Source of the DNA: Solirubrobacteraceae bacterium
GTDB lineage: Bacteria; Actinomycetota; Thermoleophilia; Solirubrobacterales; Solirubrobacteraceae
Assembly: GCA_030690545.1 (NCBI GenBank)
Contig: JAUYGN010000121.1
Span: forward strand, 1-38,754
DNA length: 38,754 nt
Direction: 5' to 3'
The notes beneath the pieces were generated by a model that was given only the letters and a program-made list of their open reading frames with translations, was not told where the DNA came from and searched no databases. How positions within the stretch are numbered: position 1 is the stretch's first letter; each line of letters starts with the position of its first letter. The translations under genes and the position numbers were made by a program. Positions 1-38,754 of this stretch are shown here, piece after piece.

Positions 1-755
1 AGCGCCGCCGTGTCGCCCGCCAGCGCGCGGGCGCGCGCGTCGGCGCTGACGAGGTCGCCGTGCCGGCGATGCAGCTCGAGCTGGCAGCGCGCGAGTGCCG
101 CGACGTCCGTCGTGAGGCCGCCGGGATGGCGGCGATAGCGCACGAGCGGCGCGTCGAGGCAGACGAAGCCGCCGCCGCGCCCGGCCAGCCGCAGCCAGAG
201 ATCCCAGTCCTCTGCGAGTCGCACGGGCGAGGCGAACCCGCCGGCGTCATCCAGCGCCGCCCGGCGCAGCACGACGCTCGAGGTCGGGATCGGGTTGGAC
301 GCGTAGAGCAGCGTCGCGAGATCGGCACCCGCGTGCAGTCCCGGTCGCGGCTTCGCCCAGCGCTCGCCGGTCTCGCGCCCGTCGGCACCGACGATCCGCG
401 CCCGTCCGAAGCAGGCGACCGCATCGGGGGCGCCGTCGAGCGCCGCCAGCTGCGCGGCGAGCTTGTCGGGCAGCCAGGCGTCGTCGGCGTCGCACAGCGC
501 CACGAGCGACACGCTGGCTCCCAGCGCCTCCAGCCCGCTCGCTCGCGCAGCCGCCGGGCCGCCACACGCGGCGCGCCGCACCAACCGGCACGAATCCGCG
601 TGATCGGGGTGCAGCTCGAGTGGCTGCGGCGATCCGTCGTCGACCACGACGATCTCGACGCGACCGATGTCGATCCCGCGCTGGGCGAGCACGCAGTCCA
701 GCGCCTCGGCGAGATACGGCGCGAAGCCGTGCACGGGGACGATGACGCCGGTCAC
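1..755 (-). CDS. Family 2 glycosyltransferase, C-terminus beyond window
   Basis: Reads leftward off the window edge, so only the first 251 residues are present. The N-terminus follows the GT-A plan: a short beta strand (VTGVIVPVHG), then VVVDDGS (DDGS at 39-42) for nucleotide-sugar binding, then LCDADDAWLPDKL, whose DADD (89-92) is the metal-binding DxD. Further on, residues of the form AEDWDLWLRLA match the conserved ED segment near the acceptor site. It should transfer a sugar from a nucleotide donor at the inner face of the membrane, probably for a surface polysaccharide; donor and acceptor cannot be read from sequence. The GTG at 755 is chosen because the frame upstream has no start and the protein begins directly at the first strand. 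It is divergent from the M23 peptidase gene. Confidence 0.85.
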   Translation of the reverse strand, partial: MTGVIVPVHGFAPYLAEALDCVLAQRGIDIGRVEIVVVDDGSPQPLELHPDHADSCRLVRRAACGGPAAARASGLEALGASVSLVALCDADDAWLPDKLAAQLAALDGAPDAVACFGRARIVGADGRETGERWAKPRPGLHAGADLATLLYASNPIPTSSVVLRRAALDDAGGFASPVRLAEDWDLWLRLAGRGGGFVCLDAPLVRYRRHPGGLTTDVAALARCQLELHRRHGDLVSADARARALAGDTAA

Positions 756-770
756 AGGCTCGCCAGCGTA

Positions 771-2375
771 ATGGGCCGGTCCTTGCAGCCGGAAGGCGTG
801 CGTGTGCCGGCGTGGAAGCAACCCGCCGGGGTGGGGGCGTCGACACGGAAACGATTGCGGCCGGTGGCGACGCTGGCGCGCCGGACATTGCTGCCGCCGC
901 TGCTGGCGGCGGTCGCGATCGTCTGCCTGCTGCTCGCCATCGCGATCTCCTTCGGTCAGGACGCGAAGTCCGGCAACCCGCTCGCCGGCACCCCCCAGGA
1001 CCGGCTCGCCGAGCAGCTCACCGCCGACCTCGAAGGCACGTTGACGCCCGCCGACATCCGCCGCGCGCAGCGCCCGCTCAGCGAGCGCAAGCGGCTGCTC
1101 GACGCGCACCCGTACTCCCGCCTCTACGCGATCGCCAGGCAGCGCTTCGACGTCTCCTTCTACCTCGTCGCCGCCGTCCACTACCAGGAGACCGGCTTCG
1201 ACCGGGCTCCCGCCAAGCTCGCCAAGCACAAGGCATGGCTGCGCCACCGCGACGCCGGCCGCGGCATCGAGCGTCCGGCGCGCTATCCCAACAGGGTGCA
1301 GCGCCATCCCTCGGTGTACGACGACTTCGACGTCGTGATGGCGATCGCCGCCGGGCTGAAGGCGCAGGGCGCGCGCGATCTCGGCACGGTCGCCCGCACC
1401 GCCCTGCTCGCCCGCTACGGACCGCACCCCAACGGCCGCCTGGCGACCGCGATGGTGATCGAGCGCGCCCGTGCCTGGCGGCTGCTGGGCTTCCTGCCGC
1501 TGCCCGGCCGCGGCGAGCTCGCCACGCCGGTCAAGGGCGTCGTCGGCGGATGCGGGTACTTCGGCTGCCCGCGCCCCGGGCACCTGCACAACGGCGTCGA
1601 CTTCCTCGCCCCGACCGGAACGCCGATCCGCGCCGCCGACGGGGGCCACGTCGCCGTCATCGAGTCGACCGCGGAGTCCGGCGGCTACGGCAACTTCGTC
1701 TGCCTTCAGCACCGGCCGAGCCTCGCGACGTGCTACGCCCACCTGAGCGCGTTCGCGGCGGTCGTCCGTCCCGGCGCTCGCGTGCGCCGCGGCCAGGTCA
1801 TCGGGCTCGTCGGCTCGACCGGCAGGAGCACCGCGCCGCACCTGCACTTCGAGGTCCGCCGCGGCCCCGCCGCCTGCTCGTCCTGCGCGGTCGACCCGCT
1901 GCCGATGCTGTCCGGTGTGGTCCCGCAGGACGATCTGCCTGCGTTCGTGGCCCGTCGGTCGCCTGCCGTGAGGCCGGTGTCGGTCACCAGCGTCGTGCCG
2001 GCGCCGGTGGCGGCGGGCACACCCGACGCGACGGCGCCGACCCCCACCGGCGATCGCGAGGACGGCGAGCACGACGCCGACGAGCGCACGCCCGATATCC
2101 CGGCGACCGACCCCCGCGGACGCGACCGGCCGGCGGCGGGGACGCCCGGCAGCGGTGGCTCGCCGCCGGCCGGCGACCTGCCGGCGCGCACGGTGCCACC
2201 GGTGCCAGACCCTGCACCAGCCTCCGTCCCGCCGCCGAGCGCGACGCCGCCGATCCCCCAGCAGCCGCCTGCCGGCGACAGCGGCACCGGGGGAAGCGTG
2301 CCGGCCGTGACTCCGCCGCCGCCGCCTCCTCCGGTCGTGGTTCCGACCGCCGTGACGACGCCGCCGGTCGGCTGA
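771..2375 (+). CDS. Membrane-anchored lytic transglycosylase-like / M23 peptidase
   Basis: A cell-wall enzyme with two apparent hydrolase regions. A basic stretch (STRKRLR) precedes a transmembrane helix at about 40-61, so the rest lies outside the membrane. Residues about 80-225 resemble a transglycosylase (SLT-like) fold, including AVHYQETGF with the probable catalytic Glu. Residues 270-370 are a peptidase M23 (lysostaphin-type) domain with the zinc ligands H273-xxx-D277 and the H357-L-H359-F-E signature. About 150 C-terminal residues are Pro/Ala/Thr-rich and probably span or bind the wall. The frame stays open far upstream, but that part is the reverse strand of the glycosyltransferase. 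ATG 771 gives 534 residues. GTG 864, just before the hydrophobic segment, is equally possible, and neither has a strong ribosome site. The substrate is presumably peptidoglycan; whether both domains are active is inference. Confidence 0.85.
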   Translation: MGRSLQPEGVRVPAWKQPAGVGASTRKRLRPVATLARRTLLPPLLAAVAIVCLLLAIAISFGQDAKSGNPLAGTPQDRLAEQLTADLEGTLTPADIRRAQRPLSERKRLLDAHPYSRLYAIARQRFDVSFYLVAAVHYQETGFDRAPAKLAKHKAWLRHRDAGRGIERPARYPNRVQRHPSVYDDFDVVMAIAAGLKAQGARDLGTVARTALLARYGPHPNGRLATAMVIERARAWRLLGFLPLPGRGELATPVKGVVGGCGYFGCPRPGHLHNGVDFLAPTGTPIRAADGGHVAVIESTAESGGYGNFVCLQHRPSLATCYAHLSAFAAVVRPGARVRRGQVIGLVGSTGRSTAPHLHFEVRRGPAACSSCAVDPLPMLSGVVPQDDLPAFVARRSPAVRPVSVTSVVPAPVAAGTPDATAPTPTGDREDGEHDADERTPDIPATDPRGRDRPAAGTPGSGGSPPAGDLPARTVPPVPDPAPASVPPPSATPPIPQQPPAGDSGTGGSVPAVTPPPPPPPVVVPTAVTTPPVG

Positions 2376-2481
2376 GCGCCGTCGGCGTGGTTGGACCGGC
2401 CCCGGCGCACGGGCACGGCCACCGACTCCGGGTGCCGAGCGCGCATCGCTCCCGCACGCTTCGATGAGAAGGAGAGCAGCT

Positions 2482-2520
2482 ATGAAGGCCGCTACCTGGC
2501 ATGGCAAGCGCGACGTTTCG
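2482..2520 (+). pseudogene. 5' stub of zinc-dependent alcohol dehydrogenase
   Basis: A clear ribosome site (aaggagag, 2469-2476) leads to ATG 2482 and the peptide MKAATWHGKRDV. This is the typical N-terminus of the Zn-dependent alcohol/formaldehyde dehydrogenase family. After about 12 residues the resemblance stops; the frame runs on through Arg-rich sequence and ends at a TGA near 2589. No zinc-binding GHE motif follows. The stub lies 130 bp from the left junction of the integrated element, so the rest of the gene was probably lost in an earlier rearrangement at this tRNA locus. It is too short to be functional. The family call rests on a 12-residue match and the intact ribosome site. Confidence 0.55.
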
Positions 2521-2646
2521 CGGGGGCGGTCGCGGTGCTGCTCACACCGCAGGCGCGAGCGTGGCGATCTGCGAGCGCCGTCGACCTGAGCAGAGTCAGC
2601 AACGGCCGCGACCGCGTGGGCGCACGCGGCCCGGCATGCTGCTCGA

Positions 2647-2690
2647 TGGGCGGTGGCGGGATCGAACCGCCGACCTCCTGCTTGTAAGGC
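2647..2690 (-). repeat. attL: displaced 3' half of tRNA-Val
   Basis: Read on the minus strand this is the anticodon 3' side, variable loop, T-arm (stem GGCGG/CCGCC) and acceptor 3' strand ACCGCCC plus discriminator A of a tRNA-Val. There is no 5' half. The first 19 bases on the minus strand (plus 2672-2690) are identical to the same part of the intact tRNA-Val at 19913-19931. By the usual logic of tRNA-targeting integrases, this is the original chromosomal 3' end of the tRNA, cut off when the element inserted and supplied a new 3' half at the other junction. It is not a functional tRNA. Confidence 0.85.
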
Positions 2691-2780
2691 GGATCGGGGG
2701 CGCGAGCGCATCGCTCGGAGCCGTAATTGCGGGCATCAAGCGCGGGCTTCGCGTGCGGCTCGCAGTGCTCGCGGATGCAA

Positions 2781-2799
2781 GCGGGCACGCTGTGGGCAC
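2781..2799. repeat. Candidate left arm-type integrase sites
   Basis: gcgggcac and gtgggcac start 11 bp apart, about one helical turn. The right end has gtgggcac twice (19813 and 19824), also exactly 11 bp apart. The same spacing at both ends suggests integrase or Xis binding sites. The function is inferred; only the repeats are seen. Confidence 0.45.
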
Positions 2800-3018
2800 G
2801 GACACGGCACGGCTCGACGGCCCGCTCATCCGCAGCCACGCGAACGCCAGAGCGCAGCCGTCGCCGTCGTCAGCGCCGGACGGCTGCGCTTCCGGGTCGT
2901 TCGTGTCGCCTTGCTGAGGGCCGGAACCCATCGAGCCCCAGTCGGCCGTGCCGCGGTCCGCCGTCCGGAGGGCGCCAGCCCGGAGGACGACGTGGCCGCA
3001 GGCAGCGGCGCGGCCGGC

Positions 3019-3037
3019 GGCGGCGCGAAGCGCCGCC
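3019..3037. terminator. Perfect GC-rich hairpin
   Basis: ggcggcgc-gaa-gcgccgcc is an 8-bp perfect stem with a 3-base loop, followed by cttgatg and not by a T-run. It lies about 110 bp upstream of the HNH-like gene. It could insulate that gene from transcription entering from the left junction. The hairpin is certain, the terminator role is not. Confidence 0.4.
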
Positions 3038-3150
3038 CTTGATGAAGTAGAGAAGGTCGTCACGCAACCGCGATATCGGCAGCGGTCCGTGCCGGTAGTA
3101 ACGGAAGGTGCACCGAGGCGACCGACAGGTTCGCCATAGTCGGAGCCTCG

Positions 3151-3942
3151 ATGACGGACGTTCTCCGCGAGCTTGACCGCTGCGTCTTCTGTGACGCGAT
3201 CGGCGTGACGGAGGAGCACTTGATCGCCGACTGGGCGTATCGCGCGTTCGTGCGCAAGCGCCGGCTCCACGACGAGCTCTTTCTACGAGGCAGGTTCGTG
3301 GGGCCGGGGCAGCTTCAGATGCATAGCGAGAGCGAGGCGATTCCGACGGCCAAGGTTGTGTGCGGCCCGTGCAACAACGGATGGATGTCAGGCATCGACC
3401 AAGCGGCGTCGCGGGTACTACGACCGCTAATCCGAGGCGAGCGCGAAGCCGTACTTGACCCCGACGGCCAAGCTGCAGCTGCTGCCTGGATATTCAAGAG
3501 TGCGTTGATCCTCGACGTTGCCGACCACGGCATCGGCGGGCCGCTCGCGTCTCTGCGCCCGGCATTCGCTGAAAGCCGCATGGCGCCGCCTGGCTGCGTG
3601 ATCTACGCGGGGCCGGCCGGGGCCCCACCGAGCCTTACGGTTGGCGATCCACCTACGACCGTGAATCTATGGATGCTTGGGGTTCGTCCGGCCAACGGTA
3701 GGATGCGAGTCACGGGCAGCGTGAGGCATCCTGATGGAACGATCACGAGTGGGGTGCCGCGCGATATCCCCATACCTGGTTACCAGGTCATGGTCGGCGC
3801 TTTCTGGGCCTACGTAGGTGGCCATCTTCCACCCGTCACGCCGGAATCGCTCGTCGGTTTCGAGCAGGTTTGGCCAGTACAAGAGGTGCCGGTCACCTTT
3901 CGTGCAGCTTCGCTGAGGACCGCAAAAGACGGGATGTCCTGA
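3151..3942 (+). CDS. HNH-like zinc-finger protein
   Basis: A 263-residue protein. Its N-terminus has C11-x2-C14, then EEHLIADW (His23), then C71-G-P-C74-NNGWMS. This C-x2-C / E-H / C-x2-C-N arrangement is typical of HNH-type nuclease domains, in which the Cys pairs bind structural zinc and the His-Asn belong to the catalytic site. The remaining 180 residues are not recognised. It could be a DNA nuclease used in defence or in the element's own maintenance, but such folds also occur in proteins without known nuclease activity. It is the leftmost gene of the element, transcribed toward the opposing cargo operon and convergent with the GNAT gene. Base use is less GC-biased than the chromosomal genes, which fits transfer. 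Start: ATG 3151 with a weak cggag upstream at about 3142. Confidence 0.7.
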   Translation: MTDVLRELDRCVFCDAIGVTEEHLIADWAYRAFVRKRRLHDELFLRGRFVGPGQLQMHSESEAIPTAKVVCGPCNNGWMSGIDQAASRVLRPLIRGEREAVLDPDGQAAAAAWIFKSALILDVADHGIGGPLASLRPAFAESRMAPPGCVIYAGPAGAPPSLTVGDPPTTVNLWMLGVRPANGRMRVTGSVRHPDGTITSGVPRDIPIPGYQVMVGAFWAYVGGHLPPVTPESLVGFEQVWPVQEVPVTFRAASLRTAKDGMS

Positions 3943-3970
3943 GCGGGATGTCTGAAGTCGCGGTGATCGA

Positions 3971-4528
3971 TCACCACGGCCGGGCAATCCAACAGCTGTA
4001 ATGAGAGCTGGCCTCGGTCCCCCAGGGCTGCGCCGCTGGCAGTAGGAGCGACAGCGGAAGCCCGGGTTGGAGTACGGCGAAGCCAGCGCGCTGATAAAAA
4101 CGGGCGTCCTCGCGTGCGCATGCCCCATATATTCCGTTGAGTCGGGCGATCGCTGGCGTTAGGCTCACGATGACTTCTGGGAGCATGGTAAGTAGAACGG
4201 TCCCGATCCCGCGCATACGCCATTCAGGATCGACAGCGAGTTGCCAGAGGTATGCCCAGGGTTCGCGCGAATCGCCTAGTGTGTGGACTCCGGCGACGCA
4301 GACGCCGATGACGTCATCCGTGTCCGAGAACGCGGTGATGGTTACGGTTGAAACCCGTGGATCGAAGTTTCCGCTGCCGCGCACCTCGGTGCGAATCAGG
4401 GCCAGCACTCGTGAGTCGGTGGCCGCGATGTCGTTCCGGAACGTCACGCCACCAGCGACGAGCTCACCGGCATACTGCATATGCCGTGCGTGAACACGTT
4501 CGGGCGAGACGGGACCCTTCAGGAGCAT
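3971..4528 (-). CDS. GNAT family N-acetyltransferase
   Basis: A 185-residue Gcn5-related acetyltransferase. Motif A is visible as YLWQLAVDPEWRMRGIGT (about 93-110), where R104-x-x-G107-x-G109 makes the acetyl-CoA pyrophosphate loop. Motif B is DARFYQRAGFAVLQPG. The enzyme should move an acetyl group from acetyl-CoA to an amine; the substrate cannot be predicted. It is the last gene of the leftward cargo operon, 61 bp after the YwgA-like gene. The gap holds a small hairpin and a 12-bp palindrome, so it may have its own promoter. GNAT proteins occur in toxin-antitoxin pairs, but no antitoxin-like partner is adjacent. Confidence 0.8.
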   Translation of the reverse strand: MLLKGPVSPERVHARHMQYAGELVAGGVTFRNDIAATDSRVLALIRTEVRGSGNFDPRVSTVTITAFSDTDDVIGVCVAGVHTLGDSREPWAYLWQLAVDPEWRMRGIGTVLLTMLPEVIVSLTPAIARLNGIYGACAREDARFYQRAGFAVLQPGLPLSLLLPAAQPWGTEASSHYSCWIARPW

Positions 4529-4546
4529 CGACGTAGCGGCCTCACG

Positions 4547-4558
4547 GCAAACGTTTGC
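4547..4558. promoter_or_regulatory. 12-bp perfect palindrome before GNAT gene
   Basis: gcaaacgtttgc is a perfect inverted repeat, AT-richer than its surroundings. It is 19 bp upstream of the GNAT start and downstream of the YwgA-like gene. The shape suits a dimeric repressor site. No matching regulator can be named. Confidence 0.35.
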
Positions 4559-4589
4559 GACGCGGTGCGAGGTGCTGAGGCACCAGCAA

Positions 4590-5144
4590 CTATTCCGCGA
4601 TCAAGCTGAGGTGCTTCGCCTGCTGGCGCATCGCGTCAACCTCAGCGAAGGCGTCTCGTGCCTGGTCGGTGTCGATGTGCGGCTTGTAGGTGCACAGGGA
4701 GCTGACCCGTGCGTCAAGACTGGCGTTGGGTAGTTCGGACTCCACGAGGAGAGCAGTCGCGAGCCTTTCGAGCTGTCCGACTCCAGCGCTGCTGAGCTGT
4801 TCGACGATGAAGTCCAGCTGTGGCCGGTACTTGCTGCGAGTCTTCGGGAAGCGCGTCTCCAGCTGTGCGGCGCCGTCGGCAACCGCGAACTTCGGGCCGT
4901 ACGGCGGGCGCTGCGGTTCGAGTTTCAGCTGGCCGAGCCCACGCATGTCGCCGAGTTGCTCGCTCAGGTCGAACGAGAAGGGCCCGTACTTGTAGAGCTG
5001 GAACGCGAATCCCATGGGGACACGGAGCAGCTCCTGAAGGAAGAAGACGGTCTTCTGGACATGCGTCTCGCCAGCCCAGCCCCCGGCGGATCGCAGGTCC
5101 CCGACCAGAGCGGCGACAAGTGCCGCGCGTTGTGCGCCCTTCAT
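4590..5144 (-). CDS. YwgA-like protein
   Basis: A 184-residue protein resembling the uncharacterised YwgA family. The family-like core is ETHVQKTVFFLQELL (about 26-40), followed by QLYKYGPFSFDLSEQL. These helical segments recur in YwgA and related small proteins. The start overlaps the stop of the upstream HD-phosphohydrolase gene by 4 bp (ATGA), so the two are almost certainly co-translated. In Bacillus the ywgA gene also lies beside an HD-domain gene (ywfO), which supports a conserved partnership. No catalytic residues are recognisable; it may be a regulator or binding partner of the HD enzyme. The family call is from memory of its motif and context, not from a search. Confidence 0.65.
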   Translation of the reverse strand: MKGAQRAALVAALVGDLRSAGGWAGETHVQKTVFFLQELLRVPMGFAFQLYKYGPFSFDLSEQLGDMRGLGQLKLEPQRPPYGPKFAVADGAAQLETRFPKTRSKYRPQLDFIVEQLSSAGVGQLERLATALLVESELPNASLDARVSSLCTYKPHIDTDQARDAFAEVDAMRQQAKHLSLIAE

Positions 5145-6481
5145 GTATCGCCCTCCTCTTCGTCTTCGGGGCGGGCTTCGATGATGTCCGCCAAGTTCGT
5201 GTCTTTCCAGCGCCTGGCTTGGGGCGCAAGCTCGGGCTGAATGAAGACGTAGTGGCTACTCGCTATCGGAACATTGCCAAGCACGTCGGACAGACCATTC
5301 GAGGCCTGGACGCCTTCCGTCGTCAGCACGGGGAAGGTGTCGGTGCTCCCGCCCTTGGAGTAGCGGTCGTACCGAACCGCTTCCGATCCGTACTTCTCGC
5401 ACGCTGCGTCGAAGAGCTGCTTGGCGCCGGCCGCGTTGGCTCGCACGTCGATCGGCGTTGGAGCGTAGAGCACCTTGAAATGGTCCCGGTTGACGACGCG
5501 GCGAGCGTGAATGTGGCCGGGCGCCGTGGTGTCGGCGGATGCCTGAAGCATTGCGACGGTCACATGCGCGTCGGTCATGGCCAGGTGGTCGTCGAGCCGT
5601 CCGCTGAAGTGGCCGGCTGGCAGCCACTCGACGAGGAAATCTTCGAGATGCTTGTCGTAGATACGCCGGACCCGATGCAGATAGACCTGCGAGAACATGA
5701 AGTATCGCGCGAGAACAAGGGCCTCCGCGCTCTGGAGCCCGCCGAGCGTGACCCCGAGTTGCGGGGTCGGATCTCCGGGGTCTGACTCGGACTCGTCTTG
5801 TCGCGCCGCCGGAAGGATGCGCAAGGTGTCGATGAGGCGAGCGTGGTCGAAGCGGCCGTATGCAACTCCGGAGTGCAGCGAATCACGGAGGAGGTAGTCC
5901 ATCCGGTCGGCGCCGAAGACCGCGCCGGTGATCATCTCGTTCAGGATCGCCTTCCAAGGAGGAAGGACGACACCGTCGCCCGGCTCCACGGCGAGCGCGA
6001 CGATGTCGTCGGCGTCGAGATGCATCTCCTTCCAGATCGCGCTCATCTCGTCCGATCGGATCACGGCCTCGCTGAGTATCTCGTGATTGACGCCGTCCGG
6101 CAGCAGTCGCTCCTCGGCCGCGTGCGAGAACGGAAGATGGCCCGTGTCGTGGCAGAGCGCGGCCATCCGCAGCACCTGGCGCCAGTACACCCGGGCGTGG
6201 GTGCCGGCGGCAGGCACGATGTCCCGAACCTCGTCAGTGAGGTTTGCCGCGTCGCAGACAACGTCGTAGATCCGGGTCGCAAGCTCCATGACTCCGAGCG
6301 AATGCTCGAACCGTCGGTGGGTTGCCCCTGGATAGACGAGATAGCTCATGGCAAGCTGATGGACGTGGCGGAGGCGCTGGAACGGCCGGCAGTCGAGGAC
6401 TGCTCGTTCGGGTCCTTCCAGCTTCACGAAGACGTGAAGCGGATCGCGAATCTCGGTGACGCCTGCCACGCGTCGCACCAT
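5141..6481 (-). CDS. HD-domain phosphohydrolase, COG1078/SAMHD1-like
   Basis: A 446-residue metal-dependent phosphohydrolase. It opens with EIRDPLHVFVKL...FQRLRHVHQLAMSYLVYPGATHRRFEHSLGV, the hallmark of COG1078. Metal ligands are H60 (RRFEHS), H111-D112 (CHDTGHLPFSH) and D192 (FGADRMDYLLRDS). Relatives include the dNTP triphosphohydrolases of the SAMHD1/dGTPase group, so a (d)NTP or another nucleotide is the probable substrate. It lies 121 bp after res and overlaps the YwgA-like gene by 4 bp. The ATG at 6481 has no clear ribosome site; GTG 6469 is an alternative and costs only four residues. Next to a restriction system on a mobile element, a role in phage defence by nucleotide depletion is plausible, as known for other dNTPases. 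That role is inference. Confidence 0.85.
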   Translation of the reverse strand: MVRRVAGVTEIRDPLHVFVKLEGPERAVLDCRPFQRLRHVHQLAMSYLVYPGATHRRFEHSLGVMELATRIYDVVCDAANLTDEVRDIVPAAGTHARVYWRQVLRMAALCHDTGHLPFSHAAEERLLPDGVNHEILSEAVIRSDEMSAIWKEMHLDADDIVALAVEPGDGVVLPPWKAILNEMITGAVFGADRMDYLLRDSLHSGVAYGRFDHARLIDTLRILPAARQDESESDPGDPTPQLGVTLGGLQSAEALVLARYFMFSQVYLHRVRRIYDKHLEDFLVEWLPAGHFSGRLDDHLAMTDAHVTVAMLQASADTTAPGHIHARRVVNRDHFKVLYAPTPIDVRANAAGAKQLFDAACEKYGSEAVRYDRYSKGGSTDTFPVLTTEGVQASNGLSDVLGNVPIASSHYVFIQPELAPQARRWKDTNLADIIEARPEDEEEGDT

Positions 6482-6602
6482 AGGGATCGAATCGGCGGGT
6501 CATCCCGTCAGGCCCCCGACGAGCTCCCCGGCTCTTCAGGCCCCGGAACGGTAGCCAGCAGAGACGGCGTCACGGATGCGCCCGTCTCGGCACCGCCAGT
6601 CG

Positions 6603-9086
6603 TCATTCAGGGTCGGTCGCGACCTTCAATCCGACCCAGGAGCCGGCGGCTTGCTTGATGTCGCTCTCGGTCGCGAAGACGTAGTGCCAGTCGCCGAACC
6701 CGCCTTCGTCGCGAACGGCCCGCGCCCAGCGCTCCGCTGCCTCCTTCTTGCGGAGAACGTCGGCGTCCTGGGAGTGCTTGTCGGACTTGCCTTCGATGAC
6801 CCAGTGGGATCCATGGGCGTCGATCGCGATGAAGTCTGGGAAGTAGTCGCCGTCCCTGGGGGTGCGAATGAATGCGGGGCCGCTGGTGTAGAGGCGCAGC
6901 CACCAGCGGATTTCGTCATCACGGTCGAGCAGGTGGGCGATCGCCCATTCGGTGGTGCCTGCGTCGAACGATGCGATCGGCATGACGTTCCGTTGCCAGC
7001 CGCCGTAGTGGAGGTGCTTCACAAAGGGGTCGGAGTACGCATCGAGCGGCGCTTCGACGATCACGGGCTCGATCGGGAGGGTGATGGGGTCGAGTGCGTA
7101 GGTCATCTCACGGTGCTGCCTGGCCAGGGCCGCCTTGATCAGGCTCCGCATGCCGGCGATGGCCTGCTGACGCCGGTTCTCGCCCCACTCGGCCGTCTCG
7201 TCGCCGGTCACGACCCCAGCGCCCTTGAGGAACGCGTTCGTGATGCGTCTGGCCGCACGCTTCTCCGTCGCCGTCTCTGCGACCAGCCGGAACATCGCGG
7301 CGACGAGGTCGGCTCGGATCGTGTCGATGCCGGACAGCGTCTGCTGAGCCTCGACGTGCTGCTGGGGGCGGACCTTGATCGTGACGTTGTCGTCCTCTCC
7401 GCGTACGGCGGTCAGTTCGTCGCGCGCGAGGAAGGTTGGGACCTCGGTAATGAACCGAGCTCCGGCCGCCTGCGCGTCGCCGTCGGGGATGTCGGACAGC
7501 GAGAAGGTTGCGACGGTCAGTCGCGGTTCGCGTCGCGGGAAGTTGATCTGCGGCGCCCCGGGAGTCCGGGACACCGTCTGAGGGGAGGGAGTCGCGACGC
7601 GTTGCTTGAGCTCCTGGCCGAAGAGCGTCGGTGTCGCGGTGCCGCCGTCGTCGTGGGATTCGGTGAACGTGAACGGCCGCGGGCCGCGTGCGCCATCGTC
7701 CCGTACATCCCCTCCCGCCTGGTCGTCTGCGTCGAGGTCGCCGTCCCCTCCGGCCGCCTGCCCGGTCTGGGTGACGCCGCCCGGAGCCCCGGCGGCGCCA
7801 TGTTCATCGACCTCCACCTCGGCGGGTGGGCTCTCGATGCGCTCGCGTAGCGCGTCCTTCTGCGCAAGCAGTTGCCGGTAGGAGTCGTGTGCGACGAGGT
7901 CGACCTGGTCGACCGTCGGCACGCCAGTCAGCTCGCCGAACGGGAGTCGGAGGCCGCGGCCGAGGATCTGCTCGGTCAGGCCCTGCGATGCGAGCTTGCG
8001 TAGCGCGACGATCACGGCGATGTTCCGCACGTCCCAGCCCTCGCGGAGCATGTTCACGGACACGATCGCCCGGATCGGCGAGTCTGGCGCCTCGCACGCG
8101 GCGAGCGCGGTGAGGGCCTCGTCGGAGGACTGCGACGTGATCTCCAGCACGGCGCCGGGATCTCCGATGAACCCGTCCTGCGCCAGGCGCTGTCCGACAT
8201 CAGTGGCGTGGTCGATCGACGTGCACACGACGAATAGCACCGGCTTGACGTGTGGCAGGTCAGGACGCGTCGCCGACAGCTGCCGGTAGGCGGCGTCCTT
8301 CTTGCGCAGCAGGTGGCAGGCGTCGGCGAGCTGAGTGTGCTCGTCCTTCGTGCCGTCCTTGCGGTACACGATCACAGGCGTCTTCACGTGACCGTCGGCG
8401 ATCGCCTCGCCGAGCGTGTACTGGAACACGACCTTGTCGAGGTCCGACTTCGCGGGCGTGGCGGTCAGGCCTACCAGCGCGACCGGGTTCAGGTCCCGGA
8501 TCGCGGCCGAGAACGCCTTGGCCCGCTCGTGGTAGATGTGATGCTCGTCGGCGATCACGAGCAGGTCACCGGCATTCTCGAGATGCGAGTAGAGGTCGTC
8601 GCCGAGGTTCTCGTCGGTATCGCGCACCTTGCGCGACACCTTGTCGGTCGGCCGGATCAGCTGCTGGACGTTAAACACGAAGACCTTCAGCTCGTCCGGA
8701 TCCCGCAGCGCGGCGCCGACGCTCGCAGCGCGGAAGTTCTCCGGCGTGATCACGACAGGCTCGTGATCGGCGCCTCCGACATACTTCGCGCTGGCTACGT
8801 CGAAGTTCGCCAGCGTCTTGTTCTGGATGACACTGCCCGGCGTCACGACAAGCACGTGCCGGACGCCCTGCGCGGCGGCATAGTCGACGAGCGACGACAT
8901 GAGGTACGTCTTGCCGACGCCGGTCGCGAGGTCGGCGACGAGCTCCGGATACCCGCCGGAGTCACGGCCGTCTTCGGCGAGCGCCTTGACCACAGCATCC
9001 AGCGCGCGGCGGTTGGGCTCGCGCAGGTCGAAGCGGGCGGCGACTTCGGCGATCAGTGCATCGTCATGAGTGATGTCGACCGTCAT
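6603..9086 (-). CDS. res: Type III restriction endonuclease subunit Res
   Basis: An 827-residue ATP-dependent restriction subunit. The SF2 helicase motor shows ATGVGKT (54-60), the DEHH box (180-183), TATPAK (208-213), and SVNMLREGWDVRN...EQILGRGLRLPFG as motifs V-VI. The C-terminal PD-(D/E)xK nuclease is seen as PDF (D751) followed by E765-G-K767. Res acts with Mod to cut unmodified DNA after ATP-driven movement between inversely oriented sites. The gene starts 1 bp after the mod stop (TGACATG), which implies tight translational coupling. Between about 420 and 500 there is an acidic, Gly/Asp-rich linker that looks low-complexity. Length and motif order are normal for Type III enzymes. The recognition site cannot be read from sequence. 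Confidence 0.95.
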   Translation of the reverse strand: MTVDITHDDALIAEVAARFDLREPNRRALDAVVKALAEDGRDSGGYPELVADLATGVGKTYLMSSLVDYAAAQGVRHVLVVTPGSVIQNKTLANFDVASAKYVGGADHEPVVITPENFRAASVGAALRDPDELKVFVFNVQQLIRPTDKVSRKVRDTDENLGDDLYSHLENAGDLLVIADEHHIYHERAKAFSAAIRDLNPVALVGLTATPAKSDLDKVVFQYTLGEAIADGHVKTPVIVYRKDGTKDEHTQLADACHLLRKKDAAYRQLSATRPDLPHVKPVLFVVCTSIDHATDVGQRLAQDGFIGDPGAVLEITSQSSDEALTALAACEAPDSPIRAIVSVNMLREGWDVRNIAVIVALRKLASQGLTEQILGRGLRLPFGELTGVPTVDQVDLVAHDSYRQLLAQKDALRERIESPPAEVEVDEHGAAGAPGGVTQTGQAAGGDGDLDADDQAGGDVRDDGARGPRPFTFTESHDDGGTATPTLFGQELKQRVATPSPQTVSRTPGAPQINFPRREPRLTVATFSLSDIPDGDAQAAGARFITEVPTFLARDELTAVRGEDDNVTIKVRPQQHVEAQQTLSGIDTIRADLVAAMFRLVAETATEKRAARRITNAFLKGAGVVTGDETAEWGENRRQQAIAGMRSLIKAALARQHREMTYALDPITLPIEPVIVEAPLDAYSDPFVKHLHYGGWQRNVMPIASFDAGTTEWAIAHLLDRDDEIRWWLRLYTSGPAFIRTPRDGDYFPDFIAIDAHGSHWVIEGKSDKHSQDADVLRKKEAAERWARAVRDEGGFGDWHYVFATESDIKQAAGSWVGLKVATDPE

Positions 9087-9087
9087 G

Positions 9088-10887
9088 TCACCTCACTGTT
9101 CGTTTCGGGAACAGATCCCGCGGGGCCTTCTTGATGCGCGAGCCCGGTGCGGACTGCGCGAGCCGCGACTCGGCCTCGGGGAGCACGACCTTCGCGACGA
9201 TCACGGCGCGCTCCTTCGGACCGAGGTGCTCGACGACCGTACCGACGACGATTTCGTCGGCGACGCCATCGATCACGGCCAGCCGCTGGCGGCCGCGCGC
9301 GCCGCAGAAGACGGGGTGATCGGGCGTCAGGGTGAACCGGAGCTGGGCAGCGACTGCCTGGGACCAAGGGCCGTTCGTCGCCGCCGTCGACAGGTAGACG
9401 TCGCCGTCATCCTCGTCGACGTCGTACATCGACGGGCCGACCGCGAGATGCGTGAACCCGCCGCCGCCGTGCCAGGTCACGGTCGTCTCGTCGCGCGTTC
9501 TGGTGGCCGCACGGAGCGCCCGGACCGTTGCCGGGTCGAGGTCGTCGCGATCCTTGGCGACCTTGCCGAGCAGTCGGCCGAACTCCTGCGCCTCGGCAGG
9601 CGTCATCTCCGGAAGGCCCGCGTCCGTCGCCGCGACGCGCTCGGTCGACTTTGTGATGCCGCCCGGGTCGTCGCCGTCGACGACACGCGTGAGACGCGGC
9701 TTGGCGAAGGCCGAGGCCGTGTCCGCGATCAGCTCGCTCGTGATCCACCGGCGCCCCATCTTGTGCGCCACCGCGGCGGTGGTACCCGAGCCGGCGAAGC
9801 AGTCGAGTACGACGTCATTGGGGTGAGTCGCGACATGAATGATTCGATGGAGCAGCCGTTCGGGCTTCGGGGTGGCAAATGGGTCGATCCCCGGGAAGAG
9901 CGACTGGATCTCGTTCTTGGCGGTCTGGTTGTGACCTACATCGCTGTAGAACCACATGGTGCGCGGCACGGCCCCACGAACGTCGCTCAGGAAACGCTTG
10001 ACGGCAGGTACGTTCGATCCATCCGCGCCCCAGTAGATCCGGCCATCGGCATCCATCTCCCGCAGCTTCGTCGCTGAGACCCGCCAATACCGTCCGGGTG
10101 GAGGCCCATCGAGTTCTCGGCCGGAAGGCGTGGTAATTGGGTAGCGTCCAAGGCTGTAGGGCTTGTTCGCAAGAAGGTCACCGGGCTTCCACGGGCCGCG
10201 GGGGTCCTTGTCCGGATTTCCATACGCGGCGTCCATCGAGGCTGACCGACCGAGGTCGTTGGGTCTCCACGCATCCGCAGACTTCGCGTAGACCAAGATG
10301 TAGTCGTGGTCTACTGACAGGTACTTCGCTGAGTTCTTCGGGGAATACGCCTTCTGCCACACAATCGTGGCGATGAAGTTGCTCTCCCCGAGTTCTTCGT
10401 CCATCACTGCTCGGCACCGGTGCACCTCCGCGTCATCGAGATGGACCCACACCGAGCCGTCGCTCGCCAACAGCGGTTTGATCTGGCGGAGCCGGTCTCG
10501 AAGCATCGTGAGCCAGATCGAGTGCTCGATGTTGTCCTCGTACTGCGGGAACGCCTGTCCTGTGTTGAACGGCGGGTCGATGTAGACGAGCTTCACCTTG
10601 CCTACGTACTTCTGTGCCCACTCCGGCGTCTTCGAAAGGGCATCGAGGACGTGCATCGCGTCGCCGGTGATGAGCAGGTTCTCCCGGGTCGGTTCGGGCA
10701 GATCGTCGGGCCGCTCCTCCGGAATTGGCGCCTCGACGCGGTCGACCTCGTGCAGGAGTCGGACCTCTCGAACGCGGGGGTCGGCACGATCGACGAAGGT
10801 GTAGTCGTAACGGCCGTCGCCTGCCGATAGAAGCGCCTTGTCCTTGTCGGTCCAGGTCAGCTCAAGCCGGCCGGCGTGCTTTGCCAT
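9088..10887 (-). CDS. mod: Type III DNA methyltransferase subunit Mod
   Basis: A 599-residue adenine-N6 methyltransferase of the beta class. The catalytic DPPFNTG (104-110) precedes the AdoMet-binding DCFAGSGTT (362-370), the order typical of Type III Mod. The roughly 250 residues between them hold the target-recognition domain. Mod methylates one strand of an asymmetric site and is required for cutting by Res. It is the first gene of the leftward cargo operon. The ATG at 10887 is preceded by a good ribosome site (gaggaagag on the minus strand), with a TACGTT -10-like box about 20 bp farther up. It is divergent from the translocase gene, so the 240-bp gap holds promoters for both. Confidence 0.95.
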   Translation of the reverse strand: MAKHAGRLELTWTDKDKALLSAGDGRYDYTFVDRADPRVREVRLLHEVDRVEAPIPEERPDDLPEPTRENLLITGDAMHVLDALSKTPEWAQKYVGKVKLVYIDPPFNTGQAFPQYEDNIEHSIWLTMLRDRLRQIKPLLASDGSVWVHLDDAEVHRCRAVMDEELGESNFIATIVWQKAYSPKNSAKYLSVDHDYILVYAKSADAWRPNDLGRSASMDAAYGNPDKDPRGPWKPGDLLANKPYSLGRYPITTPSGRELDGPPPGRYWRVSATKLREMDADGRIYWGADGSNVPAVKRFLSDVRGAVPRTMWFYSDVGHNQTAKNEIQSLFPGIDPFATPKPERLLHRIIHVATHPNDVVLDCFAGSGTTAAVAHKMGRRWITSELIADTASAFAKPRLTRVVDGDDPGGITKSTERVAATDAGLPEMTPAEAQEFGRLLGKVAKDRDDLDPATVRALRAATRTRDETTVTWHGGGGFTHLAVGPSMYDVDEDDGDVYLSTAATNGPWSQAVAAQLRFTLTPDHPVFCGARGRQRLAVIDGVADEIVVGTVVEHLGPKERAVIVAKVVLPEAESRLAQSAPGSRIKKAPRDLFPKRTVR

Positions 10888-11076
10888 CTCTTCCTCGCGT
10901 CATGTCGGGACCAACGTATCGCCGGGAGGGCGACTGCGTCGACATGGCGAGTCCGCCCAGCATGGTGCGTGCCCGCGAGCCGCGACCGAGCCGGCGCGCC
11001 ACCCGCCCGAATTATCTGGCGAGCTGGCGTCCAGCGAACGAACCCAGCGTCGATGCGTGACGACGGACCTTTGATA

Positions 11077-11092
11077 GCTAGCCTGATAACCT
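11077..11092 (+). promoter_or_regulatory. Shared 16-bp element before translocase gene
   Basis: gctagcctgataacct lies upstream of the leader ORF and translocase gene. Sequences of the same form, in the same orientation relative to their gene, precede the GntR repressor gene and the Pra-like gene. Its TAGCCT could be a -10 box, and the whole may be the repressor's operator. A flanking gatag...ctatc inverted repeat (11073-11095) surrounds it. Confidence 0.5.
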
Positions 11093-11125
11093 ATCGACCT
11101 GGCGATCGCACGGAGAGGTATCTGC

Positions 11126-11182
11126 ATGAGACGTCTCACGAGCCCGGATCAGCGAGGCCGTCGGAACGAAGTGATCGCGTGA
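11126..11182 (+). CDS. 18-residue leader ORF coupled to translocase
   Basis: ATG 11126 is preceded by an excellent ribosome site (ggagagg, 7 nt spacing) and encodes MRRLTSPDQRGRRNEVIA. Its TGA overlaps the GTG start of the FtsK-like gene in a GTGA arrangement. The long gene itself has only a poor ribosome site, so ribosomes finishing the leader may reinitiate on it. The peptide has no recognisable function and is basic. Its reality is inferred from the ribosome site and overlap. Confidence 0.45.
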   Translation: MRRLTSPDQRGRRNEVIA

Positions 11183-12831
11183 TCAGTCGCAGTCGAGCTG
11201 TCGCGACTTACATCTGGGTCGGGCTGCTGCTGTTGTTCGCGATGGGGTTCGCGGGTCCCGACGGCGAGGCGCTGGGCCTCCTCGCGTGCCTGCTGCTGAG
11301 TGTGCTGGCGGTCGTTCGCTTGGATCGTCGCGCGGTCGATCAAGGGCGGGTCGACGGCTGGGTCTCGTCGCGCACGGCGACCGCGGTCTCGGTCCTCTGG
11401 GCGACGTGGGCTGTGGTCGCGAGCTCGCTGATCACGGGGGCGGGCGGTTCCCTTGGGCCCGGTCTACGATGCGTCGGCTCGCTGCTGGTGCTCGGCCTGG
11501 CGGCGCGGCGCATCCGCCGGTTCTCGCGCGAGCCCGGCGCTGATCGCCTCGAGCTCGTGTGGGGCGTCGTCGTCGATCGTCACCGGATCGTGCTGCTGGC
11601 CGTGCTCGCCGTGGGCGTGGTGGCAGACCTCGCGGCTGCGGCGACCGCGATCTCGGGCGGGCCGATCCCGCTCGTGCTCGGGCTGTCCGGGCTGTTCGCC
11701 GCGGGCTGGCGCGGTGGCTGGCGGCGCGATCGGATGGTGCGGCAGCTGCGGATCGTCGCCGCGAACGCGGGGCGCGTCGCGGACCCGTCGAACGTCGACA
11801 TCCACGTGCGGGTATGGGACGACGTCTTCATCGAGCGCGCGACGGTCCTGTATCCGATGACCTCCTGGGTCGCGCCGAGCGATCCGGCACCGTTGGAGCA
11901 GGCATTCGCGGCCGAGGGATGGCGCGCGACGCTGCATGCGGACAAGCGCATCGTGGACGTCGAGCGGCTGCCAGCGCGGATGGAGCTGCCGGAAACTGAC
12001 GCACTTGAACCCTACGAGCGCCCAACGGGCCTCGCGCTACGGCTTGGCGTAACGCACGACGAGGACGGACGAATCGTGCCCGCGATCTGGGATCCGGACG
12101 CTGCCGACCCGCACCTGCTGGCCATCGGGCCGACGAAGTCCGGCAAGTCCGTGCTGCTGCGGTGCCTGCTCGCGCAGGCGATCGCCGGCCGCTGGACGTC
12201 GGTCATCGCCGATCCGAAGGGCGTCGACTACCGCTGGGCTGCCGACCTCCCCGGCGTGGCGCTGCGAGCGAGCGGCGACGACGCGTTCGAGGCGATCGAC
12301 TTCGCCGTGGAGGAGATGCACCGCCGGCAGGCGTGGATGGAGGAGCACGCGGCGCTGACCGCGACGAATCTGTCCGAGGTCCCGGACAACCCGTTTCCGA
12401 ACATGCTCGTCGTGGTTGATGAGATGGCCGAGCTGGCGATGCTCGGGGACCGCAAGCGCCGCGAGCAGACGATGGCCGGCCTCGGGTCGCTCGCACGCCG
12501 CGCACGCTTCGTGAACATCGTCTTGGTCGTCGCGACGCAGCGCCCGGACGCGACGATCATCCCCGGCGAGATCCGCGGCAACCTCGGCACGCGAGTGCTC
12601 ACAGGGGAGGGCGAGCAGCAGCACAAGCTCATGGCGTTCAGCACGACGGACGTAAGCCCGCTGCCACCTGGCTACCCAAGAGGCCGTGGGCGTCTGATGG
12701 TCGGCGGTGCGCCGCCTGCGGAGTTCCAAGCAGCGTTCATCGACCCACGCACGGTGATCGATGTGCACGCAGTGTCGGCGGCCGGATCTGCAGGGGCCCG
12801 AGCGCGCTCGAACATCGTCAAGCTCTGCTGA
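11179..12831 (+). CDS. FtsK/SpoIIIE-type DNA translocase (AICE Tra)
   Basis: A 550-residue hexameric-type DNA pump, the only transfer protein AICEs need. Hydrophobic segments at about 8-25, 31-47, 67-86, 94-110 and 135-178 anchor it in the membrane. The motor has Walker A GPTKSGKS (317-324), a following SVIADPKGVDYR, and Walker B MLVVVDEMAEL (409-419). VVATQRP and GNLGTRVL follow, as in FtsK/TraB proteins. It probably moves double-stranded element DNA to a neighbouring cell. The open frame extends to 10876, but that part is Arg-rich non-protein-like sequence. GTG 11179 is chosen because the protein then begins just before the first membrane helix and overlaps the leader ORF stop. The C-terminus is short compared with TraB, with no clear winged-helix gamma domain visible. 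Confidence 0.9.
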   Translation: MISRSRAVATYIWVGLLLLFAMGFAGPDGEALGLLACLLLSVLAVVRLDRRAVDQGRVDGWVSSRTATAVSVLWATWAVVASSLITGAGGSLGPGLRCVGSLLVLGLAARRIRRFSREPGADRLELVWGVVVDRHRIVLLAVLAVGVVADLAAAATAISGGPIPLVLGLSGLFAAGWRGGWRRDRMVRQLRIVAANAGRVADPSNVDIHVRVWDDVFIERATVLYPMTSWVAPSDPAPLEQAFAAEGWRATLHADKRIVDVERLPARMELPETDALEPYERPTGLALRLGVTHDEDGRIVPAIWDPDAADPHLLAIGPTKSGKSVLLRCLLAQAIAGRWTSVIADPKGVDYRWAADLPGVALRASGDDAFEAIDFAVEEMHRRQAWMEEHAALTATNLSEVPDNPFPNMLVVVDEMAELAMLGDRKRREQTMAGLGSLARRARFVNIVLVVATQRPDATIIPGEIRGNLGTRVLTGEGEQQHKLMAFSTTDVSPLPPGYPRGRGRLMVGGAPPAEFQAAFIDPRTVIDVHAVSAAGSAGARARSNIVKLC

Positions 12832-13368
12832 GGGGCAGGCCTAGGCGCGCCCCGCGCGCCGAGTTCGCTGAGCGGTGGGCGACGGTCGCCTGCGTGCCTT
12901 GGCCCTCGTCCCACCACATGAGGTTGTCGCGATCGTTCGTCAGCGCCCACCATTCGATGACGGGCCGGCGGCAGCTCAGGAGGATGGGCAGGCTCTCGAT
13001 GGCATCGGCAGCTAGAACGTCCGTGATGGCTTCGTTCATCGAGAGCTCGCCGAACGGCGCGTCGCAGTGTGGGCAACCATTCGTTAGATAGCGCTCGCGA
13101 AGCGACTTGCTCCAGCGCGTCTTGATGGCCGCCGCGGCGGGGTCTCGGGCGCTGTCCAGCAAGTCTCGGGCATACGCCAGCGGCGCATCGCGTGTCGTCA
13201 CGAACGCGAGGTCTGCATGGGGTGAGTCTGCTGGGTGAGCAGGGCGGGAGGTCGGGCGAACTTCTTGCACCGCCGGCATTCCCTGTCGATACCGCGAAGG
13301 ACAACGGACACCTCGCTGCTCGTGGCCTGTGCGAGCAGCGACTGTGCCGTCTGAATCAGGTGAGCCAC
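12818..13368 (-). pseudogene. Frameshifted zinc-ribbon protein gene
   Basis: Two reading frames on the minus strand together make one plausible protein. The first (from about GTG 13368) gives VAHLIQTAQSLLAQATSS...RECRRCKKFARPPALL and stops at 13198. The second gives ADLAFVTTRDAPLAYARDLL...RWSKSLRERYLTNGCPHC...EWWALTNDRDNLMWW. The paired Cys motifs (C-x2-C in each half) and the YLTNGCPHC segment resemble actinobacterial proteins of unknown function with two zinc knuckles. The switch of frame falls between about 13205 and 13260 and needs a 1-nt change. The gene is convergent with the translocase and overlaps its last 14 bp. It could be a sequencing error or true decay; the ancestral start is uncertain. 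Confidence 0.55.
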
Positions 13369-13469
13369 ATCGACAGGTTTAGCGTAAAGGCCGGACCCAT
13401 GAGCTGGTCTGTTGCTGTGAGCACTCCTCGCTGATGTCGATGGGTGGTGTCGTCTCTGGTGTGACGACC

Positions 13470-14234
13470 TCAGGTGCCCGGAGCGGGCGGCGTTCGAGAG
13501 GCATTCGCGGCCCGCTCGATGACCGCGCGGCGTTGCGCCATCGTCGGCAGCCATAGGAGCCAGCACGCCAGTTCCACGAGCCGGTGCGTCTTGACCTCGG
13601 CGAGCGATGCAAGCAGGGGGTTGGGACCGACCAGGCTCGTGGCGACATGCTCGGCGCGCAGCTCTGTGCGCTTCACGATCTGGAATACGAAGGCGAGCCA
13701 TGCGAGTAGGAGCAGCAAATCGGCGGCGTGGGCGTGCTCGGGAGGGAACCCTGCATTCGCCAGTGCGAAGCGCCCGGCGACAACGAGGACTGTCATCGGC
13801 ACGATCACGCGGCGAAAAAGGCGAATGTCGCCGTTGATGATGTGCGCGAGTTCGTGCGCGAGTAGTCCTGTGAGTGCCGTCGCCGGGCGGGCGAGAGCGG
13901 CGCTGGTCACGGTGATGCGGTCCCGGCCTCTGAACGATCGCGGATGTCCGTTGTATGCGATGTCCTTGACGACCCGGATCCGCGGCATCGGTGTGTCAGC
14001 GAGCCTGGATAGCCGCGCGACCTCGTCGTGCAGGCTGTCCGGCACCGGTTGGCAGCGCGGGAGGATTTCACGCAGTACCGAGGCCGAGGCGTATGCCAGC
14101 ACTCCGAGCAGCGAGACGACGAACCCTGCTTGTCCGATGGCGGAGGCGGTTGCGGAACTGCTCCCCGCGAGCATGACGCTGACCACCAAGGCCGCGGCCG
14201 TGCCGAGTGGCCAGTAGCGTGTGACACGGGCCAT
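13470..14234 (-). CDS. M48-family membrane metalloprotease (HtpX/Ste24-like)
   Basis: A 254-residue membrane zinc protease. Two hydrophobic helices (about 10-28 and 35-53) precede the catalytic domain. The zinc site is HELAH (H127, E128, H131), with the third ligand probably E191 in KRTELRAEH, matching the E-x-x-A-D/E position of M48. Two more helices lie at about 143-160 and 170-187, as in HtpX. The start overlaps the stop of the preceding unknown gene by one base (TGATG), so they are translated together. HtpX-like enzymes degrade misfolded membrane proteins; on a mobile element the target could be its partner or a host protein. The C-terminal 50 residues contain a further hydrophobic patch (LVELACWLLWLP). 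Confidence 0.85.
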   Translation of the reverse strand: MARVTRYWPLGTAAALVVSVMLAGSSSATASAIGQAGFVVSLLGVLAYASASVLREILPRCQPVPDSLHDEVARLSRLADTPMPRIRVVKDIAYNGHPRSFRGRDRITVTSAALARPATALTGLLAHELAHIINGDIRLFRRVIVPMTVLVVAGRFALANAGFPPEHAHAADLLLLLAWLAFVFQIVKRTELRAEHVATSLVGPNPLLASLAEVKTHRLVELACWLLWLPTMAQRRAVIERAANASRTPPAPGT

Positions 14235-15001
14235 CAGGCCACCTCCGACTCAAAGCGGTCGTACCGTGGTCGGTAGTGCACTCGTGGCTTGGGCTGAGAT
14301 CGGTCCCGATCGCGGTGAACCTCGTACAGGACGTGCCGGGAGCAGTGGAGCGCCGCCGCGAGCTGGTGTTCCATTTGTGTAATTGGCTCCATCAGAAGAT
14401 CGTCGATCTCGATCGTCTCGACCGTCTCGTCTGCCTGCTCCAGCAGTGGCACGAGCGCTTCGACGGCGTCGCAGGCCAAAAACAAACCGCGCTGAATGGC
14501 CGCCACTGCGGCGTCGAGCAGACGGGACGCGTGTGCTACCTCGTTTTGCATCATTCCGAGGGGAGTGAGGTCGGGGTCGCTGCTCTCGATCATCGCCGCC
14601 CAGACATCGCCCAGCTTGCGGAACCCCTTGTCGAGGTCGGTCATTTTCGCGCAGGTGCGTGTCCATGCATCGCGCAGCGGCGCCCGGACCTCACGGGCGA
14701 ACTCCGCAATGATCCCGATCGCTTCGCTGGCGATGGGGTGCAGCTCACACGCGGTGACGGCGTGCAGGTGCACCTCCGACACGGAGCGCATGAGCGACGC
14801 GACGTACGGGGCCGGCGCGAGTGCTCGGACATCGGCCGCGAGCTGGTTGTAGCGGCCGTCGGCCATCGTCTTGCGTAGCCAGACCTGATACGCGTGCTGG
14901 TTGTCGGCGATCCGGAGGGCGGCGTCGTATCGGACGTGTCCCGGCGAGATCCGCCTGATGTCTCGTGCTTGCTTTGCGCGCCTGGTGTCGCCATCTGCCA
15001 T
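14234..15001 (-). CDS. Unknown helical protein coupled to M48 protease
   Basis: A 255-residue protein of no family I recognise. It has no signal peptide or membrane segment. It is predicted mostly helical, with hydrophobic heptad-like stretches around 110-140 and 150-215 and an acidic segment (LLEQADETVETIEIDDLLMEP) near 185-210. The ends are basic: RRAKQARDIRRISPGH at the start and RDRDRSQPKPRVHYRPRYDR at the end. It overlaps the M48 gene start by one base, so the pair is a functional unit. A regulator or substrate of the protease is a reasonable guess only. ATG 15001 is followed by typical coding composition. The upstream region (15002-15220) may hold the promoter. Confidence 0.75.
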   Translation of the reverse strand: MADGDTRRAKQARDIRRISPGHVRYDAALRIADNQHAYQVWLRKTMADGRYNQLAADVRALAPAPYVASLMRSVSEVHLHAVTACELHPIASEAIGIIAEFAREVRAPLRDAWTRTCAKMTDLDKGFRKLGDVWAAMIESSDPDLTPLGMMQNEVAHASRLLDAAVAAIQRGLFLACDAVEALVPLLEQADETVETIEIDDLLMEPITQMEHQLAAALHCSRHVLYEVHRDRDRSQPKPRVHYRPRYDRFESEVA

Positions 15002-15518
15002 GGGTCTCCTGCCTTCGGTGGCGCCCGCGCAACGCGACCGAAAATGCCCAAGGAGGGGGGAACAGATCAGACGCTAACGCAGGCCCGCCCGAGACGGCTT
15101 GTCCGTTGTGGCCGCGGGCGCGGGCCGCGTGGCCACCGGAGTGCGCTGCTACATCAGCACATCGATCACAGTAGAGCACGCTACCGACAGAACGCCCACC
15201 CCAACGCAACGCATACGACGTCATGCGCCGTTGGTGAGCACTCGGGCGCAATAGTCGGCCGCGCGACATGGCCCCATGTGGTCCGCGGTCGCGGTCGGCG
15301 AGCTACCCAGATGCCCCGGACGGTCGGTCGTCGGCCGGATGTGCCGCGACGGTCGCGGCGGCGTCCAGCGCGCGCCTCGCTCGCAATCCGTCTGCTCAGC
15401 GTCAGCGCTGGGCGCCGAGGATCTCGCTCCTGCGGTCAGCCGAGCGACGAATGTGGCCTGCTCAGCGGCGAGACGGGGGCTCTTGTGCGTGATCGTGTGC
15501 CAGGGTGGTGTCCTGCCA
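15002..15518. other. No intact gene; probable decayed coding sequence
   Basis: 15002-15220 shows no gene and probably contains the promoter of the leftward unknown/M48 pair. On the minus strand from about 15520 down to 15320 there are short protein-like pieces (for example SPRLAAEQATFVARLTAG) in shifting frames. This suggests a second small gene that followed the frameshifted gene at 15519-15796, its ATG overlapping that gene's TGA (CCTGATGG). Nothing continuous can be assembled with confidence. Confidence 0.35.
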
Positions 15519-15796
15519 TCAGGTCTGCCTCGTGTCGTCGTCGACTTCGATGCGCAGTTCGCGGATCTGCGAGCCGGCCGGCAGCAGTGACGTGATGGCG
15601 TTGCTGGCAAATCGTGCGGCGTCGGCGAGCGTCGGGGGTGTCGTCAGCGAGCACGATCACGGCGCTGCCCATCGGCCTCGAAGCTGATGACGGGTCCGAG
15701 GTCGGGGCGGTCGTGTTCGAGGGTGCTGATGAGCGGTGCCCATCTGGCTTCGTCGTCGAACGGCAGGTTTGTGATCGTCGTCCAGACGCGGTGCAT
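15519..15796 (-). pseudogene. Small conserved-type gene with two frameshifts
   Basis: Three consecutive frames on the minus strand join into one protein-like sequence of about 92 residues. From ATG 15796: MHRVWTTITNLPFDDEARW...DLGPVISFEADGQ. Then, after a 1-nt shift near 15665: AVIVLADDTPD. Then, after a second shift near 15635: LADAARFASNAITSLLPAG...RIEVDDDTRQT, ending at 15519. Each piece alone stops early or turns Arg-rich. The gene lies 43 bp downstream of the GntR repressor gene in the same direction, a position where small helper genes are common in such elements. Two indels in 280 bp argue for real decay more than sequencing error. The function is unknown. Confidence 0.55.
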
Positions 15797-15839
15797 CGCT
15801 TCGTCAGAACTGCGGTCGATCGGCCGGTGGCGGGGAGGT

Positions 15840-16604
15840 TCAGCCCGCCCAGGGGTCCGCGACCACGTCGAGATCGACGGGAGTGCCTGGCGGATGGCAT
15901 GTGATCTCGTGGGCGATGAGCTGTCCGTCGCGGTCCGAGGTCGTTGTGGTGACGGAGAGGAGGTAGGCGCGGGATCCGAGTCCGAGGTCGTCAGCGGCGG
16001 TCCGGTGGTCTCGGGTCGGCGAGCATGCGACGGTCGTCTTGGTGGATGCCGGGATGCGCCCGGTCTGCGAGCCGATGTACATGGGGGCGCCGCCCAAGAG
16101 CAGCTTGGTCTTTAGCAGGAGCGGGCACGTGTCGACGAGTTCGCCGGGGAAATAGCTGACGCTGGACATCAGCGGTGTGTCGTCGGGGTCGACGGTCACG
16201 GTGCGACGCACAACTACGTCGTCCTGGCGGTCCGTGCCGAACGCGTCTGCGAGATCCGCCGGGAGGCGTCGGAGGTCGGCCTCGACGACGCGTGTCTGTT
16301 CGCCGAGCGGCAGCGTGCGGGTCACTCGGGGCCAGCTCGACGTGGGGATCTTGGATGCGTCGAGGTCAGAGAACGTCACGGCGGGCTCGGTGATGAAGCT
16401 CGGTGTGCCCGGTCTCGACTTGATCAGGCCGAGCGCGACGAGCATCGCGCGGGCCTTCGTGACGGTCGGCTTGCTGACGCCGAACTCGGCGGCGAGCGTG
16501 GCGTCGCCGGGGATCGTGTCGCCGGGCTTGTAGCGGCCGTCGTCGATGCGGGCGCGCAGCTCGTTGGCGATCTGCTCGGCGGGGCTGGCTCGCTGGACGG
16601 ACAT
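15840..16604 (-). CDS. GntR/UTRA-family repressor, KorSA-like
   Basis: A 254-residue transcription factor. The N-terminal winged helix (about 9-73) has the GntR pattern: QIANELRARIDDGRYKPGDTIPGDATLAAEFGVSKPTVTKARAMLVALGLI. The remaining part fits a UTRA effector-binding domain. In pSAM2 the GntR-type KorSA silences pra and thereby replication and transfer; this gene is divergent from a Pra-like gene, the same arrangement. The 92-bp gap between them, and the translocase promoter, share a 16-bp sequence that is a candidate operator. A further copy lies just upstream of its own start, which would give autoregulation. The ligand is unknown. The homology to KorSA is inferred from fold and position. 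Confidence 0.85.
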   Translation of the reverse strand: MSVQRASPAEQIANELRARIDDGRYKPGDTIPGDATLAAEFGVSKPTVTKARAMLVALGLIKSRPGTPSFITEPAVTFSDLDASKIPTSSWPRVTRTLPLGEQTRVVEADLRRLPADLADAFGTDRQDDVVVRRTVTVDPDDTPLMSSVSYFPGELVDTCPLLLKTKLLLGGAPMYIGSQTGRIPASTKTTVACSPTRDHRTAADDLGLGSRAYLLSVTTTTSDRDGQLIAHEITCHPPGTPVDLDVVADPWAG

Positions 16605-16611
16605 GGCGGGC

Positions 16612-16627
16612 AGGTTACCTCTCTAGC
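16612..16627 (-). promoter_or_regulatory. Shared 16-bp element before repressor gene
   Basis: On the coding (minus) strand this reads gctagagaggtaacct, 12 of 16 bases the same as the element before the translocase gene. It is 7 bp upstream of the repressor start, so it could overlap the transcription start or ribosome site. It is a candidate site for autorepression. Confidence 0.45.
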
Positions 16628-16655
16628 CGCCTGTGCGCCAATCGAGGGGACAGGT

Positions 16656-16671
16656 GCTAGCCTGTAAAGCA
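16656..16671 (+). promoter_or_regulatory. Shared 16-bp element before Pra-like gene
   Basis: gctagcctgtaaagca shares its first nine bases with the element before the translocase gene and 12 of 16 overall. It overlaps a perfect inverted repeat gcctg-taaag-caggc (16660-16674). The TAGCCT inside could be a -10 box. The Pra-like start is 25 bp downstream, after a ribosome site (aaagggg). Confidence 0.45.
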
Positions 16672-16696
16672 GGCAAGCAATCGAGAAAGGGGCAGT

Positions 16697-17035
16697 ATGC
16701 GGATTCCGATCGACACGGCTGGGCTGACGTTTATCGCGGGCAACGATCCGTCGATGGTGCTGGACATGGAGGGCAAGCCTCGCGCGGATCGCGCGACTGG
16801 CGAGGTGCTGTGGGGCTTGGACCTCGTCGCTCTCGGGAGCGAGGACGGCGCGGAGGTCTGGGCGGTCCGCGTCGCGGGTGAGCCGAAGGGCGTTCAGGTC
16901 GGCCAGCCGCTCAACGTCGAGGGCCTGGTGGCGATGCCGTGGGAGATCGACGGGCGGCACGGGATCAGCTTCCGTGCGCGCAAGCTCGCGGCCATGGGCG
17001 GCTCGCAAGCGAAGGCGACCGCTGCGGCGGCCTGA
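16697..17035 (+). CDS. Pra-like small AICE protein
   Basis: A 112-residue protein of the kind found beside replication genes in Streptomyces integrative elements. Typical features are an opening RIPIDTAGLTFIAG, a central EVWAVRVAGEPKGVQVGQPLNVEGLVAMPWE, and a short Ala/Lys tail. In pSAM2 the pra product activates replication, integration and excision; the match here is by general sequence pattern and by position between a KorSA-like repressor and a RepSA-like gene. It looks like an OB-fold-sized beta protein and may bind DNA or the replication machinery. Ribosome site aaagggg lies 7 nt before ATG 16697. The rep gene follows after 31 bp, so they are probably one transcript. Confidence 0.75.
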   Translation: MRIPIDTAGLTFIAGNDPSMVLDMEGKPRADRATGEVLWGLDLVALGSEDGAEVWAVRVAGEPKGVQVGQPLNVEGLVAMPWEIDGRHGISFRARKLAAMGGSQAKATAAAA

Positions 17036-17066
17036 CGGACCGACCAGGATTCGAGCGGGGCAGCGG

Positions 17067-18563
17067 ATGCGCGAGATGGCCACACGGCCGGAACCCGTGA
17101 CGGCGCCGTCCGCTGCTCTGCTCGAAGCGGTCGTCGACCGCGTCAGCCGCCCGGACTTCCGACGCTTCGAGGCGCAGCTTCGGTCGTCGGGGTACTGCCA
17201 GAAACCGGTGCTGCTCGCGGGCCGAGTGGAGGTCTGCGACGGCGGCGACACCCGCCGCCCGGTCTGGTCGACGGATGGCGAGCCCGATCAGGTGCTGCGC
17301 AAAGCGTGCGGCAACCGCCGCGAAGCGGTCTGCAAGCCGTGCTCGGAGCGCTACCGCGGCGACGCCTGGCAGCTGATCGCGGCCGGCCTGCGCGGCGGGA
17401 AGGGCGTCCCGGAATCGGTGGCCGGTCATCCGACGCTGTTCGTGTCGCTGACCGCGCCGAGTTTCGGCGCCGTCCACAGCCTCCGACGTACCAAGGACGG
17501 CGAACCTGCGCGATGCCGTCCGCGGCGCGCCCGCGAGTGCTGTCCGCACGGGATCCCGCTCGGCTGCCCCAAGCACCACGACCCTGACGACCCGTGTCTT
17601 GGTGAGCCGTTGTGCCGTGAGTGTTTCGACTACCGCGGCGCGGTGCTGTGGAACAACGTCATGAGCGAGCTGTGGCGCCGCACGATGATCTACCTCCCGC
17701 GCGAGCTCGCCGCGATCCTCGGATGGACGCAGCGCCGTCTCAACGAGGAGGTCCGCGTCTCCTACATCAAGGTCGCCGAATACCAGGCACGCGGCCTGGT
17801 CCATGTACACGCCCTGATCCGCCTCGATCGCCGGATGCCCGCGTACCGGGTCGATGAGGTCCACGCGCCCGCCCGTCGTTTCACCGCCGAGCTACTCGAA
17901 CAGGCGCTGCGAGCCGCGGCCGAGAACGTCAGCGCGCCCGCGCCGGAGGAACTCAGCGGCTCGCCCGCCTGCTGGGGCGAGCAGCTCGATGTCCAGCGCC
18001 TCGACGGCAACGCCGACGAGCGCGGACGTCGCGCGAGCTATCTGGCGAAGTACTCGACGAAGGGCACCGAGCAGGCCGGCGGCCTCCCATACCGCGTGCG
18101 CCGCGACGGTCTCGATCGGCTCCCGGTCCGCGAGCACGTCCGCGAGCTCGTTGGCCAAGCCTTCCACCTCGCCGACGAGGACACCGAAGGAAGGCGCCGG
18201 CTCGCTCCGTGCGCGCACATGTTCGGCTACCGCGGTCACTGCCTGAGCAAGTCGCGGCGCTGGTCGACGACGTTCAAGGCGCTGCGCGAAGCCAGAGAAC
18301 TCCACGTCCGTGAGCAGCTCGCCAAGCACGGGACCGACGCGGTGCAACGCGCGCTCGCCGAAGCCGAGCCCGAGGACCGGATCGGCGAGTTCTCGTTCGT
18401 CGGGCTGGGTCATCTCACAAGTGCCGACGCCTACCTGGCCGCTCAAGCAGCCGCCAGCGCCCGCGAACGACGGGAAGCCGGGCGCGAAGCCCGCTTCGAC
18501 CACCACAACGGAGGAGGCAGGACCCGATGGCCGCAGACGCCACCCGAAGTCATGGCCGCGTGA
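17067..18563 (+). CDS. repSA: RepSA-like rolling-circle replication initiator
   Basis: A 498-residue initiator of the actinobacterial plasmid/AICE type. A cysteine-rich region (CGNRREAVCKPCSERYR at about 86-102, and further Cys/His around 150-190) probably binds zinc. The HUH metal motif is VHVHALIRLD (H246, H248), and the nicking tyrosine motif is YLAKYSTKG (Y325, Y329). Such proteins nick the double-strand origin and allow the excised element to replicate by rolling circle. ATG 17067 (MREMATRPEP) is the first sensible start; ATG 17076 is an alternative. The open frame extends upstream inside the Pra-like gene but in a shadow frame. The downstream xis gene begins inside the last 37 bp. The double-strand origin itself was not located. 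Confidence 0.85.
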   Translation: MREMATRPEPVTAPSAALLEAVVDRVSRPDFRRFEAQLRSSGYCQKPVLLAGRVEVCDGGDTRRPVWSTDGEPDQVLRKACGNRREAVCKPCSERYRGDAWQLIAAGLRGGKGVPESVAGHPTLFVSLTAPSFGAVHSLRRTKDGEPARCRPRRARECCPHGIPLGCPKHHDPDDPCLGEPLCRECFDYRGAVLWNNVMSELWRRTMIYLPRELAAILGWTQRRLNEEVRVSYIKVAEYQARGLVHVHALIRLDRRMPAYRVDEVHAPARRFTAELLEQALRAAAENVSAPAPEELSGSPACWGEQLDVQRLDGNADERGRRASYLAKYSTKGTEQAGGLPYRVRRDGLDRLPVREHVRELVGQAFHLADEDTEGRRRLAPCAHMFGYRGHCLSKSRRWSTTFKALREARELHVREQLAKHGTDAVQRALAEAEPEDRIGEFSFVGLGHLTSADAYLAAQAAASARERREAGREARFDHHNGGGRTRWPQTPPEVMAA

Positions 18564-18763
18564 CCCCGGCCGACACGTTCGAGCCGTTCCTGACCGCCCG
18601 CGAGGTCGCCGACCGCCTCCGGATCGCACCGTGCACGGTGCTGCGCTATTTCGACGAGGGCGTCCTCCCCGGCCGCCGGCTCCGCGCCGGACGCTGCCGC
18701 CCGGTCCGCTTCCGCTGGAGCGAGATTGAGGCCGCGCTGCTCACGCAGGGGCGGACCGAATGA
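18527..18763 (+). CDS. xis: Excisionase-like helix-turn-helix protein
   Basis: A 78-residue protein with a single HTH of the MerR/BldC/excisionase type: FLTAREVADRLRIAPCTVLRYFDEGVLPGRRL...VRFRWSEIEAAL. Proteins of this size between rep and int are the recombination directionality factors (Xis) of AICEs, which bend the attachment-site arms and favour excision. A strong ribosome site (ggaggagg) lies inside the rep gene about 10 nt before ATG 18527. The stop overlaps the integrase start in ATGA, so xis and int are co-translated. Confidence 0.85.
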   Translation: MAADATRSHGRVTPADTFEPFLTAREVADRLRIAPCTVLRYFDEGVLPGRRLRAGRCRPVRFRWSEIEAALLTQGRTE

Positions 18764-19824
18764 GTCGTCGCTCCGGACAGGCCCGCACCGGGGAGATCAA
18801 GCGAACGGCGACCGGCTGGGCGATCCGCTACCGCGACGCCCGCGGAAACCGCAAACAGCGCGCCGGCTTCCGCACCAAGGCCGACGCCAAAAAGGCGCTC
18901 GATGAGGAGTTGCGCAAGGCGAGTCTCGGCCCGCTGCACCGGCCCGAGGTCACACTGCGCGAACTGGTCGACGTCTTCATGGAGCAGTACGAAGCGGCAC
19001 CCGCGAGCCGCGAATGGATGCGCCACCACCTCGGCAAGGCGACCGCGGAACTCGGCGACATCCCGCTCGGCGAGCTGGACGCGCTCACGGTTTCCCGTTG
19101 GCGGGCGAAGCTGCCGTTGACCACGAGACACGGCGCCCACCGGGCATTGCGGCAGGTGCTCGCCGCCGCGGTGCGATGGCAGTGGATCGAACGCAGCGTC
19201 GCGCTCGACGTCGCCAATCCGATGCACGCCCGCGACGAGTTTCAGACCTTCGAGTCGTGGCAGGAGGTCGACACGCTGGCCGCTGAGCTCGGGGACTTCG
19301 GGCCGCTCGTCATCTTCTGCGTCGGCACGGGAGTGCGGCCCGAGGAGGCGTTCGGAGCCGACTGGACCGACATCGACCTCGACAGCCGCATCTTCACGGT
19401 CCGGCGCGCCTACGCGAAGAGGCGACTGAAGCCGTACCCGAAGACGCAAGGCTCTCGCCGTCGCGTCCCGCTGCGGGCGAAGGTCGTCGAGGCGCTCCAG
19501 GAACTGCCGGCGAGAGACGGCGTGCTGTTCCCGCGCACCGATGGCGGCCGGATCGACATCAACAACTTCCGCTCGCGCGAGTGGGCCCCCGCGCTGGTCG
19601 CTGCCGGGATCGAGCATCGCCGCATCTACGACATGCGCCACACGTTCGCCACGTGGAGCCTCGCCGCCGGGATGAGCATCTTCACGCTCTCGCGACGCAT
19701 GGGCACGAGCGTGCAGATGATCGACCGCACCTACGGCCACCTCGCGCAGGACGCCGAACAGCACGACCGCGCCCTGCTCGACGCATACGACGCCGAGGCC
19801 GGCGCGGAGTCAGTGGGCACGTAG
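18760..19824 (+). CDS. int: Tyrosine site-specific integrase
   Basis: A 354-residue phage-type integrase. The N-terminus (about 14-50) is an arm-binding domain with basic residues (RYRDARGNRKQRAGFRTKADAKKAL), followed by a core-binding helical domain (65-150). The catalytic set is R193 (GTGVRPEEA), K228, R293 in YDMRHTFATW and nucleophile Y325 (RTYGHL). Two usual histidines differ: Tyr290 stands where His is common in H-x-x-R, and T316 (RMGTS) stands at the His/Trp position; both variants occur in actinobacterial integrases. It recombines attP with the tRNA-Val 3' half. The gene ends 64 bp before the tRNA gene, with two gtgggcac repeats over its stop codon. Confidence 0.95.
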   Translation: MSRRSGQARTGEIKRTATGWAIRYRDARGNRKQRAGFRTKADAKKALDEELRKASLGPLHRPEVTLRELVDVFMEQYEAAPASREWMRHHLGKATAELGDIPLGELDALTVSRWRAKLPLTTRHGAHRALRQVLAAAVRWQWIERSVALDVANPMHARDEFQTFESWQEVDTLAAELGDFGPLVIFCVGTGVRPEEAFGADWTDIDLDSRIFTVRRAYAKRRLKPYPKTQGSRRRVPLRAKVVEALQELPARDGVLFPRTDGGRIDINNFRSREWAPALVAAGIEHRRIYDMRHTFATWSLAAGMSIFTLSRRMGTSVQMIDRTYGHLAQDAEQHDRALLDAYDAEAGAESVGT

Positions 19825-19831
19825 TGGGCAC
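19813..19831. repeat. Candidate right arm-type integrase sites
   Basis: gtgggcac occurs at 19813-19820 and 19824-19831, 11 bp apart, overlapping the integrase stop codon. The pair mirrors gcgggcac/gtgggcac at 2781-2799 near the left end. This fits arm sites for the integrase or Xis. Confidence 0.45.
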
Positions 19832-19887
19832 GACGCTCGGGCGGTGGACCCGGCGCCCGAGCCGGGAACGCCACGAATAGCGGGCTA

Positions 19888-19961
19888 TGGGCGGTCCCGG
19901 GCTCGAACCGGGGACCTCCTGCTTGTAAGGCAGGCGCTCTGACCGGCTGAGCTAACCGCCC
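19888..19961 (-). tRNA. tRNA-Val(UAC), hybrid 3' half at attR
   Basis: Folds as a complete 74-nt tRNA: acceptor GGGCGGT/ACCGCCC with discriminator A, D-arm AGCTCAGCCGGTCAGAGC, anticodon stem CCTGC/GCAGG with loop CTTACAA (anticodon UAC), and T-arm CCCGG-TTCGAGC-CCGGG. No CCA is encoded. The 19 bp at 19913-19931 are repeated at the left junction. The 5' half is chromosomal, while the T-arm and acceptor 3' strand come from the integrated element. The element therefore restores a functional tRNA. It lies 19 bp downstream of tRNA-Lys, probably on the same transcript. Confidence 0.95.
19913..19931. repeat. attR core, 19-bp direct repeat
   Basis: gacctcctgcttgtaaggc is identical to 2672-2690. It covers the anticodon 3' stem, part of the anticodon loop and the variable loop of tRNA-Val. 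Flanking bases differ on both sides, so this is the recombination identity block. Confidence 0.9.
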
Positions 19962-19980
19962 GTGCTGCCTACGACGCTGA

Positions 19981-20291
19981 TGGGCCGCCTGGGGCTCGAA
20001 CCCAGAACCTAGGGATTAACCTGCCGCACCGGCTCTCACCGGCCGCGCTTCGCGTTGCGGTCTGGACCATCTCTTCACCCTCGCCCGTTCGCGTTAGGGT
20101 GGGCAGCGTATGGCCTCTGAGGGCTCTCCCTTGCGGGGTTGCCTGCTGATTGCCCAATCCTGAGGATTGTCACCACGATGGGTACCTCAGGCTCTCAGGG
20201 GATCCCAGCAAACAGCTGCCGACCAACCAGCGGTTTCCCGACTGGCGCTCCGTACCGAAGTCCCTTGCTCTACCGATTGAGCTAACGGCCC
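19981..20291 (-). tRNA. tRNA-Lys(UUU) interrupted by group I intron
   Basis: Exon 1 (20258-20291) is 34 nt ending in ...AGGGACTT; exon 2 (19981-20019) is 39 nt starting TTAATCCCT. Joined, they form a 73-nt tRNA: acceptor GGGCCGT/GCGGCCC with discriminator A (one G-U pair), D-arm AGCTCAATCGGTAGAGC, anticodon stem AGGGA/TCCCT with loop CTTTTAA (anticodon UUU), and T-arm CTGGG-TTCGAGC-CCCAG. No CCA is encoded. The intron interrupts the anticodon between positions 34 and 35. Without splicing the anticodon arm cannot form. Whether another tRNA-Lys exists elsewhere in the genome is unknown. Confidence 0.92.
20020..20257 (-). ncRNA. Group I self-splicing intron (IC3-like), 238 nt
   Basis: The conserved core is plain when read on the minus strand. 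A Q-like element (GGCAATCAGCAGGC) and an R-like element (CCTCAGAGGCC) are followed by CCCTAACGCGAACGG and GAGGGTGAAGAGATGGTCC. These closely parallel the Anabaena tRNA-Leu intron core. The 5' splice site follows a U, and a P1 hairpin CUUCG-GUA-CGGAG places that U opposite G. The last intron base is G. No homing endonuclease gene is present; the short frame across it is not protein-like. The subgroup is inferred from resemblance. Confidence 0.92.
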
Positions 20292-20365
20292 TCACGCCGC
20301 CCAGCTTAGTTCGTCGCGCGCGCCGCCATTCGCGACGCGACCCGTGCGGTGCTTGACTTCGGGGA

Positions 20366-21004
20366 ATGGATGATCCCCAAGAGCGCCCGCTGCCCGACCT
20401 CCGCGCGTCCGACGCCGATCGCGAGCGCGCGGTCGCGATCCTCGGGCGCGCCGCGAGCGACGGTCGCCTGAACGTCGAGGAGTTCGAGGAGCGCTCGCAG
20501 CTCGCCTACGAGGCCCGTACCCATGCCGAGCTCGAGCGGCTGCTGGCCGACGTCGCCGTCGAGGCCGACCGCAAGGCCGCGCCGGTGACCCGCGTCGTTC
20601 CGGGCGGCGCGAACGGCACGTCATGGGTCGTGTCGATCATGGGCGGCAGCGACCGCAAGGGCCGCTGGCGCCTGGCCAAGCGCTGCACGGTGATCAACGT
20701 CATGGGCGGCAGCGATCTCGATCTCTGCGATGCGGAGCTGACCGACTCCGTCACGGAGCTGCGCGTCTACTCGCTGATGGGCGGCTCGGGGATCCGCGTG
20801 CCCGACGACGTCGACGTCCAGGTGTCGAAGTTCGCGTTCATGGGCGGCCACGACGTGCAGCTCGGGACCGACGTGCCGCCGCCACCGCCCGGCAGCCCGG
20901 TCATCCGCATCCGCATGATCTCGATCATGGGCGGTGCCGAAGTTCGCCGCGGTCGCAAGCGCGACCGTCGCGACGGGGACCGCGACCAGCACCGTCTGCA
21001 TTAG
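20366..21004 (+). CDS. DUF1707 SHOCT-like domain protein
   Basis: A 212-residue protein. Residues about 10-62 form a DUF1707 domain: LRASDADRERAVAILGRAASDGRLNVEEFEERSQLAYEARTHAELERLLADV. The rest has repeated strands centred on a MGG triplet (SIMGGSDRKGRW, NVMGGSDLDL, SLMGGSGIRV, AFMGGHDVQL, SIMGGAEV), like the beta-helical cell-wall-active antibiotic response (LiaF-type) domain. The tail is basic. There are no membrane helices. DUF1707 proteins in actinobacteria are thought to act at the membrane or in stress sensing, but the role is not settled. The gene sits between tRNA-Lys and tRNA-Glu on the opposite strand; its stop touches the tRNA-Glu 3' end. Confidence 0.85.
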   Translation: MDDPQERPLPDLRASDADRERAVAILGRAASDGRLNVEEFEERSQLAYEARTHAELERLLADVAVEADRKAAPVTRVVPGGANGTSWVVSIMGGSDRKGRWRLAKRCTVINVMGGSDLDLCDAELTDSVTELRVYSLMGGSGIRVPDDVDVQVSKFAFMGGHDVQLGTDVPPPPPGSPVIRIRMISIMGGAEVRRGRKRDRRDGDRDQHRLH

Positions 21005-21076
21005 TACCCCCAGGGGGAATCGAACCCCCGCTACCAGCGTGAAAGGCTGGCGTGCTAACCGCTACACCATGGGGGC
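21005..21076 (-). tRNA. tRNA-Glu(UUC)
   Basis: Folds as a 72-nt tRNA: acceptor GCCCCCA/TGGGGGT (first pair G-U) with discriminator A, D-arm TGTAGCGGTTAGCAC, anticodon stem CCAGC/GCTGG with loop CTTTCAC (anticodon UUC), and T-arm CGGGGG-TTCGATT-CCCCC. No CCA is encoded. It reads leftward, downstream of the helicase operon and beyond a large palindrome. Confidence 0.95.
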
Positions 21077-21094
21077 GAGGCGGCCCCCGGCAGT

Positions 21095-21259
21095 CTAGTG
21101 TCGCGAGTCAGAAGTTCGCATGCATCTGACGGCGCCGGACCGCGTCTGCCGGCACCCGGCATCGACGGACGTACCACCAGTACGACAGTGGATGCCGGTC
21201 ACCGGCAGACACGCCCCGCATCCGTCATCTGCACACGAACTTCCGCCTCACGAGACTAG
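21095..21259. repeat. 165-bp imperfect palindrome
   Basis: Two arms of about 73 bp pair in an imperfect hairpin. They begin and end with CTAG and share blocks GAAGTTCG, TGACGG, GTCTGCCGG and CCGGCATC in inverted order, around a centre cgtac-cacca-gtacg. Smaller palindromes (gccggtgaccggc) are nested in the arms. It lies between tRNA-Glu and the helicase stop codon, which falls in its right edge. It could be a MITE-like element or a strong terminator for the leftward operon. Confidence 0.75.
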
Positions 21260-23037
21260 GAGGCGCGGCGTGCGCGGCGGCGCGCGAGGCGGTCGAGCTC
21301 GGCCTCCAGCAGCTCGACGGAGCGCTCGAGCTGCTCGAGCGACGCGTCGTCGACGCTGGCGATCCTCGCCTGGCGGTTCAGCCACGTGTTGATCTCGCGG
21401 TGGGAGCGGCCGTCCATGCCGGCGAGCGTGCGAACGAGCGAGGTGCGCTTGTCGCGCAGGCGCCGGCGGCGCTGGAAGACCGGCTCGGTCGCGATCGTCG
21501 CGGGGAGCGCGGACGCGTCGCCCGCGATCGGGGGCCCAGCGGACGGCGCGGGCGGTCCAGGCGCCACGGCTGGTGCCGGCGGTGGCGGCGGTGCGGGCGG
21601 CGGCGGTCCTCCGCTGAACAGCGCCAGCTGCGGCGCGACGTCGGCCGCCAACGGCACGAACGCCTCGACCTCGGTGACCTCGCTGCGCCTGCGCGGCGGC
21701 TCGTCGAACGCCTCGCCCGGATCGTCGGAGACCGATCGCAGCACGTGGCGCAGCTCGGACTCGACCTCGGCCGCGTGCGCGCGCAGCAGCCGGTCGGCCG
21801 GCAGGAAGAGGTAGCTGTGCTCGGCCGGTCGGCCGGCCAGCGTGCGCACGAAGCGCCCGACGATCTGGCGGAACATCAGCGGCGTCTTGGCCGCCGTCGC
21901 GTACACGCCGACGCGCAGCCGCGGGATGTCGACGCCCTCGGAGACCATGTTCACCGCGACGACCCAGCGCTCGCGGCCCTCGCCGAACGCGCGCAGCTTG
22001 CCCGCCGCGCGGGCGTCGGTGTGCACGACGACGACCGGCGAGCAGCCCGTGATCTCCTTCAGCAGCGCCGCGACGCGCCGCGCGTGGCCGCCGTCGGCGG
22101 TGACGACGAGGCCGCCGGCGTCACGGTGCCCGCCGCTGCCGCGGATCTCGCCGAGGCGCTCGTCGGCTGCGCGCAGGATCCGCGGCAGCCCGTCGGCCAG
22201 CTCGGTCGAGATCGCGGTCCTGTAGCGCCGGCTCGCCTCGCGGCTCGTCAGCTCGGCGTCGGAGAACGAGGACTCGATGACGTCGTCGCCGGACTGCCAG
22301 GACAGCACGCCGTCGTAGGGCACGAAGACGACCGGTCGGCAGATCCCGTCGCGCACGGCGTCGGCGTACGTGTAGCTGACGTCGGGCACGCAGACGCCGT
22401 CGGCGTCGTAGCGCACGCCGGCGATCGCCGAGCCGTCGGAGCGAAACGGCGTGCCCGACAGCAGCAGCCAGCGCTGCGTCGCGGCGAACGCGCGCGCGAA
22501 GCCCTCGCCCCAGGCGAGCTCGTCGCCGAGGTGGTGTGCCTCGTCGGCGATGATCAGCGTGCGCGTGCCGCACTGCGGCGCCCAGCGCGCCGCCGACGAC
22601 GCGACCCGCGCGTACGTCGCGGCGATGCCGTGAAAGTCGCGCGGCGGCTGCAGCTGCTCTGAGTCCGGCGCGAGCTGGATGCCGAAGCGCCCCGCGACCT
22701 CGGCCCATTGGCGCGTCAGCGGCGTCGTCGGGCAGATGACGTGCACGCGCGTGATCGCGCCCGCGTCGAGCAGCCGGCGCGCGAACGCGAGGCTCGGGAT
22801 CGTCTTGCCCGCGCCCGGCGCGGCGGACAGCAGGAAGGAGCCGTCCTGCCACGCCGACATGCGCTCCAGCGCATGCTCCTGCCACGCCCGCAGGACGGTC
22901 AACGGGAGGCTGGGCAGGCGGTCGAGACGAGCACGAGCGGCGCAGTGTGCGCGATGCGTCGGACGGATCGAGCCGCCGCGCGAGCTGCCATGCGGAGCTC
23001 GCGCGCGGCCTGCTCGGGGTGGTCGTGGCAGGCTCAC
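21256..23037 (-). CDS. SF2 DEAD/DEAH helicase
   Basis: A 593-residue superfamily 2 helicase, similar in layout to UvrB/XPB-like and restriction-type motors. It shows SAAPGAGKT (Walker A, 71-79), IADEAHHL (DEAH 165-168), LLSGTPFRSDG (motif III), NMVSEGVDIPRL (motif V) and FRQIVGRFVRT (motif VI). A Pro/Ala-rich linker (about 475-505) leads to a C-terminal coiled-coil-like segment rich in Arg, Glu and Leu. No nuclease motif is evident. It is the last gene of the recQ-purN-purH operon, 39 bp after purH. The N-terminus is uncertain: GTG 23037 adds about 45 residues of Arg-rich sequence, and a TTG near 22903 would begin just before the folded part. The substrate is unknown; a DNA-repair role is inference. 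Confidence 0.85.
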   Translation of the reverse strand: MSLPRPPRAGRARAPHGSSRGGSIRPTHRAHCAARARLDRLPSLPLTVLRAWQEHALERMSAWQDGSFLLSAAPGAGKTIPSLAFARRLLDAGAITRVHVICPTTPLTRQWAEVAGRFGIQLAPDSEQLQPPRDFHGIAATYARVASSAARWAPQCGTRTLIIADEAHHLGDELAWGEGFARAFAATQRWLLLSGTPFRSDGSAIAGVRYDADGVCVPDVSYTYADAVRDGICRPVVFVPYDGVLSWQSGDDVIESSFSDAELTSREASRRYRTAISTELADGLPRILRAADERLGEIRGSGGHRDAGGLVVTADGGHARRVAALLKEITGCSPVVVVHTDARAAGKLRAFGEGRERWVVAVNMVSEGVDIPRLRVGVYATAAKTPLMFRQIVGRFVRTLAGRPAEHSYLFLPADRLLRAHAAEVESELRHVLRSVSDDPGEAFDEPPRRRSEVTEVEAFVPLAADVAPQLALFSGGPPPPAPPPPPAPAVAPGPPAPSAGPPIAGDASALPATIATEPVFQRRRRLRDKRTSLVRTLAGMDGRSHREINTWLNRQARIASVDDASLEQLERSVELLEAELDRLARRRARRAS

Positions 23038-23076
23038 ACACGGGTGACGGGGTCGACACGGTGCGGTCGCTTCGCT

Positions 23077-24771
23077 TCAGTGACGGAAGTGCCGGCGGCT
23101 CGTGAAGACCATCGCGATCCCCGCCGCGTCGGCCGCTTCGACGACCTCGGGGTCGCGCCGCGAGCCACCCGGCTGGATGATCGCCGTCACGCCCGCGCCG
23201 ATCGCGATCTCCGGCCCGTCGGAGAACGGGAAGAACGCGTCGGAGGCGAGCACCGCGCCCGCGAGCGACTCGAGGCGCGACTTGTCGACCGCCAGGCGCA
23301 CGGAGTCGACGCGGCTCATCTGGCCAGCGCCGATGCCCGCCGTGGCCTCGCCGCGCGCAAGCACGATCGCGTTGGAGCGCACGTGCATGCAGACCTTCCA
23401 GGCGAACATCAGGTCGCGCCACTCGTCGTCGCTCGGGTGACGCTCGGTCACGACCTCCATCTCGGTGCGGTCGGCGAGGTCGACGTCGCGGTCCTGCACG
23501 AGCAGCCCGCCCATCACCTGCTTGATCTCCGGCTCGGCGAACAGCGGCGCGCGGCGCTCACCGTCCTCGAGGATCCGGATCGACGGCTTGCGCTGGAGGA
23601 TCTCGAGCGCGCCCTGCTCGAAGCCGGGCGCGATCAGGACCTCGACGAACTGCTCGGCGAGCCGCTCGGCCGTCGCCGCGTCGACGGGGCGGTTGAAGGC
23701 GATGACGCCGCCGAACGCGCTCAGCGGATCGGTCGCGAAGGCGCGCTCGTAGGCCTGCCGGGCAGCGTCGCCGACGGCCGCGCCGCACGGGTTGTTGTGC
23801 TTGACGATGACGCAGGCCGGCGTGTCGAACTCGCGCACGACCGCGCGCGCCGAGTCGAGGTCGACGAGGTTGTTGAACGACAGCTGCTTGCCGTGGTGCT
23901 GGTCGATGCCCGAGAGGATGTGCGTGCGCGCGCCGACCTGGCGGTAGTAGGCGGCGCGCTGGTGCGGGTTCTCGCCGTAGGGCAGGTCGGTGACCTTCTC
24001 GTAGGCGCGGACGTGCAGCGGCGGGAAGTCCTCGGACTTCTCCGCGAACCAGCGCGCGACCGCGGTGTCGTAGCGCGCGGTGTAGGCGAACGCCTCGGCG
24101 GCGAGCGACTCGCGCGTCGGCATCGACAGCTGCCCGCCGGTGCCGCGCAGCTCGTCGAGCACGGCATCGTAGGACTCCGGGCTCGTCACGACCGCCGCGA
24201 AGGCGTGGTTCTTCGCCGCCGCGCGGATCATCGTCGGCCCGCCGATGTCGATGTTCTCGATGATCTGCGCCGGCGGCAGCCGGCTGGCGACGGCGCGCTC
24301 GAACGGGTAGAGGTTCACGCACACGAGGTCGACCTCCTCGATCTCGTGCTCGCCGAGCGCGGCCATGTGCGCCGGGTCGTCGCGGACGGCGAGCAGGCCG
24401 GCGTAGAGGCGCGGGTGCAGCGTCTTGACGCGCCCGTCCATGATCTCCGGAAAGCCGGTGAAGTCCTCGATCGCGCGGACCTCGAGCCCGGCGTCGGCGA
24501 GCGCGGCGGCGGTGCCGCCGGTCGAGACGAGCTCGACGCCGAGCGCGGCGAGGCCGTTGGCGAAGTCGACGATGCCGCGCTTGTCCGAGACGGACAGCAG
24601 CGCCCGGCGGATCGTGACCGCTGCTGGAGCGGTGAGCGGCTCGGGGCGTTCGATGTCGGGCTCGCCGGCGATGGCCGCGAGGATATCTGTCGCGTCGACG
24701 GACGACCCCGACGGCAGCGCACGGTCGGATGCGTGGCGGATCTTGGGCGGTATGCGCCCAGGAGCTGCCAC
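23077..24771 (-). CDS. purH: AICAR transformylase / IMP cyclohydrolase
   Basis: A bifunctional enzyme for the last two steps of IMP synthesis: formylation of AICAR using 10-formyl-tetrahydrofolate, then ring closure. The N-terminal MGS-like cyclohydrolase domain starts at about 53 (IRRALLSVSDKRGIVDFA) and includes STGGTAAAL and DFTGFPEIMDGRVKTLHP. The transformylase domain contains VKHNNPCG and SDAFFPFSDG, both typical, and ends with the usual SRRHFRH. It is 564 residues, about 40-50 longer than average because of an N-terminal extension. No better in-frame start is evident, since the position before the fold is GTC. It lies 23 bp after purN. Confidence 0.95.
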   Translation of the reverse strand: MAAPGRIPPKIRHASDRALPSGSSVDATDILAAIAGEPDIERPEPLTAPAAVTIRRALLSVSDKRGIVDFANGLAALGVELVSTGGTAAALADAGLEVRAIEDFTGFPEIMDGRVKTLHPRLYAGLLAVRDDPAHMAALGEHEIEEVDLVCVNLYPFERAVASRLPPAQIIENIDIGGPTMIRAAAKNHAFAAVVTSPESYDAVLDELRGTGGQLSMPTRESLAAEAFAYTARYDTAVARWFAEKSEDFPPLHVRAYEKVTDLPYGENPHQRAAYYRQVGARTHILSGIDQHHGKQLSFNNLVDLDSARAVVREFDTPACVIVKHNNPCGAAVGDAARQAYERAFATDPLSAFGGVIAFNRPVDAATAERLAEQFVEVLIAPGFEQGALEILQRKPSIRILEDGERRAPLFAEPEIKQVMGGLLVQDRDVDLADRTEMEVVTERHPSDDEWRDLMFAWKVCMHVRSNAIVLARGEATAGIGAGQMSRVDSVRLAVDKSRLESLAGAVLASDAFFPFSDGPEIAIGAGVTAIIQPGGSRRDPEVVEAADAAGIAMVFTSRRHFRH

Positions 24772-24794
24772 ACGCCGCCGTCGGGCGAGCGCGG

Positions 24795-25486
24795 TCAGCG
24801 CTCGGGAGCGACGACGATCCGGCGCGGGTTGCCGGGATCGCGCGAGACGGCGCCGCGAGCGATCAGCCGGACGGCCTCGGGCAGGAGCGCGTGCTCGACG
24901 GGCCGCAGCGCCTCGTGGACGGCGCGCGGGTCGACGGCGCCGGGCAGCTCGACGGCGCCCTGCACGATCACCGGGCCGGTGTCGACGCCGCCGTCGTCGA
25001 GCACGAGATGGATCGTGACGCCGAAGATCTTCACTCCGTAGTCGATCGCCTGCTCGATCGCGCGCACGCCCGGGAAGGCCGGAAGCAGGGAGGGGTGGAC
25101 GTTGACGATGGCGTCGGGGAAGCGGCTCAGGAAGGGGCTCGTCAGCAGCGCCATGTAGCCGGCGAGGACGACGAGCTGGACGTCGTGCCCGAGCAGCCAG
25201 TCGGCGATCGCGCCGTCGCGCGCGGCGCGGTCGGGGTAGTCGGCGAGCGCGAAGACGGCGGTCGCGATCCCGGCGTCGCGGGCGCGCTGCAGCGCGCCCG
25301 CAGTCGGCTTGTCGGCGGCGACCGCCACGACGACGGCCTCCCGGCCGTGGACGCCGTCCAGCAGCGCCTGCAGGTTCGTGCCGTCACCGGAGGCGAGCAC
25401 GCCGACGCGCAGCGGCGCGCCGGACGAGCCCGGCGCATCGTGCGCGCCGGACGAGCCAGGCGCGTCGTCCGGTTCCGCGACGCTCA

Positions 25487-25487
<1 letters not shown>
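24795..25487 (-). CDS. purN: Phosphoribosylglycinamide formyltransferase
   Basis: A 230-residue folate-dependent GAR transformylase, third step of purine synthesis. It shows VLASGDGTNLQALLD (phosphate binding), VNVHPSLLPAFPG with N129 and H131 of the catalytic centre, and VDTGP with D169. The first 25 residues precede the fold and contain a tandem DAPGSSGA repeat, probably a disordered tail created by a small duplication. The ATG overlaps the recQ stop by one base (TGATG), and purH follows after 23 bp. Production is therefore linked to RecQ and PurH. Confidence 0.93.
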
Positions 25488-27289
<1,802 letters not shown>

Positions 27290-27435
27290 GGCGACGATCG
27301 ACCTTAGCGGGCGGTCCGGCGCGCGCCCGCGTGCGTGCCGGTACCTGCGCGAAGTCGTTGCATCGCCGGCGCAATCCGCGGTCGTGCCGCGCGCCCGGCG
27401 TGTCGCCGGCGCGCGGCGGCCCTTCCCCCCGGCGG

Positions 27436-27441
27436 TACGCT
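27436..27441 (+). promoter_or_regulatory. Candidate -10 box, leaderless start
   Basis: TACGCT fits the actinobacterial TANNNT -10 pattern and ends 9 nt before the GTG at 27451. This spacing would place transcription start at or next to the start codon. There is no ribosome site, which fits a leaderless mRNA. Inference from spacing only. Confidence 0.35.
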
Positions 27442-27450
27442 GCTTGACAG

Positions 27451-27792
27451 GTGCCGGTCGGCTTCATCTTCCGTTGTCAGTACTGCGATGCGCAGCCTGA
27501 TCCGCTGACGCAGCTGAGGTTGTGCGAGGCGATGCGCGAGTTCGTCTGGGGCGCCTACCAGAACGCGCTGCCGGGGCGCTGGCTGATCTGGCACGGGCGC
27601 GGGCTGTACGGCCCGGCGCGCTACGCCTGCCCGGACCATCGCGGCGACCTCGTCGCCTACCTGCGCGAGCACTACGGGACGATCGGCTTCCATCCCTGGA
27701 AGCGACCGCCCTACCCGAACAGCCTGGCGTCCTCGGACACCGATCACGCCTGGGACGTCTCGACGAGACGGGCGCGCTGGAGCGGGTTCTGA
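27451..27792 (+). CDS. Small zinc-binding protein of unknown function
   Basis: A 113-residue protein I cannot assign. C9-x2-C12 (FRCQYCDAQPD) and a later ARYACPDHRGDL pair could bind one zinc ion. The body is rich in aromatic residues (FVWGAYQNALPGRWLIWHGRGLYG), as in a compact enzyme-like or binding domain. No membrane segment is seen. GTG 27451 is the likely start, with no ribosome site but a -10-like box 9 nt upstream. It is divergent from recQ across 160 bp. Coding composition is regular across the whole length, so it is probably real. Confidence 0.7.
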   Translation: MPVGFIFRCQYCDAQPDPLTQLRLCEAMREFVWGAYQNALPGRWLIWHGRGLYGPARYACPDHRGDLVAYLREHYGTIGFHPWKRPPYPNSLASSDTDHAWDVSTRRARWSGF

Positions 27793-27882
27793 ACGACGGC
27801 GCTCGCACCCGCGGCTGACCGTCGCGGTCGCCGGCGGCGCGCGACGATAGGCAAACCCGATCGGGGCGTAGGTCATATCGAC

Positions 27883-27928
27883 TTGACGCGGTAGCGGCGA
27901 CAGGCCAATCTCTTGATTTCCGATCAAG
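27883..27928 (+). promoter_or_regulatory. Promoter and 17-bp operator before ssuD remnant
   Basis: TTGACG (27883-27888) and CAATCT (27906-27911) are separated by 17 bp, a good sigma-70-type promoter. It is followed at once by a perfect inverted repeat cttgat-ttccg-atcaag (27912-27928) at the expected transcription start, a suitable place for a repressor. The sequence is much richer in AT than its surroundings. It precedes an SsuD-like fragment, so a sulfur-responsive regulator is possible. Confidence 0.5.
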
Positions 27929-27967
27929 TTTATCTACTATCCGGCGCATCGGCCGGTCCCGAGACCA

Positions 27968-28102
27968 ATGCCCCTTACGTTCCACTGGTTCCTGCCCACA
28001 TACGGCGATGGCCGCCACATCGTCGACGGCGAGCATGGCCTGCCAAGGACTGCGGCCGGCGCGCGCCACGCGAGCCTCTCCCGCCTCGGCCAGCTCGCCG
28101 AA
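27968..28102 (+). pseudogene. Remnant of SsuD-like flavin monooxygenase
   Basis: The frame from ATG 27968 begins MPLTFHWFLPTYGDGRHIVDGEHG, the conserved N-terminus of alkanesulfonate monooxygenase-type (LLM class) flavin enzymes, and continues ASLSRLGQLAE like the first helix. After about 45 residues the resemblance is lost; the expected TPTGTWCEDAW region is absent or scrambled. The rest of a protein of about 360 residues is missing, and the LuxR-type gene begins at 28254. It appears to be the surviving 5' end of a deleted gene whose promoter is still present. The region 28103-28253 contains no intact gene. Confidence 0.6.
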
Positions 28103-28253
28103 GGCGTGCTGCCGGTCCTTCGCACGTGCGGGCGATGGTGTCATCAGGGCGCGGAGGCGGCGCAGGATGTCACCGTCGCCGTGCCCCTTCGCTCCGACCG
28201 CCGACCTCGCTATCCGATGACCCTCCGACTTCACGAACGAGCGCGAACTCACC

Positions 28254-28910
28254 ATGACCGTTCCAGGACCCATTCCGATCGCCCTGCCCGAGTTGCTCCC
28301 CGACCGCTCGGTCCGTGCCCTTGTGATCGATCCCCACGACCTCACCCGCATCGGGCTCGGCGTCCTGCTCCAGCGCCAGCGCTGGATCGGGCGCTGCCTG
28401 CTTGCGACCGACCAGCAGGAGGCCGTGGCGCTGCTACGCCGCCACCGTCCGCATGTCGCCCTGCTCGACGTCGCCAACCTGGGACCGTTCATCGCTCCGG
28501 CCGTCGCTGCGCTGCGGGCCGCGCATCCGGCCGTGCAGGTCATCCTCAGCAGCCGCTGCCAGCGCACGGCGCCGATCTCGGCGAAGGGCTATGGGGCGAC
28601 GACGTTCCTGCCCGCGGATGCCGGCGCCGCCGACGTCGTCGGCGCGATCCGAGCCGCGCTCGTCGGCGAGCGCGCGCCCACGCAGACGCCCGCGGCCAGC
28701 CTGGGCGCGCAGACGCTCGGCTTGACGGCGCGCGAGCGCGAGGTGCTCGAGCTGCTCGGGACCGGCGCGACGAACCGCGAGATCGCGGCGCGGCTGCACC
28801 TCGGCCCCGACAGCGTCAAGAAGCACGCGACGGCTGTCTACCGCAAGCTCGGGGTGCGCAACCGGACCGAGGCGGCGCAGCGTGCGGCGACGCTGTTCGC
28901 GGCGGCGTAG
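28254..28910 (+). CDS. NarL/LuxR-type response-regulator-like protein
   Basis: A 218-residue DNA-binding regulator. Residues about 20-135 follow a receiver fold with the central Asp D72 (VALLDVANLG) and SS at the switch strand, but the acidic pocket is DPHD and the invariant Lys near residue 120 is replaced (FLPAD). Phosphorylation may therefore be weak or not used. The C-terminal LuxR HTH is typical: LTAREREVLELLGTGATNREIAARLHLGPDSVKKHATAVYRKLGVRNRTEA. There is no histidine kinase nearby. The ATG 28254 has no good ribosome site, and upstream lies the ssuD remnant. It might regulate the neighbouring sulfur/flavin cluster, but nothing in the sequence proves this. Confidence 0.85.
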   Translation: MTVPGPIPIALPELLPDRSVRALVIDPHDLTRIGLGVLLQRQRWIGRCLLATDQQEAVALLRRHRPHVALLDVANLGPFIAPAVAALRAAHPAVQVILSSRCQRTAPISAKGYGATTFLPADAGAADVVGAIRAALVGERAPTQTPAASLGAQTLGLTAREREVLELLGTGATNREIAARLHLGPDSVKKHATAVYRKLGVRNRTEAAQRAATLFAAA

Positions 28911-29030
28911 GGAGCTACGCGGCCGCGACCGCGACGCCGTCCTCGTCCTCGGCGGCGGGCCCGCTGGATGCATCGCAGCGGCGCAAGCCGCGACGCGCCA
29001 CCTCGCGGCAGGACGTTGACACAGGGCGTC

Positions 29031-30050
29031 TTACGCTATGACCTCTAGACCATGCTCGCGCAGCCCTCCGGCGAGCGCGCGGTCACGGCCGTCGAGTCGC
29101 AGCCGCAGGACGCCGGCGCGCCGCAGCAGCCCGGCCGCGATCGCGGGATCGGCCGGCTGCCGCGCGCCGCAGAGCGGTGCGGCCGTCGCCGCGCGCTTCG
29201 TGTAGAGCACGACGCCGGCGCCGTCGGCGACGATCCGCGCGATCGCTGCGTCGAGGTCGGCGCGGCACGAGCACAGCAGGGAGCCGAGCGTGTCGCCGAA
29301 CAGGCAGCCGGCGTGCGCATGCACGAGCGGCGCGGGCCGGGCACCCGGGTCGCCGTGCACGAGTGCGAGGGCCGCGTCGCCGCCCGGAAGGCTGAGGTAC
29401 GCGGTCGCCGCGAAGTCGGCCTCGCGGGTCGGAAGCGTGCACGTGACCGCGAGCTCGCCGATCCGGCGCGCGTGCGCGCGTCCGCGCAGCTCCGCGCTGC
29501 TGGCTAGCGGCAACCGCGCCAGGGCGGGATCCCGGCGCGCATCGGCGAGCCGTGCCGCGCCGCCGGCGCGGTCGACGACCATTGCGAGGCTCACCGCCGG
29601 CGCACGCTCGGCGAGGCGGGCGAGCTCGAGTGCCGCCGGCGCCGCGCCGTGCCCCGCGTCGGCAGCGATCCGTGCGGGATGGACGTGCCCGGGGACCGTC
29701 AGGTCCAGGGGTCGGGACGCGGGATCGGCGGCGACGCGCATCGTGTGCGCGCGGTCCGACAGCGTCCAGCCACCGGTGATGCCGGCTGCGGCGTCGATCG
29801 GCGCCGTGAACGGCAGGTCGACGCGCGGTCGCGCCGCCGACGGCGTTCGTGCGAGCCCGAGGCGGTCGGCGGTCGCATCGTCGATCCCGAGCACGAGCAT
29901 GCCGCGGCCCAGATCGTGCAGCCGCTCGAGCGTCGCCGGCGTCAGCGTGTCGGCCGCGGCGGCGACGAAGATCGTCGCGTCGTCCGCGTCGCCGACGAGC
30001 ACCGGCTCGCTGTGGGCGAGCTGCTCGGCAGCCGCCGCGAGGGCGGTCAC
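29031..30050 (-). CDS. Degenerate RibBA-like protein
   Basis: A 339-residue protein with the RibBA layout: DHBP-synthase-like residues 1-210 and GTP-cyclohydrolase-II-like residues 215-339. The catalytic DDEDREGEGDL of DHBP synthase is replaced by GDADDATIFVA (20-30), although ITGGWTLSDRAHTM and TVPGHVHPARI remain recognisable. In the second half the zinc ligands C249-x10-C260-x-C262 are kept, but the GTP-binding/QEGRGIGL part is deleted, and only a short C-terminal piece (RAGVLRLRLDG...GLEVIA) follows. Both classical activities are probably lost. It overlaps the flavin reductase stop by 4 bp (GTGA), so it is co-expressed with that enzyme. A flavin-binding or supply role is a guess. Confidence 0.75.
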   Translation of the reverse strand: MTALAAAAEQLAHSEPVLVGDADDATIFVAAAADTLTPATLERLHDLGRGMLVLGIDDATADRLGLARTPSAARPRVDLPFTAPIDAAAGITGGWTLSDRAHTMRVAADPASRPLDLTVPGHVHPARIAADAGHGAAPAALELARLAERAPAVSLAMVVDRAGGAARLADARRDPALARLPLASSAELRGRAHARRIGELAVTCTLPTREADFAATAYLSLPGGDAALALVHGDPGARPAPLVHAHAGCLFGDTLGSLLCSCRADLDAAIARIVADGAGVVLYTKRAATAAPLCGARQPADPAIAAGLLRRAGVLRLRLDGRDRALAGGLREHGLEVIA

Positions 30051-30556
30051 GCTCGCTCGAGGCGCGCGTAGGCGCCGCGGTAGTGCAGCAGCGGCTCCGC
30101 GCCCGAGTCGGGGTTCGTCTCGACGTCGAGCACGCGGCCGACGACGATCTCGTGGTCGCCGCCGGGCAGGTGGTGCTCGACGCGGCAGTCGAGCGTCGCC
30201 AGCATGTCGTGCAGCTGCGGGCTGCCGCTGTGGCCGCGCCGGTGGCGCACCGCGTCCCACGTCGCCGCGAGGCTGCTGCGCGCGAAGCCCGCGGAGACCT
30301 CGCGGTGCTCGGCGGCCAGGACGTTGACCGTGAACGCGCCGTGCGCGCGGACGGCGGCGAGCGTGTTCGAGGCGAGATCGAGGCAGATGAGGACGAGCGG
30401 CGGATCGAGCGACAGCGAGCTGACCGCGCTCACGGTCGCGCCGGCTGGCTCGCCCGCCTCGTCGAGCGACGCAACGACGGCGACCCCGGTCGCGAAGTGG
30501 CCGATCGCGTGTCGCAGGCCGGAGGCCGAGACGTGGGTCTCTGGAATCGAGGGCAT
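30047..30556 (-). CDS. NAD(P)H:flavin reductase (FMN-binding split barrel)
   Basis: A 169-residue flavin reductase of the HpaC/SnaC/NtaB type. It shows RHAIGHFATGVAVVAS (15-30), ATVSAVSSLSLDPPLVLICLD, FTVNVLAAEHREVSAGFA and a GDHEIVVGRVLDV segment near the end, all typical of the FMN-binding split barrel. It should reduce FMN with NAD(P)H and release FMNH2 to a partner monooxygenase, presumably the LLM-class enzyme at 36117. ATG 30556 is chosen because the protein then begins just before the conserved fold; the frame upstream is non-coding in character. It is divergent from the transporter genes across about 260 bp, in which I see no riboswitch. Confidence 0.9.
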   Translation of the reverse strand: MPSIPETHVSASGLRHAIGHFATGVAVVASLDEAGEPAGATVSAVSSLSLDPPLVLICLDLASNTLAAVRAHGAFTVNVLAAEHREVSAGFARSSLAATWDAVRHRRGHSGSPQLHDMLATLDCRVEHHLPGGDHEIVVGRVLDVETNPDSGAEPLLHYRGAYARLERA

Positions 30557-30819
30557 CGCGCCAGCGGACTCCACCACATGACGCGCGGCGCGACCGGGCT
30601 GCGCCCGCATCCGCCCCCTTCGGGTACTCGCGCTCGTCCGCGGACCGCTGAGCGTGTCGACTTCCGTCGATCGTGCAGCAGGGGGATCGTCGAGGCGCCG
30701 GGTACGTAGCGGCGCGGCCTCGGCGCCGCTGGGCGAGGCGGTCGGACACGCCCCCCCCGGATGGGTACAGAGCCGCCGCCGGCGTCGGACCTGCTCGATC
30801 GATCCGCCAGTCTCGATCC

Positions 30820-32559
30820 ATGATCCGCAACTCCTCGACCGATCTCGATCCCTCGACTCGATGGGGAGGCCGACGCGCACTCACGCTTCCCATCGCTGCC
30901 TCCGTCGTCCTCGCCATGGCGCTCGCCGGCTGCGGCGGCTCGGACGGCTCCGGAGGCGCCTCGGGCCCGAAGGCGGCGGCGATCGCCGCCAAGGAGGCCT
31001 CGCAGCCGCGCCGCGGAGGGACGATCGAGTATGGCCACTATCAGGAGCCGCCGTGCCTCGTGACGACATGGGTGCAGACCGGCTATCTCACCCGGCAGTA
31101 CCTCGAGCAGCTCATCACCGTCGACGACAAGGGGAAGTTCCTGCCCTGGCTCGCCGACGCATGGGAGATCTCCGACGACAAGAAGACCTACACGTTCCAG
31201 CTCAAGCGCGACGTGACGTTCAGCAACGGCGAGCCGTTCGACTCGGCCGCCGTCAAGGCGAACTTCGACAACTGGTTCTCGACCGATCCCACGCGTCGCA
31301 ACGGCTATGTCGCGTTCCACGTCGAAGACCACATCGACCGCATCGAGACGCCCGACGACCACACCGTCGTCTTCCGGCTCAAGCATCCGCATCACCCGTT
31401 CCTCAGCGCCCTCTCGCAGTACGCCTTCGGCTTCCTCGCCCCGAGCGTCATCAAGAAGGGGCCCGAGGAGTGGTGCGTGCGCCCGGTCGGCACCGGCCCG
31501 TTCGTCGTCGAGAAGTGGAACCGCGGCTCGAACGTCGTCCTGAAGCGCAACCCGAGCTACAGCTCGCCGCCCGGCGACGTCGAGAACAAGGGCCCGGCGT
31601 ACGTGGAGGGCATCAACTGGAAGTTCCTCAAGGACAACACGGCGCGCTGGGGATCGCTGAAGTCCGCTGAGTCGGACGTCATCTACGACGTTCCGGGCGT
31701 GAACTGGGCGGAAGCCAACCAGCGCTACGAGATCCTGCAGCACGTCACCGGCGGGCGTCCCAGCCAGCTCGCGCTCGCCGTCGACCACGAGCCGTTCAAC
31801 GACGTCCGCGTCCGCAAGGCGTTCCAATACGCCTCCGATCGTCGCAAGGCCGTGGAGACGGTGTTCCAGGGGGCGGTGCCGTACAACGGCAACGGCGCGC
31901 TGAGCACGAGCTCGCCCGAGCACGTGGAGGAGCTCGAGGACTACTACGGCCACGATCCCGACAAGGCCAACCAGCTGCTCGACGAGGCTGGCTGGACCGA
32001 GCGCAACGGCGACGGTACCCGGACAAAGCGGGGCAAGCCGCTGACGGTCCGCATCGTCTACGGCGCGGGCTCCATCATCAGCGGCGACGGCGCGCAGTTC
32101 CTACAGGTCGTGCAGGACCAGGCCAACCAGGTCGGCTTCGACGTCCAGCTGAAGCCGATCACGACAGCCGAGTTCTTCGCCGGCAAGGGCCGCCAGCCGG
32201 GTGAGTACGAGATCCAGCCCGGCTACTGGGTCGCGCGCAGCGCGGAGATCTTCCAGGTCGTCTGGAAGCCCGACGCGAAGGTCCCGGACGGCACGGTCAT
32301 CCCGAACGCGAACAACCCGTCCCGGTTCCAGGAGCCGGAGGTGTGGAAGCTCGTGCGCCAGGCCGATCGCACGTACGACGACGCGAAGCGCACGGCGCTC
32401 TATCAGGAGGTCCAGCGCGCGCTCGTCGAGAAGCACGCCGTGACGGTGGGCGCATACCCGCTGACGGTGACGCTGGCGCTCGGTGACAACCTCACCGGGA
32501 TCCGGTTGAACGCGTCGATCGGCGAGCCGATCTTCAATGACGCGTACTTCGTGAAGTGA
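30820..32559 (+). CDS. Peptide/solute-binding lipoprotein of ABC transporter
   Basis: A 579-residue family 5 extracellular solute-binding protein. The signal peptide ends in LAGC (Cys38), a lipobox, so it is tethered to the outer face of the membrane. Family features include WLADAWEISDDKKTYTFQLKRDVTFSNGEPFDSAAVK and GTGPFVVEKWNRGSNVVLKRNPSY. It presents substrate to the two permeases that follow. Proteins of this type next to LLM monooxygenases often serve uptake of sulfur compounds or small amides; the ligand here cannot be read. ATG 30820 begins directly before a basic/hydrophobic signal sequence. The stop overlaps the next gene's GTG by 4 bp. Confidence 0.92.
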   Translation: MIRNSSTDLDPSTRWGGRRALTLPIAASVVLAMALAGCGGSDGSGGASGPKAAAIAAKEASQPRRGGTIEYGHYQEPPCLVTTWVQTGYLTRQYLEQLITVDDKGKFLPWLADAWEISDDKKTYTFQLKRDVTFSNGEPFDSAAVKANFDNWFSTDPTRRNGYVAFHVEDHIDRIETPDDHTVVFRLKHPHHPFLSALSQYAFGFLAPSVIKKGPEEWCVRPVGTGPFVVEKWNRGSNVVLKRNPSYSSPPGDVENKGPAYVEGINWKFLKDNTARWGSLKSAESDVIYDVPGVNWAEANQRYEILQHVTGGRPSQLALAVDHEPFNDVRVRKAFQYASDRRKAVETVFQGAVPYNGNGALSTSSPEHVEELEDYYGHDPDKANQLLDEAGWTERNGDGTRTKRGKPLTVRIVYGAGSIISGDGAQFLQVVQDQANQVGFDVQLKPITTAEFFAGKGRQPGEYEIQPGYWVARSAEIFQVVWKPDAKVPDGTVIPNANNPSRFQEPEVWKLVRQADRTYDDAKRTALYQEVQRALVEKHAVTVGAYPLTVTLALGDNLTGIRLNASIGEPIFNDAYFVK

Positions 32560-33560
32560 GCGCGCCGGTGGGTCACGTCGTGGATGGGGCGCCCCGCGAC
32601 AGGGTGTCCCGCCGTCCGCTTCGAGCGGCCCTCACGGTGGCCCGCCGGCTCGGCGGAGCGGTGTTCGTGCTCTGGGCGACGGCGACGTTCACGTTCGTCG
32701 TCCAGCTCTTCATGCCCGGCGACCGGGCGACGATGATCATCAACACGCAGGCGGGCAACCTCCAGAGCCCCTCGGCCGAGCAGCTTGCCGCGCTGAACGC
32801 CAGGTACGGGTTCGACGACTCGTATCTCGCCCAGTATGTCCGTTACATCGGCGATCTCGCGCAGGGCGACCTCGGCATCTCATACAACCAGCATCAGCCG
32901 GTGACGGAGATCATCGCCGCGCAGATCGGGCCGACGATCGTGCTGACGCTGTCGGCGCTCGTGCTCGCGTGGCTGATCTCGCTCGTCGTCACCGTGCTCG
33001 CGACCGGGCGTGACAATGCCTGGTCGCGCGCGGCCACCGGCTTCCAGATCGTGACGGCGGCGCTGCCGCCGTACTGGATCGGGACGATCTTCCTCGTCGT
33101 GCTGTCGGTCCAGCTCGGGATCTTTCCCGTCGAGGGCAGCAACACGCTCGTCGGGACGATCCTGCCCGCCTTCACGCTGGCGATCCCGCTGTCCGGGTTC
33201 CTCGGGCAGATCACGCAGGACGAGTTCGCCCGCGTGCTCGACCAGCCGTTCGTGACCTCGTCGCGAACGCGCGGCATCGGCGATCTCGGGGTCCGGCTCA
33301 AGCACGTGCTGCGTCACGCCGTCCTGCCCGCGGTCACGCTCTCGGGCTGGGCGCTAGGCGCGCTCTTCTCCGGGGCCGTGCTGATCGAGGTGGTGTTCTC
33401 CCGCCAGGGCATCGGCGGCGTCCTCGTGCAGGCGACCAACGGCCGCGACATCCCGCTCGTGACCGGCGTCATGCTCGCGTCGGCCGCGATGTACATCGTC
33501 GCGAACCTGCTCGTCGACATCGCCTATCGGTTCATCGATCCGCGGCTGAAGAGCGCATGA
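32556..33560 (+). CDS. ABC transporter permease, DppB type
   Basis: A 334-residue inner-membrane permease. After a basic N-terminus, a helix at about 30-50 is followed by a large external loop (FMPGDRATMIINTQAGNLQSPS...YGFDDSYLAQYVRYIGDLAQGDLGISY), the signature of DppB/OppB proteins. Five more helices follow, with the cytoplasmic coupling segment near TSSRTRGIGDLGVRLKHVLRHAVLPA. It pairs with the next gene to form the channel. GTG 32556 overlaps the upstream stop (GTGA), and the stop overlaps the following ATG. Confidence 0.93.
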   Translation: MSAPVGHVVDGAPRDRVSRRPLRAALTVARRLGGAVFVLWATATFTFVVQLFMPGDRATMIINTQAGNLQSPSAEQLAALNARYGFDDSYLAQYVRYIGDLAQGDLGISYNQHQPVTEIIAAQIGPTIVLTLSALVLAWLISLVVTVLATGRDNAWSRAATGFQIVTAALPPYWIGTIFLVVLSVQLGIFPVEGSNTLVGTILPAFTLAIPLSGFLGQITQDEFARVLDQPFVTSSRTRGIGDLGVRLKHVLRHAVLPAVTLSGWALGALFSGAVLIEVVFSRQGIGGVLVQATNGRDIPLVTGVMLASAAMYIVANLLVDIAYRFIDPRLKSA

Positions 33561-34438
33561 GCACGATCGCGATCGATGCTCCCGGCGCCGCCGGCGCCGC
33601 CCGGATCGGGGCGCTCCTGCGGAGCCTGCCGGTCGGGGTTCGCATCGCGGGCGCGATCGTCGCGCTGTATCTGCTCGCCGCGGTGCTGCCGGGCCTGCTG
33701 CAACCCCACGATCCGTTCGCGACCGATCTCGACGCTGCGCTGCAGGGCCCGTCGGTCGCCCATCCGTTCGGCACCGACCAGTCCGGTCGCGACGTCCTCT
33801 CCCGCGTCATCGAGGGCACCCGGCAGTCGCTGGCGATCGGCGTCGGTGCGACGGCGCTGAGCTTCGTGTTCGCGCTGGCGCTCGGCATCGCCGCGGGTCT
33901 CGGGGGGAAGCTCGTCGACGGCGCGATCAATCGATTCCTCGAGGTGCTCTTCGCGTTCCCGATCCTCTTCGTGGCGCTCCTGTTCGTTGCCGTGTTCGGG
34001 CAGAGCGTGACGACGCAGATCATCGCGGTCGCGATCGGCACCGCGCCCGGCTATGCCCGCATCATCCGCGGACAGTTCTTGACGGTGAAGGGCTCGGCGT
34101 ACGTCGAGGCGGCGCGGGCCGTCGGGCACTCGTACGGGAAGATCGTGCGCCAGCACGTCTTCCCCAACGCGATGCGGCCGCTTGTCGTGATGTTCACGCT
34201 CGGCGTCGGGCAGGCGATCGTCTGGGCTTCCGGCCTGGCGTTTCTCGGGCTGGGCGTCGCTCCACCGTCTCCGGAGTGGGGCGCGCTGCTGGATGCCGGC
34301 CGCGCCTATGTCACGAGCGCGTGGTGGCTCGAGCTCACCCCCGGCCTCGCGATCGTCGTATTCGCCTTGTCGGTCACGATCGTCGGCCGACACGTCCAAG
34401 AACGTCTCGAAGGAAAGGTGAAGGTGCAGCCACTATGA
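33557..34438 (+). CDS. ABC transporter permease, DppC type
   Basis: A 293-residue permease of the DppC/OppC type. The N-terminal helix (VRIAGAIVALYLLAAVLPGLL) leads to HPFGTDQSGRDVLSRVIEGTRQSL, diagnostic for this subfamily. The EAA-type loop that contacts the ATPase is EAARAVGHSYGKIVRQHVFPNAMRPL. About six helices are visible in all. ATG overlaps the DppB-type stop (ATGA), and its own stop overlaps the ATPase start in the same way, so the operon is tightly coupled. Confidence 0.93.
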   Translation: MSTIAIDAPGAAGAARIGALLRSLPVGVRIAGAIVALYLLAAVLPGLLQPHDPFATDLDAALQGPSVAHPFGTDQSGRDVLSRVIEGTRQSLAIGVGATALSFVFALALGIAAGLGGKLVDGAINRFLEVLFAFPILFVALLFVAVFGQSVTTQIIAVAIGTAPGYARIIRGQFLTVKGSAYVEAARAVGHSYGKIVRQHVFPNAMRPLVVMFTLGVGQAIVWASGLAFLGLGVAPPSPEWGALLDAGRAYVTSAWWLELTPGLAIVVFALSVTIVGRHVQERLEGKVKVQPL

Positions 34439-36120
34439 GCACGCTTGCCGTTGATCGCGACGAGGCCCCGCTGATCCGCCTGGCTGGCCTGCGCGTCTCG
34501 TTCGGAGGACCCGCCGACGCCGTCTGCGACGTCTCGTTCGCTCTGCAGCCGGGGCGTGCGCTGGCGATCGTCGGCGAGTCCGGGTCTGGCAAGAGCGTCA
34601 CCGCGCGCACGCTCGTCGGCCTGACCGGTGGGCGCGCGCGCGTCGGCGTCGACCGCTACGAGTACCGCGGACGCGACGTGTCCGCCCTGCACGACCGCGA
34701 GTGGCGTCGGCTGCGCGGCAAGGAGATCGGGTTCGTCACGCAGGACGCGCTCGTCTCGCTCGACCAGCTGCGGCCGGTCGGCAAGGAGGTCGGAGAGGGC
34801 CCGCGGCTGCACGGCGAGGCGGGCTCGCGCGCGCAGCTGCGCGCGCGCGTCGTGTCGTTGCTGCGCGACGTCGGCGTCCCCGAGCCGGAGCTGAAGGCGC
34901 GTCAGCTGCCGCACGAGCTGTCGGGCGGCCAGCGTCAGCGGGCGCTGATCGCCGCCGCGCTGGCGCTCGATCCGGCGCTGTTGATCGCCGACGAGCCGAC
35001 GACGGCGCTCGACGTCACGATCCAGGCGCAGGTGCTCGAGCTGCTGGAGGCCACGCGCGAGCGCGGCAAGGCGCTGATCATCATCAGCCACGACCTCGCC
35101 GTCGTCTCGCGGATGGCCGACGACGTGCTCGTCATGCGCTACGGCGAGGTCGTCGAGCGCGGGCCCGCCGACGCCGTCTTCGGCGATCCCCAGCACGCGT
35201 ACACGCGCAAGCTGCTGGATGCGGTGCCATCGGCGCATTCGCGCGGCGCGCGCCTGTCGCCGTCGTCGGCGCCGCGGCTCGCGACGGCGTCCTCCGACGA
35301 CCGCACGCACGTCGCCGAGCGCGTGGGCGGCTTCGATGGCCCGCTGCTGCGGGCCACGGGCCTGTTCAAGAGCTTTCGTGGACCGGATCGCGTCTCGCGC
35401 ACGGTCGTGCAGGACGTGTCGTTCGAGCTCGGGGTCGGCGAGACGCTGGGCATCGTCGGCGAGTCCGGCTCCGGCAAGTCGACGACCGCGCGGCTCGTGC
35501 TCGCGCTCGAGCGCCCCGATGCCGGCACCGTCGAGCTGGCCGGAAAGCCGTGGTCGCAGCTGGCCGAGCGCGAGCGGCGATCGCGGCGCCAGGACGTCTC
35601 GGTCATCTATCAGGATCCGCTGAGCTCGTTCGATCCGCGCTGGCCGATCGAGCGGATCGTGCGCGACAGCGTCGACAAGAGCCACATCGGCGATGGGCGC
35701 GCGCGCGTGGGCGAGCTCCTGGACCTCGTCGGGCTGGAGCGATCGCTGCGCCACCGCCGGCCGCTGGAGCTCTCCGGGGGTCAGCGTCAGCGCGTCGCGA
35801 TCGCGCGTGCGATCGCCGTCGATCCGGCCGTGCTCGTCTGCGACGAGCCGGTCTCCGCGCTCGACGTGTCGATCCAGGCGCAGGTGCTCGACCTGCTCGC
35901 GGACCTGCGCGACGAGCTCGGCGTGAGCCTGCTGTTCATCTCCCACGACCTCGGCGTGGTCCACCACCTGTCCGACCGCGTGCTGGTCATGAAGGACGGC
36001 ATCGTCGTCGAGCAGGGGCTCGCCGACGACGTCTTCCTGCGTCCGCAGCATCCGTACACGCAGCATCTCGTGGCCGCGGTTCCGCGACTCGAGGTCGAGG
36101 CTCCGCGGGTCGCGGCATGA
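34435..36120 (+). CDS. Fused double ABC ATPase (DppD-DppF type)
   Basis: A 561-residue protein with two complete nucleotide-binding domains, replacing the separate DppD and DppF ATPases. Domain 1: Walker A GESGSGKS (47-54), signature LSGGQRQR, Walker B LLIADEPTTALD (D186-E187). Domain 2: GESGSGKS (342-349), LSGGQRQR, VLVCDEPVSALD. Each domain ends with an oligopeptide-type extension (HAYTRKLLDAVPSA and HPYTQHLVAAVPRL). It drives import through the two permeases. ATG 34435 overlaps the DppC stop. Longer open frames on either strand across this gene are by-products of its GC-rich codons. Confidence 0.95.
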   Translation: MSTLAVDRDEAPLIRLAGLRVSFGGPADAVCDVSFALQPGRALAIVGESGSGKSVTARTLVGLTGGRARVGVDRYEYRGRDVSALHDREWRRLRGKEIGFVTQDALVSLDQLRPVGKEVGEGPRLHGEAGSRAQLRARVVSLLRDVGVPEPELKARQLPHELSGGQRQRALIAAALALDPALLIADEPTTALDVTIQAQVLELLEATRERGKALIIISHDLAVVSRMADDVLVMRYGEVVERGPADAVFGDPQHAYTRKLLDAVPSAHSRGARLSPSSAPRLATASSDDRTHVAERVGGFDGPLLRATGLFKSFRGPDRVSRTVVQDVSFELGVGETLGIVGESGSGKSTTARLVLALERPDAGTVELAGKPWSQLAERERRSRRQDVSVIYQDPLSSFDPRWPIERIVRDSVDKSHIGDGRARVGELLDLVGLERSLRHRRPLELSGGQRQRVAIARAIAVDPAVLVCDEPVSALDVSIQAQVLDLLADLRDELGVSLLFISHDLGVVHHLSDRVLVMKDGIVVEQGLADDVFLRPQHPYTQHLVAAVPRLEVEAPRVAA

Positions 36121-37436
36121 CGCACGTCAGGCTCGGCGTCAACGTGCTCGGCGTCGGGTGCCATCCGGGCGCCTGGCGCAGCGGCGAGGTGGCGCCGGCG
36201 GCCCTCTACGACGTCGAGTACTTCCGGCGCGTCGCGCGGATCGCCGAGCGCGGGACGCTCGACGCGATCTTCCTCGCCGACCAGCCGGGGCTGCAGGAGC
36301 TGCCCGTGCAGCGGCCCCCGATGACGTCGCTCGAGCCGACGGTCGTGCTCGCGGCGATCGCCGCCGCGACCGAGCGGATCGGCGTCGTCGCAACGGCGTC
36401 GACGTCGTACAACGAGCCGTTCAACATCGCCCGTCGGATCGTCAGCCTCGACCACGTCAGCGGCGGTCGCGCCGGGTGGAACGCCGTCACGACGTACTCG
36501 CCGACGGCGTCGGCGAACTTCGGCAGCGCCGCCCCGGCGAGCCACGACGATCGCTACGGCCGCGCCGACGAGTTCCTGACCGTCGCGAAGGCGCTGTGGG
36601 ACAGCTGGGCCGACGACGCGTTGGTCGGTGACGTCGACCAGGGCACGTACGCCGACGCCGAGCGGATCGAGCCGATCGACCACGTCGGGGAGCACTTCTC
36701 GGTGCGCGGGCCGCTGAACGTGCCGCGCTCGCCGCAGGGCCGCCCCGTGCTCGTGCAGGCGGGCGGCTCCGAGCAGGGCCGGGCGCTGGCGGCCAAGCAC
36801 GCGGAGGCCGTCTTCACGAGCCAGCTCACGCTCGAGTCCGGCCAGGCGTTCTACGCCGACCTCAAGGCGCGCGCCGCTCGTGCGGGGCGCAACCCCGACG
36901 GCGTGCTCATCCTGCCCGGGCTGACGACCGTCATCGGCGGCACCGAGGCGGAGGCCCGAGCGCGCTACGAGCGCCTGGAGGAGCTCGCCGGCGGCAGCGG
37001 CAGCCTGTGGCAGCTCGGGCTGACGTTCGGCCTCGACGTCGACGAGCTCGATCTCGACGCCCCGCTGCCGCTCGAGCAAATCGCGCCGCGCGCCGCTTTG
37101 CAATCGTCGCACGGCTTCCAGGATGCCTTCCTGAGCCTCGCTCGCCAGGGGCTGACCGTGCGCCAGATCGTGACGCGCTTCGCCAGCGGGCACCGGCTCG
37201 CGATCGGCGCTCCGGAGCAGATCGCCGACACGATCGAGCGGTGGGTGCGCGAGCGCGCCGCGGACGGCTTCAACCTCATGCCCGACGTGTTCCCGACCGG
37301 CCTGGAGGCGTTCGTCGACCACGTCGTGCCCGAGCTGCGCCGCCGTGGCCTGCTGCGCAGCGAGTACGAGGGCACGACGTTGCGCGACCACCTCGGGCTC
37401 GCGCGCCCCGCGCCTGCAGACGCGGTGGCCGCATGA
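36117..37436 (+). CDS. LLM-class FMNH2-dependent monooxygenase, NtaA/SnaA type
   Basis: A 439-residue TIM-barrel flavin monooxygenase. Family features are YFRRVARIAERGTLDAIFLAD (first helix), TSLEPTVVLAAIAAATERIGVVATASTSYNEPFNIARR, SLDHVSGGRAGWNAVTTYSP, GPLNVPRSPQGRPVLVQAGGSEQGRALAAKHAEAVFT, and a C-terminal DGFNLMPDVFPTGLEAFVDHVVPELRRRG. This subfamily includes nitrilotriacetate, dimethylsulfide and pristinamycin IIA oxygenases; it uses FMNH2 from a separate reductase. The reductase at 30047 is the likely partner. Together with the transporter, it suggests import and oxidative cleavage of a small organic compound. ATG overlaps the ATPase stop (ATGA). The exact substrate is unknown. Confidence 0.93.
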   Translation: MTHVRLGVNVLGVGCHPGAWRSGEVAPAALYDVEYFRRVARIAERGTLDAIFLADQPGLQELPVQRPPMTSLEPTVVLAAIAAATERIGVVATASTSYNEPFNIARRIVSLDHVSGGRAGWNAVTTYSPTASANFGSAAPASHDDRYGRADEFLTVAKALWDSWADDALVGDVDQGTYADAERIEPIDHVGEHFSVRGPLNVPRSPQGRPVLVQAGGSEQGRALAAKHAEAVFTSQLTLESGQAFYADLKARAARAGRNPDGVLILPGLTTVIGGTEAEARARYERLEELAGGSGSLWQLGLTFGLDVDELDLDAPLPLEQIAPRAALQSSHGFQDAFLSLARQGLTVRQIVTRFASGHRLAIGAPEQIADTIERWVRERAADGFNLMPDVFPTGLEAFVDHVVPELRRRGLLRSEYEGTTLRDHLGLARPAPADAVAA

Positions 37437-37711
37437 CGCGAGAGCCGGCCCGTGCCGGCGTGGCGCGTGCGGCGGCGTAGTGCCCGTCCGTGCCGGGTCG
37501 TGGCGGCCCGTGCTGGCCGTGCTCGCCGGCGGCCCGCTGCCGTTCCTGCTCGCGGCGCGCTGGCGCTGCTCGTGAGCATCGCCGCCCTGGCCGGCCTGCC
37601 GCACCGGCTGAGCAGGCAGCAGGGCCCCGCGGCGCGGCACCCCGGCGTCGTCGACCCGATACGCCGTGGCTGAGGACTGCACATCAGAGATGAACGATCA
37701 GAGGAGTGACC
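37437..37711. other. Gap with short hydrophobic fragments, no clear gene
   Basis: Two out-of-frame pieces (VPVRAGSWRPVLAVLAGGPLPFLLAA and ALLVSIAALAGLPHRL) could be remains of a short membrane protein, but the match is too weak to call. The last 20 bp hold the ribosome site for the aldo/keto reductase. Confidence 0.3.
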
Positions 37712-38754
37712 ATGACTGACCAGCTACGACCGCTCGGACGCACCGGCGTGTGGGTGAGCCCGCTGACGCTCGGCGCGATGAACTTCGGCGCGCGCGCGAA
37801 CGCCGACCACGCCGACGGCATCCGCATCATCCATGCGGCGCTCGACGGCGGGATCAACGTCATCGACACGGCCGACGTGTACTCCCGGGGCGAGTCCGAG
37901 GAGATCGTCGGCAAGGCCCTTGCCGGAGGACGTCGCGAGAGCGTCTTCCTCGCGACGAAGTTCCATGGGCAGGTCGGGCCCGCTCATCACCGCGGCAACT
38001 CGCGGCGCTGGATCTACCAGGCCGTCGAGGACAGCCTGCGCCGCCTCGGCACGGACTGGATCGACCTCTACCAGGTCCACCGTCCCGAGGACGAGACGGA
38101 CTTCGAGGAGACGCTCGGTGCGCTCACCGACCTCGTGCGCGCCGGCAAGATCCGCTACGTCGGCACGTCGACGTTCGACCCGTGGGAGGTCGTCGAGGGC
38201 CAGCACGTCGCGCGCGAGCGCGGCTACGCCCGGGTCGTGTCCGAGCAGCCTCCGTACTCGATCCTCGCGCGCGGCATCGAGCGCGAGCTGCTGCACGTCA
38301 CGCAGCGCTACGACATCGCGGTGCTGCCGTGGAGCCCGCTCGCGGGCGGCTGGCTGTCGGGCCGCCACCGGCGCGGAGAGGAGCAGCCGCGCTCGTCGCG
38401 CGCCGACCAGTTCCCGGCCCGCTTCGAGCCGAGCCATCCCGCCAACGCGCCGAAGCTCGACGCGGCGATCCGGCTCAACGAGCTCGCCGAGGAGGTCGGC
38501 ATCCCGCTCGTCCATCTCGCGCTCGCGTTCGTGCTCGAGCACCCGGCGGTCAGCTCGGCGATCATCGGCCCGCGGACGCTCGAGCAGCTGGAGAGCCAGC
38601 TCGGCGCCGTCGACGTGCGGCTGAGCGACGACGTGCTCGACCGCATCGACGAGATCGTGCCGCCCGGCGTGACGATCAACGCCGCCGACGAGGGCTACGT
38701 CCCGGAGCACCTGGTCGATCCGCGCCGCCGGCGCGGCGGGCTGCGCGACCGCCC
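37712..38754 (+). CDS. Aldo/keto reductase, C-terminus beyond window
   Basis: The first 347 residues of an NADPH-dependent aldo/keto reductase, with no stop before the window edge. It has the catalytic tetrad D52, Y57 (DTADVYSRG), K83 (LATKF) and H123 (YQVHRPED). The cofactor-binding segment near the end is SSAIIGPRTLEQLESQLGA. It belongs to the YghZ/Tas-like branch that resembles potassium-channel beta subunits. A good ribosome site (gaggag, about 6 nt spacing) precedes ATG 37712. It is the next gene after the LLM monooxygenase, 275 bp away, and may act on an aldehyde released by that enzyme; this is inference. Confidence 0.92.
   Translation, partial: MTDQLRPLGRTGVWVSPLTLGAMNFGARANADHADGIRIIHAALDGGINVIDTADVYSRGESEEIVGKALAGGRRESVFLATKFHGQVGPAHHRGNSRRWIYQAVEDSLRRLGTDWIDLYQVHRPEDETDFEETLGALTDLVRAGKIRYVGTSTFDPWEVVEGQHVARERGYARVVSEQPPYSILARGIERELLHVTQRYDIAVLPWSPLAGGWLSGRHRRGEEQPRSSRADQFPARFEPSHPANAPKLDAAIRLNELAEEVGIPLVHLALAFVLEHPAVSSAIIGPRTLEQLESQLGAVDVRLSDDVLDRIDEIVPPGVTINAADEGYVPEHLVDPRRRRGGLRDR

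What the first reader, a model, noticed from the sequence alone, without database searches (positions are those of the whole stretch)
19981..20291. Group I intron in a tRNA-Lys(UUU) anticodon
A 238-nt intron with a clear group I core interrupts the anticodon after U34. Well-known bacterial hosts of such introns are tRNA-Leu(UAA), tRNA-Arg, tRNA-Ile and tRNA-fMet; a lysine tRNA is, to my knowledge, unusual. The insertion point after U34 matches the tRNA-Leu(UAA) introns, and both anticodons begin with U, suggesting spread between tRNAs by target similarity.
Basis: partly seen in the sequence, partly recalled or inferred. Interest (0 to 1): 0.75.

Follow-up and report, generated by a model that had tools for sequence, protein, structure and literature searches.

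The report
Self-splicing intron inside lysine tRNA gene
The only gene found in this bacterium's assembly for the transfer RNA that reads the lysine codon AAA is split inside its anticodon by a 238-base intron of the self-splicing (group I) kind, and the same split gene occurs in scattered bacteria of three phyla and in two virus contigs, where standard tRNA finders miss it.

Summary
On the minus strand, 20291..19981 is a complete tRNA-Lys(UUU) gene interrupted after U34 by a 238-nt intron (20257..20020). Rfam's group I model covers the whole intron (48.0 bits, E 4e-11; just under the curated cut-off of 50). Joined exons fold as tRNA-Lys(UUU), and no other such gene was found in the genome (98.6% complete). 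A database scan found 34 equivalent split genes in Solirubrobacterales, Agromyces/Microbacterium, Chloroflexota and Planctomycetota, plus two viral contigs. On 38 aligned genes the group I helices covary. One species of the window's genus has an uninterrupted gene in the same tRNA neighbourhood. What changes is the proposed origin: the core has the P4/P5 signature of rRNA introns (AAUCAGCAGG in 15/17 Lys, 17/22 rRNA, 0/7 tRNA-fMet introns), so spread from other tRNA introns by anticodon similarity is not supported, although tRNA-Leu introns could not be fetched. Splicing itself was not tested. I found no report of a tRNA-Lys(UUU) group I intron; a 2014 review states that all phage introns then known lay in protein genes. 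Verdict: real, a new variant of a known kind.

The parts
20258..20291 (-). 5' exon of tRNA-Lys(UUU), nucleotides 1-34
20020..20257 (-). 238-nt group I intron; no open reading frame of note
   Evidence: RF00028 48.0 bits E 4.1e-11; covariation; R1 core model 175 bits
19981..20019 (-). 3' exon of tRNA-Lys(UUU), nucleotides 35-73; CCA not encoded
20248..20260 (-). P1: exon C32 U33 U34 (20260-20258) with intron GAG (20250-20248); U.G pair at the 5' splice site
   Evidence: invariant in all 37 distinct sequences; an invariant pair gives no covariation evidence
20227..20245 (-). P2 hairpin
   Evidence: 6 of 7 pairs with changes on both sides, 72% of cells paired
20102..20220 (-). P3: GGCAGC (20220-20215) with GCUGCC (20107-20102)
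   Evidence: 100% paired, 5 of 6 pairs with changes on both sides
20144..20210 (-). P4: UGCUG (20210-20206) with CAGCA (20148-20144), enclosing P5 and P5a
   Evidence: P4 invariant; P5a 6 of 7 pairs with changes on both sides
20122..20143 (-). P6 and P6a
   Evidence: partly supported (58-80% of cells paired)
20065..20115 (-). P7: GGCCAU (20115-20110) with AUGGUC (20070-20065); forms the pseudoknot with P3
   Evidence: 90.5% paired, 2 pairs with changes on both sides
20077..20100 (-). P8 hairpin ACCCU/AGGGU
   Evidence: 4 of 5 pairs with changes on both sides
20024..20060 (-). P9 and P9b, loop with GAGA
   Evidence: 100% paired, 5 of 8 pairs with changes on both sides
20020..20020 (-). terminal intron G (omega G) before U35
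   Evidence: present in all 38 sequences, but required by the search pattern for most of them

Best explanation
A small, endonuclease-free group I ribozyme sits between U34 and U35 of the single tRNA-Lys(UUU) gene. In the precursor its P1 helix (CUU of the anticodon loop with intron GAG) sets the 5' splice site, guanosine bound in P7 attacks after U34, the freed U34 attacks after the terminal G, and the exons join to give a standard tRNA-Lys(UUU). Because no other gene for an AAA reader was found, splicing must be efficient in the cell. The intron family entered tRNA-Lys(UUU) genes of several phyla and of viruses. Its core resembles introns of rRNA genes, so it probably came from that stock by a change of host gene, and then passed on by descent, loss and occasional transfer, possibly carried on phage tRNA genes. 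Shown by sequence: anatomy, covariation, distribution, single-copy status in the assembly. Inferred: splicing, its efficiency, the direction of the move and the vector.
For: Full-length RF00028 match. Joined exons make tRNA-Lys(UUU). 44 intact tRNA genes in the genome include tRNA-Lys(CUU) but no other tRNA-Lys(UUU); AAA codons are rare but used (8 of 118 lysine codons in eight ORFs). 30 of 34 other host genomes gave no intact tRNA-Lys(UUU): 28 no pattern match, 2 only matches that do not look like tRNA genes and were not examined further. Covariation over 38 genes. Uninterrupted gene in a species of the same genus beside the same tRNA-Glu. Model R1 separates 13 tRNA-Lys introns (150-178 bits) from all other hits (90 bits or less) in 232 genomes of the order, and these are the same 13 that the exon pattern found. 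Core comparison: Lys introns closer to rRNA introns than to tRNA-fMet introns by R1 score (best rRNA hits 66-109 bits, fMet 54-60), mean identity (0.62 against 0.58) and signature motifs.
Against: No RNA data. The Rfam score is below the curated cut-off. No P10 pairing of the 3' exon with the intron's 5' part was recognised. The fold energy is ordinary. The genome is in 149 contigs, so a second tRNA-Lys(UUU) could be missing. Four other host genomes do have an additional uninterrupted tRNA-Lys(UUU). The rRNA origin rests on an unrooted 161-column tree and motif counts, and the R1 model was trained on Lys introns.
Confidence: 0.9

Rival explanations
1. The Lys introns belong to the tRNA intron stock (tRNA-Leu, -fMet, -Ile, -Arg; subgroup IC3) and moved to tRNA-Lys because of the shared CUU before the insertion point.
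For: Same insertion point after U34 as tRNA-Leu(UAA) introns (established knowledge); the P8 hairpin ACCCUAACG..CGAGGGU of the Solirubrobacterales introns also occurs in tRNA-fMet introns.
Against: The P4 motif AAUCAGCAGG is in 15/17 Lys and 17/22 rRNA introns but 0/7 fMet introns; CGGGGAA is in 7/7 fMet and 0/17 Lys; fMet introns form a separate clade on a long branch, 100/100.
Confidence: 0.12
2. The gene is a decayed or non-functional tRNA with an inert insertion.
For: Rfam score below the cut-off; no expression data.
Against: Intact cloverleaf, sole tRNA-Lys(UUU) found, compensatory changes in helices across phyla, conservation in 13 genomes of the order.
Confidence: 0.03
3. It is a group I-derived intron that needs a host protein to splice, or has lost unaided catalysis.
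For: Many group I introns need helper proteins in vivo (established knowledge); P10 not recognised.
Against: All core helices are kept; the intron is small and has no ORF, as in self-splicing bacterial tRNA introns.
Confidence: 0.15

Closest known systems
[quoted passage not shown]
   Same: Inserted after U34 of a tRNA anticodon; about 250 nt; ORF-less; CUU in P1
   Different: Host tRNA and phyla. By my recollection its core is of the IC3 type, like the fMet introns compared here; not fetched, so not tested directly
Group I introns of tRNA-fMet(CAU), found here in Chloroflexota and one actinobacterial family (L207, L240, L241, L244-L246, L249)
   Same: Group I intron in a tRNA anticodon loop; similar P8 hairpin
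   Different: Inserted after U33; other P4/P5 signature; separate clade
Group I introns of 23S and 16S rRNA genes in the same phyla
   Same: P4 motif AAUCAGCAGG, the GACAA/AACAA motif before it, CCUCAGAG at P7; closest cores by score
   Different: Host gene and site; often longer
'Group I introns' reported in cyanobacterial tRNA-Lys(CTT) (PMC5733544)
   Same: Also claimed for a lysine tRNA
   Different: 22-49 nt long, too short to hold a group I core; other anticodon; likely a gene-finder artefact
trnK(UUU) intron of land plant chloroplasts (own knowledge)
   Same: Intron in tRNA-Lys(UUU)
   Different: Group II intron with matK

Membership tests
Group I intron | P3-P8 catalytic core, with P3/P7 pseudoknot | tested here: met
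   RF00028 full-length match; P3, P7, P8 pairing and changes on both sides in 38 sequences
Group I intron | U.G pair at the 5' splice site in P1 | tested here: met
   Invariant in 37 distinct sequences; seen also in the 8 found without the exon pattern
Group I intron | G as last intron nucleotide | tested here: met
   the 8 members found by covariance model are independent of the pattern
Group I intron | P10 pairing of the 3' exon | tested here: inconclusive
   No clear complement of UUAAUC seen by eye in the 5' part; no dedicated test run
Group I intron | Guanosine-dependent self-splicing | not testable with these tools
   needs RNA
tRNA-Lys(UUU) gene | Cloverleaf with UUU anticodon after removal of the intron | tested here: met
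tRNA-Lys(UUU) gene | Orthologous uninterrupted gene in a relative | tested here: met
   G230, L162:1486-1558, same genus, beside tRNA-Glu
Subgroup IC3 (tRNA introns) | P4/P5 signature as in tRNA-fMet introns | tested here: not met
   0/17 Lys introns against 7/7 fMet introns; assigning the fMet introns to IC3 is own knowledge
rRNA-type bacterial group I introns | P4 motif and J5/4 region shared with 23S/16S introns | tested here: met
   15/17 against 17/22; formal subgroup (for example IB4) not tested
Mobile group I intron with homing endonuclease | Endonuclease ORF inside the intron | tested here: not met
   238-nt intron; no ORF of 100 aa or more listed there

The most novel reading that the evidence does not exclude
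rRNA-type group I introns crossed into tRNA-Lys(UUU) genes, a host class so far held to carry another intron stock, and are spread among bacterial phyla on phage tRNA genes, helped by free-standing endonucleases encoded between those tRNA genes (collaborative homing).
Probability: 0.3. Interest if true: 0.75.

Novelty: new variant of a known kind. Interest (0 to 1): 0.6.

Why it matters
It adds a host tRNA and an apparently different core type to bacterial tRNA introns, shows independent use of the same anticodon site, and gives the first case I could find of a group I intron in a phage tRNA gene; a 2014 review states that all phage introns then known lay in protein genes (PMC3984707). It also explains why genomes of some Agromyces, Microbacterium and Solirubrobacterales species can appear to lack the tRNA for AAA codons, and it can be tested at once in cultured strains.

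Tried and rejected
Whole-window Rfam at the gathering threshold missed the intron. A scan for tRNA-Leu(UAA) introns in viral contigs gave only chance matches, so no tRNA-Leu intron was available for the tree. A 19-base phage-intron word hit a 375-kb virus (L256), but there is no intron there. Two scans for shorter introns in viral contigs found nothing. No plasmid match. Phage matches in Acinetobacter and Pseudomonas phages cover only part of the core and show no sign of lying in a tRNA gene (Pseudomonas: portal protein). Rfam on the rRNA-containing loci failed internally twice; rRNA context was judged from conserved motifs instead. An excess of exon differences in the anticodon stem between the occupied and empty genes of the genus (5 of 10 differences in 10 of 73 positions, hypergeometric p 0.003) hints at co-conversion, but paired sites are not independent, so it is only a lead. 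The 20 hits of the exon pattern without an intact tRNA cloverleaf were discarded. The idea that A31-U39 is a target requirement was dropped, since uninterrupted genes often have it too.

Full report
Observation. The minus strand of the window at 20291-19981 reads GGGCCGUUAGCUCAAUCGGUAGAGCAAGGGACUU, then 238 nt, then UUAAUCCCUAGGUUCUGGGUUCGAGCCCCAGGCGGCCCA. The joined exons are a canonical tRNA-Lys(UUU) with all stems paired. ARAGORN without introns and Rfam's tRNA model see only the neighbouring tRNA-Val and tRNA-Glu. Infernal with relaxed reporting matches the group I model over its full length at 48.0 bits, E 4.1e-11; the gathering score is 50, which is why a default scan is silent.

Only gene of its kind. 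The genome (3.53 Mb, 149 contigs, 98.6% complete) holds 44 intact tRNA genes. Fetched and typed, they include tRNA-Lys(CUU) but no tRNA-Lys(UUU). AAA codons occur (8 AAA, 110 AAG in eight ORFs). In 34 further genomes with the split gene, a loose pattern for an uninterrupted tRNA-Lys(UUU) gave nothing in 28, matches in two (G697, G730) that do not look like tRNA genes and were not examined further, and a confirmed extra gene in four: Agromyces humi, two Gemmataceae and Blastopirellula.

Distribution. RF00028 in 299 genomes of the class gave eight tRNA introns, all in tRNA-Lys(UUU) at the same site, and 17 other hits, which by their flanks lie in rRNA genes or are unassigned. An exon-plus-P7 pattern in one genome per species of GTDB gave 54 loci, of which 34 have a complete split tRNA-Lys: Solirubrobacterales, Agromyces and Microbacterium, two Chloroflexota, three Planctomycetota. 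The same pattern in virus contigs gave two true cases, L132 and L137. Within the window's order 13 of 232 genomes carry it, and an independent core model (R1) finds exactly these 13 at 150-178 bits, everything else at 90 bits or less, so the pattern did not bias that set. In Microbacteriaceae it is rare, 2 of 200 sampled genomes.

Empty site. Six of seven sampled genomes of the window's genus have the intron. The seventh (G230) has an uninterrupted tRNA-Lys(UUU) next to tRNA-Glu, the arrangement also seen around the split gene of close relatives. Nearly all other relatives spot-checked have uninterrupted genes (23 of 24 by loose pattern; ARAGORN confirmed most). The intron is therefore optional and sporadic.

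Structure. On 38 aligned genes (70% mean column identity) I counted a structure derived from the window sequence and group I rules: 77 pairs, 91.4% of cells paired, 43 pairs with changes on both sides against 29 in shuffles, covariation score 0.373 against 0.125. P3, P5a, P8, P9 and P2 covary; P7 shows two pairs with changes on both sides; P1 and P4 do not vary. Since the structure was drawn on one of the sequences and the sequences are related, these numbers support but do not prove it; the slid controls (35-48% paired) are far below.

Relationship. A tree of the introns keeps Solirubrobacterales, Microbacteriaceae, Planctomycetota, Chloroflexota and virus introns as one group each; the Solirubrobacterales introns lie with those of Chloroflexota (99/92), not with those of the other actinobacteria, which fits transfer or an old history with much loss. 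Core model R1 scored rRNA introns at up to 109 bits and tRNA-fMet introns at 54-60. The P4 motif AAUCAGCAGG is in 15/17 Lys, 17/22 rRNA and 0/7 fMet cores; CGGGGAA is in 0, 1 and 7. Mean identity is 0.62 Lys to rRNA and 0.58 Lys to fMet. One clade of Lys introns is not rejected (AU p 0.61) and fMet introns are a separate clade (100/100). I infer that the Lys introns belong to the stock that lives in rRNA genes. Limits: short alignment, no root, model trained on Lys introns, no tRNA-Leu introns at hand.

Viruses. L137 (6.9 kb) has the split tRNA-Lys next to tRNA-Leu, an ORF with a GIY-YIG domain (E 5e-4), a DNA ligase, a ribonucleotide reductase piece and an S-AdoMet lyase. L254, 17.5 kb around L132, has 23 other tRNA genes, HNH-type ORFs between them, a polynucleotide kinase-phosphatase and a T4-type RNA ligase. 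A 2014 review says that phage introns known then were all in protein genes (PMC3984707).

Literature. In the held library I found no tRNA-Lys(UUU) group I intron. One paper claims 22-49 nt group I introns in cyanobacterial tRNAs including tRNA-Lys(CTT) (PMC5733544), which is too short for a group I core. The tRNAscan-SE 2.0 paper names fMet and Ile2 and says that the program was not made to find such introns (PMC8450103). Subscription journals are mostly not held, so priority is not proven.

Verdict. Real, well supported by comparative evidence, new in host gene and apparent core type; mechanism known in kind; splicing untested.

Noticed in passing
window 2647-19961: A probable pSAM2-like actinobacterial integrative element of about 17 kb in tRNA-Val(UAC), directly beside the tRNA-Lys gene: tyrosine integrase 18760-19824, RepSA initiator 16878-18563 (E 3e-132), FtsK/SpoIIIE 10876-12831, GntR regulator 15840-16604, and a partial copy of the tRNA-Val end at 2647-2690. 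It also holds a DNA methylase (9088-10887) and a ResIII-type helicase (6603-9086), possibly a defence module.
   Followed up: partly
L207:1413-1743, L240:1287-1723, L241:1415-1721, L244, L245, L246, L249:998-1716: Group I introns in initiator tRNA-fMet(CAU), after U33, in several Chloroflexota and one actinobacterial family; the one in L249 lies in the same genome (G730) as a tRNA-Lys intron and seems to hold an open reading frame.
   Followed up: partly
L254 (virus record of L132): Phage with 24 tRNA genes, HNH-type ORFs between them, polynucleotide kinase-phosphatase and T4-type RNA ligase; in T4 such enzymes repair tRNA-Lys cut at its anticodon by a host nuclease (own knowledge), so an intron at that very site of the phage's tRNA-Lys is a curious coincidence.
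   Followed up: no
L002-L006, L186-L206: Group I introns in 23S and 16S rRNA genes are common in this phylum, often several per genome.
   Followed up: no
L095: A record titled Bifidobacterium breve MAG carries a Solirubrobacterales-type tRNA-Lys intron (contig of the same length as that of genome G246 in the window's family), so the record is probably misnamed.
   Followed up: no
L010/L099, L012-L014, L083, L094, L118: Several split tRNA-Lys genes have a mismatch at pair 27-43 of the anticodon stem, in seven of 37 distinct sequences.
   Followed up: no
L256:1128-1223: A 375-kb virus contig with a large tRNA array has one tRNA-like gene with an undefined anticodon.
   Followed up: no
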